The notes beneath the pieces are model-generated. The model had not been told where the DNA came from, made no database searches, and saw only the letters and a list, made by a program, of their open reading frames with translations. From Bartonella harrusi (GTDB lineage Bacteria > Pseudomonadota > Alphaproteobacteria > Rhizobiales > Rhizobiaceae): a stretch of DNA of 64,000 nt. Position 1 is the stretch's first letter; each line of letters begins with the position of its first letter. Shown here one piece after another: positions 1 through 64,000 of this stretch. A program made the translations under genes and the position numbers. Location of the stretch: positions 1,764,501 through 1,828,500 of the forward strand of contig NZ_CP101114.1 in NCBI RefSeq assembly GCF_024297065.1, given 5' to 3'.

Positions 1-178
1 TATTAATTACGACCTCGTTATTGGGGGACATTTGAGAGAGTTGACCCGTAATCTGAGCTAGTAACTTGAGCAAACCAGTTTTTTGTGGAACTCAATTAAA
101 GTGTCAAAAGAATGGTAAAGTGTCGAGAGAGTGGTTCATTATGGTATTGCGTTACATGAATGTTAGACGGTGAGTATT

Positions 179-304
179 ATGAAGATTAAAAATTCGCTTA
201 AAGCATTGAAGGAGCGCCACCGTAACAATCGTTTGGTGCGTCGCAAAGGTCGTGTTTATATCCTCAATAAAGTTAATCCGCGTTTTAGAGCACGTCAGGG
301 TTAA
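179..304 (+). CDS. rpmJ: 50S ribosomal protein L36 (41 aa)
   Basis: Short basic protein beginning [18 protein letters not shown] and ending RFRARQG, the pattern of the longer, zinc-ligand-free (YkgO-like) form of ribosomal protein L36, a component of the large subunit. It is 41 residues long and rich in Arg and Lys. The ATG follows a purine-rich ACGGTGAG stretch that can act as a ribosome binding site. A GC hairpin with a T-rich tail follows the stop. No zinc-binding Cys/His set is present, as expected for this paralogue type. The identification rests on recognising the family sequence. Confidence 0.9.
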
Positions 305-313
305 GCGTTTTTG

Positions 314-350
314 TGCCTGCTTTTCGCGGGCATGGAAGCTTTTTGTCTTT
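314..350 (+). terminator. Probable rpmJ terminator
   Basis: A 7-bp stem (TGCCTGC / GCGGGCA, one G-T pair) with a TTTTC loop lies 10 bases after the rpmJ stop and is followed by a broken T tract. Plausible Rho-independent terminator; the T tract is not immediately adjacent to the stem. Confidence 0.4.
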
Positions 351-421
351 CAAAAGTCATTTTTGGATGATTGCGGTTTGTAAATCTGCTGCGTGGTGCT
401 TTTCTCGTGAGAGAGCTTTTT

Positions 422-1210
422 ATGCATTTTTTTCTTTTTTTAAAAGCTTTACGATTACGGGGTTATATTTTCCAACGTGATTTTTTACGTTGTTTTGCAA
501 ATTTTCTTTTTGCTTTTTTCAGCAGTTTCTTTTTTATTTCCACTGGATATGGACAAAATCCTCCTTCCCTTCCTGAAGATCGTCCCTCTCCGCAATTGCT
601 TTTGCCGTTAGAAGAATTGATCCCCAATAGTCCTCCCTCAGCAACATCTGACTCTGACACATCTGCGATTCTTTTAGAAGATTTTGATTTAAACACCTCT
701 TCCCCTGTTGACAGAGCAAAACAGCGCAAAGAGAGGGAAATCTCACGTTTACTGAAAGAATTGAAATTTTGTGCGAATGTTCAAGAAGCGAAGAAGATCA
801 GCGGGCGGCTTCAACGTTTATGGTCACAATCGGGCAGTGAAACGATTGACCTTTTGATGTCATGGGCTGAAAATGCGGTCAATGAAGACGATTATGGTCT
901 TGCCCTTGATTACATTGACAATGTCCTTGCCCTTGAGCCCGCTTATGCTGAAGCTTGGGTAAGACGCGCATGGGTTCATATTCAACTGAGTGATTTTAAA
1001 CTTGCCATGCTTGATCTTAACCATGCTCTGGAACATGAGCCACGCAATTACAGTGCGTTTTTTGAGCTTGGCGTTATCATGGAAGCAACGCAACGTCCCA
1101 AACTTGCTCTCAAGGCCTACGAAAAAGCACTTGAAGTGTATCCACAAATGCGAAAGCTTCAAGAGCGCCTTGAGGTTCTGTTAGATGAGCAGACCCCACA
1201 AGCACTTTAG
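422..1210 (+). CDS. Exported TPR-repeat protein
   Basis: Protein of 262 residues when started at the ATG at 422; an upstream TTG at 371 would add 17 residues. The N-terminus is very hydrophobic and phenylalanine-rich and ends near STGYGQ, consistent with a signal peptide or a membrane anchor. After a Pro/Ser-rich and then a charged helical segment, the last about 110 residues contain tetratricopeptide repeats (for example ALDYIDNVLALEPAYAEAW, and LALKAYEKALEVYP). TPR proteins of this type mediate protein-protein contacts in the periplasm; the partner is unknown. The 3' 200 bases, with the downstream spacer, are duplicated in tandem several times just after the stop codon. Confidence 0.8.
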   Translation: MHFFLFLKALRLRGYIFQRDFLRCFANFLFAFFSSFFFISTGYGQNPPSLPEDRPSPQLLLPLEELIPNSPPSATSDSDTSAILLEDFDLNTSSPVDRAKQRKEREISRLLKELKFCANVQEAKKISGRLQRLWSQSGSETIDLLMSWAENAVNEDDYGLALDYIDNVLALEPAYAEAWVRRAWVHIQLSDFKLAMLDLNHALEHEPRNYSAFFELGVIMEATQRPKLALKAYEKALEVYPQMRKLQERLEVLLDEQTPQAL

Positions 1211-2909
1211 ACTAAACTACCCTCTTTAAACTTAGCCAAATCCTTTACACTTCCCTTTCAAAACATTGCCAATTGGGCGCTCCCTCACTGATAGGAAAGC
1301 GCAGAAAAACATGGGCTCCTATCCACACACGTGATCAACCCATGATATTTACCCTTGCAAACCACACGTGATCTTAACCATGCTCTGGAACAAGAGCCAC
1401 GCAATGAACCGTGCATTTTTTGCACTTGGCGTTATCATGGAAGCAACGCAACGTCCCAAACTTGCTCTCAAGGTCTATGAAAAAGCACTTGAAGTGTATC
1501 CACAAATGCGAAAGCTTCAAGAACGCCTTGAGGTTCTGTTAGATGAGCAGACCCCACAAGCACTTTAGGCTAAACTACCCTCTTTAAACTTAGCCAAATC
1601 CTTTACACTTCCCTTTCAAAACATTGCCAATTGGGCGCTCCCCCACTGATAGGAAAGCGCAGAAAAACATGGGCTCCTATCCACGTGCAACCCAACTTAC
1701 CACACGTACCCTTGCAAACCACACGTGATCTTAACCATACCCGACCTCCACCCCAGAACAAGAGCCACGCAATGAACCGTGCATTTTTTGCACTTGGCGT
1801 TATCATGGAAGCAACGCAACGTCCCAAACTTGCTCTCAAGGTCTATGAAAAAGCACTTGAAGTGTATCCACAAATGCGAAAGCTTCAAGAACGCCTTGAG
1901 GTTCTGTTAGATGAGCAGACCCCACAAGCACTTTAGACTAAACTACCCTCTTTAAACTTAGCCAAATCCTTTACACTTCCCTTTCAAAACATTGCCAATT
2001 GGGCGCTCCCCCACTGATAGGAAAGCGCAGAAAAACATGGGCTCCTATCCACACACGTGATCAACCCATGATATTTACCCTTGCAAACCACACGTGATCT
2101 TAACCATGCTCTGGAACAAGAGCCACGCAATGAACCGTGCATTTTTTGCACTTGGCGTTATCATGGAAGCAACGCAACGTCCCAAACTTGCTCTCAAGGT
2201 CTATGAAAAAGCACTTGAAGTGTATCCACAAATGCGAAAGCTTCAAGAACGCCTTGAGGTTCTGTTAGATGAGCAGACCCCACAAGCACTTTAGGCTAAA
2301 CTACCCTCTTTAAACTTAGCCAAATCCTTTACACTTCCCTTTCAAAACATTGCCAATTGGGCGCTCCCCCACTGATAGGAAAGCGCAGAAAAACATGGGC
2401 TCCTATCCACGTGCAACCCAACTTACCACACGTACCCTTGCAAACCACACGTGATCTTAACCATGCTCTGGAACAAGAGCCACGCAATGAACCGTGCATT
2501 TTTTGCACTTGGCGTTATCATGGAAGCAACGCAACGTCCCAAACTTGCTCTCAAGGTCTATGAAAAAGCACTTGAAGTGTATCCACAAATGCGAAAGCTT
2601 CAAGAACGCCTTGAGGTTCTGTTAGATGAGCAGACCCCACAAGCGCTTTAGGCTAAACTACCCTCTTTAAACTCAGCCAAATCCTTTACACTTCCCTTTC
2701 AAAACATTGCTAATTGGGCGCTCCCCCACTGATAGGAAAGCGCAGAAAAACATGGGCTCCTATCCACGTGCAACCCAACTTACCACACGTACCCTTGCAA
2801 ACCACACGTGATCTTAACCATACCCGACCTCCACCCCAGAACATGAGCCACGCAATGAACCGTGCGTTTTTTGAGCTTGGCGTTATCATGGAAACAAGAT
2901 GGTTATAAT
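1211..2909 (+). repeat. Tandem array of duplicated 3' end of the TPR gene
   Basis: About 360-bp units, each made of an intergenic piece (starting GCTAAACTACCCTC) and the last about 200 bases of the TPR gene. Four units reach the original stop context (stops at 1568, 1936, 2294 and 2651) and a fifth is truncated around 2900. Units differ by small indels in the spacer, for example the presence or absence of CATACCCGACCTCCACCCCAG. Each preserves a 66-codon open tail (from MNRAFFALGVIMEATQ) that could still be read, but there is no signal peptide and no obvious start signal, so they are gene fragments. Confidence 0.9.
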
Positions 2910-2914
2910 TCTCA

Positions 2915-3130
2915 GAAAGGTTCCCCAATGTTGCGACAACCCTTGGTATTGAGACGATTCCTTAAAGGCATTTTTACGCCTTTGTTGAGAGTTTTTTTAT
3001 CCACACGATAATCCCACTTGTGATATACAAACGGATGGTTTTGATTGATTCAACATAAAGCAGTTTTGGAAGGAGAGAATCTGAGGATATTCGAGGCTCT
3101 CATACAACAGGCACAACGATGAATAATCAT
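2915..3130 (-). pseudogene. Remnant: integrase 5' end plus leader
   Basis: On the minus strand this resembles the start region of the integrase fragments seen near 44.8 kb: GGCATT before the start, the GAATCGT-like and CCAAGGGTTGT-like pieces, and the leader with CACTTGTGA...ACAAACGG. It is too short and altered to encode a protein. One of five such loci in the window. Confidence 0.55.
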
Positions 3131-3274
3131 TATAAATCAATATACTAATCCAAGAGATCTTCATTATAAACCATCCTCATCAACGAATACTTTATCGTGT
3201 CGAATTGTAAAGAAAGGGCCTTGAGATCATTTTCTCTCTAGCTGAAAATGGAAATTTGTTTTATAGTAAAAATG

Positions 3275-3425
3275 GGTGTTCTGCACTTCTCGACAGGAAA
3301 TAGCGCATTCCTGAGACCTTAGTGATCTCCAAGGGAGCCGTCCCTGATAAGGCCCGTGGGCTTTTTCATATGGCGCCCACCTAGTTAATAGGTTCCCGGG
3401 ATCAATTTTTTCCACCGGCTGTTGC
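3275..3425 (+). ncRNA. ssrS: 6S RNA
   Basis: The segment has the layout of alphaproteobacterial 6S RNA: a 5' strand with CATTCCTGAGACC, a central bubble, a GTGGGC...GCCCAC terminal hairpin (TTTTTCATATG loop) and a 3' strand ACCTAGTTAATAGGTTCCCGGG. It lies directly upstream of the 5-formyltetrahydrofolate cyclo-ligase gene, the position 6S RNA occupies in many Proteobacteria. 6S RNA mimics an open promoter and sequesters sigma70 RNA polymerase in stationary phase. The ends are approximate because I placed them by structure, not by alignment. Confidence 0.65.
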
Positions 3426-3608
3426 GGATCACCTTCTTGATAGAGGAAGCATATGACGGTAATCTTTTCAAGAAACGTGTAAACATTTTGCAGGATTTTA
3501 TTCTATTGCAACAGCAACAAACACACTTCTTCATAAGGAAAAGGCGTTCATAAGGCAAGAGGTCTTTACAAGAGAAAAGACTTTTAAAGGCAATGGGATA
3601 AACACACA

Positions 3609-4229
3609 ATGGAGACAAACGAACAAGAGGAGACAAACGAGCAGGAATCTGCTTCACAGGTTCGCACACAGTTACGCAAAAGTGGTTTATCCAAGCGCGA
3701 CGCCCTGACACTACAAGAACGCGCTGTTTTTTCGCAGCGCGCCTGCTCCTCTATTCTTGAAAGCCTTGCAGCAAAGGACATAGATTTTACACGTATGATT
3801 TTTGCCGGCTATTGGCCGATCAAATCGGAAAGTGACCCACGCCCTTTATTGGATGCTATTGCATTGCGTGGTGGACGTTTAGCCTTACCGGCAGTGCTTG
3901 ATTCAACGACCATGGTTTTTCGTTCATTTTCAAAAAACATGGCACTAGAATCGATGCGCTTTGGCACATTAGGCCCTGGTGTAGAAAATGCGGTTGTGGT
4001 ACCGAATGTGGTTATTGTTCCCCTTTCCGCATTTGACAACCAGTGTCACCGTCTTGGCTATGGAGGGGGATATTATGATCGCGCGATTGCAGCTCTTGAA
4101 AAACAAGGGCATCATATTCATTTACTTGGTTTAGGTTTTTCGTGTCAGGAAGTTGAATCCATTCCTCATGAAGAACACGATCTTGTTTTGCAAGAAATTT
4201 GTACAGAAAAGGGTTTCTTAAAGCGTTAA
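3609..4229 (+). CDS. fau: 5-formyltetrahydrofolate cyclo-ligase
   Basis: A 206-residue protein. It converts 5-formyl-THF and ATP to 5,10-methenyl-THF, returning a folate storage form to the one-carbon pool in the cytoplasm. The family signature GYGGGYYDR is present near residue 145, and a PL.AFD.. stretch before it is also typical. The N-terminus is odd: it opens with the acidic duplication METNEQEETNEQE before the conserved helix (RTQLRKSGLSKRD). It follows 6S RNA and is immediately followed by ymdB, probably in one transcription unit. Also known as ygfA. Confidence 0.92.
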   Translation: METNEQEETNEQESASQVRTQLRKSGLSKRDALTLQERAVFSQRACSSILESLAAKDIDFTRMIFAGYWPIKSESDPRPLLDAIALRGGRLALPAVLDSTTMVFRSFSKNMALESMRFGTLGPGVENAVVVPNVVIVPLSAFDNQCHRLGYGGGYYDRAIAALEKQGHHIHLLGLGFSCQEVESIPHEEHDLVLQEICTEKGFLKR

Positions 4230-4247
4230 AATGTGATTAAAACGCCT

Positions 4248-5069
4248 ATGCGTTTTTTATTTTTAGGTGACATTGTCGGAATGACGGGTTGTAAAGTTGT
4301 TTTTGAACAGCTTCCGCAACTGATTAAGAGATGGCATGTTGATTTTGTTGTTGTAAATGGTGAAAATGCCTCTCACGGTTTTGGGATCAGTCGAGAGACC
4401 TATCAAGATCTTTTGATGGTCGGTGTTGACGTTGTAACAACGGGCAATCACGCTTTTTCGTATCAAGAGGCATTACAATATGCGCAAGAGAGCGATCGTT
4501 TTTTACGTCCAGCCAATTTTATAAAAGAAACACCTGGGAAGGGATCTGGTATTTTTACAGCAAAGAATGGGGCACGTGTTCTTGTTGCCAATCTTTTAGG
4601 GAGTGTTTTTATGCCCTGTAAGGTTGTTGATCCCTTTGAAGCGGCTGAAAATATTTTATGTGCTTGTTCTTTGATGGAACAGACGGACGCAATTATTTTT
4701 GACTTTCATGCCGAAACAACCAGTGAGAAACAATGTCTAGGGCATTTTCTTGATGGCCGTGTCAGCGTTATTGTAGGCACGCATACGCATATTCCTACAG
4801 CTGATGCGCAAATTTTAGAAGGCGGGAGCGCATATTTAACGGATGCGGGGATGTGTGGAGATTATAACTCATCTCTTGGCATGGATAAGGAAGAGCCCTT
4901 ACACCGTTTTCTTTATAAGAAGAAGCAGACTCGTTATGAACCCGCACGTGGTCCTGCCACACTTTGCGGTTTAGCGGTTGAACTTTCAGACCGCACGGGT
5001 TTAGCGGAAAAGGTCTCAGCCGTACGGATAGGTCCACATTTAAAGCCTGAAATTCCAGATTTTTGGTAG
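4248..5069 (+). CDS. ymdB: YmdB-family metallophosphoesterase
   Basis: Calcineurin-like phosphoesterase of the YmdB/TIGR00282 group, whose members hydrolyse 2',3'-cyclic nucleotides using a two-metal centre. Visible metal-site motifs in order: GDIVG near the N-terminus, VVNGENASHG, TTGNHAF, DFHAETTSEK and GTHTHIPTADAQ. The ATG at 4248 gives the usual family start MRFLFLGDIVG (273 aa); a GTG at 4233 would add five residues. It lies 18 bases after fau. The expected downstream partner in Rhizobiales is replaced here by a repeat array that begins about 45 bases after the stop. Confidence 0.88.
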   Translation: MRFLFLGDIVGMTGCKVVFEQLPQLIKRWHVDFVVVNGENASHGFGISRETYQDLLMVGVDVVTTGNHAFSYQEALQYAQESDRFLRPANFIKETPGKGSGIFTAKNGARVLVANLLGSVFMPCKVVDPFEAAENILCACSLMEQTDAIIFDFHAETTSEKQCLGHFLDGRVSVIVGTHTHIPTADAQILEGGSAYLTDAGMCGDYNSSLGMDKEEPLHRFLYKKKQTRYEPARGPATLCGLAVELSDRTGLAEKVSAVRIGPHLKPEIPDFW

Positions 5070-5114
5070 AGTCTTTTATTTCTCCTGCGTTCCACCTGTC
5101 CTTGTCTTCCTTGG

Positions 5115-6535
5115 TCGCGCCTTCTATTGCCCCCTTTGAAGCTCTCTCTCCAACGGTCCTCTTTTAAGACTCTTTTAAGCAATATGATTGTCTACCCCCC
5201 CCCTCAAAACTTGCCTTACCCTTCGAGCACAGCTCCCATCCCTTTTGCTCACCTTGCCTTGCCCCCTTTGAAGCTCTCTCTCCAACGGTTCTCTTTTAAG
5301 GACTCTTTTAAGCAATATGATTGTCTACCCCCCTCAAAACTTGCCTTACCCTTCGAGCACAGCTCCCATCCCCTTTGCTCACCTTGCCTTGCCCCCTTTG
5401 AAGCTCTCTCTCCAACGATTCTCTTTTAAGACTCTTTTAAGCAATATGATTGTCTACCCCCCCCTCAAAACTTGCCTTACCCTTCGAGCACCGGTCCCAT
5501 CCCTTTTGCTCACCTTGCCTTGCCCCCTTTGAAGCTCTCTCTCCAACGGTTCTCTTTTAAGGACTCTTTTAAGCAATATGATTGTCTACCCCCCCTCAAA
5601 AAACTTGCCTTACCCTTCGACCACCGGTCCCATCCGCTTTGCTCACCTTGCCTTGCCCCCTTTGAAGCTCTCTCTCCAACGGTCCTCTTTTAAGACTCTT
5701 TTAAGAAATATGATTGTCTACCCCCCCTCAAAACTTGCCTTACCCTTCGACCACCGGTCCCATCCCTTTTGCTCACTTCGCCTTGCCCCCTTTGAAGCTC
5801 TCTCTCCAACGGTCCTCTTTTAAGACTCTTTTAAGCAATATGATTGTCTACCCCCCCCTCAAAACTTGCCTTACCCTTCGACCACCGGTCCCATCCCTTT
5901 TGCTCACTTCGCCTTGCCCCCTTTGAAGCTCTCTCTCCAACGGTTCTCTTTTAAGGACTCTTTTAAGAAATATGATTGTCTACCCCCCTCAAAACTTGCC
6001 TTACCCTTCGAGCACAGCTCCCATCCCCTTTGCTCACCTTGCCTTGCCCCCTTTGAAGCTCTCTCTCCAACGGTTCTCTTTTAAGGACTCTTTTAAGCAA
6101 TATGATTGTCTACCCCCCCCCTCAAAACTTGCCTTACCCTTCGAGCACAGCTCCCATCCCTTTTGCTCACTTCGCCTTGCCCCCTTTGAAGCTCTCTCTC
6201 CAACGGTTCTCTTTTAAGACTCTTTTAAGAAATATGATTGTCTACCCCCCCCTCAAAACTTGCCTTACCCTTCGAGCACAGCTCCCATCCCCTTTGCTCA
6301 CCTTGCCTTGCCCCCTTTGAAGCTCTCTCTCCAACGGTTCTCTTTTAAGGACTCTTTTAAGCAATATGATTGTCTACCCCCCCCCTCAAAACTTGCCTTA
6401 CCCTTCGAGCACCGGTCCCATCCCTTTTGCTCACCTTGCCTTGCCCCCTTTGAAGCTCTCTCTCCAACGGTTCTCTTTTAAGGACTCTTTTAAGCAATAT
6501 GATTGTCTACCCCCCCTCAAAACTTGCCTCACACA
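5115..6535. repeat. 131-bp tandem repeat, about 11 copies
   Basis: Period about 129-133 bp, anchored by TTTGAAGCTCTCTCTCCAAC at 5135, 5267, 5397, 5527, 5659, 5788, 5921, 6050, 6183, 6315 and 6446. Each unit also carries TTTTAAGCAATATGATTGTC followed by a C run of variable length and TCAAAACTTGCCTTACC. The length changes come from the C run, an extra G in AAGGACTC and a CC/CGG difference. Open frames of 60-100 codons wrap across the units because the period shifts frame; they have no homology I recognise and are not called as genes. Confidence 0.95.
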
Positions 6536-7190
6536 AATGAAGAAGGCGTGAGTACAACAACGATAAGATTGGCATGAGCGGAACGCATCCAGAATCACAC
6601 AAAATTCCGTTAATGATAAAATTTTTTATGATTTTTAAAGTGAAGAGAAAGAGGCCACATTGGGATATTTCTGCGGGGAAACATGAAAACCTCTTCCCTA
6701 GAGGTTTTTATAGACAAAAATTTCTTCTTAAGCAAAGAAAACTTTAAAATTTTTTATTCCCATAAGAAATGCCCATGAAAAATGAATGACAAAATTGCCT
6801 TCTGTTTTTGAGGTTTGCGCTTTGTAAAATTTTTTACGAACAAGTCTTTGTCTTTGCGAAAGCTTCGCCTCATCACACTCTTTCCCATCACAACAGGATG
6901 AAGCATTTTCCTTTGTTGAGATATCGGTATAAAAAAGCAAAAAGAGATTGAATTTATCAGCAATTTCTTGCCAACAACCTGCGCTCTTTGTTGCAAATAT
7001 CCTGCGCCTTTCTGGTTCAATTCTTTTTCGTATTTCTGTTAAAAAATTCTTCCTCACGGATGCCCTCTTTTTTGAGACGTTCCCCTCTGTTTTGAAGCCT
7101 TTCTTCTATGTGCATTTTTTGCCTATAAAACTGTCGTTAAACAATCGATTTGATTTTGCAGCTTATCACACACCAGGTAAGAGAGCTCTT
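6536..7190. other. No recognised gene; one hairpin terminator
   Basis: Minus-strand open frames (6728-7057 and 6754-7020) overlap one another and may be one frameshifted small gene rich in Lys and Arg, but I recognise no family. A perfect hairpin AAAACCTCT-TCCCT-AGAGGTTTT lies at 6686-6709. Confidence 0.4.
6686..6709. terminator. Bidirectional hairpin terminator
   Basis: Inverted repeat AAAACCTCT/AGAGGTTTTT with a 5-base loop. A and T runs on either side allow termination in both directions. No intact gene is adjacent. Confidence 0.6.
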
Positions 7191-7194
7191 ACAT

Positions 7195-7435
7195 ATCTAT
7201 TTCCCGTCCCCCATGTTGCGATAACCCTCGGCATTTTTGGCATTGTGACACTTCATAAACGATCTTTTACACCTTTCTTCTCTCTTTTTTCTCCACATGA
7301 TAATCCCCCTTGTGACGTGCAAGGGGATGGTTTTGATTGATTCAACATAAAGCAGGTTTGGCATAAGAAAACCTGAGGATATTCGCAGTTCTCCTTCAAC
7401 AGGCAAAACAATAAAGTATCCTTATAACTTAATGT
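7195..7435 (-). pseudogene. Remnant: integrase 5' end plus leader
   Basis: Same dispersed unit as at 2915-3130 (shared GATGGTTTTGATTGATTCAA, AACATAAAGCAG, GAGGATATTCG, CAACAGGCA), read on the minus strand. The coding part is reduced to a few altered codons. Confidence 0.55.
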
Positions 7436-7847
7436 TTTGAAATGCGTATTCCGTAGTCTTCCGAGTGTTAAAAGCTCTCAACCCAAACAGCCTTTTGCTT
7501 TTAATGCACATTGCACCTAAAAAGAGAATTTGCGCAACACTAGAAATGTAACAGAGTAAGCGCATTTCCATACGAGAATTGAACACTTTCTATTTTGCGA
7601 TCAATCGTCGCATCTACGAGCGCGCACACCTCCTTACCATTGACCTCTTCCCCTCCTAAGGACGAAGATTTCTACCCAAATGGTTTACCAATCGGTTGCT
7701 CTCAGCATCTTCTTTCTCTCAGCATCTTCTATTGTTAAACAACCCTGAGGTTTCCGTGATCATCTCTGTTAGCAATCCCTTGAAAACTTATCCCCCTCTT
7801 TAAAAACACTTTATCTGTCAATTTTGGCATAGCTTCACCGTACAGAC
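7436..7847. other. No gene seen
   Basis: Intergenic debris. I see no credible reading frame, RNA or strong hairpin. Confidence 0.4.
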
Positions 7848-8790
7848 ACACCAAAAGCCTTCCAACACCACCACCCATGCCTCACCGCAGATCCCTTCAC
7901 TTCACATGTGCCCCCAAATATGCTGCTTTCCCACTTGGCCATACTCCAACGCCCTCTCCTCCTCTCAAATGCCCTCACCCCCCAGATACTCTCCCCCCAT
8001 ACAAACACCCCCACAAAGCCCCCAAAGCCCCGGCATATCCATCCCTCTCCCATCGTGCGAATACAACGCCCCTTTTTCCAACAACTGCGGATGTTGTTAG
8101 GCACCGTTCCAGCCCCCACGAACACACATATCTCAAACCCGCAAAACTTCGCACCAACACACCCCCCTCCAATCTCTCCATCCTCACCCGCCATCCAGCA
8201 CGCCCCACATACATGCAGCCACCGTGTGCATAGCAAAAAGCCTTCCAACACCACCACCCATGCCTCACCGCAGATCCCTCCACTTCACATGTGCCCCCAA
8301 ATATGCTGCTTTCCCACTTGGCCATACTCCAACGCCCTCTCCTCCTCTCAAATGCCCTCACCCCCCTCACAGATACTCTCCCCCCATACAAACACCCCCA
8401 CAAAGCCCCCAAAGCCCCGGCATATCCATCCCCCTCCCATCGTGCGAATACAACGCCCCTTTTTCCAACAACTGCGGATGTTGTTAGGCACTGTTCCAGC
8501 CCCCACGAACACACATATCTCAAACCCGCAAAACTTCGCACCAACACACCCCCCTCCAATCACTCCATCCTCACCCGCCATCCAGCACGCCCCACATACA
8601 TGCAGCCACCGTGTGCATAGCAAAAAGCCTTCCAACACCACCACCCATGCCTCACCGCAGATCCCTCCACTTCACATGTGCCCCCAAATATGCTGCTTTC
8701 CCACTTGGCCATACTCCAACGCCCTCTCCTCCTCTCAAATGCCCCCTCTTACCCACCATCCGGCACATCCTGCACGCATGCGTCCCTCTA
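7848..8790. repeat. C-rich tandem repeat, about 380 bp, 2.4 copies
   Basis: Two full units and a partial third. Each runs from AGCCTTCCAACACCACCACC through CTTCACATGTGCCCCCAAATATG to CCACATACATGCAGCCACCG. Open frames exist on both strands, up to 303 codons on the plus strand, because the sequence is nearly free of stop triplets. A core (CCCCGGCATATCC ... CCCCTTTTTCCAACAACTGC) is shared with the arrays at 11.3-12.7 kb and 13.5-14.1 kb, so this is a dispersed family rather than a gene. Confidence 0.9.
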
Positions 8791-8884
8791 AACCACAGTA
8801 TTTTTTACAGAAAAAATGATAATCTCAGGAGAAAGGCAATAAAAATGAAAAGAATCTTGATTGATTTTTGATGAGAGCCACCTC

Positions 8885-9262
8885 CTCACAAACACCTCAG
8901 CCTATTCTCCACAACCATGCCACCATATCCCATTTCTTGAGAGCCCAAACACACCTTCAGTTTTCCGGTAAAAATCTCCGAAGATCTCAAAAGACAAGGT
9001 ATCCTCCCCCCAAGAAACACAAAGGACAAGATACGAACGGGGCTAAGCTGCAACGCATTTTATGAGAGCCCCACAATTGGCTCATTTTCCTCCAAATGTT
9101 CAATCCCAAATGTTCAAAACCGCAATCGCGCTGCTCTCCACAACCATGCCACCATACCCCATTTCTTGAGAACCAAAACACACCTTCAGTTTTCCAGTAA
9201 AAGTCTCCAAAAGCCCAAAGCAAAAGGCTTCCCCAAAAAGCCAAAGGCTAAGATACGAAGGC
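8885..9262 (-). repeat. Duplicated 3' end of murA
   Basis: A piece around 9047-9110 (GCATTTTATGAGAGCCCCAC...) copies the last codons and stop region of murA. The CTCCACAACCATGCCACC...CACACCTTCAGTTTTCC segment occurs twice (about 8910 and 9140). The result is a partial tandem duplication of the murA tail and its downstream spacer. Confidence 0.8.
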
Positions 9263-9265
9263 GAT

Positions 9266-10561
9266 TTAAGCTGTAACGCGTTTTATGAGAGCCCCACAAT
9301 TTGCTAATTTTTCCTCCAAGTGTTCAAAGCCGCGATCAAGATGATAAACGCGGTTGACAATGGTTTCACCCTTTGCGGCCAGAGCAGCAATAACAAGAGA
9401 AACAGAAGCACGTAAATCGGTTGCCATCACGGGTGCTCCTTGCAGTTTCTCTGTTCCATAGACGGTTGCTGTTTGCCCATCAAGTTTGATCCGAGCGCCC
9501 AAACGGGAAAGTTCTTGCACATGCATAAAGCGATTTTCGAAAATTGTTTCGGTAATATGAGCGATTCCCTGCGCCCTTGTCATCAACGCCATGAATTGGG
9601 CTTGGAGATCGGTTGGAAAATCGGGATAAGGCCCAGTTTTAATATCGACGGGCATTATTTTTGTTTGCCGTGGATTTCGTTTTACGTGAATTCCCTGAGG
9701 CTCTATTTGAATATCGAGCCCTGTTTTTTGCAAAACTTTGAGCACTTGGGTGAGATGGTTAGGGTTTGCATTTTTGAGAAACACATCCCCTCCTGTCATC
9801 GCCACGGCCATTGCATAGGTTCCAGCTTCAATACGATCAGGAATGACACGCACTCTCGCACCATGGAGTTTTTTCACGCCCTCAATCGTGAGTGTTTTTG
9901 TTCCTTCACCGACTATTTTTGCCCCCATAGCATTGAGTGTTCGAATAAGATTAGCCACTTCTGGTTCACAAGCCGCATTATCAAGCACGGTTGTTCCCTT
10001 TGCCATCGCAGCAGCCATCAGCATCACATGCGTTCCCCCGACAGTCACTTTAGGGAATCGGTAATGTGCGCCTTTTAATCCCCTTGGCACTTTAGCATGG
10101 GCATATCCATTTTCGATAGTAATATGGGCTCCTAAAGTTTTGAGTCCCTCAAGAATAAAGTCGACGGGTCTTGTTCCGATAGCGCATCCTCCAGGCAGAG
10201 AGACATAGGCTTCTCGACATCGGGCCAGCAGGGGTCCGATCACCCAAAAGCTTGCACGCATTTTTTTCACCAGTTCGTATGGCGCACGTATTGTGATTAT
10301 TTTTTGCGCAGTAAAATGGATTGTACGAGCATCCATACAATCGTTGTGAACTTCCTGTCCATCGACGGCATATCCGACACCATGATTATTAAGAATACGA
10401 ATAAGCAATTCAACATCAACAAGATGGGGAATATTTTCTAAAGTGAGTGTTTCTTCGCTCAGCAAAGATGCAATCATGAGAGGCAAGGCAGCATTTTTTG
10501 CTCCTGAGATAGGAATTGTTCCCTTCAGTTTTTCCCCACCAACAATTTGAATAGAATCCAT
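9266..10561 (-). CDS. murA: UDP-N-acetylglucosamine 1-carboxyvinyltransferase
   Basis: Catalyses the first committed step of peptidoglycan synthesis, transferring enolpyruvate from PEP to UDP-GlcNAc in the cytoplasm. The 431-residue product has the N-terminal motif GTIPISGAKNAALP and the active-site cysteine loop LPGGCAIGTRPVD, so the enzyme should be fosfomycin-sensitive. It ends in the usual HLEEKLANCGA helix. The ATG at 10561 follows AAAGGGAAAATACCG, a good ribosome binding site, and gives the family start MDSIQIVGG; the reading frame is open 13 codons further upstream. A copy of its 3' end lies just downstream. Confidence 0.96.
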   Translation of the reverse strand: MDSIQIVGGEKLKGTIPISGAKNAALPLMIASLLSEETLTLENIPHLVDVELLIRILNNHGVGYAVDGQEVHNDCMDARTIHFTAQKIITIRAPYELVKKMRASFWVIGPLLARCREAYVSLPGGCAIGTRPVDFILEGLKTLGAHITIENGYAHAKVPRGLKGAHYRFPKVTVGGTHVMLMAAAMAKGTTVLDNAACEPEVANLIRTLNAMGAKIVGEGTKTLTIEGVKKLHGARVRVIPDRIEAGTYAMAVAMTGGDVFLKNANPNHLTQVLKVLQKTGLDIQIEPQGIHVKRNPRQTKIMPVDIKTGPYPDFPTDLQAQFMALMTRAQGIAHITETIFENRFMHVQELSRLGARIKLDGQTATVYGTEKLQGAPVMATDLRASVSLVIAALAAKGETIVNRVYHLDRGFEHLEEKLANCGALIKRVTA

Positions 10562-10744
10562 CGGTATTTTCCCTTTTTCCCTTTGTGTTTCCCCTTCCAA
10601 AGGTTTTACCCCCGAAAAGTTATTTTGTTATCATTTAGAATGGCATCGACGGCTTTAGGACGAATCCTAAACCTAAAAGAATCCATAAACTCTAAAACGA
10701 ATCATTGTGGAATTTGGTTGCACAGGAGCTATAGAAGACATTTT

Positions 10745-10888
10745 TTAATTTTCTGTTTGTGCTCTTTTTCGACTCTGCTCTTTTCGGCGTTTTAAGTTTT
10801 GACGCAATTGTTGAGCCAGTCTTTCTTGGCGCCGTCTTTCTTTTTCATCTTTGTGGTTAAATTTTTGTTGTTCTTGTGTCATGATCAT
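10745..10888 (-). CDS. Small basic conserved protein
   Basis: Encodes 47 residues, strongly charged, with the helix HKDEKERRRQERLAQQLRQN and RRKEQSRKRAQ. Short Arg-rich proteins of this kind lie beside murA in Rhizobiales; the function is unknown to me. The ATG at 10888 has an AAAGG box 8 bases upstream; a second ATG lies two codons in. It is about 180 bases upstream of murA on the same strand and may share its transcript. Confidence 0.65.
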   Translation of the reverse strand: MIMTQEQQKFNHKDEKERRRQERLAQQLRQNLKRRKEQSRKRAQTEN

Positions 10889-11056
10889 TACGCAACCTTT
10901 TGTGAGCTTTTTAAAACAACTCACGGCTTTTTTTATAAGAGATCCTTTTTTATAAGAAATCCATGTCATGACACAAGAGGGATATTCTTTCAAGAACGCA
11001 GAAATGTTCTCTTGCCTATTTTATAACAATATGGCACAAGACAGCGATTGCAAAGA

Positions 11057-11131
<75 letters not shown>

Positions 11132-11282
11132 TTCCAGACAATATTTTACACTGTTATATTCATCACACTGTTATATTCACAACACGCCACACAATGATAC
11201 ACCCTCAAGGTGTCGTCTACCAGCAGCACATTTTCACAGTCTCTTAACGATATCATCAGAACTTTTCCACAGCACTCTCCTC

Positions 11283-12690
11283 CCCCTCACTCATCATCCG
11301 GCATCCCCTCACACATGCCGCGTCGCCCTCCCAAGCCAACACCCCTCAAGCCAACACCCCCCAAGCCAACACCCCCACACATACCCCAAAGCCCCCGCAT
11401 ATCCGTCCCCCTTCCCATCGTGCAAACACCGCACCCCTTTTTCCAACAACAGAGGATATTTTTCAGCACCTTCTCCCCCCCCCCACGAACATACATATCT
11501 TAGCCCCCAACACTTCCCCCTCACGCACCCGTTATCCGGCATCCACCCAAGTAAACACCCCATGTAAGCACCCCCTATGCACACTTCATGCGAATATCCC
11601 CTCACACATGCCGCGTCGCCCTCCAAGCCAACACCCCCCAAGCCAACACCTCATGCAGACACCCCCACACATACCCCAAAGCCCCCGCATATCCGTCCCC
11701 CTTCCCATCGTGCAAACACCGCACCCCTTTTTCCAACAACAGAGGATATTTTTCAGCACCTTCTCCCCCCCCCCCACGAACATACATATCTTAGCCCCCA
11801 ACACTTCCCCCTCACGCACCCGTTATCCGGCATCCACCCAAGTAAACACCCCATGTAAGCACCCCCTATGCACACTTCATGCGAATATCCCCTCACACAT
11901 GCCGCGTCGCCCTCCCAAGCCAACACCCCCAAAGTAAACACCCCCAAAGTAAACACCTCATGCAGACACCCCCACACATACCCCAAAGCCCCCGCATATC
12001 CGTCCCCCTTCCCATCGTGCAAACACCGCACCCCTTTTTCCAACAACAGAGGATATTTTTCAGCACCTTCTCCCCCCCCACGAACATACATATCTTAGCC
12101 CCCAACACTTCCCCCTCACTCACCCGTTATCCGGCATCCCCTCACACATGCCGCGTCGCCCTCCCAAGCCAACACCCCCAAAGTAAACACCCCCAAAGTA
12201 AACACCCCCAAAGTAAACACCTCATGCAGACACCCCCACACATACCCCAAAGCCCCCGCATATCCGTCCCCCTTCCCATCGTGCAAACACCGCACCCCTT
12301 TTTCCAACAACAGAGGATATTTTTCAGCACCTTCTCCCCCCCCCACGAACATACATATCTTAGCCCCCAACACTTCCCCCTCACGCACCCGTTATCCGGC
12401 ATCCACCCAAGTAAACACCCCATGTAAGCACCCCCTATGCACACTTCATGCGAATATCCCCTCACACATGCCGCGTCGCCCTCCCAAGCCAACACCCCCA
12501 AAGTAAACACCTCATGCAGACACCCCCACACATACCCCAAAGCCCCGGCATATCCGTCCCCCTTCCATCGTGCAAACACCGCACCCCTTTTTCCAACAAC
12601 AGAGGATATTTTTCAGCACCTTCTCCCCCCACGAACATACATATCTTAGCCCCCAACACTTCCCCCTCACGCACCCGTTATCCGGCACTT
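11283..12690. repeat. C-rich tandem repeat, about 245-320 bp, 5 copies
   Basis: Five units built from CTCACACATGCCGCGTCGCC, short AAGCCAACACCCC / AAAGTAAACACCCC subrepeats whose number varies, ACATACCCCAAAGCCCCCGC, CCCCTTTTTCCAACAACAGA and ACGAACATACATATCTTAGC. Lengths differ by the number of subrepeats and by the presence of a TCCACCCAAGTAAACACC segment. The minus strand is also largely open, with cysteine- and glycine-rich translations, but frames shift between units. Same family as at 7.8 and 13.5 kb. Confidence 0.92.
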
Positions 12691-12740
12691 GTGCGCATTT
12701 TTCGTAAACGCATCTCTGTTATATACTTTTTTCTCACACC

Positions 12741-13391
12741 TCACTTGAGGACATATTGCCTTTTCATATCAAGCATTGTCTCAGTAGACTTAATTTTCTG
12801 TACCATAATCTGTAATTCCTCATTAAAACGGCTAATTTCACTTTCCAGTTTTCGAATATAAGCTTCATCACGATAGGCCCGTTTAATCAAAGGCGGCATA
12901 TCCGGCCAATAGAGCATTAAATCCACCCATTCACGTTGAGCAATCCACAATCCTCCCTGACATTGCGCTTTATGCTCTGGTGGAAAAGTCTTTTGGTAAA
13001 AATGAGGAATGAGAATTTCTGGTTTTTTTGTTTTAATTTCCAACAATCCTTCTTTGCCAACGAAAGCATCAGGAGAAAAACCTTTCATCCTATCATCAGC
13101 AAGCACAAACCCAACACATTGAGGCTGCGTATTTGTGAGTGTACCATAAAGCTTGCGTGCCGTTGGTTCCAATTCTGTTCCACGTCGCATAGAAAGTGTT
13201 GTTCCCTCATCGACAGTTTTTCCAGTAATTCTTTCTCCAGCGAGTTTCATCATAACAGCATGATATCTTGAAGTTTTCTGCCCCTGTTTTTTTCGTGCCA
13301 TCACCATTTCAAACAAAGAGGCGGTAATCAAACCATTACGCGCTTGCAACCATTGTTCTGTTCCCTGAAGACAATCGATAACTATTGACAT
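12741..13391 (-). CDS. YqaJ/lambda-exonuclease-family phage nuclease
   Basis: A 216-residue protein of the YqaJ viral recombinase fold (PD-(D/E)XK). Such enzymes chew one strand of dsDNA to create 3' tails for phage single-strand annealing. Visible: EQWLQARNGLITAS near the start (helix binding DNA ends), GFSPDAF (catalytic Asp) and LLEIKTKKP (the E-x-K pair), then a Gln/Gly segment HKAQCQGGLWIAQREW typical of the family. The ATG at 13391 follows AAGGGGGTGTTT, a strong ribosome binding site. It stands between two C-rich repeat arrays and no partner annealing protein is visible. It is probably part of the prophage. Confidence 0.85.
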   Translation of the reverse strand: MSIVIDCLQGTEQWLQARNGLITASLFEMVMARKKQGQKTSRYHAVMMKLAGERITGKTVDEGTTLSMRRGTELEPTARKLYGTLTNTQPQCVGFVLADDRMKGFSPDAFVGKEGLLEIKTKKPEILIPHFYQKTFPPEHKAQCQGGLWIAQREWVDLMLYWPDMPPLIKRAYRDEAYIRKLESEISRFNEELQIMVQKIKSTETMLDMKRQYVLK

Positions 13392-13483
13392 AAACACCCC
13401 CTTTTTTAGACCTTGTCTTTAAGGCACTTTTTATTTCAGCACCTTGACTCCTTCTTAAAAACATCCGCTTTTGAAAAGCATAT

Positions 13484-14140
13484 TTTTGCCACACACCTTC
13501 CCCCAACGCCCTTTCCTCCTCTCAAACGTCGTCCATACCCCTCATTCGGTGTTCTCCCCCCATGAACATCCTATACAAACACCCCCACAAAGCCCCCAAA
13601 GCTCCCAAAGCCCCGGCATATCCGTCCCCCTCTCATCGTGCGAATACAACGCCCCTTTTTCCAAAAACTGCGGATGTTGTTAAGCACCGTTCCAGCACCC
13701 AAGAACACATATATCTTAGCTCCAAACACTTCCTCCTCACGCCACCCTCACTTACCCACCATCTAACACCTCCCCTCATAGACGTAGCCCCCGTGTGCAT
13801 AGCAAAAAGCCTCCTAAAACCCCCACCCATGCCTCACCGCAGATCCCCTCACTTCACATGTGTCTCCCACATGCTGCTTTCCCGCTTAGCCATACTCCAA
13901 CCGCCCTTTCCTCCTCTCAAACGTCGTCCATACCCCTCACACACCTCTCATCCAGTGTCCCCCAGCCCCTCGCGCATACCCCTGATCTGCCCCCTCACAG
14001 ATGCTTCCCCCATGAACATCCTATGCAGACACCCCCACGCAGATCCCAAAGCCCCCGCATGTCCGTCCCACCTTCCCCATGCAAACACCACGCGCATACG
14101 CAAAAGCCCCTCATATCCCCCCGCTCCTACAAGGTCTTCT
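13484..14140. repeat. C-rich repeat, third locus (about 1.7 divergent units)
   Basis: Contains ACCCCCACAAAGCCCCCAAA, CCCCTTTTTCCAAAAACTGC, GTTAAGCACCGTTCCAGC and CCTCACCGCAGATCCCC, clearly related to the array at 7.8 kb. Ends in CGTGCTGTTGCAC / CGTGCTATCGCAC short repeats around 14150-14205. Confidence 0.85.
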
Positions 14141-14196
14141 CTTACGCATGCTGTCGCACCATTTTCATTCGTGCTGTTGCACAATTTTTATTCGTG

Positions 14197-14385
14197 CTAT
14201 CGCACGATGGAAAAATCATCTCGTTGGTATTTTTCTGCTAAATTTTTCGCAAAACACTCGGCAGCCTTTCTTGAAATGAAGGGGATTGCATGACGTTTTT
14301 GAGGTTCGAGTCTGATTGTATTTTGGCTCTTTCCAGCATAGTAAAGTGGAAATCCCTGATAAACAGTCTGAAGATAATTTGCCAT
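14197..14385 (-). CDS. Small prophage protein, unknown function
   Basis: Encodes 62 residues beginning MANYLQTVYQGFPLYYAG and ending in a charged helix AAECFAKNLAEKYQRDD. A GGTGG box precedes the ATG at 14385 by 8 bases. It follows the next gene by only 5 bases and is probably translated from the same mRNA. I do not recognise the family. Confidence 0.55.
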   Translation of the reverse strand: MANYLQTVYQGFPLYYAGKSQNTIRLEPQKRHAIPFISRKAAECFAKNLAEKYQRDDFSIVR

Positions 14386-14390
14386 GATTT

Positions 14391-14780
14391 TTACCACCAG
14401 TAATCGTTCAAAACATCACAGGGACGCAAACGATGCTGTTTTTCGTAGGAACCATAGTAGTGATCTTCATAATCGCGCGCGACTTTTTCATCTAACCAGA
14501 CATGGTAAGCATCACTATTCAGGATAAAAGGCTGAAGTTGGCTATTTTGTTCGTCAATTTCATAATTTGCGACATAGGCATCAGCGAGTTGTTCCGTTAC
14601 ATCTTCGGCATGAAGAGTGGTAAGATCGAGGCGCAAGATTCTTTGCACAGTTTCATGTTCTTCAATAAGTTCGAGTATTTCTTCGCTCTGTTCGATCGGT
14701 CCCCCATAGGCATCGCCCTTTTCATCCTCACAAAGAATGACAATGATTTCATCCTCTTTAACGAATGGAATATTTTTCAT
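14391..14780 (-). CDS. Acidic prophage protein, unknown function
   Basis: A 129-residue, strongly acidic protein (many Asp and Glu) with no membrane segment or known motif that I can see. Two adjacent ATG codons (14783, 14780) follow a GGGGGG ribosome binding site; the second has better spacing. Its promoter region holds two operator-like palindromes (14852-14899), so it is probably an early phage gene under repressor control. Acidity alone would fit a DNA mimic or inhibitor, but nothing in the sequence shows it. Confidence 0.6.
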   Translation of the reverse strand: MKNIPFVKEDEIIVILCEDEKGDAYGGPIEQSEEILELIEEHETVQRILRLDLTTLHAEDVTEQLADAYVANYEIDEQNSQLQPFILNSDAYHVWLDEKVARDYEDHYYGSYEKQHRLRPCDVLNDYWW

Positions 14781-14851
14781 CATTTCCCCCCTTTCGATAG
14801 TTGATAAAGCACAGCTTTGTCTTGACAAGGCTGAATATAGCATTACCCTTA

Positions 14852-14899
14852 TATCCTCTATGGGGGATAAGTCAATTGTTTTATCCTCAATAAAAGATA
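14852..14899. promoter_or_regulatory. Two phage operators TATCC-N8-(G/A)GATA
   Basis: TATCC-N8-GGATA at 14852-14869 and TATCC-N8-AGATA at 14882-14899, both continuing as TATCCTC. The same architecture recurs at 15474-15491 upstream of the repressor gene. Identical arm spacing at three sites around a divergent control region points to binding of the Xre-type repressor encoded at 15094-15411. Confidence 0.6.
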
Positions 14900-14925
14900 A
14901 TATTTTGAGTCTTTATGACGTATGA

Positions 14926-14985
14926 AGAACATCTGTGAACAAAACCCTGTCCTCTTTTGTTCACTTAGTACCCTTAAGATGTTCT
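14926..14985. promoter_or_regulatory. Nested inverted repeats
   Basis: Outer arms AGAACATCT (14926-14934) and AGATGTTCT (14977-14985) enclose inner arms GTGAACAAAA (14935-14944) and TTTTGTTCAC (14955-14964); all pair perfectly. They could form a cruciform or hairpin, or be paired operators with GAACA/TGTTC half-sites. Confidence 0.55.
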
Positions 14986-14995
14986 CTATTTGTTC
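14981..14995 (+). promoter_or_regulatory. LexA (SOS) box GTTC-N7-GTTC
   Basis: GTTCTCTATTTGTTC matches the alphaproteobacterial LexA recognition sequence GTTC-N7-GTTC exactly. It lies 38 bases before the ATG of the small gene at 15033, suggesting SOS-linked expression of the prophage control region. Confidence 0.5.
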
Positions 14996-15032
14996 TTACT
15001 TAACGCAACTACCAACAGACAGGAGAGCGAAA

Positions 15033-15173
15033 ATGAGTGATTTAAAATTGATAGAATACTGGAGCACTCTTGACACAAAGACACAAAAAGAACTTATTCT
15101 GATACTTCGGCAGTTGGTCGCCGCAAAAGAGTTAAGATTGCCTTCCTCTCCTCAGGAGAGAGTTTTGAAATGA
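15033..15173 (+). CDS. Small phage control-region protein
   Basis: Encodes 46 residues starting MSDLKLIEYWSTLDTKTQ, predicted mostly helical. An AGGAGA ribosome binding site lies 7 bases before the ATG at 15033. It runs into the repressor gene on the other strand, overlapping its last 80 bases. Position, size and the LexA box upstream suggest an anti-repressor or Cro-like role, but there is no helix-turn-helix motif, so that is inference only. Confidence 0.5.
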   Translation: MSDLKLIEYWSTLDTKTQKELILILRQLVAAKELRLPSSPQERVLK

Positions 15174-15411
15174 GCTCGATAAATTCTTTATCTTCGGGAC
15201 TGACACTCTGACCATAAAGAATATAATTCATACTGATATTAATTTCGTTGCAAATGCGCGAAAGGGATTCAATTGTTGGTTCTTTTCCTTCAGAGAGAAT
15301 AGAATGAAGGTACCCAGCACCTTTACCAGCTGCGAGGGAGACAGATCTTTTTGACCGGCCACTTCTTTCAAGAGCAGCACCTAATCTTTGACGCCAACCA
15401 TCGATATTCAT
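15094..15411 (-). CDS. Xre-family phage repressor
   Basis: A 105-residue DNA-binding protein. The N-terminal half is a helix-turn-helix of the Cro/C1 type (RLGAALERSGRSKRSVSLAA, then GAGYLHSILSEGKEPTIESL). The C-terminal half is a charged helix (LSPEERKAILTLLRR) that may mediate dimerisation; no LexA-type peptidase domain is present. One operator-like palindrome (15474-15491) lies 63 bases upstream of its start, consistent with autoregulation, and two more lie beyond the divergent small gene. Probably keeps the early prophage genes silent. Confidence 0.8.
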   Translation of the reverse strand: MNIDGWRQRLGAALERSGRSKRSVSLAAGKGAGYLHSILSEGKEPTIESLSRICNEINISMNYILYGQSVSPEDKEFIELISKLSPEERKAILTLLRRPTAEVSE

Positions 15412-15473
15412 AGTTTCACCATATAGCGCGTCTTGTTAAAAAAACACGTCCTTTTTGTAAAACGGGCTTGCAT

Positions 15474-15491
15474 TATCCTCTAAAAAGGATA
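15474..15491. promoter_or_regulatory. Third phage operator TATCC-N8-GGATA
   Basis: TATCCTCTAAAAAGGATA, upstream of the repressor gene, with the same arms and spacing as the site at 14852-14869. Confidence 0.6.
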
Positions 15492-15879
15492 GAATTAAGA
15501 AAACAAATTTATTTTTTTGAGGGGGGAAACAAACATTCATATGCGAATCAAGAGAACATTTCACCATAGCAAAGGAAGCAAAAAGGCGTTTCCCAAAAGC
15601 GCTGAGAGAGCTTACGCATTTAAAAATCTTTTTACTCTTTATCTTTGCCATCTGCGCATCTCAAACGATAAGGCGGCATGCATCTAAGCACAGCAAATGA
15701 CTGTTATACTTCATAAAGCAACACCTAAAGAGTCATCATTTAACAAACAGACCGAAAAAATCAAAACACTTACATGTTAAAGCGTAAAAACTTTAATCGA
15801 ATGCAAAAAAACACATAAAAACGCTTTTTGCGTTTCTATGATCAATAAAACACATAAACAGAAGAGGGTAGATTGCAGC

Positions 15880-17034
15880 ATGAGACACGCCGATCATCAA
15901 GAAACTTCCCACTATGAATCATCTACCCTTCCTTATGTTTGTTGGTATCAGAATGATTTTCTAGGGGGAGTGCGTGGAATGCGCGCACACGAGATTGGAA
16001 TTTATACAATTCTTCTCAATGAAATGTATGCACGCGGTCGTCCTCTAGACTTATCAGTAGAACGTTTAGCGCGTCTTTGCGGTTGTGACAAGCGAACTTT
16101 TGTGAATGTTTTAGAAATGCTGATTCAAGAGGGTAAGATTTTAAATTTACCCCATGGCTTATGGAATAAACGTTGTGAAAATATCTTTCAAGAGCGCGTA
16201 AAATTGCTTGAACAGAAATCCTTTGCGGGACGTTCTTCAGCGAAAAAACGCAAACAAATCAACGCAGAGTTTCAACAACTGCTCAACGAGAGGGCAAGAG
16301 ATGATGAACAAAACTCAAAATCTCAGAAGGAAGAAGAAAAGGAAACACCTCACGGTGTTTCAGAAAAGAAATTGTTTTTGATTGAATTGAAAGAAGGAAA
16401 AGAGAAGACCACTGAGGAAGAGAAGCCTTGTTTTTCCCCCTCACTGTGTAAAGATTCACCCTCCACATCCAGCAAACACTCTCTCACTTCTTCCCCATCA
16501 TCCTCTTGCCAAAAGACAAAGGACACCACCCATTTTAGCGATGAAAAAGATACTTTTCCCTCCTCTGATGGAGCGGCAGAAAAACCTACTTTTTCTTGTG
16601 CAAAGACAACAAAGTCCCTCTCCTCAGCCTCTGTCTCCTCTCTCACAACAAACGCCCCTCACACGGTCAGCAAAACGCAAAACCGCACAACGACCGCAAA
16701 AGGGGAAAAAAACAAAGGATCAACGACGAAGGGACACCGTCTTCCTACCGATTGGCAAGCAGACATTGGTGCCGCGATTTCAGAAGGTTTAAGTGAAGAG
16801 CAAGCCCGTTGGCAAGAAAAGAAATTTCGCGATTATTGGCATGCCAAAAGCGGCAAAGAAGCGCTTAAAGTGGATTGGCAAGCGACATGGCGCAATTGGT
16901 TTCGCCGAGAGATTGAACGGATAAAAGAACATCAAGAAAAACTTGCCATTTTTATCCCCCACTCCCCCTCACAGCAGCATGACAGCAACAATGATGCTCT
17001 TTACCGCTCTCTTATCAACTACCAAAAACCTTAA
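15880..17034 (+). CDS. DUF1376-type phage replication protein
   Basis: A 384-residue protein from the ATG at 15880 (an in-frame ATG at 15838 has no ribosome binding site). Residues about 15-110 match the DUF1376 pattern: YVCWYQNDFLGGVRGMRAHE, then IYTILLNEMYARG and a winged-helix-like part with LARLCGCDKRTFVNVLEML. The middle is a long Ser/Thr/Lys-rich, probably disordered linker. The C-terminal WQAD...KFRDYWHAKSG...DWQATWRNWFRR block is common in phage replisome organisers. It precedes the primase-helicase, as expected for a replication-initiation partner acting in the cytoplasm. Confidence 0.8.
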   Translation: MRHADHQETSHYESSTLPYVCWYQNDFLGGVRGMRAHEIGIYTILLNEMYARGRPLDLSVERLARLCGCDKRTFVNVLEMLIQEGKILNLPHGLWNKRCENIFQERVKLLEQKSFAGRSSAKKRKQINAEFQQLLNERARDDEQNSKSQKEEEKETPHGVSEKKLFLIELKEGKEKTTEEEKPCFSPSLCKDSPSTSSKHSLTSSPSSSCQKTKDTTHFSDEKDTFPSSDGAAEKPTFSCAKTTKSLSSASVSSLTTNAPHTVSKTQNRTTTAKGEKNKGSTTKGHRLPTDWQADIGAAISEGLSEEQARWQEKKFRDYWHAKSGKEALKVDWQATWRNWFRREIERIKEHQEKLAIFIPHSPSQQHDSNNDALYRSLINYQKP

Positions 17035-17041
17035 AACACGA

Positions 17042-17323
17042 ATGAACATGAGCACAATTTTTGAAATCAAACAAAAACTTATCGCACAAGCAGAGACAAT
17101 TGCACAAATGCTTTTGCCAAAAGGAAAAAGACGTGGCAATGATTGGATTGTAGGAAGCACACGCGGCGAAGCCGGTCAAAGTTTATCGGTGTGCTTAAAC
17201 GGCAATAAAGCCGGTCTTTGGTATGATTTTGCAGAAGGCAAAGGCGGTGACCTTTTAGACCTTTGCTGTGAAGGCAAAGGCACGGACGGCTCTTCCAAAA
17301 AAGCAAAAACGCAACAGCAATGA
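17042..17323 (+). pseudogene. Truncated copy 1 of the primase 5' end
   Basis: Identical in plan to the first 80 residues of the full primase-helicase (MNMSTIFEIKQKLIAQAE ... AGLWYDFAEGKGGDLLDL), then diverges to CCEGKGTDGSSKKAKTQQQ and a TGA stop. A 93-residue product is possible. First of three copies spaced exactly 381 bases apart. Confidence 0.8.
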
Positions 17324-17422
17324 TTGGCAGGCAGACAACACGCACAAAGCATTTCCCCTCACGCACGCATTAAAGCCGCAACAAGGGAAATCCTTCACCA
17401 AAAACGAGCAACAACCACACGA

Positions 17423-17704
17423 ATGAACATGAGCACAATTTTTGAAATCAAACAAAAACTTATCGCACAAGCAGAGACAATTGTACAAATGCTTTTGCCA
17501 AAAGGAAAAAGACGTGGCAATGATTGGATTGTAGGAAGCACAAGCAGTGAAGCCGGTCAAAGTTTATCGGTGTGCTTAAACGGCAATAAAGCGGGATTTT
17601 GGTATGATTTTACAGAAGGCAAAGGCGGTGACCTTTTAGACCTTTGCTGTGAAGGCAAAGGCACGGACGGCTCTTCCAAAAAAGCAAAAACGCAACAGCA
17701 ATGA
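17423..17704 (+). pseudogene. Truncated copy 2 of the primase 5' end
   Basis: As copy 1 but with substitutions (VQMLLPK, GSTSSEAG, AGFWYDFTEG), showing it has diverged since duplication. Same 93-residue frame ending in KTQQQ and TGA. Confidence 0.8.
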
Positions 17705-17803
17705 TTGGCAGGCAGACAACACGCACAAAGCATTTCCCCTCACGCACGCATCAAAGCCGCAACAAGGGAAATCTTTCACCAAAAACGAGCAACAACCACA
17801 CGA

Positions 17804-18085
17804 ATGAACATGAGCACAATTTTTGAAATCAAACAAAAACTTATCGCACAAGCAGAGACAATTGCACAAATGCTTTTGCCAAAAGGAAAAAGACGTGGCA
17901 ATGATTGGATTGTAGGAAGCACAAGCAGTGAAGCCGGTCAAAGTTTATCGGTGTGCTTAAACGGCAATAAAGCCGGTCTTTGGTATGATTTTGCAGAAGG
18001 CAAAGGCGGTGACCTTTTAGACCTTTGCTGTGAAGGCAAAGGCACGGACGGCTCTTCCAAAAAAGCAAAAACGCAACAGCAATGA
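17804..18085 (+). pseudogene. Truncated copy 3 of the primase 5' end
   Basis: As copies 1 and 2, with GSTSSEAG but AGLWYDFAEG, a mosaic of the other two. Ends in TGA at 18083-18085, 99 bases before the ATG of the full gene. Confidence 0.8.
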
Positions 18086-18184
18086 TTGGCAGGCAGACAA
18101 CACGCACAAAGCATTTCCCCTCACGCACGCATTAAAGCCGCAACAAGGGAAATCCTTCACCAAAAACGAGCAACAACCACACGA

Positions 18185-20758
18185 ATGAACATGAGCACAA
18201 TTTTTGAAATCAAACAAAAACTTATCGCACAAGCAGAGACAATTGCACAAATGCTTTTGCCAAAAGGAAAAAGACGTGGCAATGATTGGATTGTAGGAAG
18301 CACACGCGGCGAAGCCGGTCAAAGTTTATCGGTGTGCTTAAACGGCAATAAAGCCGGTCTTTGGTATGATTTTGCAGAAGGCAAAGGCGGTGACCTTTTA
18401 GACCTTTGGTGTGAAGTCAAAGGAATAAGTCTTTCTCAAGCATTAGAAGAAGCACGTACCACTCTCAATCTTACACGCCCCAAACCTTTTATGGCACCCC
18501 ACCGTTCCTATCGTCGTCCACCCGTTCCCACGAGTAACTCACCGCAAAATTTAGTAAAAACCTATCTCAACAAAGAGCGCCATATTCCCTTAGAGATTTT
18601 AAAGCGTTACCGCATAGGAGAAGATGGGGAAAAGATCATTTTTCCCTTTTATAAACCGGATGGCACCCTTGCCTTGGTAAAAGAACGGCTTGCACAAACA
18701 GGTGCAAAACCTAAGCCAACAACGGCACAATGTGAACCGATTCTCTTTGGTTGGCAAGCTCTCACCCCCCCCACAACCGCTGCCACAGCCGCAAACCACG
18801 CAGCCACAACCGCACACCCCGCAACCACAGCCGCAAACCCCACAGCCACAGCCGCAAACCACGCAGCAACAGCCGCACACCCCGCTGCCACAACCGCAAA
18901 CCCCACAGCCACAGCCGCACACCCCACAGTCACAGCCGCACACCCCGCTGCCACAGCCACAAACCCCGCTGCCACAACCGCACACCCCACAGCCACAACC
19001 GCAAACCACGCAGCAACAGCCACAAACCACGCAGCAACAGCCGCAAACCCCGCTGCCACAACCGCAAACCCCACAGCCACAGCCGCACACCCCGCAGCCA
19101 CAGCCGCACACCCCGCAACCACAGCCGCACACCCCGCAACCACAGCCGCAAACCACGCAGCCACAGCCGCACACCCCGCAGCAACAACCGCACACCCCGC
19201 AACCACAGCCGCAAACCACGCAGCAACAGCCGCAAACCCCGCAGCCACAGCCGCAAACCACACAGCCACAGCCGCACACCCCACAGCCACAGCCGCAAAC
19301 CCCACAGCCACAACCGCACACCCCGCAACCACAGCCACAAACCCCACAGCCACAACCGCACACCCCGCAACCACAGCCACAAACCCCACAGCCACAACCG
19401 CACACCCCACAGCCACAACCGCACACCCCGCAACCACAACCGCACACCCCGCAGCCACAACCGCACACCCCGCAACCACAGCCGCAAACCCCACAGCCAC
19501 AGCTGAAAACCAAGCTTTTTTTTCAACCAATCGGACCATTGTTATTACTGAAGGCGAAATTGATGCACTTTCTTTAGCGGCCTATGGATATCCGGCACTC
19601 TCGGTACCGTTTGGCGGAGGCGTTGGGGGCAAACACAATTGGATTGAAAATGAGTTTGACCATTTAGAACCTTTTGAGACCATTTTTTTAGCCACCGATA
19701 TGGACAAACCGGGTGAAGAAGCCGCCCATGAAATTGCCAGCAGGCTTGGCCGCCACCGTTGCTATCGTGTACACTTACCCTGTAAAGATGCCAATGATTG
19801 TTTGACTTCTGGTATTGATGCAGCCACCATAAAAGCAGCCTTTTTATCAGCAAAAAGCTTTGCACCAAAAGGCTTACGCCGCGCCTCAGACTATAAAGAG
19901 CAAGTAATAGGGCTGTTTTGGCCAACCCCTGAACAGCATGAAGGATATACACTTCCCTACCCTAAGCTCAACGGAAAACTGTATTTCCGTCCAGCGGAAT
20001 TGACGCTATGGAGCGGAGCAAGTGGTGCCGGCAAGAGCCAATTGTTATCAGACTGTATTCCCCATTGGATTTCGCAAAAAAGTCGCCTTTGCTTAGCTTC
20101 ACTGGAAATGAAAGGAGAACAATCGTTGCGCCGTTTAACCAAACAAACGGGAGGATTAGAACATCCGACCAGAGAGATGATTGAACGCATTCTCCATTTT
20201 TTAGACGACGGACTGATTCTTTACGAACATGTTGGGAAATCGAGTGTCGACACGCTGCTCGATGTTTTTGACTATTGCCGTGCGCGCTATGGTTGCGATC
20301 AATTCATTATCGACAGTCTTATGCGGCTTGGTATCTGTTCAGATGACTACGCAGGGCAAGAACAAGCAGTTTATAAAATGGTTGATTGGGCTGTTTTAAA
20401 TGCCGTTCACATTCATCTTGTCGCCCATGCCCGCAAAGGAGGGCTAGAGAAAGAGATCCCCGGCACGGAAGATATTAAAGGCGCTTCCGAAATTGGTGCC
20501 AATGCTTTTAACATCATCACCATTTGGCGCAATCGCTCCTTAGAAGATAAAATTTTTGCCGCATCATGTAAAGAAGAAAAAGCAGAATTAGCCAAACGCC
20601 CTAGTGTGATTATGAATATCGCAAAACAACGTTCAGGGGATTTTGAAGGCAAAATTGGTCTTTGGTTTGACCAAAAAACCTACCGCTACCGTTGCTCCTG
20701 CGAACAGCTTATAACGCCAAAGCGTTATCTTGAACGCGGGGTCAACGCCTCTCTCTAA
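18185..20758 (+). CDS. Phage primase-helicase (Toprim + DnaB-like)
   Basis: An 857-residue fused primase/helicase like T7 gp4 or Twinkle, acting in phage DNA replication. Order of parts: N-terminal primase-associated domain (NDWIVGS...AGLWYDFAEGKGGDLLDLW) without zinc cysteines; a linker with a heptad repeat (about residues 195-440); a Toprim domain with the catalytic Glu in VITEGEIDAL and the DMD acid pair in LATDMDKPG; a RecA-like helicase core with Walker A GASGAGKS and a LASLEMKGEQS motif. The ATG at 18185 is chosen because the three truncated copies upstream share it. The low-complexity insertion is in frame on both sides, so the protein appears intact. Confidence 0.88.
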   Translation: MNMSTIFEIKQKLIAQAETIAQMLLPKGKRRGNDWIVGSTRGEAGQSLSVCLNGNKAGLWYDFAEGKGGDLLDLWCEVKGISLSQALEEARTTLNLTRPKPFMAPHRSYRRPPVPTSNSPQNLVKTYLNKERHIPLEILKRYRIGEDGEKIIFPFYKPDGTLALVKERLAQTGAKPKPTTAQCEPILFGWQALTPPTTAATAANHAATTAHPATTAANPTATAANHAATAAHPAATTANPTATAAHPTVTAAHPAATATNPAATTAHPTATTANHAATATNHAATAANPAATTANPTATAAHPAATAAHPATTAAHPATTAANHAATAAHPAATTAHPATTAANHAATAANPAATAANHTATAAHPTATAANPTATTAHPATTATNPTATTAHPATTATNPTATTAHPTATTAHPATTTAHPAATTAHPATTAANPTATAENQAFFSTNRTIVITEGEIDALSLAAYGYPALSVPFGGGVGGKHNWIENEFDHLEPFETIFLATDMDKPGEEAAHEIASRLGRHRCYRVHLPCKDANDCLTSGIDAATIKAAFLSAKSFAPKGLRRASDYKEQVIGLFWPTPEQHEGYTLPYPKLNGKLYFRPAELTLWSGASGAGKSQLLSDCIPHWISQKSRLCLASLEMKGEQSLRRLTKQTGGLEHPTREMIERILHFLDDGLILYEHVGKSSVDTLLDVFDYCRARYGCDQFIIDSLMRLGICSDDYAGQEQAVYKMVDWAVLNAVHIHLVAHARKGGLEKEIPGTEDIKGASEIGANAFNIITIWRNRSLEDKIFAASCKEEKAELAKRPSVIMNIAKQRSGDFEGKIGLWFDQKTYRYRCSCEQLITPKRYLERGVNASL
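18768..19505 (+). repeat. 21-bp minisatellite in the primase linker (about 35 copies)
   Basis: Repeat of 21 bases, for example CAACCACAGCCGCAAACCCC, coding a seven-residue unit such as TAANPTA, TAAHPAT or TTANHAA. The sequence lacks stops in most frames on both strands, which produces long spurious antisense frames. Placed between the N-terminal domain and Toprim, it would form a long Ala/Thr-rich flexible tether. Confidence 0.95.
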
Positions 20759-20814
20759 CAACCAAGCCCATAGAGCCCTCACACACCTCACACCCTCATA
20801 AGCAAACAAAGAGA

Positions 20815-23060
20815 GCATTCCCAGCAAGCAGGGAAACACCCCATCATTCGAGATCAAAAACCAGCGACCCCCCATATCCATCACTCCTATCTTCGCCAAA
20901 CCAACGCTCACCCCAACAATGCCGGAAAATACCAAAAGCTTCAAAAGCCATACACAACGCGATGCCCACCCACTGTGCACTCTCGAAAGCAAAATCACCA
21001 ACAGCTCCAACAAGGCAATGAACCCCACCACTATTAAGGTAAAACCCCACATTATATCAAAACGCTTTAATTCCTGATAAGAAAAAAAACAGGACAACGC
21101 CCGCAATGCAACAAAACACCAACGCCTTTAAAAAGATCCACCACGTAAAAGTCGTGCTCTTTGCTCCCATTCCAATAAAAACAAAAATAGCCCCCACGAC
21201 ACCGCAAACACCAGCCCCCGTAGAAACACTTCCCACGTCACAACTGGCATCCCCGCATTCACATAAACCCAACCAAGGGAAAAACGAAAAGACAGCAAAA
21301 CTTCACTGCCGTTAAAAACACGCCCGGCATAACAACCATACCCCCACTCCTTTATAAACAACAACAGCCATAATGCAGAAAAGCACTCCTCATTTCAAGA
21401 ACAAAGCCCCTATGACATAAGCCACCTCATTCCCATATAAACAAAAACAAAGACAGCTCCAACAATGCTTCAAAACGCTTCTGCCTTCAAGAATCACGCC
21501 CCTATAACCTCAACACACCTCACACTTTCATCAGAAAAACGAAAGAAAAGTGCCGTCATAAAAAGCAACACTCCCTCACTCAAAAATCAAAACCCCCAAA
21601 CACCGCTCTACTTTGCTCCCTCAACAGCAACAATACCCTCCGCAAGACAGCAAAACACCAGCGCTTTTAAAATCACGCTCTACACAACGCTCACCCCACC
21701 GCGTCATAAGCAAAATCCCCCGCTCCGTTATAAACAATAACACCGCCAACAATACAGTAAAACGCCACAATCTTCGAGAACCAAACCAATATGATACGAT
21801 CCACCTCATGCCCACATAAGCAACCCCAAGAAAAAGACCCATCATGCAGGAAAACACCCACCGATTCGAGAACCAAAGCCAGTCCACCCCAATTCGCTCT
21901 GCTTGCCTATAAATAAAATCGCTAACAGGGGGAAGAATGAAGTAAAACCCCAAATTCTCCCAGAAAAATCCCCGCGTAACCCCAAACCTCCTCGTTACTC
22001 TATAAAGCAAAGCAAAGGCACCACCGATGACACAAAAGACAATGCAACAAAACGCCCAAAAATTCAAAACAACACACCATGCGCTCCCACCACACACTCT
22101 GCCTCCTTATCCACCCGCCCCTCTATGCATCCCCCTTGATAAATCAAACCCAAGATACCGCCAACAATGCAACAAAACGCTCCCATTTCAAGAACCATAA
22201 GCAACGCAATACCACCGCATTCTGCCGCCCTCTGATAAGCCAAAACAAGGACAGTTCCCACAATGCAAACACCACCAATACCAGCAAGAACAATCCCCAC
22301 ACAACAGCGATACCCCCCGCTCCTTTATACGCACAAATGAAAGATACCGCCAACAATGCAACAAAACGCTCCCATTTCAAGAACCATAAGCAACGCAATA
22401 TCACCGCATCCTGCCGCCCTCTGATAAGCCAAAACAAGGACAGTTCCCACAATGCAAACACCACCAATACCAGCAAGAACAATCCCCACACAACAGCGAT
22501 ACCCCCCCGCTCCTTTATACGCACAAATGAAAGATACCGCCAACAATGCAACAAAACGCTCCCATTTCAAGAACCATAAGCAACGCAATATCACCGCATC
22601 CTGCCGCCCTCTGATAAGCCAAAACAAGGACAGTTCCCACAATGCAAACACCACCAATACCAGCAAGAACAATCCCCACACAACAGCGATACCCCCCGCT
22701 CCTTTATACGCACAAATGAAAGATACCGCCGACAATGCAACAAAACGCCCAAAAATTCAAAACAACACACCATGCGCCCCCACCACACACTCTGCCTCCT
22801 TATCCACCCGCCCCTCTATGCATCCCCCTTGATAAATCAAACCCAAGATACCGCCAACAATGCAACAAAACGCCAACCAATTCAAGAAACACACCCATAG
22901 GCGCTCAACACCCCTCACGCCTTCATAAGAGAACAAAAGAAAAGTGCCATCATAAAGAGAAACATCCACTCATTTGAGCACCAGAGCCAGCAAATGCTCC
23001 TCTGCTTTACTCTCTCAGAAATAAAAACAAGGACGGCTCCAACAATGTGGCAAAACACCA
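20815..23060 (-). repeat. Degenerate tandem array with hydrophobic coding periodicity
   Basis: At least twelve degenerate units of about 100-190 bp, each with a CAATGCAACAAAACGCC-like core (for example near 21115, 21464, 21647, 21750, 21845, 22040, 22166, 22350, 22548, 22735, 22858 and 23044). Three near-identical 188-bp units span about 22140-22735. On the minus strand each core reads as a hydrophobic segment such as FCCIVGGILGLIYQG, VFPCLLGMLSLFAYEG or VFSCMMGLFLGVAYVG. Frames are broken between units, so I call it a repeat array rather than genes. Confidence 0.75.
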
Positions 23061-23335
23061 TCCCCTTTGAGAACGCCTCCTGTTTAAAAAAGAGAGTGCA
23101 TAAAAATTCCCGTCAAACAGCAAACACCCAATGCCAACACCCCTCATAAGACAGAGCCCCCACCCTCAATCTTCCAGAACCCAATGCCAACAGCCTGCCA
23201 ACAACCAATGTCAATATAATGCTAACAGCCGAGGAGACACCAAGCAAAGCTTCCCCACGCATGCGCATACAACATCTTACATCTAATTTTTTGAACATCA
23301 AACAAAACGACAATTTTTAAAGGAGAAAAGATGAT

Positions 23336-23932
23336 ATGAACCACCAAGAGGAAAGAACCCACCAAGAGGAACAAAAAAACAAGACACAAACGTTTTCCTC
23401 TGCCCAGCATAAGGAAGAGAAAGAGCAAATTGGCCACTTAAAGACACAAGAATTTACTCTTGAAACGAGCAACCCTTATTTTCAACCACCCCACCCAGAA
23501 AACTCTAGCAACCCACGCAACATCAAAGCCATTGTCAATGCAAAAGGCCGTCCGATTGCCCTTTTATATGCAAAAGGACATCTCAGCAAAGCGCAATATA
23601 GGGCAGCAGAACAATTTTATATTTATTGGCGCCAAAATCAAGCAGACCTTCACATGAGTCCTGACTACACGCGTGAAAAGGTTGAAGGCAGTCAAGGTTA
23701 CACACACCCTATTGAGCGTCAAATCGAAGCATCCAAGCATTTACAAAAGATCAAAGTTCTGCTTGGTATTCTTGGCTATGCACTTGTAGAAAAGGTTGTT
23801 GGTTACGATCAAGCAATTAAAGAATTAAGCGACTCAAAACGCAAGCAAAACTCCCTTGCGGATCATTTACGAGACTGTTTAGACTTGCTCGCATTTCATT
23901 GGGGATATGCAAACCGTAAAAGCTCTCAATAA
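23336..23932 (+). CDS. DUF6456-like phage-associated protein
   Basis: A 198-residue protein. A Glu/Gln/Lys-rich, likely disordered N-terminus (about 60 residues) precedes a conserved-looking part: GHLSKAQYRAAEQFYIYW, then MSPDYTREKVEGSQGY, KVLLGILGYALVEKVVGY and DCLDLLAFHWGYA. This resembles the DUF6456 region of rhizobial phage proteins, as I recall it. AAGGAG lies 10 bases before the ATG at 23336. Function unknown; it closes the replication block of the prophage. Confidence 0.6.
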   Translation: MNHQEERTHQEEQKNKTQTFSSAQHKEEKEQIGHLKTQEFTLETSNPYFQPPHPENSSNPRNIKAIVNAKGRPIALLYAKGHLSKAQYRAAEQFYIYWRQNQADLHMSPDYTREKVEGSQGYTHPIERQIEASKHLQKIKVLLGILGYALVEKVVGYDQAIKELSDSKRKQNSLADHLRDCLDLLAFHWGYANRKSSQ

Positions 23933-23939
23933 TCCCCCA

Positions 23940-24650
23940 CCACAAAGAACAAAACAACAAATGAAGACCTCCTATAAGCAATGAGATAATCAATAAATTC
24001 AATCAAACGCAACCAATAAAACCAAACATCAACACATCAACAATGGAGAGAACACAAGCCCCTAAAACGAATCAGCACACCAACAGCCCCCCATCACAAA
24101 CCACTACACCAAACAATTAACCTCTTTGAGCAACTTCAATCCATACAAAAATTTGCAGTTTTTTCAGACTTTTCTACATCGTCGTTATCTGATTACAGTT
24201 TCATTCATCAAGACCATCGCATTTTTTTCTTATCCATAAGCAGATTTTCAAGCTTATTTTTCTGCAAAATTTTATTTTAAAATAAAAACATGTTTCATAA
24301 CGGTAACATGCTATCAATAACACACATTATCCACTTGGTACATTTTGAATAAAAATATATTGTAAAATACGTATCACTGAATTAATTATGAAAATAAAAC
24401 AACAATAATGATTCTATTATTTTGCGTATAATGTTTTATTATGTTGATTTTTTTAACGCAAGAATTTTATAAGCATATAGCTTATAAATCTTGTATGACT
24501 AAAAAATCAGGGAACAATGAAACAATAACAGCAAAATGTTTTTATGCCTATAGATTTTTCAGATTCTTCTGCTATGACAGAAAATAATTAAAATCATCAC
24601 AAATATCGAGGATGTAAGAGAGATCTTCTGTATGAGATGAAAAAATAAAA
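23940..24650. other. AT-rich intergenic region
   Basis: Very AT-rich from 24120 on, with no open frame I would support. No RNA gene recognised. Confidence 0.4.
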
Positions 24651-24655
24651 CCCCA

Positions 24656-25530
24656 TAGGGCGCATCCAACCCTCATAAGATGCACCCTAAACTCTACGGG
24701 ATGCACCACCCTCATAAAGTGCATCCCGCCCCTCACGGGCGCATCCAACCCTCATAAGATGCACCCTAAACTCTACGGGATGCACCACCCTCATAAAGTG
24801 CATCCCGCCCCTCACGGGCGCATCCAACCCTCATAAGATGCACCCTAAACTCTACGGGATGCACCACCCTCATAAAGTGCATCCCGCCCCTCATGGGCGC
24901 ATCCAACTCTCATAAGATGCACCCTAAACTCTACGGGATGCACCACCCTCATAAAGTGCATCCCGCCCCTCATGGGCGCATCCAACCCTCATAAGATGCA
25001 CCCTAAACTCTACGGGATGCACCACCCTCATAAAGTGCATCCCGCCCCTCATGGGCGCATCCAACCCTCATAAGATGCACCCTAAACTCTACGGGATGCA
25101 CCACCCTCATAAAGTGCATCCCGCCCCTCATGGGCGCATCCAACCCTCATAAGATGCACCCTAAACTCTACGGGATGCACCACCCTCATAAAGTGCATCC
25201 CGCCCCTCATGGGCGCATCCAACCCTCATAAGATGCACCCTAAACTCTACGGGATGCACCACCCTCATAAAGTGCATCCCGCCCCTCATGGGCGCATCCA
25301 ACCCTCATAAGATGCACCCTAAACTCTACGGGATGCACCACCCTCATAAAGTGCATCCCGCCCCTCATGGGCGCATCCAACCCTCATAAGATGCACCCTA
25401 AACTCTACGGGATGCACCACCCTCATAAAGTGCATCCCGCCCCTCATGGGCGCATCCAACCCTCATAAGATGCACCCTAAACTCTACGGGATGCACCACC
25501 CTCATAAAGTGCATCCCGCCCCTCACAGAG
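24656..25530. repeat. 79-bp palindromic tandem repeat, 11 copies
   Basis: Exact 79-base period (unit starts at 24661, 24740, 24819, ... 25451), with only C/T changes such as CTCACGGGC versus CTCATGGGC. Inside each unit GGGATGCAC and GTGCATCCC form a perfect 9-bp stem around CACCCTCATAAA, and a further GATGCACCC offers alternative pairing. The near identity implies recent expansion. Confidence 0.97.
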
Positions 25531-25886
25531 TACATTCTACCCCTCATAGAATATACCCTCACCCCTTACGGGGGATTCTCAACTCTCATGGATGCTTTGC
25601 TCTTATAAGTCCCTCTACCATGGGCACAAAAAAGAAGTTTTTTAGCAGCTCTTTTGTCACCCATACCTGTAGGAGCTCTGTAAAGAACCTTCACAACAAC
25701 CTTTACGCATCCATAAAACAAATTCTAAAAGAATTCATTAAGGCAATTAAGGGTAAATTTTGTCAATTTCTAGACAAGTTTCCTTCTTTTTTATGAATGT
25801 TGCATTTTTACTATAGTTATAGAAATGAAATTTATATATAATTCATATTGATATTTATTTATAGAAATAAATATAGGAGCAAAACT
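25531..25886. other. Array edge and AT-rich promoter region
   Basis: Decayed copies of the 79-bp unit to about 25600, then AT-rich sequence leading to the next gene. An open frame at 25446-25796 overlaps the array and is not supported. Confidence 0.4.
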
Positions 25887-26225
25887 ATGAATATCAGATA
25901 TTTTTTCATAGCAGGAGCAATAACAAGTGGTTTAGCACTTGCACTCCAAGAATCTGATCGTATAGTTAATCAAGAAAAAGACCTTATTATAACCCCTTAT
26001 AATGCTGATGAAGTTTATAAAAATGATTTACATGATATTGAACCAATAAGTGGCAAATTTGATACATTGAATATAATAATCACACCAAGTAATAATGATA
26101 TGAAAGAGAGTGAAACAGGCGATTTATACAAAACAAGAAAAAAATTACTCTATGCGTTAACTGAATTTTTATATTATTTTATCATTTTCTGCATAAAAAT
26201 GTTTTATGCAAGAAATATTGTATAG
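25887..26225 (+). CDS. Small exported or membrane protein, unknown
   Basis: Encodes 112 residues. The start MNIRYFFIAGAITSGLALA is a signal peptide or anchor; the middle is polar and acidic (NADEVYKNDLHDIEP); the C-terminus has a second hydrophobic stretch (LTEFLYYFIIFCIKMFY). An ATAGGAGC ribosome binding site precedes the ATG at 25887. I do not recognise the family. Its low GC content matches the flanking sequence, suggesting acquired DNA. Confidence 0.6.
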   Translation: MNIRYFFIAGAITSGLALALQESDRIVNQEKDLIITPYNADEVYKNDLHDIEPISGKFDTLNIIITPSNNDMKESETGDLYKTRKKLLYALTEFLYYFIIFCIKMFYARNIV

Positions 26226-26569
26226 AGCTTCTAACAGCTTTTAAGAGAAGCAAAACAGATTATGATAAATAAAATGAAATACTGAAAATTCCACGATGAA
26301 GATGTGGAAGTGGTTTTACTTTACTTTTTCTATCAATGATAAGATAACTTTGTTTTCTATTCTACCAAGAAAATTTTTCTCTTCTAAACAGAAAAAAGAA
26401 CAGTCACATTTTAACATCTTTTCTCTGTAGAATGATCCATCTTTTATCAAAAAGGGAAGAATATTTATTCTTTTTAAAAAAATTTTCTTCAAAAAAGAGA
26501 TAACAATCAATTGACAGTTGATTTTTCCCCCAACATCCTTCAAGATATTTTCAATCCACTTTTTAGTTT
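26226..26569. other. No gene seen
   Basis: AT-rich debris; the minus-strand frame at 26316-26543 is short and unrecognised. Confidence 0.35.
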
Positions 26570-27190
26570 GTGTTCTCCATTTTCCTTAAATTTTTGAAGT
26601 GTTCTTAAATTAGCATAAAAAGGCCCTTTATTATCCTCAACTCATCAATGCTAATATCGATAAATTCTACTTCACCATTCTTGATATAAATAATATCGGG
26701 ACAGAACTTTCTCTCTCCAACTTTAAATATCTCTTCATCATCACATACGATAGCCCCTCGTTCCCTTAATTCCTGTCTTTTATGCTCGACGCATTTTCTA
26801 TGAAAATCTCGTTTTTATTGCACAAACTTGGGTCTCTAAATCTAAAATCCCGATAATGATGAACATTCAAGAACATTTTCTCTGCCGCTCGTTCAAACAC
26901 AGCGTAACGAAACTGCTCTGTTTTAGCCACCTCTTCTGCTATCACCACAGCTCGTTCAAGATGGCTTTCATCAAGAGTTGCCGATTCGCTCTCAGCATCA
27001 AAGCCATATCGATTGTCTGCAGCAAAGCGTTTTTGATAAGAACGTCAAGTCTCCACATCACCGAGCAAAGCAAGAGCTGCAAGATGTAACAGAGCATAAA
27101 AGGAGCCCTTTTTGTTTCATTGGACAACCAATTTACAGTGTTTTTTCCCAAGGCGGAGCGCTCTATTGCGAGCGAAACATTTCCTGAAAA
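26570..27190 (-). pseudogene. Degraded gene, unknown family
   Basis: Broken minus-strand frames can be joined: CYILQLLLCSVMWRLD ... LIKNALLQTIDMALMLRANR, then VVIAEEVAKTEQFRYAVFER, then EEIFKVGERKFCPDIIYIK and VEFIDISIDELRI. At least two frameshifts or stops interrupt them. The ILQLLLC segment also occurs in the repeats at 30.3-31.3 kb. Confidence 0.5.
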
Positions 27191-27207
27191 CTTGTATCTT
27201 CCATCAC

Positions 27208-27631
27208 CTATTTTAAAACTCTATCAAGCTCTTGCTTTAAACGCTCTTCAGTGACTCTTTCTTCAAAAATTTCCAATCCTTTAGCTACAAACGTTATATG
27301 CACCGCTGGTAAATTTTGAAAATTATCAGGATTGATGGTTTGGCAAGCAGCAGAAAAAAGACCGGTCATCACTAAAAGCCCACGATCAAAGTTTGGACAC
27401 TCTTTGTGCATTTCCTCATTATAGAGAAAATACACTTCGCGATCGGGTCAGAAGAGGGGAGCCAAATGATCCCCCGTCCCTCGATTTCCACCGACCACCC
27501 CAAGTTTTTAAAAGCGCTGTCGCCCTTTCCATGGTCAAAGCTTCATCATCAACTTCATAAAGCTCTTCTTGTCCTTCCTCTTCCCATCTTTGCGCATTCC
27601 CATATCTCTTGTTCTCATATCCACTTATCAA
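27208..27631 (-). pseudogene. Family C pseudogene, copy 1
   Basis: Two minus-strand frames joined by a frameshift near 27430: VDDEALTMERATALLKTWGG, then DREVYFLYNEEMHKECPNFD ... AVHITFVAKGLEIFEERVTE. A homologous broken copy lies at 31260-31800 (NDDEALMMQSAIVL, AIQLTFVRKEWKIFQERVRV). Both lie directly downstream of an A-B membrane gene set, so C may once have been the third gene of the unit. Function unknown. Confidence 0.5.
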
Positions 27632-27830
27632 GTTCCTCTTCTCTTGCCCCTCATGCTTTTACAAACATTATCTCATGTTCTTGCAACGCTTTTTGCAGTT
27701 CTCCTTTCACGCAGCAAGACATTCTCACCTGCTTAAAGACACCAAAATAAAGCTGTAAAATAATCATGCTAAAAAAAGAAGTATCTGAAACAATCAATGC
27801 GACAACTAAAAGCACAAAAGAAAAGCTTGT
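27567..27830 (-). repeat. Duplicated 3' end of the A-B membrane gene
   Basis: The segment from TTGTCCTTCCTCTTCCCATC to AGAAGTATCTGAAACAATC is a near-perfect copy of 27826-28085, offset by 259 bases, and includes the B-module tail and its stop. Confidence 0.9.
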
Positions 27831-27908
27831 CCTTCCTCTTCCCATCTTTGCGCATTCCCATATCTCTTGTTCTCATATCCACTTATCAAGTTCCTCTCCT
27901 CTTGCCCC

Positions 27909-28478
27909 TCATGCTTTTACAAACATTATCTCATGTTCTTGCAACGCTTTTTGCAGTTCTCCTTTCACGCAGCAAGACATTCTCACCTGCTTAAAGACAC
28001 CAAAATAAAGCTGTAAAATAATCATGCTAAAAAAAGAAGTATCTGAAACAATCAATGCGACAACTAAAAGCACAAAAGAAAAGAACATGATAACAGTCTC
28101 GCACTTATCCTTATTGTCCTTTTTATAAAGGTTATTTTGAAGACAAGGTCTTTTCTCCCACTGCGGATTTGCTTCTTTTAATTTCCGTCTATTTTTTTTT
28201 AACAAAAACCATAAAATGAGGTGAAATATGATCACGACCGGTATCGAAGCAAAGGCACATACGATCAAAACTTGCCAAAACACAAGGATAGAAAAAAGCG
28301 TAGTCTCATGCCACACAATAAATTTCCATTGTGCGAAGGAGGGTATGAAAACCATTCTGTTCCACAGATCAATGATGAGTGAGAGGGAAGAAATGACGAT
28401 ATATTCTCTTGCCGAAAACCACGCGTTTTCAAAAAAAATACGCAATGCGTTATAAAATTTTGAATTTTTCTGCTTCAT
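27909..28478 (-). CDS. Membrane protein, A-B module fusion (189 aa)
   Basis: Residues 1-130 form an A module: a short soluble lead, FSAREYIVISSLSLIIDLW (first membrane segment), a second membrane segment (LIVCAFASIPVVIIFHLIL) and a basic tail KKNRRKLKEANP. Residues 131-189 form a B module: a membrane segment starting MFFSFVLLVVALIVS and a basic exit GVFKQVRMSCCVKGEL. The order A then B matches the neighbouring separate genes, so a stop between them has been lost. Inner membrane location expected; function unknown. Confidence 0.65.
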   Translation of the reverse strand: MKQKNSKFYNALRIFFENAWFSAREYIVISSLSLIIDLWNRMVFIPSFAQWKFIVWHETTLFSILVFWQVLIVCAFASIPVVIIFHLILWFLLKKNRRKLKEANPQWEKRPCLQNNLYKKDNKDKCETVIMFFSFVLLVVALIVSDTSFFSMIILQLYFGVFKQVRMSCCVKGELQKALQEHEIMFVKA

Positions 28479-28625
28479 TCTCCTCCTTTTTTCTCTTCTG
28501 CTCTCTCTTTTTACTATGATGCAACTACCATTTCATCATAGCGTAATTACCATAGCATAATTTCACCTCGTTTTTTGCATTTGCCCCGTTTTTACAAGGA
28601 CACAGTTTTCAATAACATGACTGTT

Positions 28626-28826
28626 TCAAGAGCATTCCAAGCTCTCTGTATGCTTTTTCATTTCTCTGTTTAATTGTTGTGTCACCTTGAAATACAGTAT
28701 CCAACGCTTAATAAAAGAAGTATACAGCGCAACCACTGCTATCGTTAAAACAACATCAAGTACTATCCCGATAAAAAACAAGAGAAAGAATAATTTCATC
28801 GCAGTTATAAAAGTCATAGCATCCAT
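28626..28826 (-). CDS. Small membrane protein, B module (66 aa)
   Basis: One N-terminal membrane segment (FFLLFFIGIVLDVVLTIAVVAL) followed by the B-module exit motif YTSFIKRWILYFKVTQQLN and a charged tail. Starts 3 bases after the upstream gene's stop, indicating translational coupling in a minus-strand operon. Function unknown. Confidence 0.65.
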   Translation of the reverse strand: MDAMTFITAMKLFFLLFFIGIVLDVVLTIAVVALYTSFIKRWILYFKVTQQLNREMKKHTESLECS

Positions 28827-28829
28827 TTT

Positions 28830-29411
28830 CTACCCTCTTGCTTTCTCTTGGTAAACGGATTTCTCTTGTTTTCGGGTTAATTCCTCCAACTGCTGGATCT
28901 TTTTTTTCAACCGAGAAGTTAATCTTGCACGAAGCACCACAATGACTGGAACGGATAGAAAAACACATGCCGAAATCAAAAACAACGCCATAACAAAACA
29001 AACAAGCACCACAAATCTCTTCTCGTCTACATGAGGCCCCATCTGTTGAAAGAAAGCGATATAAACATAAGTTTTAAAAGCCATAATAATGAGAGAGAGA
29101 CAAGATACCAAGCTATAATCTTTCCAAGAAAAAGCGAGCCATTTTTGAAATATAAAGGCTTTTTCCTCTGTATCCAGAATGGAATTTTGGTACACTTGCT
29201 CTTTTTCACTTTTTTCAAGCTGACAAAAACGCTGTGGCTGCTCTTTGAGAGTGCGCTTTTGTTGCTTTACCCAATAATACAACCTCAAACGTTTGAAAAA
29301 AGCATAATAAGGCATCACAATGATCATATTCACAAAGATGGCAAAAACCACAACACTGAGAACCATAAAGAAAAAGAACGGCATTATGAGCATTATGAGT
29401 CCTGGTCCCAT
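28830..29411 (-). CDS. Membrane protein, B-A module fusion (193 aa)
   Basis: N-terminal B module (two-part hydrophobic stretch, then YYAFFKRLRLYYWVKQQKR) is followed by a charged linker and an A module: LAFSWKDYSLVSCLSLIIM, a second membrane hairpin with FLSVPVIVVLRARL, and the coiled-coil-like tail LKKKIQQLEELTRK. Begins 5 bases after the preceding A gene. Compare the fusions at 36490-37044 and 37069-37638. Confidence 0.7.
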   Translation of the reverse strand: MGPGLIMLIMPFFFFMVLSVVVFAIFVNMIIVMPYYAFFKRLRLYYWVKQQKRTLKEQPQRFCQLEKSEKEQVYQNSILDTEEKAFIFQKWLAFSWKDYSLVSCLSLIIMAFKTYVYIAFFQQMGPHVDEKRFVVLVCFVMALFLISACVFLSVPVIVVLRARLTSRLKKKIQQLEELTRKQEKSVYQEKARG

Positions 29412-29416
29412 AACGC

Positions 29417-29779
29417 TTATCCCCTCACCGCTTCGTCTTGCTGCTCAGTTACCTTTTCTTTTTGCTGCATGGTTTTTTTCAACTTCCGTTCTCGCATACT
29501 GTGAATCCCCCAAAGAATAGGGAAAGGTGTGAGAATACAAAGCCAAATAAAAACTGGCAGGAGGAAAATCACATACCCCACACCGCTCCACCCCTGCAAC
29601 GTCTGCATAGTGGTCTTTGCATAAGCAGGAACGTTTAAAGCCATCATGATGGGAAATGCGCAGAGCATTATAAAAAAGCTCTGTAATATGATTTTATAAT
29701 TTTCACATGAAAAAACCAATGATTTTTTATATGAAAAAGAAGTTCGTCCTTTATAAGACGTTGCGTTTTTCTTCTTCAT
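29417..29779 (-). CDS. Membrane protein, A module (120 aa)
   Basis: A module alone: KKSLVFSCENYKIILQSFFI leading into membrane segment 1, membrane segment 2 (YVIFLLPVFIWLCILTPFPI) and the tail RKLKKTMQQKEK. First gene of its cluster, with a well-formed promoter upstream (29838-29866). Confidence 0.7.
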   Translation of the reverse strand: MKKKNATSYKGRTSFSYKKSLVFSCENYKIILQSFFIMLCAFPIMMALNVPAYAKTTMQTLQGWSGVGYVIFLLPVFIWLCILTPFPILWGIHSMRERKLKKTMQQKEKVTEQQDEAVRG

Positions 29780-29837
29780 TTTTTCCCCTGCTTTTTAACT
29801 GTTTATTGCCCTTAAGTTTTTATCCTATCCTTCACAG

Positions 29838-29866
29838 CATATAAAAGGATTCTTCATTTTTCTCAA
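29838..29866 (-). promoter_or_regulatory. Sigma70-type promoter of an A/B cluster
   Basis: On the minus strand: TTGAGA, 17 bases, TATATG. The same arrangement with a shared spacer start (AAAA) precedes the cluster at 32382, showing a conserved promoter. Confidence 0.6.
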
Positions 29867-29879
29867 CAACTGATTTTTT

Positions 29880-30345
29880 GAAGCGAATAACTTTAAACAC
29901 ACCCTCTCCATAAATTTTCCTTCCCCTCCATTATAAGATCCATGCTTTACTGGAATTTCTCAATCTGCGTTGGAAGAGGACCACAGATATTTGCATCCAC
30001 ACACCAAACATCTGCACCACCCTGCTTCGCAATCGACACCATTGACGTATTGATGTATAAAAAGAAGATTATAACTATCGTATTTACCCTTTTCTCACAA
30101 TCATTTTCATCATACACGATGAAACTGTGTTCCTTTCATTGTTATTTTTTTCTCAACAGCTTTTTTAGATCCCCTCTTTAATTTTAGGTCCCCTCTTTAT
30201 ACTGCATATTGTACAGCTGCGAGTCTCTCACTCTAAAAGACTGAGCAGTTTCCCTTTTCATGGGCACTTTTCAACAACGTGTTCCAGCAAATTATGACGG
30301 ATTTTTTCCCTTTGTTCCCTCTTTTTCTATCACCACAGTGCATTC
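29880..30345. other. No gene seen
   Basis: AT-rich plus-strand frame of 79 codons at 29942 lacks a ribosome binding site and homology. Otherwise nothing recognised. Confidence 0.35.
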
Positions 30346-31325
30346 AAGATGAATCCCCCAATAGCAGCCTGACGCAAGCCTAATACCAAACCGATCCCTT
30401 GGGTCGGCGCAAGCCCGATATAAACCAGATACCAACCCGATGCAAAGGGGCCTCTCCTGCCATATCAACACACGGATCAACACAAGGACACCATCCAGCG
30501 GAAGCCTCCCCAAAAGCCCCAACAAACCTTGAAGATGTCTTGACCCAAAAGCAAAAACAGCTTTCCTTCTCCAAAGCCCTTTGTACGAGAGCATTAAATC
30601 TCCCGATCAACCAAGCAAAGCAAGAGTTGCAAAATATCAAAGAGCAATAAAAAGCCCCCTAGGTTCTCCTTTTTTGCCAAGATGAATCCCCCAATAGCAG
30701 CCTGACGCAAGCCTAATACCAAACCGATCCCTTGGGTCGGCGCAAGCCCGATATAAACCAGATACCAACCCGATGCAAAGGGGCCTCTCCTGCCATATCA
30801 ACAAACGGATCAACACAAGGACACCATCCAGCCGAAGCCTCCCCAAAAGCCCCAACAAACCTTGAAGATGTCTTGACCCAAAAGCAAAAACAGCTTTCCT
30901 TCTCCAAAGCCCTTTGTACGAGAGCATTAAATCTCCCGATCAACCAAGCAAAGCAAGAGTTGCAAAATATCAAAGAGCAATAAAAAGCCCCCTAGGTTCT
31001 CCTTTTTTGCCAAGATGAATCCCCCAATAGCAGCCTGACGCAAGCCTAATACCAAACCGATCCCTTGGGTCGGCGCAAACCCGATATAAACCAGATACCA
31101 ACCCGATGCAAAGGGGCCTCTCCTGCCATATCAACACACGGATCAACACAAGGACACCATCCAGCCGAAACCTCCCCAAAAGCCCCAACAAACCTTGAAG
31201 ATGTCTTGACCCAAAAGCAAAAACAGCTTTCCTTCTCCAAAGCCCTTTGTACGAGAGCATTAAATCTCCCGATCAACCAAGCAAAGCAAGAGTTGCAAAA
31301 TATCAAAGAGCAATAAAAAGCCCCC
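30346..31325 (-). repeat. 333-bp tandem repeat, 3 copies
   Basis: Units start at 30346, 30679 and 31012 (AAGATGAATCCCCCAATAGC) and are nearly identical. The period is 111 codons, so the same frame stays open per unit on both strands. On the minus strand the end of each unit (DILQLLLCLVDREI) continues the frame of the family C pseudogene, suggesting the array arose by duplication of that gene's 3' region. Confidence 0.93.
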
Positions 31326-31800
31326 TAAGCTCTCCCCTTTTCCAAAAGGCAGTCTCTTTTTCCAAAGTGGAGGAGCCACTTGGAAACGAAGCCTTTCATG
31401 CAAATCACAATCTTCCACCATCCTCTTTAAAGCTTTATCGAGAGCTTTCGTGAATTGCCCCACACGCACCCTTTCTTGAAAGATTTTCCATTCCTTCCTC
31501 ACAAAGGTCAATTGTATGGCAAGCAAAGGTTTTGCATAATGAGAATCAAGAATACGACAAACTATGGCAAGAATCTCGTTCATCACGCAAATTACAATCA
31601 CATTGGAAACAGTTCTTCCTTTTCTTATCCTCACAAGCCCTTCATTTTCTCATGATGATAGAAGAAGAATCCTTCGTGATCGGATAATGATAGAGCGCAA
31701 GACAACCACCTTTTTTTGCAATTCCACAGGCCATCACAAAGTTTTTAAAGCACTATCGCACTTTGCATCATAAGCGCTTCATCATCATTTTCACAAAGTG
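31260..31800 (-). pseudogene. Family C pseudogene, copy 2
   Basis: Minus-strand frames NDDEALMMQSAIVL (with a stop), SDHEGFFFYHHEK and then ILDSHYAKPLLAIQLTFVRK ... FTKALDKALKRM ... RFQVAPPLWKKRLPFGKG. Homologous in order to 27208-27631. Begins just after the B gene at 31815. Confidence 0.5.
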
Positions 31801-31814
31801 CGTTGCGTACTTTT

Positions 31815-32030
31815 TTACACATCCGCTACACCATTTTCCCGACATGCCGGCACCAGTGCTGTATGATTTTCTTGAAGCACCCTTTTCAATTCTTTTTTTA
31901 CCTGGCGATTCATTCTCACCCGCTTGAAGACAGAGTAATAAAGTGCAAAAATTAACATGTTAATGAAAAGTGCAAAGACAGCGACGAACAGAGCCGCCAC
32001 ACTGATTAATATGATCAAATCACGGTCCAT
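31815..32030 (-). CDS. Small membrane protein, B module (71 aa)
   Basis: One membrane segment (LFVAVFALFINMLIFALYY) and the basic exit SVFKRVRMNRQVKKELKRVL. Starts 4 bases after the A gene upstream. Function unknown. Confidence 0.7.
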   Translation of the reverse strand: MDRDLIILISVAALFVAVFALFINMLIFALYYSVFKRVRMNRQVKKELKRVLQENHTALVPACRENGVADV

Positions 32031-32034
32031 TTTC

Positions 32035-32382
32035 TTATTGCTCCTGAGGTGTTTTTTCTCGTTGTCGAATTGCTTCTTCCAATTTTTGGATATTTTTTTT
32101 CAAAACAGACCCCAATATGATACGAAGCACCAACGTAACCGGTATAAGAAGAAGAATACATACCGCTATGAAGGCAACAATCAGTATGATAAAAGCAAGC
32201 GTAGTAGCTTGCCACTCTGTTAATTTCCACCCTAACAGGATTGGTACAAAGAGAGCCACTCTTAGCACAATAATAACAACAGCAATACAGAAGATCACTT
32301 TATATTCTCTGCTTGAAAGAAACACGTCTTCAAACAAAAAAGAGCGCGGCTCTTTGTCGATTTCCAAATTTTTCCCCTTCAT
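32035..32382 (-). CDS. Membrane protein, A module (115 aa)
   Basis: Soluble lead, FLSSREYKVIFCIAVVIIVL (membrane segment 1), a short loop, membrane segment 2 (LIVAFIAVCILLLIPVTLVL) and the tail LKKNIQKLEEAIRQRE, which looks amphipathic. The simplest A-B pair of the window, with its own promoter. Confidence 0.7.
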   Translation of the reverse strand: MKGKNLEIDKEPRSFLFEDVFLSSREYKVIFCIAVVIIVLRVALFVPILLGWKLTEWQATTLAFIILIVAFIAVCILLLIPVTLVLRIILGSVLKKNIQKLEEAIRQREKTPQEQ

Positions 32383-32433
32383 TTTTCCCCTTTTTCATTT
32401 TGCTCGTTTATGAAGATATTGCTCACCTCGCGC

Positions 32434-32462
32434 TATATAAAGAAGATCTTTGTTTTTCTCAA
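32434..32462 (-). promoter_or_regulatory. Sigma70-type promoter of an A/B cluster
   Basis: Minus strand TTGAGA-N17-TATATA, closely matching the promoter at 29838-29866 in sequence and distance to the A gene. Confidence 0.6.
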
Positions 32463-32639
32463 CACTTGATTGCATTAAACCCGTTTTATAACCATCATTT
32501 TAATTTTCCCTCTTTTGTGACGAAAGGATCTCAACAAGATCTCTTGTGCTTTTGATGACAAATATCGCTCCTTCATCCCCCACAAGAAGTCCCTACTCTC
32601 TTCATTCTTATTTTCAGTCTGACTGATTAAATAATATTT

Positions 32640-33780
32640 CTATTTAAACAATATTACATTGACAGGAATTGCGGATCTCTCGCTCTCAATTCTGATAACA
32701 AATCACTCTGCCATAAACAATCGATCTGGTCGTCATTGCAAACAAAGCGTGACAGAGTTGTTTTGTCTTTTCCATCTCTTCTGTCTCAACATAACCGGTT
32801 CAAGATCGATTTTGGAACCCTTCCATGGCAAATATTTTACCGGCAAAGCCATACCAAACAAGGCAACACCATACTCTCTTATGAGTAAAAATCACCAGCA
32901 AAAACAACATCGACAGGGCATACTCACTCAAGAGCCGTATGGATAATGCCGCACAACACTATCTACCACTAAGCACCAATATCTCTATGCAAAAAGTGTA
33001 CCAAGCACCATCTACAATGCCATCCTCTTGTGATGAGAAGGCAAAGAATAAAGGGGATGAATTTGCAACAAACGAGTTTTTAACATGCAAGAGATAATCA
33101 AAAAAGCACAAGACCTTACCTTTATAAACGGTATAAACCACGCAGTGCTATACTCTCTTATGAGTAAAAATCATCAAAAACGGCACCAAAAAGGCAACAC
33201 GAGCAGAGCCATACCAGCAAAGTGCACCAGCAAGGAATGCTGGCTCAAGAGCCATACGATACCACACAACACTATCTACCGCTAAGCACCAATGTCTCTA
33301 TGCAAAAAGTGTACCAAGCACCATCTACAATGCCATCCTCTTGTGATGAGAAGGCAAAGAATAAAGGGGATGAATTTGCAACAAACGAGTTTTTAACATG
33401 CAAGAGATAATCAAAAAAGCACAATACCTTACCTTTATAAACGGTATAAACCACGCAGTGCTATACTCTCTTATGAGTAAAAATCATCAAAAACGGCACC
33501 AAAAAGGCAACACGAGCAGAGCCATACCAGCAAAGTGCACCAGCAAGGAATGCTGGCTCAAGAGCCATACGATACCACACAACACTATCTACCGCTAAGC
33601 ACCAATGTCTCTATGCAAAAAGTGTACCAAGCACCATCTACAATGCCATCCTCTTGTGATGAGAAGGCAAAGAATAAAGGGGATGAATTTGCAACAAACG
33701 AGTTTTTAACATGCAAGAGATAATCAAAAAAGCACAATACCTTACCTTTATAAACGGTATAATCTTTACGCAGCAATACA
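32640..33780. repeat. 313-bp tandem repeat, 3 copies
   Basis: CACCAAT[G/A]TCTCTATGC starts at 32974, 33287 and 33600. Each unit contains TTTTTAACATGCAAGAGATA and CTCTTATGAGTAAAAATCA. Short open frames of 60-66 codons occur on both strands without homology. Confidence 0.93.
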
Positions 33781-33874
33781 GTCTCTTGTTAGTGAAGATC
33801 AAACGCTACCATACATCTTGTGAATTCATTGCGTGTTGCTCTTAATGCGCTTCAAAAGCACTCTGATCGTTAGT

Positions 33875-34611
33875 TTAAAAATTTGTTAAATATTGCTTCC
33901 ATTTTTCAAAAGAGCTGTATCTCACAGGTGTCCGTACACTTCTTTTGGGCAGCATTATACGATATACTCTTCTAGCAAGATCGCATACTCTCGCTGTGTT
34001 TTTAAAACGGATGATCTCGTTATCTAATATCATCTGCTCTGTACGAACAGTTTGCTCTTTTCGGCTAATGCCATTTGGAGAATCCAAAAACTTTTCTGCA
34101 TATTCAAACATTGGGTCATTAAAATGTGTTTCAAATTTTCCTTGAAAAAAAATGGTTGTGCAGAGAAGGCAAAGAATCATAAAATTTTTCTCCACGAATT
34201 CTAAAATTTTCAAGTTCAGTTTTTAAGTCGTTAAATGTGAGTGTTGGCATACTTTTATCACCTTGCCACAAATCAGAAAAGCGTCCACAAAAAACAAGTA
34301 CTATATGGTAATACTTTAAAATATCAAATTTTGAAGGATTGCTTGGCAATGTTATGAAATATCTCCCAAAATCGCTATCGTCATGTGGCATGGGTATGGT
34401 ACTTTTTATATTTTTATAAAAATCGTCCATAGGGAATCTTGTACTTTTTAACCTTTCTAGGTATTGCGATTCTGTATAATTTTCCACGCATATATTTTTC
34501 GTAAAGCTTATCGCACTTATCTAGACTATCTACCCTAGTACATCCCAATAATATTGGTATAGAAACAAAGGCTATAAATGTTATAGTGCGTATTATGAAA
34601 AGTGATTTCAT
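33875..34611 (-). pseudogene. Broken lipoprotein gene
   Basis: Starts as a lipoprotein (signal segment, lipobox ILLGC), then needs a frameshift near 34490 to reach ENYTESQYLERLKS ... FRIRGEKFYDSLPSLHNHF and a second near 34140 to reach FETHFNDPMFEYAEKF ... KKLARRV-like C-terminus. The three frames overlap in order and would form one protein of about 235 residues. Two independent frameshifts make it a pseudogene unless they are sequencing errors. Family not recognised. Confidence 0.6.
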
Positions 34612-34889
34612 AACTTAACCCTTTAAATTTTTATCATTAACACTGCACAACCGATTCACTTTAAATATATCAATATGTGCTCTTTTAACGTTGGAAATGG
34701 TATTTAATGCCATTGCTGTACTTGGTTCTATTCCATCTAAACAAGGGAAAATGCAGTGTAAAATCCCCCGCATTTATAGATTTTTATTATTTGGAAGACG
34801 TATTGTATAACATTAGACAATACAGAGCCAATTCCACCAGTCAAAAGAAAATGGATACAACTAAAACGTGTGTATGGAGTGTGTAAAAT

Positions 34890-35560
34890 TCATTCCTAAT
34901 AAAACAACTCGTATTTAAAAAAAAGCTGTCATGAGAGATGCTAAGAATACTGGTAACAAAAGCAACAATAAAGGATTCTGCGCAATCAGGAAGCCCGTAT
35001 GAAAGTGCGGATCGAGACGGAGTGGCATCTCTTCCTTCTCTATGGTTCTCATCTATAATTCTCAGAAAATGCTCCAGAATCCCCAATGAAGAGAAGACAA
35101 GAGCGAGGCACAAAGCACAAAATTACCATCACGAGAAATGGGATGAGAAACGCAATATGGTTTGGAAGCAGGTATGATTGGTATCGTCATGGTGTCGATG
35201 TTTTTGGTTTAATGTGCATTTTCTCTATAAAACAACTCGTATTTTAAAAAAAGCTGTCATGAGAGATACTAAGAATACTGGTAACAAAAGCAACAATAAA
35301 GGATTCTGCGCAATCAGGAAGCCCGTATAAAAGTGCGGATCGAGACGGAGTGGCATCTCTTCCTTCTCTATGGTTCTCATCTATAATTCTTAGAAAATGC
35401 TCCAGAATCCTCAATGAAGAGAGGACAAGAGCGAGGCACAAAGCACAAAATTACCATCACGAGAAATGGGATGAGAAACGCAATATGGTTTGGAAGCAGG
35501 TATGATTGGTATCGTCATGGTGTCGATGTTTTTGGTTTAATGTATATTGTCTATGAAGCA
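34890..35560. repeat. 328-bp tandem repeat, 2 copies
   Basis: AAAACAACTCGTATTT... at about 34901 repeats at about 35229 with few changes. The minus strand reads as part of a hydrophobic protein (LGILEHFLRIIDENHREGRD). No intact gene. Confidence 0.9.
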
Positions 35561-35769
35561 AAGTTTATACAAAAAGATTGCCATTAAAGATGCGTATACC
35601 ACAGAACCTGTCATTAAAATCAAATTGATGTCCCACAGCAAAGCTTTGATAATAAAATAATCTAGGGTCTCAAGCATTGCCAAGCAATACAAATCTCGTA
35701 AAATACCACAAAGCATCATGCAAAAAATGCTTTACAGCTTTTTCATCACAGCAAGTCATTGTACCAATT

Positions 35770-35885
35770 ACTTGGCACGACACAACTTCCCTCTTTGAAA
35801 AAGAAGTATAAAGCACAAGAATATTTCCTTAACAGAAAAATCAAAAGTAATCGCTAGAAAAAACAGCAATGAAGAAACACGAAAA
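35770..35885 (-). pseudogene. Degraded B module
   Basis: A minus-strand trace ILVLYTSFSKR resembles the B exit motif and lies just after the A gene at 35958, where the alternating pattern predicts a B module. Stops interrupt the rest. Confidence 0.35.
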
Positions 35886-35957
35886 GGCTTCCGTTTTTCC
35901 CACGCACAAGATGGGATGTGTTCCCCACCGCAGGATTAGGATGGGCACCATCTTTCT

Positions 35958-36299
35958 TTATCTTTGGCTCTCTTCTTCCAATTGCTGAATCATTTTTTTT
36001 AATTTACGCGTTACTATAATATGGAGCACCCAAATAATCGGAGAAAAGACAAGAGCACAGCCAAGAATCCATGCAAGCGGCTGTAAGATTGTAAAGGAAA
36101 GGAAATCATATCCGCCGCCTACTATGCATAATCCTAAAAACCCGCATACGATCTCCAATCCTAAAAAAAAGGGAAACGGAGCAGTCATCATGACCACAGA
36201 AATATAAAATATTCTTTTATAGTCTTGTTTCGAAAGGGTCCATTTTTCTTCAAAAAACGAAGGAAGAGTCTTCTTCTCAAACATTGAATTCTGCTTCAC
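35958..36299 (-). CDS. Membrane protein, A module (113 aa)
   Basis: Lead with WTLSKQDYKRIFYISVVMM, two membrane regions (the second PLAWILGCALVFSPIIWVLH) and the tail RKLKKMIQQLEEESQR. Starts 9 bases after the B gene. Last intact member of the largest cluster. Confidence 0.68.
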   Translation of the reverse strand: MKQNSMFEKKTLPSFFEEKWTLSKQDYKRIFYISVVMMTAPFPFFLGLEIVCGFLGLCIVGGGYDFLSFTILQPLAWILGCALVFSPIIWVLHIIVTRKLKKMIQQLEEESQR

Positions 36300-36308
36300 T
36301 TTACTTTT

Positions 36309-36500
36309 TTATTTTACTGTTTTTTCAATTCTTGCATCGCACTCTTGAAGCACTTTTAATGCTGTTTTTGCTTTACAATAGAGCCTCGCACGCTTGAAAA
36401 ACAAGTAAAAAATGACCAAAATCGGTACGGTAACGATAAAGCCCATGATGACCGAAGTCAAAAAATTGAGGGTCAAGAATGTTACAAAACTACTCGTCAT
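36309..36500 (-). CDS. Small membrane protein, B module (63 aa)
   Basis: Starts at MTSSFVTFLTLNFL (ATG at 36500); the frame is open six codons further up. Membrane segment followed by FYLFFKRARLYCKAKTALK. Overlaps the stop of the preceding gene by 11 bases, implying coupled translation. Confidence 0.65.
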   Translation of the reverse strand: MTSSFVTFLTLNFLTSVIMGFIVTVPILVIFYLFFKRARLYCKAKTALKVLQECDARIEKTVK

Positions 36501-37044
36501 GTTTTCCTCCACGCACATCCTGCATGCAAAGTGTTGTCTCTTGTCGCATCGTTCCCTCTTCCAGTTGCTGGATTGTTTTTTTCAATTTACCAGTCAATTT
36601 GATGCAGAATAACCCGACGATTGGTGCAAAAGAAATAAAAAAGGCCGATAGAAGACTCAAGAGCAGAGCGATAAAAAGGCTCACGTCATTTTTCCATCCT
36701 GCCATATTTGCTGTAAAAAATGCAGTTTTTAAAAGCGCTATGATGAGAGAGAGACAACAGATTATTTTCAACTCTCTTGGCCAAAGCAACAGAGATTCCT
36801 TCAAATGAAAGGCAGACACTGTTGTCTCCAATTTTGCTTTTTGTTCTCTGTCTCCCCGTTGCTGAGAATCGAAGGGATGGGTTGCACTTTTTTTCAGTTC
36901 TCCAAGCATATTAAAGTATAACCTCACCTGCTTGATGAAAAAATAAAAAAGCCCAACGATAAACATACCAACTATAATGGTTGCGATGATGAGTCCTAGA
37001 AGACCCCAAATTCCTAAAAAAACAAGCACTTTCTTCCCTCTCAC
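36490..37044 (-). CDS. Membrane protein, B-A module fusion (184 aa)
   Basis: B module (IIVGMFIVGLFYFFIKQVRL), charged linker, A module (LLLWPRELKIICCLSLIIAL, then FFISFAPIVGLFCIKLTG) and the tail LKKTIQQLEEGTMRQ. Same architecture as 28830-29411. Function unknown; inner membrane expected. Confidence 0.7.
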   Translation of the reverse strand: MRGKKVLVFLGIWGLLGLIIATIIVGMFIVGLFYFFIKQVRLYFNMLGELKKSATHPFDSQQRGDREQKAKLETTVSAFHLKESLLLWPRELKIICCLSLIIALLKTAFFTANMAGWKNDVSLFIALLLSLLSAFFISFAPIVGLFCIKLTGKLKKTIQQLEEGTMRQETTLCMQDVRGGKHDE

Positions 37045-37068
37045 ATTGTATTTATCGCTTGAGCTGCT

Positions 37069-37638
37069 TTAAGCAAAATTTTCCAATCTTTTCATTTTCT
37101 TCTTCACTTTCAGATTAAGTATACCGTAGAAGATTAAAATTATCGGTAAGGAAAAAGCCACCAATGCGATGCTCAAAAAGACGATAAGAGAGAAAAAAGA
37201 ATACACAGCAAATAAGAAAGGTTCACTCGTCATCAACTGTTTTAAGTCCATTCCTTGTAACAGTTTTTCTCCTGCCATACCGACCGAAATGAGGAAAGGC
37301 AAGAAAATCAAAACAAAGACCATCAGAGAGAAAATGAAGATTCTTTTATAATCCTTTTTGGAAAGAACCAAAGATTCTTTGAATGAAGAGAGATAAGCTT
37401 TCACATCAAATATTGGTCCATTTTCTTCTATTTTCTTTTCGTGACCGCTGAAGCGCTGTGTTGTATCCTTTTTAAGTTTTTTAAAGGTTTTGGAAAGCCC
37501 GCGTGCACGGCAAAGACGTTTAATAAAAGAGTAATAAACAGCAACAATTGCCATATTGGCACTAATGCTTACCATACTAAAAAGGATGACCAGCAACCCA
37601 ACGACGAAAATGACGGACAACGTTGCCAAAAGATCCAT
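37069..37638 (-). CDS. Membrane protein, B-A module fusion (189 aa)
   Basis: B module ending AIVAVYYSFIKRLCRARG, linker with FKKLKKDTTQRFSGHEKK, then A module (LVLSKKDYKRIFIFSLMVFV, a second membrane segment IALVAFSLPIILIFYG) and the short tail KKKMKRLENFA. Lies 37 bases after the A gene and 24 bases before the next fusion. Confidence 0.7.
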   Translation of the reverse strand: MDLLATLSVIFVVGLLVILFSMVSISANMAIVAVYYSFIKRLCRARGLSKTFKKLKKDTTQRFSGHEKKIEENGPIFDVKAYLSSFKESLVLSKKDYKRIFIFSLMVFVLIFLPFLISVGMAGEKLLQGMDLKQLMTSEPFLFAVYSFFSLIVFLSIALVAFSLPIILIFYGILNLKVKKKMKRLENFA

Positions 37639-37675
37639 TTTTTTCCTACCCTGTTCTATGAAACCATGAAATGTG

Positions 37676-38191
37676 CTATTGAGATGACTTTCCCAATTGC
37701 TGCTCCAATTGCTGGACCATGCCCTTCAATTCACGTTTCACCATAAGGCGGACAACAACAACAACTGGAAAGAGCGCGAGAAGCGCTCCCAAAATAAATT
37801 GTGGCATCATAAGTATATAAGCCCAAACGCCATTCCACCCAGCGGCACGATACAATTCTGTCATACTCATTTCACTAGAAAAAAATCCCATCAAGAATAT
37901 ATCTTTCAAATTTTCCAGAAGCGTTTTATGAAGATTTTCTTGAAACATTGCCTCAGCTTGTTCCTTAGACACCACATGAAACAACCCCATAGGTTGGATG
38001 CATGCTACAACAACCAAAAACACTAATATGATAAGGGATAGGAAAAAGAGTATGACATAATCTTTTGTAGAGAGAGCCATCTTATCTTTAAAAGCAAGCA
38101 GCCGATATTCTTTATCAAAAACGCTCTGAGAGACAAAGTCCGCACCTTCACGCTGTTGCAAAGATTGCTGTTGTGGTTTGTCTGTGGTCAC
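37676..38191 (-). CDS. Membrane protein, A module (171 aa)
   Basis: First gene of the largest cluster. A Gln-rich soluble lead (TTDKPQQQSLQQREG), MALSTKDYVILFFLSLIILV, an enlarged loop of about 50 residues, a second membrane segment (FILGALLALFPVVVVVRLMV) and the tail RELKGMVQQLEQQLGK. The start is a GTG at 38191 behind a GGGGGGAG box. The longest A version seen here. Confidence 0.7.
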   Translation of the reverse strand: MTTDKPQQQSLQQREGADFVSQSVFDKEYRLLAFKDKMALSTKDYVILFFLSLIILVFLVVVACIQPMGLFHVVSKEQAEAMFQENLHKTLLENLKDIFLMGFFSSEMSMTELYRAAGWNGVWAYILMMPQFILGALLALFPVVVVVRLMVKRELKGMVQQLEQQLGKSSQ

Positions 38192-38209
38192 GTTACGCTC
38201 CCCCCTTCA

Positions 38210-38929
38210 TAAATATTTTAGACACGCAAAAAATAAGCTATCTAACGAAAATGCTTCTCACAACCACGCAAATTGCATTCCATCCTCATCCTTTTCAGTT
38301 TCTCAACAAAAGGAGGGACACTGTCATACACTCTAAACACTGTCACACACTTTGGAGAGAATGACGGATCATGCCAACGAGCACTGCGAAACTGGGGAAT
38401 CTCACTAGCATCTAAAATAAGAAAAGTAAAACACTTTTAAGAGTAAAAGAAGATAAAAACAAACTTACCGCACATAAAAATGAATGTATGACTTTGTCCC
38501 TCTAGAACTCTGCATAACAACACCCCTCTAAACTTGTCAGTGATCGTTTTCCTATTGAAGAGCTTTTGATGCCTTTTTTATTGTTTTTTTGATGGTTTGT
38601 GTTTTCTCAATATTGAATCATTTTTCACCACACAAAACAAAAGAATACAGAACAACAAAGGAGAGGTGTATGATAAAACATTATGCTAAGCGTCCCACAA
38701 TAAGATGATGACAACACAATAGGCTTCACTTTTCCAGTGCAATACCATTTAAAAAAGGGAAATCTTATTAAAAATGGAATGAAAAATAATGCGTTTCTTT
38801 TGAGAAAAGAATCATCGATAACAAAGCCCTATCAATTTATTTTGCTGCGTTTTTTTGTTAATGTGGAAAAACCCTTGACTTTGTGTCTGTCTCATTCATG
38901 AAGGAGCAAACCGGACGACCCTTCTCTTT
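38210..38929. other. No gene seen
   Basis: AT-rich sequence with short frames only; no RNA gene recognised. Confidence 0.35.
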
Positions 38930-39165
38930 ACCCCTATGTTGCAACAACTCTTGCATTCACACGATTCATGAAAGGCATTTGCCTCCTTTCCTCACGCGTT
39001 TTATCCACACGATCATCCCACTTGTGACGTACAAGGAGAGGGTTTTGCTTGAGACAATAAAAGGGAGTAAAACGAAAGGATTTTACGATATTCAGATCCA
39101 TCATTCTAGATGCAAAACGATAAATTATCTTTATAAATTAATTTGTTATCTTGCCAAAGAACAGT
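38930..39165 (-). pseudogene. Remnant: integrase 5' end plus leader
   Basis: Minus strand: AATTAATTTATAAAGATAAT leader, GTACGTCACAAGTGGGATGA and GGCAAATGCCTTTCATGAAT, the same series as at 44.6 and 60.4 kb. Coding part lost after a few codons. Confidence 0.55.
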
Positions 39166-39749
39166 CTTATCCCAAGGACAGTCTTACCCCAAGAACAACC
39201 TTAAGAGAGACACTCCCGCACCTCTCTCACATGACCCTTTGATTGCCCACAGAAGAGTAAGCTATAAAGGCAAAGAAACAAATCCATACAAGAAGCACCA
39301 GCGTCAAAGAAAAAAGATTGCTTTTATGAACAGGAGAAAACTGTCGATCTTCTGTACGATAAATCACAAATTCTACTGTTTATCCTGCTTATCCTACACA
39401 ATTTTCATGGAGGGCACAAAATTATCCCTTATCCAATGGCCCTTATGACTTCTTGTCAAAACAGCTCCCTTGATCCCGTGTCAGAACGGCCCTTCTTATC
39501 CCTTATCAGAATAGTGTTTTTGAAACCTCCACCTTATTCAAACTCTCAGAGAAAAAGAAAGCAAAAAACTCTTTAGCTCTGCTCAAAAGGAACAGTTTTT
39601 TAAAGGAAAGGAGCAATACTTTTACGCGGTTTTGATCTCTCCTTTTCTCTTCTCACCAAGATTTGATAAAAATGCACTTTCTGAGCATATGCTAGAGCGT
39701 ATGCTTATAGCATATGCTTATCTCTATAACCTTGACTTTATGACCTTGT
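39166..39749. other. No gene seen; short iterated octamers
   Basis: Three GCRTATGC octamers (39685, 39697, 39710) lie 12-13 bases apart. No supported open frame. Confidence 0.35.
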
Positions 39750-39907
39750 TCATTCTTCTTTTTGCGTTCCTCTTTCATGCGAAGATACGAATCTCACACG
39801 TTTGACAAACGAGGTATAAATTCCGACAAGGAGCATACTGTTTAAAAGAGCAATAATGATAAGACCCAAAAAACAAGAATACCTAACAAGACTGTAAAAA
39901 CAATCAT
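39750..39907 (-). pseudogene. B module pseudogene
   Basis: Starts MIVFTVLLGILVFWVLS behind a GGGGGG box, then a frameshift before SMLLVGIYTSFVKRVRFVSS, the B exit motif. Directly follows the A pseudogene upstream, keeping the A-then-B order. Confidence 0.6.
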
Positions 39908-39917
39908 TTTTTCCCCC

Positions 39918-40352
39918 CTATAATGTTTGCGCACAAACTGATATAGCTTGTTGTTCAGATGGTTCTTCCCATTGCTGAAGCATTGCTTTCAAATGTCAAT
40001 TGATAATGACATGGAGGACCAAAACGGCAGGGAGGAAGATGATAGCCAATCCCCAAATAAAAACCGGCAGGAAGATGATAAAATCTATAAAGCCATCATC
40101 CCCAGTATAAGTTCCTCCAGTAAATAAACCGAAGAAAAACATTAGCAGATACACGGCTCGAATGGCTCCTAAAATCAACAAAACGAGAGCAATGCAGAAG
40201 GTTATTTTATAATCTTTCATAGAAAGCATCATATCCGCCTTGAAATCCAAGAGTTCAGATTTTCTACTCTATGATGCCGCACTCTTTTGCGTTTGAGCAG
40301 ATTCACGTTGTGATTATAATTCATCTTGTGGTTGTCTCTTTTTTGTTGTCAT
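39918..40352 (-). pseudogene. A module pseudogene with three in-frame stops
   Basis: One continuous frame from ATG 40352: MTTKKRQPQDEL, stop, SQRESAQTQKSAAS, stop, then the intact core DFKADMMLSMKDYKITFCIA ... LVLHVIIN, stop, and the tail HLKAMLQQWEEPSEQQ. It aligns with the A gene at 37676-38191 (MTTDKPQQQSLQQREG, QQLEQQLGK). Decay by nonsense mutation only. Confidence 0.7.
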
Positions 40353-40679
40353 ACTGATAAAACCCCGCTTTCTCATTTTTTTACAAACCACCCCTTACAA
40401 GGCAAGTGCTTAGAGCTGTGTTACGGATTTCCCCCCATATTCAACATGGACACGAAAAATGCATAAACCAATCAAAAGCACGTAAAGGACACGAACCCAA
40501 TAACAGCATGAATATGTGAATTTTCCGTATCTCAATGAAATAAGACAGCCAACACACCCTCACAAATCTCTGACAGCTTTATGCATTAGGGGGTGCCTTT
40601 ACCAATCTTAACAAAAATTTTTAATCTCTCTTTTAAGATCTTATTAAAAAGGGTTTTCATATCTCTCAAACATTGCTCA

Positions 40680-42838
40680 GCCCAAACCCAACATAGACAT
40701 TAGAGCATTGAGGCGTTGAGGCGCTGGAACACTGAGGCGCTGGGACGTTGAGGCGCTGGGACGCTGAGGCACTGGGACACTGAGGCACTGGGACGTTGAG
40801 GTGCTGGAACACTGAGGTGCTGGAACACTGAGGTGCTGGAACACTGAGGTGCTGGGACACTGAGGTGCTGGGACACTGAGGCGTTGAGGCACTGGGACAC
40901 TGAGGCACTGGGACACTGAGGCGCTGGGACGCTAGGACACTGGGACGCTGAGGTGCTGGGACGCTGAGGCACTGGGACACTGAGGCACTGGGACACTGAG
41001 GCACTGGGACACTGAGGCATCGAGGCACTGAGACGCTGGGGTGCTGGAACACTGAGGTGCTGGAACACTGGGGCGCTGCGACACTGAGGCACTGAGGCAC
41101 TGGGACGTTGAGGCACTGGGACGCTGGGGCACTGGGGCACTGGGGCACTGGGACGCTGGGGCACTGGGGCACTGGGGCGCTGGAACACTGAGGCGCTGGG
41201 ACGTTGAGGCGCTGGGACGCTGAGGCACTGGGACACTGAGGCACTGGGACGCTGAGGCACTGGGACGCTGAGGCACTGGGACGCTGAGGCGCTGGGACGT
41301 TGAGGCGCTGGGACGCTGAGGCACTGGGACACTGAGGCACTGGGACGTTGAGGTGCTGGAACACTGAGGTGCTGGAACACTGAGGTGCTGGAACACTGAG
41401 GTGCTGGGACACTGAGGTGCTGGGACACTGAGGCGTTGAGGCACTGGGACACTGAGGCACTGGGACACTGAGGCGCTGGGACGCTAGGACACTGGGACGC
41501 TGAGGTGCTGGGACGCTGAGGTGCTGGGACGCTGAGGCACTGGGACACTGAGGCACTGGGACACTGAGGCACTGGGACACTGAGGCATCGAGGCACTGAG
41601 ACGCTGGGGTGCTGGAACACTGAGGTGCTGGAACACTGGGGCGCTGCGACACTGAGGCACTGAGGCACTGGGACGTTGAGGCACTGGGACGCTGGGGCAC
41701 TGGGGCACTGGGGCACTGGGACGCTGGGGCACTGGGGCACTGGGGCGCTGGAACACTGAGGCGCTGGGACGTTGAGGCGCTGGGACGCTGAGGCACTGGG
41801 ACACTGAGGCACTGGGACGCTGAGGCACTGGGACGCTGAGGCACTGGGACGCTGAGGCACTGGGACGCTGAGGCACTGGGACGCTGAGGCACTGGGACGC
41901 TAGGACGCTGGGACACTGAGGCACTGAGGCGTTGGGACGTTGGGGCGCTAAGACGCTGGAACACTGAGGTGCTGGGACACTGAGGCGTTGAGGCACTGGG
42001 ACGCTGGGACACTGAGGCACTGAGGCGTTGGGACGTTGGGGCGCTAAGACGCTGGAACACTGAGGTGCTGGGACACTGAGGCGTTGAGGCACTGGGACGC
42101 TGAGGCACTGGGACGCTGAGACGCTAAGACGCTGGAACACTGAGGTGCTGGGACACTGAGGCGTTGAGGCACTGGGACGCTGGGACACTGAGGCACTGAG
42201 GCGTTGGGACGTTGGGGCGCTAAGACGCTGGAACACTGAGGTGCTGGGACACTGAGGCGTTGAGGCACTGGGACGCTGAGGCACTGGGACGCTGAGGCAC
42301 TGGGACGCTGAGACGCTAAGACGCTGGAACACTGGGGCGCTGGGACGTTGGAACACTGGGACGTTGGGAGGTTGGGGCGTTGGAGCGCTGGGACGTTGAG
42401 GCGCTGAGGTGCTGGGACGTTGGGGCGCTAAGACGCTGGAACACTGAGGCACTGGGACGCTAGGACGCTGGGACGCTGAAGCGCTGGAGCGCTGGGACGC
42501 TAGGACGCTGAAGCGCTGGAGCGCTGGGACGCTAGGACGCTGGGACGCTGGGATGCTAGGACGCTGGGACGCTGGAGCGCTGGGATGCTAGGACGCTGGG
42601 GCGTTGAGGCACTGGGACGTTGGGGCGCTGGAGCGCTGGGACGTTGAGGCGCTGGGACGTTGGGACGTTGGGACGCTGGGGCGTTGGGACGTTGAGGTGC
42701 TGAGACGCTGGGACGCTAGGACGCTGGGACGCTGGAGCGCTGGGACGCTGGGACGCTGGGGCGCTGGGGCGCTGGGGCGCTGGAACACTGAGGCGTTGAG
42801 GCGCTGAGGTGCTGGGACGTTGGGGCGTTGGAGCAATG
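40680..42838. repeat. 8/16-bp minisatellite, about 2.16 kb
   Basis: Built from octamers such as GGCACTGG, GACGCTGA and GACACTGA (consensus CTGNGRCR-like), arranged as 16-base pairs and higher-order blocks that are themselves repeated (40.7-41.1 kb is copied at about 41.3-41.7 kb). Because 8 is not a multiple of 3, all minus frames stay open and give Pro/Ser/Gln/Val-rich translations (SVPVPQRPSAS), one of 480 codons. No start signal or signal peptide supports a gene. Confidence 0.96.
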
Positions 42839-42849
42839 ACAAACATATT

Positions 42850-43823
42850 CGTAATTTAAAAGTATTTTTCAATGATATGCTCTCATAACAAGACAGTTTC
42901 ATGAAAAAATCCGTTTTTTTGACAAAACAATACCAAAGAATAGGATAAAATATTTTCTATAAAGGATACAGATAAAAAATCATGCCCAACAAAGACAAGC
43001 GGAGGGACGCATCGCTCATTTTGTTACGGCCACTGTCATGACAGTTGCATTGTTGAAATATGATTGATATTTTATTTGAAAAAAGCATATAAATTATGGT
43101 ACAATAAGAAGGGTTGAAGAGTATTTTTTACAGCTATACTTTGTTTAACGCAGAGTAAAATATTCCTCTAAAAAGGAGACAAAAAAGACTTTAGTGGAGA
43201 GAATAATAAACTTCATTAAAGTGTTTTACATCACACATCTTAATACTGTACCACCCAACAAAACCCAGGAGAACACAGCAAAATCAATCAGAACAATGAC
43301 TTTTCAAGCAATGATTTAAAACAGATACACCACGGCCTCCCTTCAACAAAAAGAGAAGACAACAAAAAAACGCATAGGTATCAAACACATGCGCATCCCC
43401 ATACGTATTTTCCCTATAAATATTCCATTGTTTTTGTCTTTTTCCGTTCGCATTTGGCAAAAATTGTTCTTAAAATTTTTCAATGTATGTTTAACTTTTT
43501 AGTATGTTTAAAAATTCTATGGAAAGCAAATGATCCCCTAGCAATAACAGTCTCAATGGCAATGAAAAGAGCAAACGAAATGGTATAAGGCAACATCATT
43601 CTCCATGCACAAAGCATGGCGCTTGCTTGAGATAAAAAAGAGAAGTTTATCACCCTTGCTTTTTCCTCAGCAACGGCCCTTCATTCTGTTCCCCCCCGGG
43701 TTATATTCCCCCAACTCTATTCTTCCTCCTCCACTTATTTCACCAAGGAGAGCCTTTGCGCAATACTTCCCCCCCCAATCACTCTTAAACAAGCAATCTT
43801 TTTTAAATTCAAATGGTAGATTT
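42850..43823. other. No gene seen; one perfect palindrome
   Basis: AT-rich. ACTGTCATGACAGT at 43032-43045 is a perfect 14-base palindrome. The frame open from 43605 to the next gene is Pro-rich and unconserved in appearance. Confidence 0.4.
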
Positions 43824-44372
43824 ATGAAAATAGGTAAAAAACGCGGTAGACCGAGAATAACAGGCAAACTTAGAGAACCCAATGGTCGTATTTCACGTGC
43901 CAAAAAACCACGCACGCCCCCTCCTCTTCTAACCATTGAAATGCGTGCGAAACACTTTGGTTTGACTTTAGAAGAAGCCAAAAATCCGCTTTCGAGTTCC
44001 TATATTGGACGCCTTTGTTTGCTTGGCTACAAACAAGATGGTTCAGGTATCAGTAAAGAACAATATGAGACTGCGCAACGCTATCTACAAATCAGAAATG
44101 ATTATTTATGTGCCAAAGGTTTGCCGAGTGGATATTATGATGATTTCACCCATGCATCAAATGAAAACGCCCACAAACAGTGGATTCAAAAAGCCACCGA
44201 TCACTATGATGGCATGAAAAAAGCCATTCAAGAAGCACAAAATTCACATCGTCAACATAACTTTCATGCCGCATTACAATATCTTGTTGTAGAGGATCAA
44301 CAGCTTCCCTCCCTTGTTCATTCGTTGCGTCTTATTCTTAATGCGCTTGATAAATATTTTGACGGAGCATAA
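43824..44372 (+). CDS. Phage-associated protein, unknown function
   Basis: A 182-residue protein from ATG 43824. A basic N-terminus (MKIGKKRGRPRITGK, REPNGRISRAKKPR) is followed by IEMRAKHFGLTLEEAK, GRLCLLGYKQDGSGISKEQY and LQIRNDYLCAKGLPSG, a pattern I associate with uncharacterised phage/prophage proteins of Rhizobiales. The basic N-terminus suggests nucleic acid binding. The frame is open 73 codons upstream, but that part is Pro-rich and lacks a ribosome binding site. Located beside integrase remnants. Confidence 0.6.
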   Translation: MKIGKKRGRPRITGKLREPNGRISRAKKPRTPPPLLTIEMRAKHFGLTLEEAKNPLSSSYIGRLCLLGYKQDGSGISKEQYETAQRYLQIRNDYLCAKGLPSGYYDDFTHASNENAHKQWIQKATDHYDGMKKAIQEAQNSHRQHNFHAALQYLVVEDQQLPSLVHSLRLILNALDKYFDGA

Positions 44373-44639
44373 AGAATACCCCGTCCCATGAGGTCCATAT
44401 AAACGCACAATGCATCTCCCGCATTGCCCAATGCTGGTTACAAACAGCAGCTTCAAACAACAAGCATCATTGCTACAGACAAGAAATGCCAGTGCCACAG
44501 AAAACCGCTGTTAACAGAGCAAAATCACGCTCCACCACCCATAGCAAATGCCACAACCACCCCCCTACCAAAAACCGCCATACAAAGCGTGTATCATCAA
44601 ATAAATATTGATTTATAACGATAAAAATGCTTTTCAACT

Positions 44640-45385
44640 TGTATCACAACCCCGAATATTGTAAGATTCTCTTATCTTAAATCATTTCATTTTGAATCAA
44701 ACAAAACCATCCTCTTACACGTCACAAGTGGGGATAGCGTGTGGGTAAAAACTCTCAAGAAGGGTATAAAAATACCTGTTATGAATCGTCTAAAGACCCA
44801 AGGGCTTTCGCAACATTGGGGACCGGTACAGAGGATGATGGTGCCGGCTTGTACCTTCATAAGCGTAAAGATGGTGACGTTCAATGGCTTTACCGCTATA
44901 CCATCCACGAGCACCGTCGTGAAATGGGTTTAGGTGCTTTAAGAGATGTCTCTTTAAAAAGGACGTAAAAATGCCTGTTATGAATCGTCTAAAGACCCAA
45001 GGGCTTTCGCAACATTGGGGACCGGTAAAGAGGATGATGGTGCCGGCTTGTACCTTCATAAGCGTAAAGATGGTGACGTTCAATGGCTTTACCGCTATAC
45101 CATCCACGAGCACCGTCGTGAAATGGGCTTGGGAGCTTTAAGAGATGTCTCTTTAAAAAGGACGTAAAAATGCCTGTTATGAATCGTCTAAAGACCCAAG
45201 GGCTTTCGCAACATTGGCGGTCGGTAAAGCGTATGATGGTGCCGGCTTGTACCTTCATAAGCGTAAAGATGGTGACGTTCAATGGCTTTACCGCTATACC
45301 ATCCACGAGCACCGTCGTGAAATGGGTTTAGGTGCTTTAAGAGATGTCTCTTTAAAACAAGCCCATGAATGTGCAACCTAATGGC
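44640..45385 (+). pseudogene. Three tandem integrase 5' fragments
   Basis: Each about 200-bp unit encodes, after a frameshift, the arm-binding (DUF4102-type) start of a tyrosine integrase: DGAGLYLHKRKDGDVQWLYR and HRREMGLGALRDVSLK. Units start near 44780, 44971 and 45170 (CCTGTTATGAATCGTCTAAA). The third continues to KQAHECAT and a stop. The catalytic domain is absent. The upstream leader (TTACACGTCACAAGTGGGGA) is shared with the other four remnant loci. Confidence 0.8.
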
Positions 45386-46060
45386 GTTTTGTTTTACAAA
45401 CAACGCACATCTCACCTTAGCGAAATCACCTTACTTTTTCTCAAAAGAAAAGTAGTGTTTCAGCTCTCCAACAACTTTTAAAGAAGACAAAAAGCATTTT
45501 TCCCAAACCAACACAACAGCCATAAAAACACAAGAGCATCATTTTTCTCTTGACAACAGATGAAAAATTGTATTTAATGACACATGCGGGGAGTGTTTTT
45601 TTGTGCCTATATTTTATTATAATTCCTCCATACGGTTATATTCTCTATAATGCTGCTAAAAAGAGCAAGAGGGACAAGGGTGCCGTTGCACCTACCAAAA
45701 AACACAATCCTCTCTTTCATTTTCTTTTCCTCCTTCACTCTCTCTTTGCTTTCTAAAGAGAGTTAAGTTAACTTGAACGAAATTTTCAAGGCAAAATTTA
45801 TCCCACCGCCTCACTGCTCCATCGCCGCATCCGGCTTGTAGCCTATAAACCGCGCTAAAATCGCCATCAAACTCTACTGTAAATCACCTATGCCATAAGC
45901 GCATGGAACCTCTCTCAAGAAAAACCACATAATAACAAATTGGTAAAAATAAAGGATCTTCGTCCTTTCGAGCAAAAGAGAAGTCAAACTTAGTATTGAG
46001 CAAATCATTGGGCAAAAAATGAAGCCATGAATGGGGTTCTCAAAGTGAGGGGGAAATGAA
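45386..46060. other. No confident gene
   Basis: A frame from 45573 to 45756 encodes a hydrophobic segment and a basic tail but has no clear ribosome binding site. The rest is debris between integrase remnants and the YopJ-like genes. Confidence 0.35.
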
Positions 46061-46131
46061 AACCACAACATGATTCAGCCAGAATATAAAGCTAGCATTC
46101 CATGTCGATCGTTAACATGGAAGTTTATATT

Positions 46132-47061
46132 ATGAAACCACAAGATTCCAAAAACCGTGCCCAGAGTTTATCACAAACACAGGAAGGTGCGTGTGGATCC
46201 TTAGAAAGCCTTTCTACGGATTTAGAGAAAAGCAGCCTTAAAACAGAAAAAGAGATTTCCTTCAGTCAAGAACAATTAAAAGACATTATCACAAAACTCG
46301 AACGCGATATTGCTGATGGAAGTTGGCTCAAAGGTGATTATGCAAATATAGATTTGAAGTTGATGCCAGCTCTGATAGAGCAAGCAAATCGTAAACATGA
46401 AGGATTAAATCTCAAACTTGCCACGACATCTCAAGAATTTATCTCTTCAATAAAAGAGACAAAGGATAAGGGAATTTCATCTTCCAGATACATAATAAAC
46501 AAGAAGGACGGAGGAATCCATTTTGCAGTGATTGATCATCAAAACATTGGTGACCAGACATCCTTGATATTTTTTGAACCAGCAACACTCAACAGTGTGC
46601 ATACAGCAATGTTAGCACTAAGAACACAAATGGCTGTTAAATCTGAATTGCCTGCGTGTCATTTTTCTATTGCAGAAATAGACATTCAACGCAGTAACTC
46701 TGAATGCGGAATATTTTGTTTAGCTCTTGCTAAAAAGCTTCATACGAACGCTGACAAATTGACAAAAATGCACCAAGACAATGTTAACGGCGTGTTGTGT
46801 GAACCCAACACACCTCTCCCTTCTGAGAAATTAGATACTTATCTTCCCGCTAGTTTTTACAAACACACACAGAGTAGCCGACGTCTCGAACAATATATGA
46901 AAGCAAATCCTGGTGCTGAAAGTGAAAAAGTAAACAAAAAAGAGCAAACACTTCGAGAAAGGTTTGAAAAAAACGCAGTGAAAACAGAGAACGACAAAGC
47001 TGTCTCTGTTTCACCTCATAAAAAAAGGATACGAGAATATAACTCTCTCATGATGGTGTAA
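46132..47061 (+). CDS. YopJ-family acetyltransferase-like effector, copy 1
   Basis: A 309-residue protein with the YopJ (C55) fold signature: the catalytic triad appears as His130 in GGIHFAVID, Glu149 in LIFFEPATL and Cys192 in SNSECGIF. The spacing (19 and 43 residues) matches YopJ. Other shared blocks are LKLMPALIEQANRKHEGLNLK, SSRYIIN and the C-terminal PLPSEKLDTYLPASFYKHTQ. Family members acetylate Ser/Thr/Lys of host kinases to block immune signalling. The ATG at 46132 follows GGAAG with good spacing; an ATG ten codons upstream has none. No BID domain or Sec signal peptide; the delivery route is unknown. First of three tandem paralogues. Confidence 0.88.
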   Translation: MKPQDSKNRAQSLSQTQEGACGSLESLSTDLEKSSLKTEKEISFSQEQLKDIITKLERDIADGSWLKGDYANIDLKLMPALIEQANRKHEGLNLKLATTSQEFISSIKETKDKGISSSRYIINKKDGGIHFAVIDHQNIGDQTSLIFFEPATLNSVHTAMLALRTQMAVKSELPACHFSIAEIDIQRSNSECGIFCLALAKKLHTNADKLTKMHQDNVNGVLCEPNTPLPSEKLDTYLPASFYKHTQSSRRLEQYMKANPGAESEKVNKKEQTLRERFEKNAVKTENDKAVSVSPHKKRIREYNSLMMV

Positions 47062-47494
47062 AGAATCTCTGAACATACATCTCTCATGATGGAGTATTGC
47101 ATATTTTTCGCATATGTGGAGGGAAATGAAACTCAACATTTCAGTTGATGCGTTAAACGCGTTCATAGGCGCAATTTTCCTGCTTTTTCGGTTTATAAAA
47201 CACCGGCAAAGAGTTTGGTTTTAGAGACGGAGTTTGGTTTTAGAGACACTAGCAAAAGAGGGAAATTTGCGTATAGAATGACAACAATGCTCCTGTCTCC
47301 ACGTTAGCAGATTTTACATATGCCAATGACAATTGGGGTTTCGCCCCTCAAATTCTCCCGCTTTACAAATCTTTAAAAAAGAAAGCCTTCATTTTTTAGC
47401 TTTCACGATAAGCAAAAATTGAAAACCACAACATGATTCAGCCAGAATATAAAGCTAGCATTCCGTGTCGATCGTTAACAGGGAGGTTTATATT

Positions 47495-48430
47495 ATGAAA
47501 CCACAAGATTCCAAAAGCCATGCCCAGGGTGCCTCACAAACACAGGAAGGTGCGCGTGCCAGTGGATCCTTAGAAAGTCTTTCTACGGATTTAGAGAAAA
47601 GCAGCCTTAAAACAGAAAAAGAGACTTCCTTCGGTCAAGAACAATTAAAAGACATTATCGCAGAGCTCGAACGCGATATTGCTGACGGGAGTGCGATCAA
47701 AGGCAATTACTACTATGCCACTACAGATCTTAAACTGATGCCAGCTCTGATAGAGCAAGCAAATCGTAAACATGAAGGATTAAATCTCAAACTTGTCACG
47801 ACATCTCAAGAGCTTGTCTCTTCAATAAAAGAAGCAAGGGATAATGGCGTTCTCTCTTCTCGATATATCGTGAACATGACGGACAGAGGCATCCATTCTT
47901 TGGTCCTCGATCAAAGAACCATTGCGGGCAAAACCTCTTTGATCACGTTTGAACCAACCACACTTGATAGTGAGCTAGCACTCTTGCTCGCAGTAAGACT
48001 ACACCTAATCATACAACATAAATTGCCAGAATGTCATTTTTCCAAGGGTGTCATGGACATTCAACGCAGTAACTCTGAATGCGGAATATTTTGTTTAGCG
48101 CTTGCTAAAAAGCTTCATACGAACGCTGACAAATTGACAAGAATGCACCAAGACAATATTAACGGCGTCTTATGTGAACCCAATACAACTCTCCCTTCTG
48201 AGAAAGTCGATCAGTACCTTCCTTCTCGCTTTTACAAACACACACAAGGCGGCCGACGTCTCGAACAATATATGAAAGCAAATCCTGGTGCTGAAAGTGA
48301 AAAAGTAAACAAAAAAGACGAAACACTTCGTGAAAGATTTGACAAAAACGCAGTAACAACAGAGGGAAAAGCTGTCTCTGTTTCAATACAGAGAAAAAGA
48401 GTCTCTGAATATAAGTCTCTCATGCTATAA
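47495..48430 (+). CDS. YopJ-family acetyltransferase-like effector, copy 2
   Basis: 311 residues, triad His134 (RGIHSLVLD), Glu153 (LITFEPTTL), Cys196 (SNSECGIF). Very close to copy 1 at both ends but divergent around the His-Glu segment and in the region before the cysteine (LALLLAVRLHLIIQHKL), so target recognition may differ. GGGAGG lies 8 bases before the ATG at 47495. The upstream 40 bases are almost identical to those of copy 1. Confidence 0.87.
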   Translation: MKPQDSKSHAQGASQTQEGARASGSLESLSTDLEKSSLKTEKETSFGQEQLKDIIAELERDIADGSAIKGNYYYATTDLKLMPALIEQANRKHEGLNLKLVTTSQELVSSIKEARDNGVLSSRYIVNMTDRGIHSLVLDQRTIAGKTSLITFEPTTLDSELALLLAVRLHLIIQHKLPECHFSKGVMDIQRSNSECGIFCLALAKKLHTNADKLTRMHQDNINGVLCEPNTTLPSEKVDQYLPSRFYKHTQGGRRLEQYMKANPGAESEKVNKKDETLRERFDKNAVTTEGKAVSVSIQRKRVSEYKSLML

Positions 48431-48899
48431 TATGGAGTCTCTGAATACATCTCTCATGATGGAGTATTGCATATTTTTGCCTCTGTGGAGAAAGATGAAG
48501 CAGACATTGCAGTTTATGCGTTAGCTTCGTTTAGAGGCACAATTTTTCTTCTTTTTCGGTTTATAAACACCGGCAAAAGAGGCAAGTTTCTCTATGAAGT
48601 TACACACTGTCATCATCAAAAAAGAACACACTCTAAAGACATGCAAAGTCTCATTTAAGAGAAGAGAAAGCTGAAAGGTATAACAGCACGCAAGTTCTTG
48701 ACAATTTTTGCACATTTTACAAAGATAAGGGATGACGAGAATGATCTCTCAAAACCCCTTCATTTTTCTTCAACCTTTTCAATAAAAGCTGCTGTCATTT
48801 TTTCCTCTCACCTTGAGAGAAAAATCGCGATCAAAACATGATTCAGCCCCAATAAGCCCATAACACACCATGCACGTTGTTAATATGGAGATTTCTTTT

Positions 48900-49850
48900 A
48901 TGAAACCGCAAGATTCAAAAAACCAAGATGCAAAAAACATTGTCGTCAATAGTGCACCACAAAGACAAGAAGAAGCTGTTACCAATGAATCATTAGCAAG
49001 CTCTCTTGCGCATTTAGAGATCAAGAGTATCCCATCAGCAGCTCTTCCATTGAGCTCTACAAAATTGCAAGATCTTATTACCAGTTTAGAAAAAGACCTC
49101 TCCAGTGGTTATTGGCTTATTGCCGATTATGAAGATCTAGATTTTAAAATGATGCCGGCCCTCGTCAAGCAGGCAAATCGCAAATATCCCAATTTGCATC
49201 TTAAATTGACCTTAACCGCAGACGACTTTACCCTCTCACTAAAAGAAGCTCTTGCGAACGGCATTCAATCTTCAAGATATATCATAAACACACAGGAAAA
49301 AGGCAACCATTTTGCGGTCATTGATCATCGCACCATTGAAGACAAAACGTCGGTGATATTGTTTGAATCAACAACATTTATGAATAACACCAGCGCAACT
49401 CTGTTAGGATTGAGAATAAGACAAGCCCTTCACCGTGAATTGCCCGAATGTCATTTTTCTATTGCAGAAATGGATATTCAACGAAGCGCCTCTGAATGTG
49501 GAATATTTAGCTTAGCTCTTGCCAAAAAGCTTCATATCGAAGCACACAAATTGGCAAGAATACACCAAGACAATATTAACGGCACCTTATGTGAACCCAA
49601 TACAACTCTCCCTTATGAGAAATTAGATACGTATCTTCCCGCCAGCTTTTACAAACACACGCAAGGGAAAAGACGCCTCGAACAATATATAAAATCAAAT
49701 CCGAGGACTAAAAATGAAAAAGTAAACAAAAAAGGTGAAACGCTTTGCGAAAGGTTTGAGAAAAACTTAATGAGACCACAGGAAAAAACACTCTCTGTTT
49801 CAGCACATAGAAAAAGGATTTATGAATATAAATCTGCTCTTCACTTATAA
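48900..49850 (+). CDS. YopJ-family acetyltransferase-like effector, copy 3
   Basis: 316 residues, triad His137 (KGNHFAVID), Glu156 (VILFESTTF), Cys200 (SASECGIF). The most divergent copy overall but with the conserved start MKPQDSKNQD and end FYKHTQGKRRLEQYIKSN. The EP pair after the catalytic Glu is ES here. The ATG at 48900 has TGGAG nine bases upstream. It shares the AACATGATTCAGCC motif upstream with copies 1 and 2. Confidence 0.86.
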   Translation: MKPQDSKNQDAKNIVVNSAPQRQEEAVTNESLASSLAHLEIKSIPSAALPLSSTKLQDLITSLEKDLSSGYWLIADYEDLDFKMMPALVKQANRKYPNLHLKLTLTADDFTLSLKEALANGIQSSRYIINTQEKGNHFAVIDHRTIEDKTSVILFESTTFMNNTSATLLGLRIRQALHRELPECHFSIAEMDIQRSASECGIFSLALAKKLHIEAHKLARIHQDNINGTLCEPNTTLPYEKLDTYLPASFYKHTQGKRRLEQYIKSNPRTKNEKVNKKGETLCERFEKNLMRPQEKTLSVSAHRKRIYEYKSALHL

Positions 49851-50114
49851 TGGTGTTTTTAACATTTTATCACATATGCACAGGAGAATAAAACACGTCA
49901 TTCGCATTTATGGATTAAATCTGTTCATATCGGGCCATTGCTTTGCTTTTGATTTGTAGAATGCACACCGTATAAACTGTTTGCCTATTAAAGCAAAAGG
50001 CATCTGCTCTCTCAAAGATGGCATCTCTTAAATTGCATCAAAAATGCCAAGATTATTTTGAGAAGAAAAAAAGAACTCTCAACAAGGAGCATTTCACTAT
50101 TGTTGTTTTTTACC
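49851..50114. other. Intergenic after YopJ-like genes
   Basis: No gene seen; contains a decayed version of the spacer that follows copies 1 and 2. Confidence 0.35.
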
Positions 50115-50590
50115 AAAGCATCTACTCCTCCATCAACACCTCCCAACTTCACCAACCACCTATCAGCCCCACCAGCAACCACCACCACCCCACCAATACC
50201 AGCAGCACAAAGTAGCAAACACCAACACCTCCCAACTCCACCAACCACCTATCAGCCCCACCAGCAACCACCACCACCCCACCATCAGCAGCACAAAGCA
50301 GCAAACACCAACACCTCCCAACTCCACCAACCACCTATCAGCCCCACCAGCAACCACCACCACCCCACCATCAGCAGCACAAAGCAGCAAACACCAACAC
50401 CTCCCAACTCCACCAACCACCTATCAGCCCCACCAGCAACCACCACCACCCCACCATCAGCAGCACAAAGCAGCAAACACCAACACCTCCCAACTCCACC
50501 AACCACCTACCAGCCCCACCAGCAACCACCACCACCCCACCATCAGCAGCACAAAGCAGCAAACACCAAGACAAACCAATCTAATCGTTT
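50115..50590. repeat. 86-bp A/C-only tandem repeat, about 5 copies
   Basis: TCCCAACT recurs at 50139, 50229, 50316, 50402 and 50488. Each unit is almost free of G and T (ACCACCTATCAGCCCCACC, AGCAACCACCACCACCCC). The strand asymmetry keeps all frames open; the plus frame of 188 codons is Pro/Thr-rich and not credible as a gene. Confidence 0.93.
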
Positions 50591-50724
50591 CATGGAAATT
50601 TGTTTTCTATTCACTAAAGAATAGGGAGAAAGTTTGTTTTAATAAGCCGTCTTTTCGAAGAGAAAAGAAATCAACCTTTTAATCCAGCTCTGCCTTGTGT
50701 GGAGCTTTTTTTATGGAGAAACCT

Positions 50725-51387
50725 ATGAGAAAAATATCATCAGAAGGATTAGCACTGATTAAACAATGGGAAGGTTTGCGTCTAAACGCCTATAAAGATG
50801 CTATTGGTGTATGGACCATTGGTTATGGGCATACAAATTCTGCTGGAAAACCCTTTGTTCATAAGGGCATGACAATCACTGAAGAACAAGCCGAAGAGTT
50901 TCTTTGCCATGATTTGCAACAATTTGAGAACACTGTTGAACAAGCCGTTCAAGTTTCCTTAACAGACGAACAATTCGCAGCACTCGTCTCCTTTTGTTAT
51001 AATGTAGGAACAGCAGCCTTTTGCAATTCGACACTGTTAAAAAAACTCAATCAAGGTGAATATGAAACAGTGCCCTCTGAATTACAGAAATGGACCAAAG
51101 CGGATGGAAAGCGCCTTCAAGGTCTCGTACACCGGCGTACAGCAGAAGCAGGCTTATGGGCAAAAGGCGCTTATGTTTCTTCCAATTATCAACCAGTGGA
51201 AACCACACAGCCAACCGGCATTTTCAAAGCAGAAGCCCTTGCCCCCATCATTGGGTCTTTCTCTGGTCTTGGTGGTTTGTTAGCGGGCAATGGTCCTATC
51301 CAATGGGCATTGGCAACCATTATGATTTTAGCCGCCTGTGCCGGTCTTTTCTGTGTCGCGAGACGCTTTCAGGAGCACCAACTCTGA
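50725..51387 (+). CDS. Phage endolysin (GH24 lysozyme) with C-terminal membrane tail
   Basis: A 220-residue T4-type lysozyme that cleaves peptidoglycan for phage release. The catalytic triad is in place: Glu16 in KQWEGL, Asp25 in AYKDAIG and Thr31 in VWTIGYGHT, with T4 spacing. The lysozyme domain ends near residue 150; the tail has a Gly-rich segment and one membrane helix (WALATIMILAACAGLFCVA), unusual for an endolysin and suggestive of membrane tethering. A GGAGA box precedes ATG 50725; an ATG at 50713 is possible. The tail is copied five times downstream. Confidence 0.88.
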   Translation: MRKISSEGLALIKQWEGLRLNAYKDAIGVWTIGYGHTNSAGKPFVHKGMTITEEQAEEFLCHDLQQFENTVEQAVQVSLTDEQFAALVSFCYNVGTAAFCNSTLLKKLNQGEYETVPSELQKWTKADGKRLQGLVHRRTAEAGLWAKGAYVSSNYQPVETTQPTGIFKAEALAPIIGSFSGLGGLLAGNGPIQWALATIMILAACAGLFCVARRFQEHQL

Positions 51388-52387
51388 CCTTATCGATAAA
51401 AAGAAAAAAGCCAACAGGGATTTTCAAAGCAGAAGCCCTTGCCCCAACCCTTGGGTCTTTCTCAGGACTTGGTGGCTTGTTAGCGGGCAATGGTCCTATC
51501 CAATGGGCATTGGCACCCCTTATGATTTTAGCCGCCTGTGCCGGTCTTTTCTGTGTCGCGAGACGCTTTCAGGAGCACCAACTCTGACCTTATCGATAAA
51601 AAGAAAAAAGCCAACAGGGATTTTCAAAGCAGAAGCCCTTGCCCCAACCCTTGGGTCTTTCTCAGGACTTGGTGGCTTGTTAGCGGGCAATGGTCCTATC
51701 CAATGGGCATTGGCACCCCTTATGATTTTAGCCGCCTGTGCGGGATTTTTCTGTGTCACCAAACGTTTTCAGGAGCACCAACTCTGACCTTATCGATAAA
51801 AAGAAAAAAGCCAACAGGGATTTTCAAAGCAGAAGCCCTTGCCCCAACCCTTGGGTCTTTCTCAGGACTTGGTGGCTTGTTAGCGGGCAATGGTCCTATC
51901 CAATGGGCATTGGCACCCCTTATGATTTTAGCCGCCTGTGCGGGATTTTTCTGTGTCACCAAACGTTTTCAGGAGCACCAACTCTGACCTTATCGATAAA
52001 AAGAAAAAAGCCAACAGGGATTTTCAAAGCAGAAGCCCTTGCCCCAACCCTTGGGTCTTTCTCAGGACTTGGTGGCTTGTTAGCGGGCAATGGTCCTATC
52101 CAATGGGCATTGGCACCCCTTATGATTTTAGCCGCCTGTGCGGGATTTTTCTGTGTCACCAAACGTTTTCAGGAGCACCAACTCTGACCTTATCGATAAA
52201 AAGAAAAAAGCCAACCGGCATTTTCAAAGCAGAAGCCCTTGCCCCAACCCTTGGCTCTTTCTCTGGTCTTGGTGGTTTGTTAGCGGGCAATGGTCCTATC
52301 CAATGGGCATTGGCACCCCTTATGATTTTAGCCGCCTGTGCGGGACTTTTCTGTGTCGCAAGACGCTTTCAGGAGCACAAATTATGA
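51388..52387 (+). repeat. Five tandem 200-bp copies of the endolysin 3' end
   Basis: Units end at 51587, 51787, 51987, 52187 and 52387, each with TGA. They encode the linker and membrane tail again, with variants: LFCVARRFQEHQL versus FFCVTKRFQEHQL. The last unit ends in AAATTATGA, overlapping the ATG of the next gene, so it is probably the ancestral gene end and the others were inserted between it and the lysozyme domain. Confidence 0.95.
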
Positions 52388-52611
52388 TCTTATGGATGAA
52401 AAAAAATCTGATGCTAACAGGTGCGGCTTTAGCCGCTTTTTTTATGATTTTAGCAAAAGCTTTTGTTCTTGGCAAAAAGACTGAACAACAAAAGCAAACT
52501 GAGAAGACTTTAAAGACTGCAACAACACGGTTGGAGGTAGAAAATGAAATTAATCAAAAAAGTGATGCTGATGTGCGTGCTGATCTCTCTCACTGGTTGC
52601 GCGACAAATAA
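52384..52611 (+). CDS. Inner-membrane spanin-like protein (Rz-like)
   Basis: 75 residues: one N-terminal membrane segment (LMLTGAALAAFFMILAKAFV) followed by a charged, coiled-coil-like periplasmic part (KKTEQQKQTEKTLKTATTRL). This is the layout of a phage i-spanin, which with its lipoprotein partner fuses inner and outer membranes at lysis. The start overlaps the stop of the last endolysin-tail copy (ATGA), and its 3' end overlaps the next gene in another frame. Shorter than typical Rz. Confidence 0.65.
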   Translation: MILWMKKNLMLTGAALAAFFMILAKAFVLGKKTEQQKQTEKTLKTATTRLEVENEINQKSDADVRADLSHWLRDK

Positions 52612-52750
52612 AGTTGCTTCTTCTTGTGTGGGGTGGTTACCGATATATTTGGAAAGCCAAGATTTGAACAGGATCAGTTCAAACTTAGCAAGAGAGATCT
52701 TAAAGCATAACAAACAGGGTGAATATTTGTGTGGGTGGAAACATGGTTAG
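52544..52750 (+). CDS. Outer-membrane spanin-like lipoprotein (Rz1-like)
   Basis: 68 residues with a lipoprotein signal: MKLIKKVMLMCVLISLTGC, lipobox LTGC. The mature part is short and has a C-terminal HNKQGEYLCGW. It starts inside the preceding gene in a different frame, the arrangement typical of Rz/Rz1 pairs. Together they make a lysis cassette with the endolysin. Confidence 0.65.
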   Translation: MKLIKKVMLMCVLISLTGCATNKVASSCVGWLPIYLESQDLNRISSNLAREILKHNKQGEYLCGWKHG

Positions 52751-52961
52751 CAAAAACACTAAAAAAACCACCGCGCTTACAGAAGCAGAAAAAGAAATGC
52801 TTCAAGAAATGATCATCACTTATCAAAATGTAAAAATGATGTCTCGCTTGATGAAGTGGATAGCCTTCTTTCTCTTTTTGCTGATCCTTGATTTTGCTCG
52901 GATTATGGATGCGATAGATAATGTCTTTGCCCATTTAAAACAGTGGTTTTCAAAGAACTAA
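52743..52961 (+). CDS. Small membrane protein, possible holin
   Basis: 72 residues: a charged N-terminal helix (TALTEAEKEMLQEMIITYQN) and one strong membrane segment (KWIAFFLFLLILDFARIMDA). Starts inside the end of the lipoprotein gene (8-base overlap), with GGTGG upstream. Position next to endolysin and spanins favours a holin or lysis accessory role, but a single membrane segment is not diagnostic. Confidence 0.55.
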   Translation: MVSKNTKKTTALTEAEKEMLQEMIITYQNVKMMSRLMKWIAFFLFLLILDFARIMDAIDNVFAHLKQWFSKN

Positions 52962-53161
52962 CCCCTCATCCTCACAAGGGGTATCTATGATACCAAAAAA
53001 CATTGAAAACGCAGAAGGGAATGAAGTGAGAAAAACAATTTGAAGAGTTTAATGCCTTTATCCACATTCTTTTATACGTCATTTTGTATTTAATTACGCC
53101 ATAAATAAGCTCCTATATTATTTTATTTTTAATATTTCTGTTAACTATAGATTTTTAAACT

Positions 53162-53182
53162 GGAATATGTATAATACATTCC
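53162..53182 (+). promoter_or_regulatory. Promoter -10 within an inverted repeat, upstream of hbp-like gene
   Basis: GGAATATGTATAATACATTCC is an imperfect palindrome containing a consensus TATAAT at 53170-53175, 31 bases before the ATG. A regulator bound here would block RNA polymerase; iron or haem control is likely given the gene family but unproven. Confidence 0.45.
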
Positions 53183-53205
53183 GTATTTGAAATAGAGGGA
53201 TCTTT

Positions 53206-54105
53206 ATGAATAAGAAATATTTAGCAACAGCGTCGATTTTGGGTTTCCTTGCCACTTCAGCGGTGCAAGCAGCAGATACCATTATTCCTCAAGAACCAAA
53301 ACCAGCTGTTTTGGTTCTTCAAGGAGCAAAACGAACTGTTTCACCGATTATTGTTTCTCAACCTTTTTCTTGGAGCGGTTTTTATCTTGGAGGACAAATT
53401 GTTAGTTTTTCAAGCAACAATTCTTTAGATTACGCTAAAGATGCCAAAACTGGAAAATGGGCTTGGATTGATAAATCTTTATCACCTAAACCTTCAGGAT
53501 TCGTCGCCGGTCTTTATGCGGGTTCTAATTTTGATCTGGGAAGCAACTTGATTTTAAGTGTTGATACAGACCTGATCTGGTCAGGAAGAAAAAGTGTCGA
53601 AAAGGGTGATGAAAGAAAAATTTTAAATAACGATGCGTTAAATTCGATTAATGCCGTTCTTAAAGAAGCTGGTCTTCCTATTAAAAGACCTGGAGCTCCT
53701 GATGAAACAATACCCAATATTGGTGATATTGTTGAGAGCAGCGTTACTTTAAAAGAAACGTGGAGTGGTGCGACGCGTGTCCGCATGGGTTTTGCTTCAG
53801 GTTGCGTAATGCCGTATGTTGCTGGTGGTGTAGCCTACATGCAGATGCAATATATCATGTCAATTTTGTCAAAATCCCAAGAGGATCCTACTTTCATATT
53901 TGCTTCTGGCGATGTATTGGATGAAAGCAAAACAATGGTTGGTTATACATTAGGCGGCGGTATTGACCTTGCAATGACAGATAATGTTATCATGCGTGCC
54001 GAATACCGCTATTCGCATTTTGGTAAAACGAAATTTGCCGACGATAAGCTTGAGATAAGCTCCAAAACCAATAATTTCCGTATTGGCATCGCATATAAAT
54101 TTTAA
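53206..54105 (+). CDS. Hbp/Omp25-31-family outer membrane protein
   Basis: 299 residues with a cleavable signal peptide (ATASILGFLATSAVQAADTI) and an eight-strand beta-barrel pattern. Family marks are FSWSGFYLGGQI after the signal, alternating strand motifs such as GYTLGGGIDLAM and RAEYRYSHFG, and a terminal aromatic (RIGIAYKF). In Bartonella this family includes haemin-binding proteins that collect haem at the cell surface and bind host matrix. Extracellular loops are long and Lys-rich. AGAGGGA lies 7 bases before the ATG. Which Hbp orthologue it is cannot be told here. Confidence 0.82.
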   Translation: MNKKYLATASILGFLATSAVQAADTIIPQEPKPAVLVLQGAKRTVSPIIVSQPFSWSGFYLGGQIVSFSSNNSLDYAKDAKTGKWAWIDKSLSPKPSGFVAGLYAGSNFDLGSNLILSVDTDLIWSGRKSVEKGDERKILNNDALNSINAVLKEAGLPIKRPGAPDETIPNIGDIVESSVTLKETWSGATRVRMGFASGCVMPYVAGGVAYMQMQYIMSILSKSQEDPTFIFASGDVLDESKTMVGYTLGGGIDLAMTDNVIMRAEYRYSHFGKTKFADDKLEISSKTNNFRIGIAYKF

Positions 54106-54137
54106 TTTATTGCAAAATTAAAAAAGAGAGAACTCCT

Positions 54138-54166
54138 AAAAAACCCTGTCTTCAGCAGGGTTTTTT
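54138..54166. terminator. Strong terminator after the hbp-like gene
   Basis: AAAAAACCCTG / CAGGGTTTTTT, an 11-bp perfect stem with a TCTTCAG loop, 32 bases after the stop. Confidence 0.9.
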
Positions 54167-54228
54167 ATTTGTTAAATGTAAAATATCGTTCTTGAGAGTG
54201 GGCAAGAGATCAGCATATCAAACAGACA

Positions 54229-54636
54229 CTCGATTGCTCGATTGCTCGATTGCTCGATTGCTCGATTGCTCGATTGCTCGATTGCTCGATTGCTCGATTG
54301 CTCGATTGCTCGATTGCTCGATTGCTCGATTGCTCGATTGCTCGATTGCTCGATTGCTCGATTGCTCGATTGCTCGATTGCTCGATTGCTCGATTGCTCG
54401 ATTGCTCGATTGCTCGATTGCTCGATTGCTCGATTGCTCGATTGCTCGATTGCTCGATTGCTCGATTGCTCGATTGCTCGATTGCTCGATTGCTCGATTG
54501 CTCGATTGCTCGATTGCTCGATTGCTCGATTGCTCGATTGCTCGATTGCTCGATTGCTCGATTGCTCGATTGCTCGATTGCTCGATTGCTCGATTGCTCG
54601 ATTGCTCGATTGCTCGATTGCTCGATTGCTCGATTG
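54229..54636. repeat. Octamer microsatellite, 51 copies of CTCGATTG
   Basis: 408 bases of perfect CTCGATTG repeats. Open in all plus frames (8-residue period LLDCSIAR) and on the minus strand (SSNRAIEQ). No interruption is visible, which implies very recent or ongoing expansion. Lies 60 bases beyond the hbp terminator. Confidence 0.99.
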
Positions 54637-54639
54637 AAA

Positions 54640-55400
54640 GGATTAGCGATTTTAAATTTTGTCAAGCTTTTATTGAGATAAAACTCAGTAATACAACGTT
54701 ATAGGAGTAAAACACTCATTAAAAAGAAGTCTATCATCACTTTTTAAAATTCATTTTCATACAATATTTTGCGAGAAAAATTTCCGAACAAGTGAACAAC
54801 AACAATTGCATAAATTTCAAAATGTATAAATATTGTTTTTCTTTTCACTCTCGTAAGCTTGAGACAAAACCATAAAAACAATCAAGGAAACGACAACATT
54901 TTCTTTATTTTTCATCACTGTTTCAAAAAGAAATCTTAGCATAATTTCGCATCTATCCCAACTTCACCGACCAAGAGGAGAGCAAGAGACGGAGCAATCT
55001 GACACAAGACCCTAAAGTGTTCCATTTTATAATTTTTACTGTTACTCTTTCCTTTTAAGGATAGAATTTTCCAACGACCCCACAATCTGTCATTCCATGC
55101 GTCTTTTCCCAAGAGAGAGGTCTTTGCTGTTTACCCCTATATGCTTCACATGATAAACAAGCTGGATAAGAGATCATGTACATCCCCTGCGAATTAATAA
55201 TTGTGTGCTTTTTTTAACGCAAAAGCAACTGCAATCACACAAGGAGGGCTTTTATAGGCATGGAGAGATCTTATATCACTGCTCTGAAAAACAACATTTA
55301 CAACACTTCAGGGTAAGCGAGTGAAACAGAGAAAATATAAAAGCAAGCGAGTGAAAGTGAAGAAATATACGCACGGGAGCTGTATGGAGAAGGAAGGATA
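54640..55400. other. No gene seen
   Basis: Mostly AT-rich sequence; I find no supported frame before the tRNA. Confidence 0.4.
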
Positions 55401-55407
55401 GATGAGA

Positions 55408-55492
55408 TGGTGCGGGTGGTCGGACTCGAACCGACACTCCTTTCGGAACCAGATTTTGAGTCTGGCGCGTCTACCAGTTCCACCACACCCGC
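55408..55492 (-). tRNA. tRNA-Leu (CAA)
   Basis: Minus strand cloverleaf: acceptor GCGGGTG/CACCCGC, anticodon stem CCAGA/TCTGG with loop CTCAAAA (anticodon CAA), a long variable arm (TTCCGAAAGGAGT), T arm with GGTTCGAGTCC, and an encoded CCA at 55408-55410. Confidence 0.96.
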
Positions 55493-55735
55493 ACATTGTT
55501 GTCCCACATATTATTGGTAAAGAACAACCACGATAAAAAAATATGTTATAAAAACATTTTTCATAAAGAGCAAACCGGCCCACTATCTTTCTGCACTACA
55601 TGAAGAAGGATAGATTCGTCAACACTAGACTTATGTTTTTTAAAGAATTCGTATTATTTTGTGCTGTACATTTTTATCTATTCGCCCCATTTCGTTTTTG
55701 GAGAATCATTTGTAAAGTCTTTACCTCTAAGAAGT

Positions 55736-56284
55736 ATGAAAGTCCGCATGATATTAAACAGATTAAAGCTTTGGACGATTTCTTTGGCAAATCGGCGTAC
55801 AGCACCACACTGGCTTGGATTCATTGCCTTTATTGAAAGTTCTGTTTTTCCCATACCGATAGATGTTTTGTATATTCCGATGACCCTTGTTCAACCCAAA
55901 CGGGCTTACTACTATGCCCTTATTGCAACGATCTGTTCTGTTTTAGGGGGGATAGCAGGTTGGTTTATTGGGCATTTTGCCTATGATACACTCGCCAAAC
56001 CGATTTTAGAATTCTACGGACAAGTTGAAAATTTTCAAGCACTACAAAACGATGCAACATTGCAATTTCTCATTATTTTACTGATCACCTCAGGTTTTTT
56101 TCACCTTCCTCCTATTAAGATCGTGACGATTTTGGCAGGTGTTATCGGTATACATCTTGAAATTTTCATTATTACCTGTATTTTTGCTAGGGGAGCGCGT
56201 TTTTATCTCCTTGCTTGGCTTATTCAGCGTTTTGGACAACAAGCAATGGATTTTTTTTGCGCCATTTCAAATGGATTATCCTGA
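55736..56284 (+). CDS. DedA/YqaA-family membrane protein
   Basis: 182 residues from ATG 55736 (the frame is open 25 codons upstream, without conserved features). Shows the family pattern: IAFIESSVFPIPIDVLYIPM, then YYYALIATICSVLGGIAGWFIG and LLITSGFFHLPPIKIVTILAG. Such proteins have several membrane segments and act in lipid carrier recycling or membrane homeostasis. It lies 83 bases before dsbB on the same strand, a common Rhizobiales neighbourhood. Confidence 0.78.
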   Translation: MKVRMILNRLKLWTISLANRRTAPHWLGFIAFIESSVFPIPIDVLYIPMTLVQPKRAYYYALIATICSVLGGIAGWFIGHFAYDTLAKPILEFYGQVENFQALQNDATLQFLIILLITSGFFHLPPIKIVTILAGVIGIHLEIFIITCIFARGARFYLLAWLIQRFGQQAMDFFCAISNGLS

Positions 56285-56367
56285 TAGGTTTTGTTACTCT
56301 GCTTTTTGTTTATGGAGTTTTCATAGTTTTTGTAAACAAGCACCTTTTACCTTAAGAGGCACCCTCA

Positions 56368-56940
56368 ATGGCACATATTTTTCCTTCTCAACATATTTTG
56401 CACAAACACCTTCATCTTGAACCAAGCAAAAGAGAACTCAGTTTATGGGCTTTTTTTCTCGCCTTTTGCCTCTCTGCTACGATAGGTCTAGCACTTTATT
56501 TTGAACATATTGGTGGATATCTTCCTTGTGATTTATGCCTGATTGAACGTCTTCCCTATTATAGCGCTCTTCCATTTCTGCTTTTAGCAGGTTTTGGAGC
56601 GTGGTTTTTTCGTATATCCTCTTGGATACAGCTTTTATTTTTATGTGTTTTTACCCTCATGACGATCAGCCTTGTTTTAGCGATGTATCATACGGGTGTG
56701 GAATATGGTTTTTGGCCAGCACCAACCAGTTGCAGTATAGATACAATAAGGAAAACCACAGATGTTAACCAGCTTTTCAATCAGTTAAACAATATCCATC
56801 CTCCTTCTTGTTCTGAAGCGCCGATACGCGTTCTTTTTCTCTCCTTTGCCGGTTGGAATATTGTTGCTAGCCTCATCTACATGCTTGCTAGCCTTTACAT
56901 TGCTTCAAAAGGGCTGCTTGCAGGCGATAAAAAGCCCTAA
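56368..56940 (+). CDS. dsbB: Disulfide bond formation protein B
   Basis: 190 residues, four membrane segments. DsbB reoxidises DsbA in the periplasm and passes electrons to quinones. First cysteine pair in GGYLPCDLCLIERLPYY, second pair in APTSCSIDT and HPPSCSEAP. The C-terminal membrane segment is NIVASLIYMLASLYIAS. Intact, but its 3' 200 bases are duplicated just after the stop. Confidence 0.9.
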   Translation: MAHIFPSQHILHKHLHLEPSKRELSLWAFFLAFCLSATIGLALYFEHIGGYLPCDLCLIERLPYYSALPFLLLAGFGAWFFRISSWIQLLFLCVFTLMTISLVLAMYHTGVEYGFWPAPTSCSIDTIRKTTDVNQLFNQLNNIHPPSCSEAPIRVLFLSFAGWNIVASLIYMLASLYIASKGLLAGDKKP

Positions 56941-57155
56941 CCGGAGATGCCAATACGGAAAACGACAGATGTTAATCAACTTTTCAATCAGTTAAACAAT
57001 ATCCATCCTCCTTCTTGTTCTGAAGCGCCGATACGCGTTCTTTTTCTCCTTTACCGGTTGGAATATTGTTGCTCACCGCATTGACACGCTTGCTCGCCTT
57101 TACATTGCTTCAAAAGGGCTGCTTGCAGGCGATAAAAAGCCCTACCTGTAAAAGA
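56941..57155 (+). pseudogene. Duplicated 3' end of dsbB
   Basis: Copy of dsbB from TACGGAAAACGACAGATGTT to AAAAAGCCCTA with substitutions and a deletion (TTTCTCCTTTACC for TTTCTCTCCTTTGCC) that breaks the frame. No start or signal. Confidence 0.9.
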
Positions 57156-57402
57156 ACAAAAAATCGCGTGCATTGATTTTTCCGTCCCCCTTTTCGAGCA
57201 CTCTACCCCCTCATACCTCAGCACCCATCCCATAACACCAACATTCCTTCCCTAGCCGCGAGTAAAAAAGAAAAAATAAGCAGATACATCCATTTTATTG
57301 TTTTCACTCTCTGTACTTATAAAAAACATTTTGATACAAACTAACCACCGAAAAGCTGTAAAATAAGTAAGTGAGGGGACTGATAAACATGAATGGTCTG
57401 CC

Positions 57403-57927
57403 ATGGCTGAGGATAAAAACACAGCATCTTCCACCCCATCACCTTTTTCCTTAGATTTAGCTCCACTTGAAGAGCCCTGCGTTATGATGGAACATGATCA
57501 TAACGCATGGCGTGAGCATATAAGAGGAGGAGATTTAAATGCTCCTTACCAAAAACCCCCCCATATAAAACCGCGAATCAAATCGGCACCACGCATTAGG
57601 CAAGTTTTTTGGTGTGATTTTCCTCATGATTCGATTCTCCCTGAATTTTGGAAAAAACGGCCTGTTTTAGTGCTTTCTAAGAATGCAAAATTATATGGCA
57701 ATGTAACAGTTTTACCTTTTTCAACGAAATCACAACCCAATAATCCGGCTGCTTATCCGCTACAATCTCCCATAGAGAATAAAAAAGCGTGGATTATTTG
57801 CAATTATGTCACGACAGTTTCCGTAAGCCGTTTAAGTTGCTCACGGACTGTTCCAAGATTATCCAGCGAAGAGTTTCATAAAGTTGTCGCTCTGATGCTC
57901 AAACATTTACCGCGTTTACATCATTGA
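57403..57927 (+). CDS. PemK/MazF-family toxin-like protein
   Basis: 174 residues. After a 60-residue polar lead the PemK/MazF fold appears: RQVFWCDFPHD (first strand with an aromatic in place of the usual G-x-I/V), KKRPVLVLSKNAKL, VTVLPFSTK and AWIICNYVTTVSVSRL. MazF-type proteins are mRNA endonucleases. No antitoxin gene is visible immediately upstream or downstream, so it could be an orphan toxin or a domesticated protein. Confidence 0.75.
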   Translation: MAEDKNTASSTPSPFSLDLAPLEEPCVMMEHDHNAWREHIRGGDLNAPYQKPPHIKPRIKSAPRIRQVFWCDFPHDSILPEFWKKRPVLVLSKNAKLYGNVTVLPFSTKSQPNNPAAYPLQSPIENKKAWIICNYVTTVSVSRLSCSRTVPRLSSEEFHKVVALMLKHLPRLHH

Positions 57928-57980
57928 CTTTTACGAAAAATAAGCGTATATAAAAAGGCATATACGGCATCAGTAATGGT

Positions 57981-58057
57981 GGCCGCTTCCCCGCAAGGGG
58001 AGACAGGAACGGAGGAGTGGGTAACCACTCCTTTCGTCATTTGGGGTGCTTTTTTTA
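57981..58057 (+). other. Two GNRA-capped hairpins and a T run, possible structured RNA
   Basis: CCCC-GCAA-GGGG (57989-58000) and GGAGTGG-GTAA-CCACTCC (58014-58031) both have GNRA tetraloops and are followed by TTTTTTT at 58050-58056. Could be part of a small RNA or an elaborate terminator of the PemK gene. The minus strand reads SSVPVSPCGEAATITDAVYA, so a decayed coding piece is the alternative. Confidence 0.3.
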
Positions 58058-58059
58058 GT

Positions 58060-58660
58060 CTTATTAAGAGAGCCCTGTAGAGGATCTTACAAAATTTTTT
58101 GTGAGACATTTTCAATATTTTTTGAGATATTTCAATGTGCATATGTAGCCTCATCTTTTCTTGCCTTTGTAAAAACATCTAAAAATTGCGTACGTGTGGT
58201 AATATTCACGCTTTTGCAACAATATTTTCAGATTATTCTTCTCATCAAACTTAGCCAAAAGCATCCTCTTAAACCTTTATAAAAAACCTTTTTATGATAT
58301 GATTCTTCACATATTTTTTGGTAAAATCCTTTATTTCTCCACAGCATCACATCCTATGCTTTCTCGCCCCCCTCATCTGTTTTGCCCATAAAGTTCTTCA
58401 ACCATCTCTCTAGGAAGTCCAAAATATTTTATCCTCAAACGTTCTTGGCAGAACCTTCTCAAATCATCCCCTAACCTCATTCTTCGACAAACGTCCCAAA
58501 CTTTGCCACCATTTTCTCTCTGACAATTTTTCTTATCGGCTCATTTTATCTTCTTTTTTTAAGCATTTATTTCTTTTTCTTGACGCACCAACGCTTTTCT
58601 TCTTTCAACATTGTCTTCCAGCAATTTTAAAATTTTAGATTGACTTTGATTTTTTTCATC
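58060..58660. other. No gene seen
   Basis: AT-rich, no supported frame; ends at the regulatory palindrome of mbfA. Confidence 0.4.
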
Positions 58661-58667
58661 CTATATT

Positions 58668-58684
58668 TTTAGAATTATTCTAAA
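58668..58684. promoter_or_regulatory. ICE motif (Irr box) upstream of mbfA
   Basis: TTTAGAATTATTCTAAA is a perfect 17-base palindrome matching the iron-control element TTTAGAA-N3-TTCTAAA bound by Irr. It sits 17 bases before the ATG, a position suited to repression under low iron. Confidence 0.8.
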
Positions 58685-58701
58685 GTGCAAAGGAACAGAA
58701 A

Positions 58702-59526
58702 ATGTTGAAATCGTTTTTTTCATTTGTACAACGTAAAGCTCTGTTCTTTCGTTCAGCACAAAGGATGGTGATTCGCACGCTTAAAGCAAAAGAACAACGT
58801 GCGGCTCTCTATTTAAAATATGCCAAAGCTCTCAAACCTTATTCCTCTGAACAAGCAGCGATTTTTACAGCGATGGGCATACACGAGCTTGAAAACTATA
58901 AGCAACTTCTTTGTCTTTCTTGTAGCAATCGAGCAAGAGCAGTAGGGCCGCTATGCGAATACCCTGCGTTTATAACAAACAAACACAGGCAAGCAGCGCC
59001 TCAAAGAGCAGCCGTTACCAATAAAGGCACGAAAAAAGAGACGAAGAAGGCATCAACAGCGCATAGACAAATACTTTTAACGTGGATACAACCTGGGCTT
59101 GCGGGTTTAATGGATGGCTCCGTTTCCACTCTTGCTCCTATTTTTGCTGCTGCTTTTGCCACAGGAGATACGCATCAAACTTTTTTGATAGGGCTTTCTG
59201 CCTCCATTGGCGCGGGTCTTTCGATGGGTTTCACAGAGGCTGTGCATGATGATGGCAAATTATCAGGTCGTGGTTCCCCTCTTAAAAGAGGCCTTGCGAA
59301 CGGCATTATGACAACACTGGGGGGATTAGGTCACACACTTCCTTATTTGATCCACTCTTTTTACGTTGCAACAATTATTGCCTTTATCGTTGTTTTTTTC
59401 GAACTCTGGGCGATCGTGTGGATTCAAAATAGATTTATGTCGACACCTTTTTGGCGTGCATCATTACAGGTTATCATTGGTGGCGCTCTTGTTTTTGCAA
59501 CAGGCATCTTCATTGGCAGTATCTAA
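58702..59526 (+). CDS. mbfA: MbfA-type iron exporter (ferritin-like + VIT domain)
   Basis: 274 residues. The C-terminal half is a VIT-type membrane domain: QPGLAGLMDGSVSTLAPIFA, GLSASIGAGLSMGFTEAVHD, ANGIMTTLGGLGHTLPYL and further membrane segments. MbfA exports iron from the cytoplasm and protects against iron and peroxide stress. The N-terminal ferritin-like part is short (about 80 residues instead of about 150) and the expected ExxH ligand motif appears as ELENY, so iron sensing or oxidation may be lost. AAAGGAAC precedes the ATG. The ICE palindrome directly upstream supports Irr control. Confidence 0.82.
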   Translation: MLKSFFSFVQRKALFFRSAQRMVIRTLKAKEQRAALYLKYAKALKPYSSEQAAIFTAMGIHELENYKQLLCLSCSNRARAVGPLCEYPAFITNKHRQAAPQRAAVTNKGTKKETKKASTAHRQILLTWIQPGLAGLMDGSVSTLAPIFAAAFATGDTHQTFLIGLSASIGAGLSMGFTEAVHDDGKLSGRGSPLKRGLANGIMTTLGGLGHTLPYLIHSFYVATIIAFIVVFFELWAIVWIQNRFMSTPFWRASLQVIIGGALVFATGIFIGSI

Positions 59527-59672
59527 AACAGACAGTATGGAAAATAAACGTTTACCACGGACAACAAGCAGCGAAAACCATTTACCCCTTACGAGGTTTT
59601 TCTCTGCTTGTTTCACGAGGAATCTTTTGTTAGAACTGTGCTTGTTTTTTATATTTTGGAGATGCTTTGACC

Positions 59673-60230
59673 ATGCCTTCCACGCACCTGAACAACCAAA
59701 CGAGTCCCTCTTCCTCGAAGATAGTTCCTCCTCCATCATCACACATCAGCTTATCGATCCAACGTCTTGAGCATGGTCAAGGTTTAGAACTTCCACACTA
59801 TGCCACAGCGGGTTCTGCGGGGCTAGATCTGCGAGCAGCACTTGGTGCAGAAGAAACGATGGTTCTTGCACCGGGACAACGGGCGCTTATTCCAACGGGT
59901 CTCATCTTTCACCTTCAGCCCGGTTTTGAGGCGCAAATACGTCCACGCTCTGGTTTAGCCTTAAAGCATGGCATCACATGCTTAAACACACCTGGAACAA
60001 TTGATAGCGATTACCGTGGCGAGGTAAAAATTCTCCTCATCAATTTGGGACAAGAAGACTTCTCCATCCAACGTGGTATGCGCATTGCGCAAGCGGTCAT
60101 CGCACCGGTTATTCAGGTCAATGTTTCTGAAATAGAACCATCTGAAGAAGAAAATGCCCATAACAACGGAGAAAGCCAAGCTCCTACAAGCAGAGGAGCA
60201 GGTGGTTTTGGTTCAACGGGGCACAATTAA
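59673..60230 (+). CDS. dut: dUTP diphosphatase
   Basis: 185 residues. Hydrolyses dUTP to dUMP, keeping uracil out of DNA. All five dUTPase motifs are present: [44 protein letters not shown] and the C-terminal [10 protein letters not shown] loop that closes over the trimer active site. The N-terminal 30 residues are an unusual Ser/Pro-rich extension. A stretch of acidic residues precedes motif 5. A mutated duplicate follows. Confidence 0.94.
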
Positions 60231-60289
60231 ACAACAGTGCCTTTCACGTACCAAAACAACCACACAAAAACGAGCAAAAGAAACCTTCT

Positions 60290-61300
60290 TCCTTAAAGAG
60301 GTTTTCTCTCCATCACCACCAATCCGTTTATCGGTCCAACGTCTTGAACATGGTCAAAGTTTAGAGCTTCCACATGATCCATGGCAAGCTCTGCGAAGCC
60401 TATAAACAGCACTTAGTGAAGAAGAAACGGTCGATTATTGTATAAACAACACATTGATTTATAATCATAATTTATAATTTTTCCTATTGAATGAGACGCT
60501 CGGATATTGTAAAATCCTTTCATCTCAAATCCTGTTATGTTCAAGCAATTGAAATCACTTGCTTGCACGTCGCAAGCTGGGTTGGCATGTAGATAAAAAA
60601 GAGAGAAGAAAGGGGTACAAATGCCTGTTATGAATCGTCTAAAGACCAAGGGCTGTCGCAACGGGGGCTGGCAAAGAGTATGATGAGACCGGCTTATACC
60701 TAAAGCAACGGGCATTTATTCAAACGGAACTCCTCTTCCACGCTCATTCTACTCTCAAACCCGACTTTGCAGCGCAAAGACATCCACGCTCTGGTTGAAC
60801 CTTAAAGCATGGCATCACATGCTTAAACACACCTGGAACAATTGACAATACTTAGCCAAAAGCGAGGGAAAAGTTCTCCTCATCAATTTGGGACAAGAAG
60901 ACTTCTCCATCCAACGTGGTATGCGCATTGCGCAAACGGTCATCGCACCGGTTACAGCGCAAAGACATCCACGCTCTGGTTGAACCTTAAAGCATAGCAT
61001 CACATGCTTAAACACACCTGGAACAATTGACAATACTTAGCCAAAAGCGAGGGAAAAGTTCTCCTCATCAATTTGGGACAAGAAGACTTCTCCATCCAAC
61101 GTGGTATGCGCATTGCGCAAACGGTCATCGCACCGGTTATTCAGAGTGAGATTGATGCGTTTAAAACCGTGCGAAATGATATCACATTCTTGAACCATCT
61201 GAAGAAGGGCCATCTGAAAAAGGAAATGTCCATAACACCGTAAAAAGCAAAAACACCACAAGCAGAGGAGCGGATGGTGTAAGTTCAACAGACTTCAGCA
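60290..61300 (+). pseudogene. Duplicated dut fragments, split by an integrase remnant
   Basis: 60310-60427 copies the start of the dut core (LSVQRLEHGQSLELPHD). 60706-61290 holds two further partial copies of the middle (RHPRSG then a stop; [25 protein letters not shown]-like end). Stops and frameshifts in every part. The block at 60430-60705 between them is integrase-derived, so insertion split a duplicated copy. Confidence 0.85.
60430..60705 (+). pseudogene. Remnant: integrase 5' end plus leader
   Basis: Leader with GCTTGCACGTCGCAAGC, start CAAATGCCTGTTATGAATCG, and AAAGAGTATGATGAGACCGG (reading KEYDETGLYL). The join to dut sequence is at about 60705 (GGCTTATACCT / AAAGCAACGGGC). Confidence 0.7.
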
Positions 61301-61415
61301 GAAATAAACCGTTCTTTCCTCTCTAACCGCCCCCACTCTTACCGATAATCTATTTGCTCTAGAGGGAAAAGTTCCATAACAGAACTGTTCATGCTTAACA
61401 TATCACTTGTAACGA

Positions 61416-61940
61416 CTACTCTCGCACACCTGTCACATTTAGCCCATCCCCGTTGGGAGCATTTGCACTGCCGTCACTTGCCTCTCCTTTTGTTGGCTCT
61501 TTTACCACAACATTAGCAGACTTTTGCAATCCCATAAGACCAACTTTACGATATCCAGCAAGACGTATTTGATTAAGCAAATCAACAACAGCTCCATAAT
61601 CGATTTCGCTATCAGCTTTGATCAAAATCTTTGTCTCTCGATTTTGCTTTGTTGCCTTCAACAAAGTTTCCGTAAAAGCGGATTGGGGGATCAGATCATC
61701 ACCAACATAAAGAGACCGGTCTTTTTGCAAAGTGACATAGAGAGGCTCATCAGGTTGCACCATAGGGGGTGCTTGCGTTAGAGAAGGAAGTTGAACGGGA
61801 ATAACGGAGGTTGCCAAAGGTGCAGCAACCATAAAAACAATCAGCAGTACGAGTACAACATCAATAAAAGGGGTTACATTAATTTCGTTGTGCAACCCAC
61901 CATCATCATTTTCCCAATTATCATTAAAACCCGCTTTCAT
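61416..61940 (-). CDS. exbD: ExbD-type biopolymer transport protein
   Basis: 174 residues: short cytoplasmic start, one membrane segment with the key Asp (VTPFIDVVLVLLIVFMVAAP) and a periplasmic domain ending in AGYRKVGLMGL. With ExbB it forms the proton-driven motor that energises TonB-dependent uptake, in Bartonella chiefly of haem. Overlaps the exbB stop by 4 bases (ATGA), so the two are coupled. No tonB in the window. A Gly/Asn-rich C-terminal tail of about 35 residues is unusual. Confidence 0.9.
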   Translation of the reverse strand: MKAGFNDNWENDDGGLHNEINVTPFIDVVLVLLIVFMVAAPLATSVIPVQLPSLTQAPPMVQPDEPLYVTLQKDRSLYVGDDLIPQSAFTETLLKATKQNRETKILIKADSEIDYGAVVDLLNQIRLAGYRKVGLMGLQKSANVVVKEPTKGEASDGSANAPNGDGLNVTGVRE

Positions 61941-62875
61941 TTTTTCTGACTTTTCTGTTGACGATGTCTATCAAGTTCACGACTCAAAAGTCTTTCAATT
62001 GCCGCGGCAATATCGCCCAAATCATTGCGATAACCACTCAAAGCACGCATAAGGCTATTATACATAATAACAGCCGGAATAGCCACAAAAAGCCCGATAG
62101 CCGTTGCTAATAAGGCTTCAGCGATTCCAGGAGCCACCACATCAAGCCGTGTGGTTTGCGACTGAGCAATGCCGATAAAAGAATTCATGATTCCCCAAAC
62201 GGTTGCAAAAAGCCCCACAAAGGGAGCAATAGCGCCAATGGTTGCCAGAACGGCGCTGCCACATGCAACACGCCTTGTCGCAGCTAACAAGCAGCGTGAC
62301 AAAAGCGAATGAACTCTTTCCTTTATACCCTCATTCATATCGTGCACATCCTCACTATAGCGATCTATTTCCTCATAGAAGAAGGGGGTTTCATGGGCAA
62401 TGGGGGCCTCTTGTTTTGCATACGCTTTTTCATCAGTTCCAGCCCCTTCATTGCCCATAAAACGCACTTGTTGTGTAGAAAGATACACTTCTTTAAGAAC
62501 CTCTTTGAGAAAGACCACACCGGCACCTTTGCTTTCCTTTAAGCTGGCAGCCAAACGCGTGAGGGTTTGGGCATTGAGAACCAACTGAAGTTCACGACGC
62601 ACTCTTCGTTTTGCCAAAGAGATTTCAACAATTTTGACAAAAGCAATGGTCCAAGAGGCAAGAGAAGCCAACAACAAAAGAACGATAACGGACTTGACAA
62701 CAAAATCAGCCGCCATAAACATAGCAAAAGGGGAAAGGTCATGCGCAGCAAGCAGAGAAGATGCGCTCTCTAAGGGGACTGTTTCAGTTTCCATTTCTCT
62801 CACACCATTATGGATTGCACTTGGTTTTACAGCTGTGCCATCAACCCCCGCAGCACCACCCTTCCAAAATGCCAC
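61937..62875 (-). CDS. exbB: ExbB-type biopolymer transport protein
   Basis: 312 residues from a GTG at 62875 (an ATG at 62794 is a possible start and would give 285). Three membrane segments: VVKSVIVLLLLASLASWTIAF, then after a long cytoplasmic loop IGAIAPFVGLFATVWGIMNSF and GLFVAIPAVIMYNSLM. The GLFATVWG and EALLATAIGL motifs are typical. The long loop contains a patch with no obvious homology (NEGAGTDEKAYAKQEAP). Probably iron-regulated, see the palindrome upstream. Confidence 0.9.
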   Translation of the reverse strand: MAFWKGGAAGVDGTAVKPSAIHNGVREMETETVPLESASSLLAAHDLSPFAMFMAADFVVKSVIVLLLLASLASWTIAFVKIVEISLAKRRVRRELQLVLNAQTLTRLAASLKESKGAGVVFLKEVLKEVYLSTQQVRFMGNEGAGTDEKAYAKQEAPIAHETPFFYEEIDRYSEDVHDMNEGIKERVHSLLSRCLLAATRRVACGSAVLATIGAIAPFVGLFATVWGIMNSFIGIAQSQTTRLDVVAPGIAEALLATAIGLFVAIPAVIMYNSLMRALSGYRNDLGDIAAAIERLLSRELDRHRQQKSQKK

Positions 62876-62910
62876 GTCCCTTTTAATATCACTCTGTATA
62901 CAATCTAAAA

Positions 62911-62943
62911 AATAAAACTTGATAAATCAAGTATAGTTTTATT
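62911..62943 (-). promoter_or_regulatory. Inverted repeat upstream of exbB, possible iron operator
   Basis: Core ACTTGAT-AA-ATCAAGT (62917-62932) is perfect; outer arms AATAAAAC and GTTTTATT extend it with a four-base asymmetry. It is 42-68 bases before the GTG start, a promoter position. Iron regulation of exbBD is usual in Rhizobiales; the regulator cannot be named from this. Confidence 0.5.
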
Positions 62944-63415
62944 TCAGGAAAGAACTCTTTCAAGAGGAATATGAAAGAAATTTTTCTTCACAAAAATTAA
63001 ACTGAACTTGTCTCAACAATAAGTTGCTTGCACAAAAGACTTAAACACACAAACGGCTCTTATAACAAGCCAAATAACATTGGCAGCACAAAAATAGAAT
63101 GGGTCTTTCTTTTTCATAAATGGAAAGATGATAGCCTTCTATAGACTTTTACCAATGCATTTTTTACGCAACCATTCATGAACAAAAAAGAATTTTTTTT
63201 CATAAAACTTAAACTGAATTTATCTCAACAATACAGCCCTCTTGGTTGTTGCGTAGGTGCCCAAAACGCTTTTGAAGTAATAAAGCTCTTTAAAAAAATG
63301 AGCAATTTAAAACTGCACAAAAATACCTCATTTTTTCCGTGAACAACATTGCTTTTGATACTCTTTTAGAGAATAGGGCAATGTCTTCAATGTGATGGAT
63401 TATAACGTTATAGCG
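62944..63415. other. Intergenic with a direct repeat
   Basis: TTAAACTGAACTTGTCTCAACAATA (about 62998) is repeated with changes at about 63208. TTGGTTGTTGCGTAGGTGCCCAAAAC at 63243-63268 resembles the end of the structured element at 63973-64000, so a second such element may have started here. Confidence 0.45.
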
Positions 63416-63784
63416 TTAAAAACTTTCCTTTTGATCAGAGAGGAGCTGTAAAATGGCTTTCTGTTTTACAGAATTCAGCACTCTGAAGCTTTTTAAAAGC
63501 AAATATTCTTCTTTGCTCGAGATGATCTCTTCGTAATGGTATGGGGGCTGTTGCTTTGTTAAGAGATCCGCATAAAAAAAGGCAAGAGGAACATCCAGTT
63601 TTTCAGCAATTTCCTTCAAACGCCCGGCGCTTACACGATTGAGTCCCGTTTCATATTTTTGAATTTGTTGTGCGCTTAACCCTAAGAGGTTTCCGAGTTC
63701 TTTCTGAGACATTTTCAACATTTTTCGCTTAAAGCGAATTTTTTTGCCGATAGAAATGTCGTGAAAAAGGTTTTTGCCTTGCAT
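63416..63784 (-). CDS. Xre-family regulator, Trp-like
   Basis: 122 residues with a helix-turn-helix: GKKIRFKRKMLKMSQKELGN, LGLSAQQIQKYETGLNRVS and AGRLKEIAEKLDVPLAFFY. The C-terminal part is charged helix. GGGGGA precedes the ATG. Small regulators like this lie directly downstream of the genus-specific Brt RNAs in Bartonella and control adhesin genes; the structured element upstream supports the comparison. A prophage regulator is the alternative. Confidence 0.75.
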   Translation of the reverse strand: MQGKNLFHDISIGKKIRFKRKMLKMSQKELGNLLGLSAQQIQKYETGLNRVSAGRLKEIAEKLDVPLAFFYADLLTKQQPPYHYEEIISSKEEYLLLKSFRVLNSVKQKAILQLLSDQKESF

Positions 63785-63789
63785 TTTAT

Positions 63790-63995
63790 TCCCCCACCGG
63801 GTGCGAGCGCCCTCGCATTGGTATTCCGGGAGTCTAAAAACACTGACTCAAATCAGCATTTTGCTTTTAGTGCTTGATAAGCACCTGGACATAGCAAAAT
63901 CTCCCGGAATCCCGGGATACCCACAAAGTGGGCTCATTTTTATGTTTGAGTCTTCGGGTTTTTAGATCCCTATTGGTCGTTGCGTAGGCGACCAA
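63790..63995 (-). ncRNA. Structured element, Brt-like RNA candidate
   Basis: Contains many perfect inverted repeats: ATTCCGGGAG (63823-63832) with CTCCCGGAAT (63901-63910); GACTCAAA (63844-63851) with TTTGAGTC; TCTAAAAA with TTTTTAGA; TGCGAG-CGCC-CTCGCA; CCCAC-AAA-GTGGG; GTGCTT-GAT-AAGCAC; GGTCG...CGACC near the edge. The pattern, length of about 200 bases and position just upstream of an Xre gene match the Brt RNAs of Bartonella. The 5' end may lie beyond the window. Confidence 0.5.
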
Positions 63996-64000
63996 AACTA

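Follow-up and report, generated by a model that had tools for sequence, protein, structure and literature searches.

The DNA beside the phage-derived run-off-replication (ROR) locus of Bartonella is termed mostly non-coding in passages of two published accounts (PMC2697382, PMC3610622). In a 64,000-nucleotide stretch of Bartonella harrusi (the window), an earlier note had read two recurring minus-strand modules, A and B, in clusters. Which proteins do these modules encode, and what might they do at such a site?

The array is at the ROR locus. Its phage-type helicase, a DUF1376 gene positioned like gene 4 and variable DNA next to them agree with passages of the published descriptions of Bartonella ROR/phage cluster III (PMC2697382, PMC3610622); where those passages have mostly non-coding DNA, the window holds conserved membrane-protein arrays. 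Both modules were confirmed, as intact open reading frames (ORFs) lay where they had been read and profiles found the copies (Table 1). A has two membrane segments and B has one. Profile search of the window gave nine A and nine B places, all on the minus strand, plus a weak, decayed B. When the whole B. harrusi genome was searched at E <= 0.001, each profile had nine matches, with 9 of 9 A and at least 8 of 9 B matches in the window. The order was A, B=A, B, A=B in cluster I; A, B in cluster II; A, B=A, B=A, B, A, decayed B in cluster III; and decayed A, decayed B in cluster IV (an equals sign marks a fusion). Eight A and seven B modules were intact in this order, and an eighth intact B was a recent duplicate. 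The cluster order given by the earlier note was thus recovered by profile search, and the 147-base junction gap that it described is real. Alternation held in the window but was not strict, since it is broken by an extra B copy at 27651-27845, which arose when 258 bp were duplicated in tandem (27568-28083; the copies match at 99%). Tandem-repeat DNA was plentiful around the array.

Table 1. Features of the ROR locus and the A/B array, in window positions.
Feature	Position	Strand	Basis and remarks
DUF1376 protein in place of ROR gene 4 (proposed O-like protein with origin)	15838..17034	+	Identity inferred from gene order in part of PMC3610622
ROR phage-type primase-helicase	18086..20758	+	Toprim and DnaB_C matches, DnaB_C below cut-off
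Decayed B-DUF6990 gene (family C of earlier note)	26644..27845	-	tblastn with relatives' B-DUF6990 proteins; B copy 27651-27845, then DUF6990 and tail pieces in several frames
A=B fusion, cluster I	27909..28478	-	189 aa; profile match, positional orthology
B, cluster I	28626..28826	-	66 aa; profile match, positional orthology
B=A fusion, cluster I	28830..29411	-	193 aa; profile match, positional orthology; structure predicted
A, cluster I, position 1	29417..29779	-	120 aa; 92% identity to same position in G026
Decayed DUF6990 part behind cluster II B (family C of earlier note)	31227..31814	-	tblastn with relatives' B-DUF6990 proteins
B, cluster II	31815..32030	-	71 aa; profile match; probably 5' part of broken B-DUF6990 gene
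A, cluster II	32035..32382	-	115 aa; profile match, positional orthology
Decayed B, cluster III	35673..35828	-	Profile E 0.002; weak
A, cluster III, last	35958..36299	-	113 aa; profile match, positional orthology
B, cluster III	36309..36518	-	69 aa; profile match, positional orthology
B=A fusion, cluster III	36490..37044	-	184 aa; profile match, positional orthology
B=A fusion, cluster III	37069..37638	-	189 aa; profile match, positional orthology
A, cluster III, long-loop form	37676..38191	-	171 aa; profile match, positional orthology
Decayed B, cluster IV	39753..39917	-	Profile E 9.6e-7
Decayed A, cluster IV	39921..40268	-	Profile E 1.4e-22 for 39999-40268; piece 39921-39995 only E 0.3

The arrays of Bartonella relatives were compared in 19 genomes, B. 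harrusi included, with frameshifted fragments merged first and modules counted as adjacent when no more than 400 bp apart. Alternation was strong (254 of 270 adjacent pairs; 159 AB and 95 BA) but again not strict, with 15 AA pairs and 1 BB pair. Fusions in the same genomes numbered 59 of the B=A and 20 of the A=B order. Fusion boundaries did not shift as had been proposed: the same fusions occurred at the same positions in other species, and this positional orthology rules out random reshuffling. The eight intact A modules of the window were 72-92% identical to the same position in one relative, G026, and 24-38% identical to paralogues; these positions were intact in G026 although part of the array is inverted there. 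Best matches came from a different genome for 165 A modules out of 175 and for 148 B modules out of 153, which indicates that most copies are old and position-specific, with some recent copies among the exceptions (10 A and 5 B with their best match in their own genome). Ongoing tandem duplication was therefore not upheld as the main process of expansion. Median dN/dS was 0.49 for A and 0.44 for B (545 reciprocal pairs each, dS <1), which indicates that selection maintains both; values of 1.0-1.2 occurred for individual pairs between B. harrusi (G000) and G026, among them the B modules at 27663 and 36330.

Copies of each module were homologous between clusters by BLASTP (E 1.6e-9 for the copies at 29779 and 35958; E 9e-18 for those at 32382 and 28830), and A and B fell outside any well-known family, both in line with the earlier note. 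When ten ORFs were compared with Pfam and NCBIfam, no model reached its cut-off, and comparison of ten ORFs with PHROGs and PADLOC gave only weak matches typical of membrane segments (best PHROGs membrane-protein match E 4e-4; best PADLOC match E 0.038). All named homologues found were from Bartonella, and no published description of the two families was found in the literature searched. Judged by sequence, A and B are two new small membrane-protein families. The tail of B was weakly similar to the second half of A (hhalign E 6.5e-5, 64% probability), and B may have derived from half of A.

Several known identities were rejected: immunity proteins already known, on the Pfam, NCBIfam and PADLOC results above; VirB3 or T4SS inner-membrane subunits (VirB3 E 0.063, 14 bits against a cut-off of 23.9); a SieB-type exclusion protein by sequence (14.2 bits against a Pfam cut-off of 26); and TolQ/ExbB/MotA (PF01618) by sequence (no Pfam match up to E 0.1; hhalign probability <1%, near reversed controls). 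Plasmid origin was rejected after one A protein had no match in 72,556 plasmid records, and phage origin after one B=A protein had none in 50,697 phage records. When the predicted B=A model (28830..29411) was searched with VIA and Foldseek, TolQ/ExbB rows topped the VIA list but were not significant and had no sequence backing. In our tentative topology, A would form a helical hairpin whose long coiled tail lies in the cytosol, and B a single long hydrophobic helix ending in a basic tail, also cytosolic; the fusions in both orders do not agree with one fixed orientation of a one-pass B.

The earlier note had suggested that a family C, present as pseudogenes, may be a third component. Profile matches identify family C as PF22499 (DUF6990); the family has a name but is uncharacterised, and no tested function was found for it. 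In relatives DUF6990 is fused to B, and PF22499 matched all eight B-fusion ORFs scanned (58 to 70 bits against a cut-off of 27); the decayed window piece 27000-27101 (G000:C2:1791500-1791601) reached 27.7 bits. All 18 B-DUF6990 ORFs longer than 350 aa aligned to DUF6990 and had an A within 250 bp upstream, which supports C as a third component. A 435-aa ORF in locus L041 joins B, DUF6990 and A in one chain; this triple fusion, the alternation and the two-module fusions in both orders argue that A and B work together in a single membrane assembly. In the window, the DUF6990 gene has decayed twice while the A and B ORFs stay intact.

DUF6990 was present in 36 genomes of the genus (35 over the family cut-off), all A-positive and 9 without a TPS match, and among the 42 A-positive genomes, which are kin so that these counts are not independent, 6 lacked DUF6990 and 12 lacked a TPS match. 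A and B must therefore act without C or without the presumed attacker in such genomes. Beyond the genus DUF6990 was rare: 2 of 297 genomes in an order draw (B. harrusi and G116), 1 of 385 in a class draw (B. harrusi only) and 3 of 398 in a phylum draw (B. harrusi, G922 and G1062).

Seven other Bartonella loci with long DUF6990 proteins were retrieved, and all seven carry the fhaB pre-toxin cluster and small SUKH-type cluster members; where scanned, cluster members matched TPS, DUF637, PT-VENN, LHH nuclease and SUKH. DUF6990 lies immediately behind fhaB or an orphan toxin end in four of them (L066, L067, L070, L072), beginning in L066 directly behind the fhaB stop. The toxin C-termini ahead of it in these four belong to one shared family, other than the LHH type, and that in L072 is only a 117-aa piece; at the remaining three loci DUF6990 is not directly behind an intact member of this family. 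Outside the genus, DUF637 with PT-VENN, Imm11 and DUF6990 lie close together in G116 (L068), and the ORFs read at the other two of three non-Bartonella cases (L096, L097) included no toxin neighbour. Six of the seven long proteins end in a domain with which the array DUF6990 shares 42-58% identity (median 49%), and the seventh (L073) is without that domain; identity to the other domains had a median of 25% and was at most 34% over at least 100 residues.

The tail of the B-DUF6990 fusions resembled the first half of the shared toxin domain (hhalign 93%, E 2.4e-7; reversed control E 0.39), and the toxin-domain HMM matched at this tail in 17 of 18 ORFs (E 5e-8 to 8e-3). Both PD and (D/E)xK were kept in only 16 of 41 readable tails (58 sequences, some near-duplicates), a pattern that a remnant without catalytic activity would show. 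Neither a B-DUF6990 protein nor a matching toxin end had a PDB sequence match below E 0.1, and Foldseek on a low-confidence B-DUF6990 model (pLDDT 61) gave nothing below E 1. From this gene order and similarity, DUF6990 is fairly likely to be an immunity domain of FhaB/CdiA-type contact toxins, which it would neutralise. A and B themselves showed no link to toxin loci by sequence.

Our best explanation, held tentatively, is that the array and DUF6990 form a membrane-anchored immunity assembly against contact-delivered FhaB toxins. A and B would be an old set of distinct inner-membrane subunits, acting as partners and binding each other in a membrane platform. Some B subunits would carry a DUF6990 domain (C), together with a degenerate copy of the matching toxin domain's first half, on the cytosolic side of the membrane. 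There C would bind and block FhaB C-terminal toxins passing the inner membrane from neighbour cells. Siblings would be protected, and protection would persist in lineages that had lost the fha locus; A/B units without C would also be protective. Its place beside the ROR origin would rank the array among the DNA that is amplified most, and the gene transfer agent (GTA) would then probably spread it often. Immunity repertoires usually turn over fast, so the conserved positions count against an immunity role, as does the decay of both C genes in the window beside intact A and B.

Orphan CdiA-CT/CdiI immunity arrays, as far as described in passages of PMC3150448, have in common with this array a domain in the CdiI position and immunity-type genes apart from an intact toxin, and fhaB loci with genes for VENN pre-toxin, LHH nuclease and SUKH are also present in the genome. 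Unlike the arrays of those passages, this one anchors its immunity-type domain in the membrane through B, lies at ROR away from the fha loci, retains only a degenerate toxin half and consists mostly of units without the immunity-type domain. Its positions are conserved across species, and a variable, strain-specific repertoire like theirs was not seen in this between-species comparison.

The main rival, which we consider unlikely, is that A and B form an ROR-linked exclusion or gating module by which carriers control, or defend themselves against, the entry of GTA particles or DNA, in the manner of phage superinfection exclusion. The ROR helicase matched in 56 of 71 genus genomes (E <= 1e-30; partial in G063). 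In the 27 genomes measured, a count that leaves out 13 further genomes with both A and helicase (drafts with the two on different contigs among them), the nearest A was 4.3-13.2 kb from the helicase, on the opposite strand in 26 of 27. Across all their A modules, 212 of 218 lay opposite, the exceptions being the inverted part of G026 and one weak G016 fragment. The helicase was present in 40 of the 42 A-positive genomes, and 13 of the 15 genomes without it also lacked A (the other two, G068 and G069, are drafts). GTA exclusion also fits passages of PMC6899734, which state that Tol-Pal takes part in BaGTA uptake and that transfer varies with the distance to ROR. However, 16 helicase-positive genomes lacked A, and exclusion leaves DUF6990 and its toxin-like tail unexplained. 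Phage superinfection-exclusion membrane proteins are likewise small and encoded beside phage replication genes, but A and B had no relation to them above Pfam cut-offs, only weak PHROGs matches and, for the B=A query, no relative in the phage records.

It is more doubtful that the array is a decaying, functionless relic of a phage or toxin locus, kept through reintroduction by ROR amplification. The two decayed C genes, the decayed cluster IV, one decayed B and the abundant tandem repeats nearby would suit a relic, but the ordered intact modules, the same positions intact in G026 despite the inversion and a median dN/dS near 0.45 rather than 1 would not.

Past the array, the window contains three YopJ-family genes (46102-49850) and a phage-lysozyme gene, and members of the YopJ-region sequence clusters recur beside relatives' arrays. 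The membrane pairs could thus assist a secretion or effector system encoded nearby, which we regard as improbable: the only match to secretion components was the sub-cut-off one to VirB3, and the common neighbourhood may merely reflect that the ROR zone collects such genes. A second A-B locus, moreover, adjoins housekeeping genes, presumably dapB- and gpmA-like from their sequences, and has no YopJ cluster members.

We see a slim chance that the array is a new heteromeric inner-membrane machine at the GTA origin, which would combine some eight different A-B pairs, each fixed in its position, with DUF6990 as a receptor and would police cell entry. C would recognise contact toxins and A-B would gate or exclude GTA delivery, possibly by mimicry of TolQ/ExbB, which is conceivable because GTA uptake involves Tol-Pal. 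Least probable of all, A and B might be small membrane-acting toxins or holin-like proteins with self-inhibiting partners, as small, hydrophobic, paired proteins beside phage genes could suggest, but distinct positions are conserved long-term, the supposed toxin is fused to its partner in both orders, and B is fused to an immunity-type domain.

A locus called mostly non-coding, at the gene-transfer origin of an animal-associated genus, encodes two membrane-protein families in conserved order. If the toxin-immunity explanation is true, Bartonella would couple contact-dependent kin discrimination to its GTA, with protection placed where DNA is most amplified, and DUF6990 would gain a testable function and a candidate toxin partner.

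Modules A and B recurred on the minus strand between 26.6 and 40.4 kb of the window. A is about 115 aa long: a polar start carrying an S..DYK motif leads into two membrane segments, the second holding an invariant proline, and then an LKK..QQLEE tail; B (about 70 aa) has a single long hydrophobic stretch followed by a basic exit such as YYSFFKR.RLY. Profiles built from the copies located nine A and nine B places, plus weak remnants, in the window, and between-cluster BLASTP was significant, in agreement with the homology between clusters assumed in the earlier note. The whole genome (2.27 Mb, two contigs) likewise gave nine matches per profile, eight of the nine for B being among the matches listed. 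Of ten array ORFs scanned against four family libraries, none reached a curated cut-off in Pfam or NCBIfam, and PHROG and PADLOC returned nothing better than weak matches, at E 4e-4 and 0.04, respectively.

Profile searches found A in 42 and B in 40 of 71 genomes of the genus. When a collection of 5.8 billion proteins was searched, which reaches just relatives with shared short words, the A profile returned 32 hits (3,773 candidates scored) and a profile of the fused B=A pair 40 (3,110 candidates); some hits were nameless, and every named one was Bartonella. In tblastn searches with single array proteins, neither plasmid nor phage records were matched.

The array sits at the phage-derived run-off-replication (ROR) locus. 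ROR gene 4, upstream of the helicase, is described as having features in common with the lambda O gene (PMC3610622). The helicase was matched in 56/71 genomes, including 40 of the 42 A-positive ones; A was absent from 16 helicase-positive genomes and from 13 of the 15 helicase-negative genomes. Where both lay on one contig (27 genomes), the helicase and the nearest A were 4.3-13.2 kb apart (median 8.0 kb), the G039 distance being taken across the contig end on the assumption of a circular contig; the other 13 genomes with both had them on different draft contigs or had A matches beyond those listed. The nearest A was opposite in strand to the helicase in 26/27 genomes, the exception being a weak fragment in G016, as were 212 of all 218 A modules, so that the arrays are almost always transcribed towards the helicase.

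Several A-positive genomes carried one extra A-B pair elsewhere, mostly adjoining housekeeping genes. In seven of eight fetched loci (L082-L085, L087-L089) this pair was preceded by a gene for D, a protein of about 177-196 aa that contains a coiled coil, probably has a signal peptide, as judged by eye, and exceeds the cut-off of no Pfam family. One compared genome, G026 (L039), holds a D relative within its ROR array region as well.

Further features of the window are collected in the table. Dense tandem repeats lie between and around the A/B clusters. Long SxPxxQ-type ORFs run through the 16-bp array in more than one frame, and the 21-bp copies form a long repetitive insert separating the N- and C-terminal parts of the helicase. 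The YopJ sequence cluster had members in 12 of 37 loci compared.

Features of the window and their coordinates
Feature	Position	Strand	Remark
DUF1376 gene	15838-17034		upstream of array
381-bp tandem copies	17036-18423	+	copies of helicase gene start; precede the gene
Toprim/DnaB-type helicase	18086-20758		upstream of array
21-bp repeat, 35 copies	18777-19511	+	inside helicase gene
Tandem repeat, 79-bp units	24658-25525		
C remnant	27818-26644		spread over several frames
258-bp tandem duplication	27568-28083		99% matching; gives extra B copy
Tandem repeat, 333-bp units	30345-31335		
C remnant	32129-31227		takes in cluster II B
Tandem repeat, 313-bp units	32952-33762		
Tandem repeat, 328-bp units	34899-35543		
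Tandem repeat, 16-bp units	40709-42818		
Tandem repeat, 199-bp units	44767-45357		
Three tandem YopJ-family acetyltransferase genes	46102-49850	+	behind array; PF03421, E 4.5e-72 to 4.5e-78
MotA/ExbB-family gene	61937-62875	-	window's end; PF01618 (G000:C2:1826539-1826889)

Module order was compared between the window and 20 regions from 18 other genomes, adjacency being counted at up to 400 bp after frameshifted fragments had been merged. AB (159) and BA (95) neighbours dominated; the strict alternation described previously holds as a strong tendency, as AA (15) and BB (1) also occurred. Fused pairs numbered 59 BA and 20 AB. The pattern A.B / A.B=A.B=A.B.A / A.(A).B / A.B=A.B.A=B recurred, with extra copies, splits and losses. 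When modules with a model coverage of 75% or more were compared, another genome supplied the best hit for 165/175 A and 148/153 B (median identity 79% and 83%), compared with 35% and 46% to the best same-genome paralogue. All eight intact window A modules, only 24-38% alike among themselves, paired with the same pattern position in G026 (72-92%), where part of the array is inverted. Six of the eight well-covered window B modules likewise paired by position, and the other two matched each other as a recent duplicate. These best hits and same-position matches indicate that most copies and fusions are old, contrary to the earlier proposals of shifting fusion boundaries and expansion by tandem duplication. 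Median dN/dS over reciprocal pairs was 0.49 for A and 0.44 for B (545 non-independent pairs each, with dS between 0 and 1, others being dropped and uncounted), with about 3% above 1; flanking genes c7, c5 and c4 gave 0.14, 0.16 and 0.79 between the window's genome and G026. Such values point to relaxed purifying selection on the array, not neutrality.

In relatives, some B modules open longer ORFs of 386-597 aa. PF22499 (DUF6990) matched all eight B-fusion ORFs scanned (58-70 bits; cut-off 27), and all 18 B-DUF6990 ORFs aligned to DUF6990 proteins and had A within 250 bp upstream. The C remnants in the window align to these proteins; family C, previously suggested as a third component, is thus DUF6990. 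One 435-aa ORF is a triple fusion, B-DUF6990-A (L041:7675-8979, minus strand); in another, of 597 aa (L055:8508-10298, minus strand), a long PVGALRDAEQ-type repeat linker separates B from DUF6990. DUF6990 was present in 36/71 genomes, in 35 of them above the family cut-off; all 36 were A-positive, and it was absent from six A-positive genomes. The term was not found in the literature searched.

Long DUF6990 proteins (652-876 aa; four DUF6990 stretches in the one scanned) were encoded away from ROR at seven fetched loci (L066, L067, L069-L073), all of which hold genes belonging to the fha pre-toxin cluster and to the small SUKH-type cluster. Where scanned, these comprised FhaC, FhaB with TPS, DUF637 and PT-VENN, LHH nuclease ends and SUKH proteins. 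In the window's own genome (L066) the DUF6990 gene starts immediately behind fhaB, in whose end Pfam recognised no toxin domain. In L066, L067, L070 and L072, DUF6990 directly follows a toxin end of one shared family (the L072 copy being just 117 aa), whose RPD...(I/V)(E/D)(I/V)KTG motif makes it resemble PD-(D/E)xK nucleases; L071 seems to retain just its start, and a SUKH-cluster gene precedes DUF6990 in L069 and L073. These loci also carry orphan pre-toxin ends in arrays (LHH nuclease in those scanned) alongside numerous SUKH-cluster proteins, a layout resembling known polymorphic-toxin arrays. Outside the genus DUF6990 was rare: in G116 it lay near DUF637+PT-VENN and Imm11, and no toxin neighbour was present among the ORFs read in L096 and L097.

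Array DUF6990 most resembled the final domain of the long proteins, with 42-58% identity (median 49%; 108 pairs, 18 array by 6 long proteins); against their other domains the median was 25%, with no value above 34% over at least 100 residues, and the L073 protein lacks such a last domain. The matching toxin end aligns, over its first half, with the B-DUF6990 tail. A toxin-end HMM matched this tail in 17/18 proteins (E 5e-8 to 8e-3, in a search of 18 related sequences) and none of the long DUF6990 proteins; profile-profile comparison gave 93% (E 2.4e-7; reversed control E 0.39). The motif was readable in 41 of 58 tails, near-duplicates included, with PD kept in 25, (D/E)xK in 28 and both in just 16. 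By this similarity and motif loss, the tail looks like a degenerate toxin half and is probably inactive.

No description of A/B arrays was found in the accessible parts of the literature searched. A 2009 B. grahamii paper places 'membrane proteins' in islands BgGI 3 and 6 and phage cluster III in BgGI 15. TPS proteins occurred in 30/42 A-positive and 2/29 A-negative genomes, a co-occurrence for which shared ancestry may account. The chief rival explanation is exclusion of the gene transfer agent (GTA) by the A/B array, given that the array lies at ROR and that Tol-Pal takes part in GTA uptake (PMC6899734). The best-supported reading is a membrane-anchored immunity assembly, against which count the conserved array positions, the six genomes with A/B and no C, and the fact that nothing ties A and B themselves to toxins. 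In such an immunity assembly, C would be the part meeting FhaB-type toxins, and A/B would form a platform or further membrane immunity units. Nine of the 36 DUF6990-positive genomes, several of them drafts, had no TPS match, which fits protection retained without attack, as described for orphan CdiI genes (PMC3150448).
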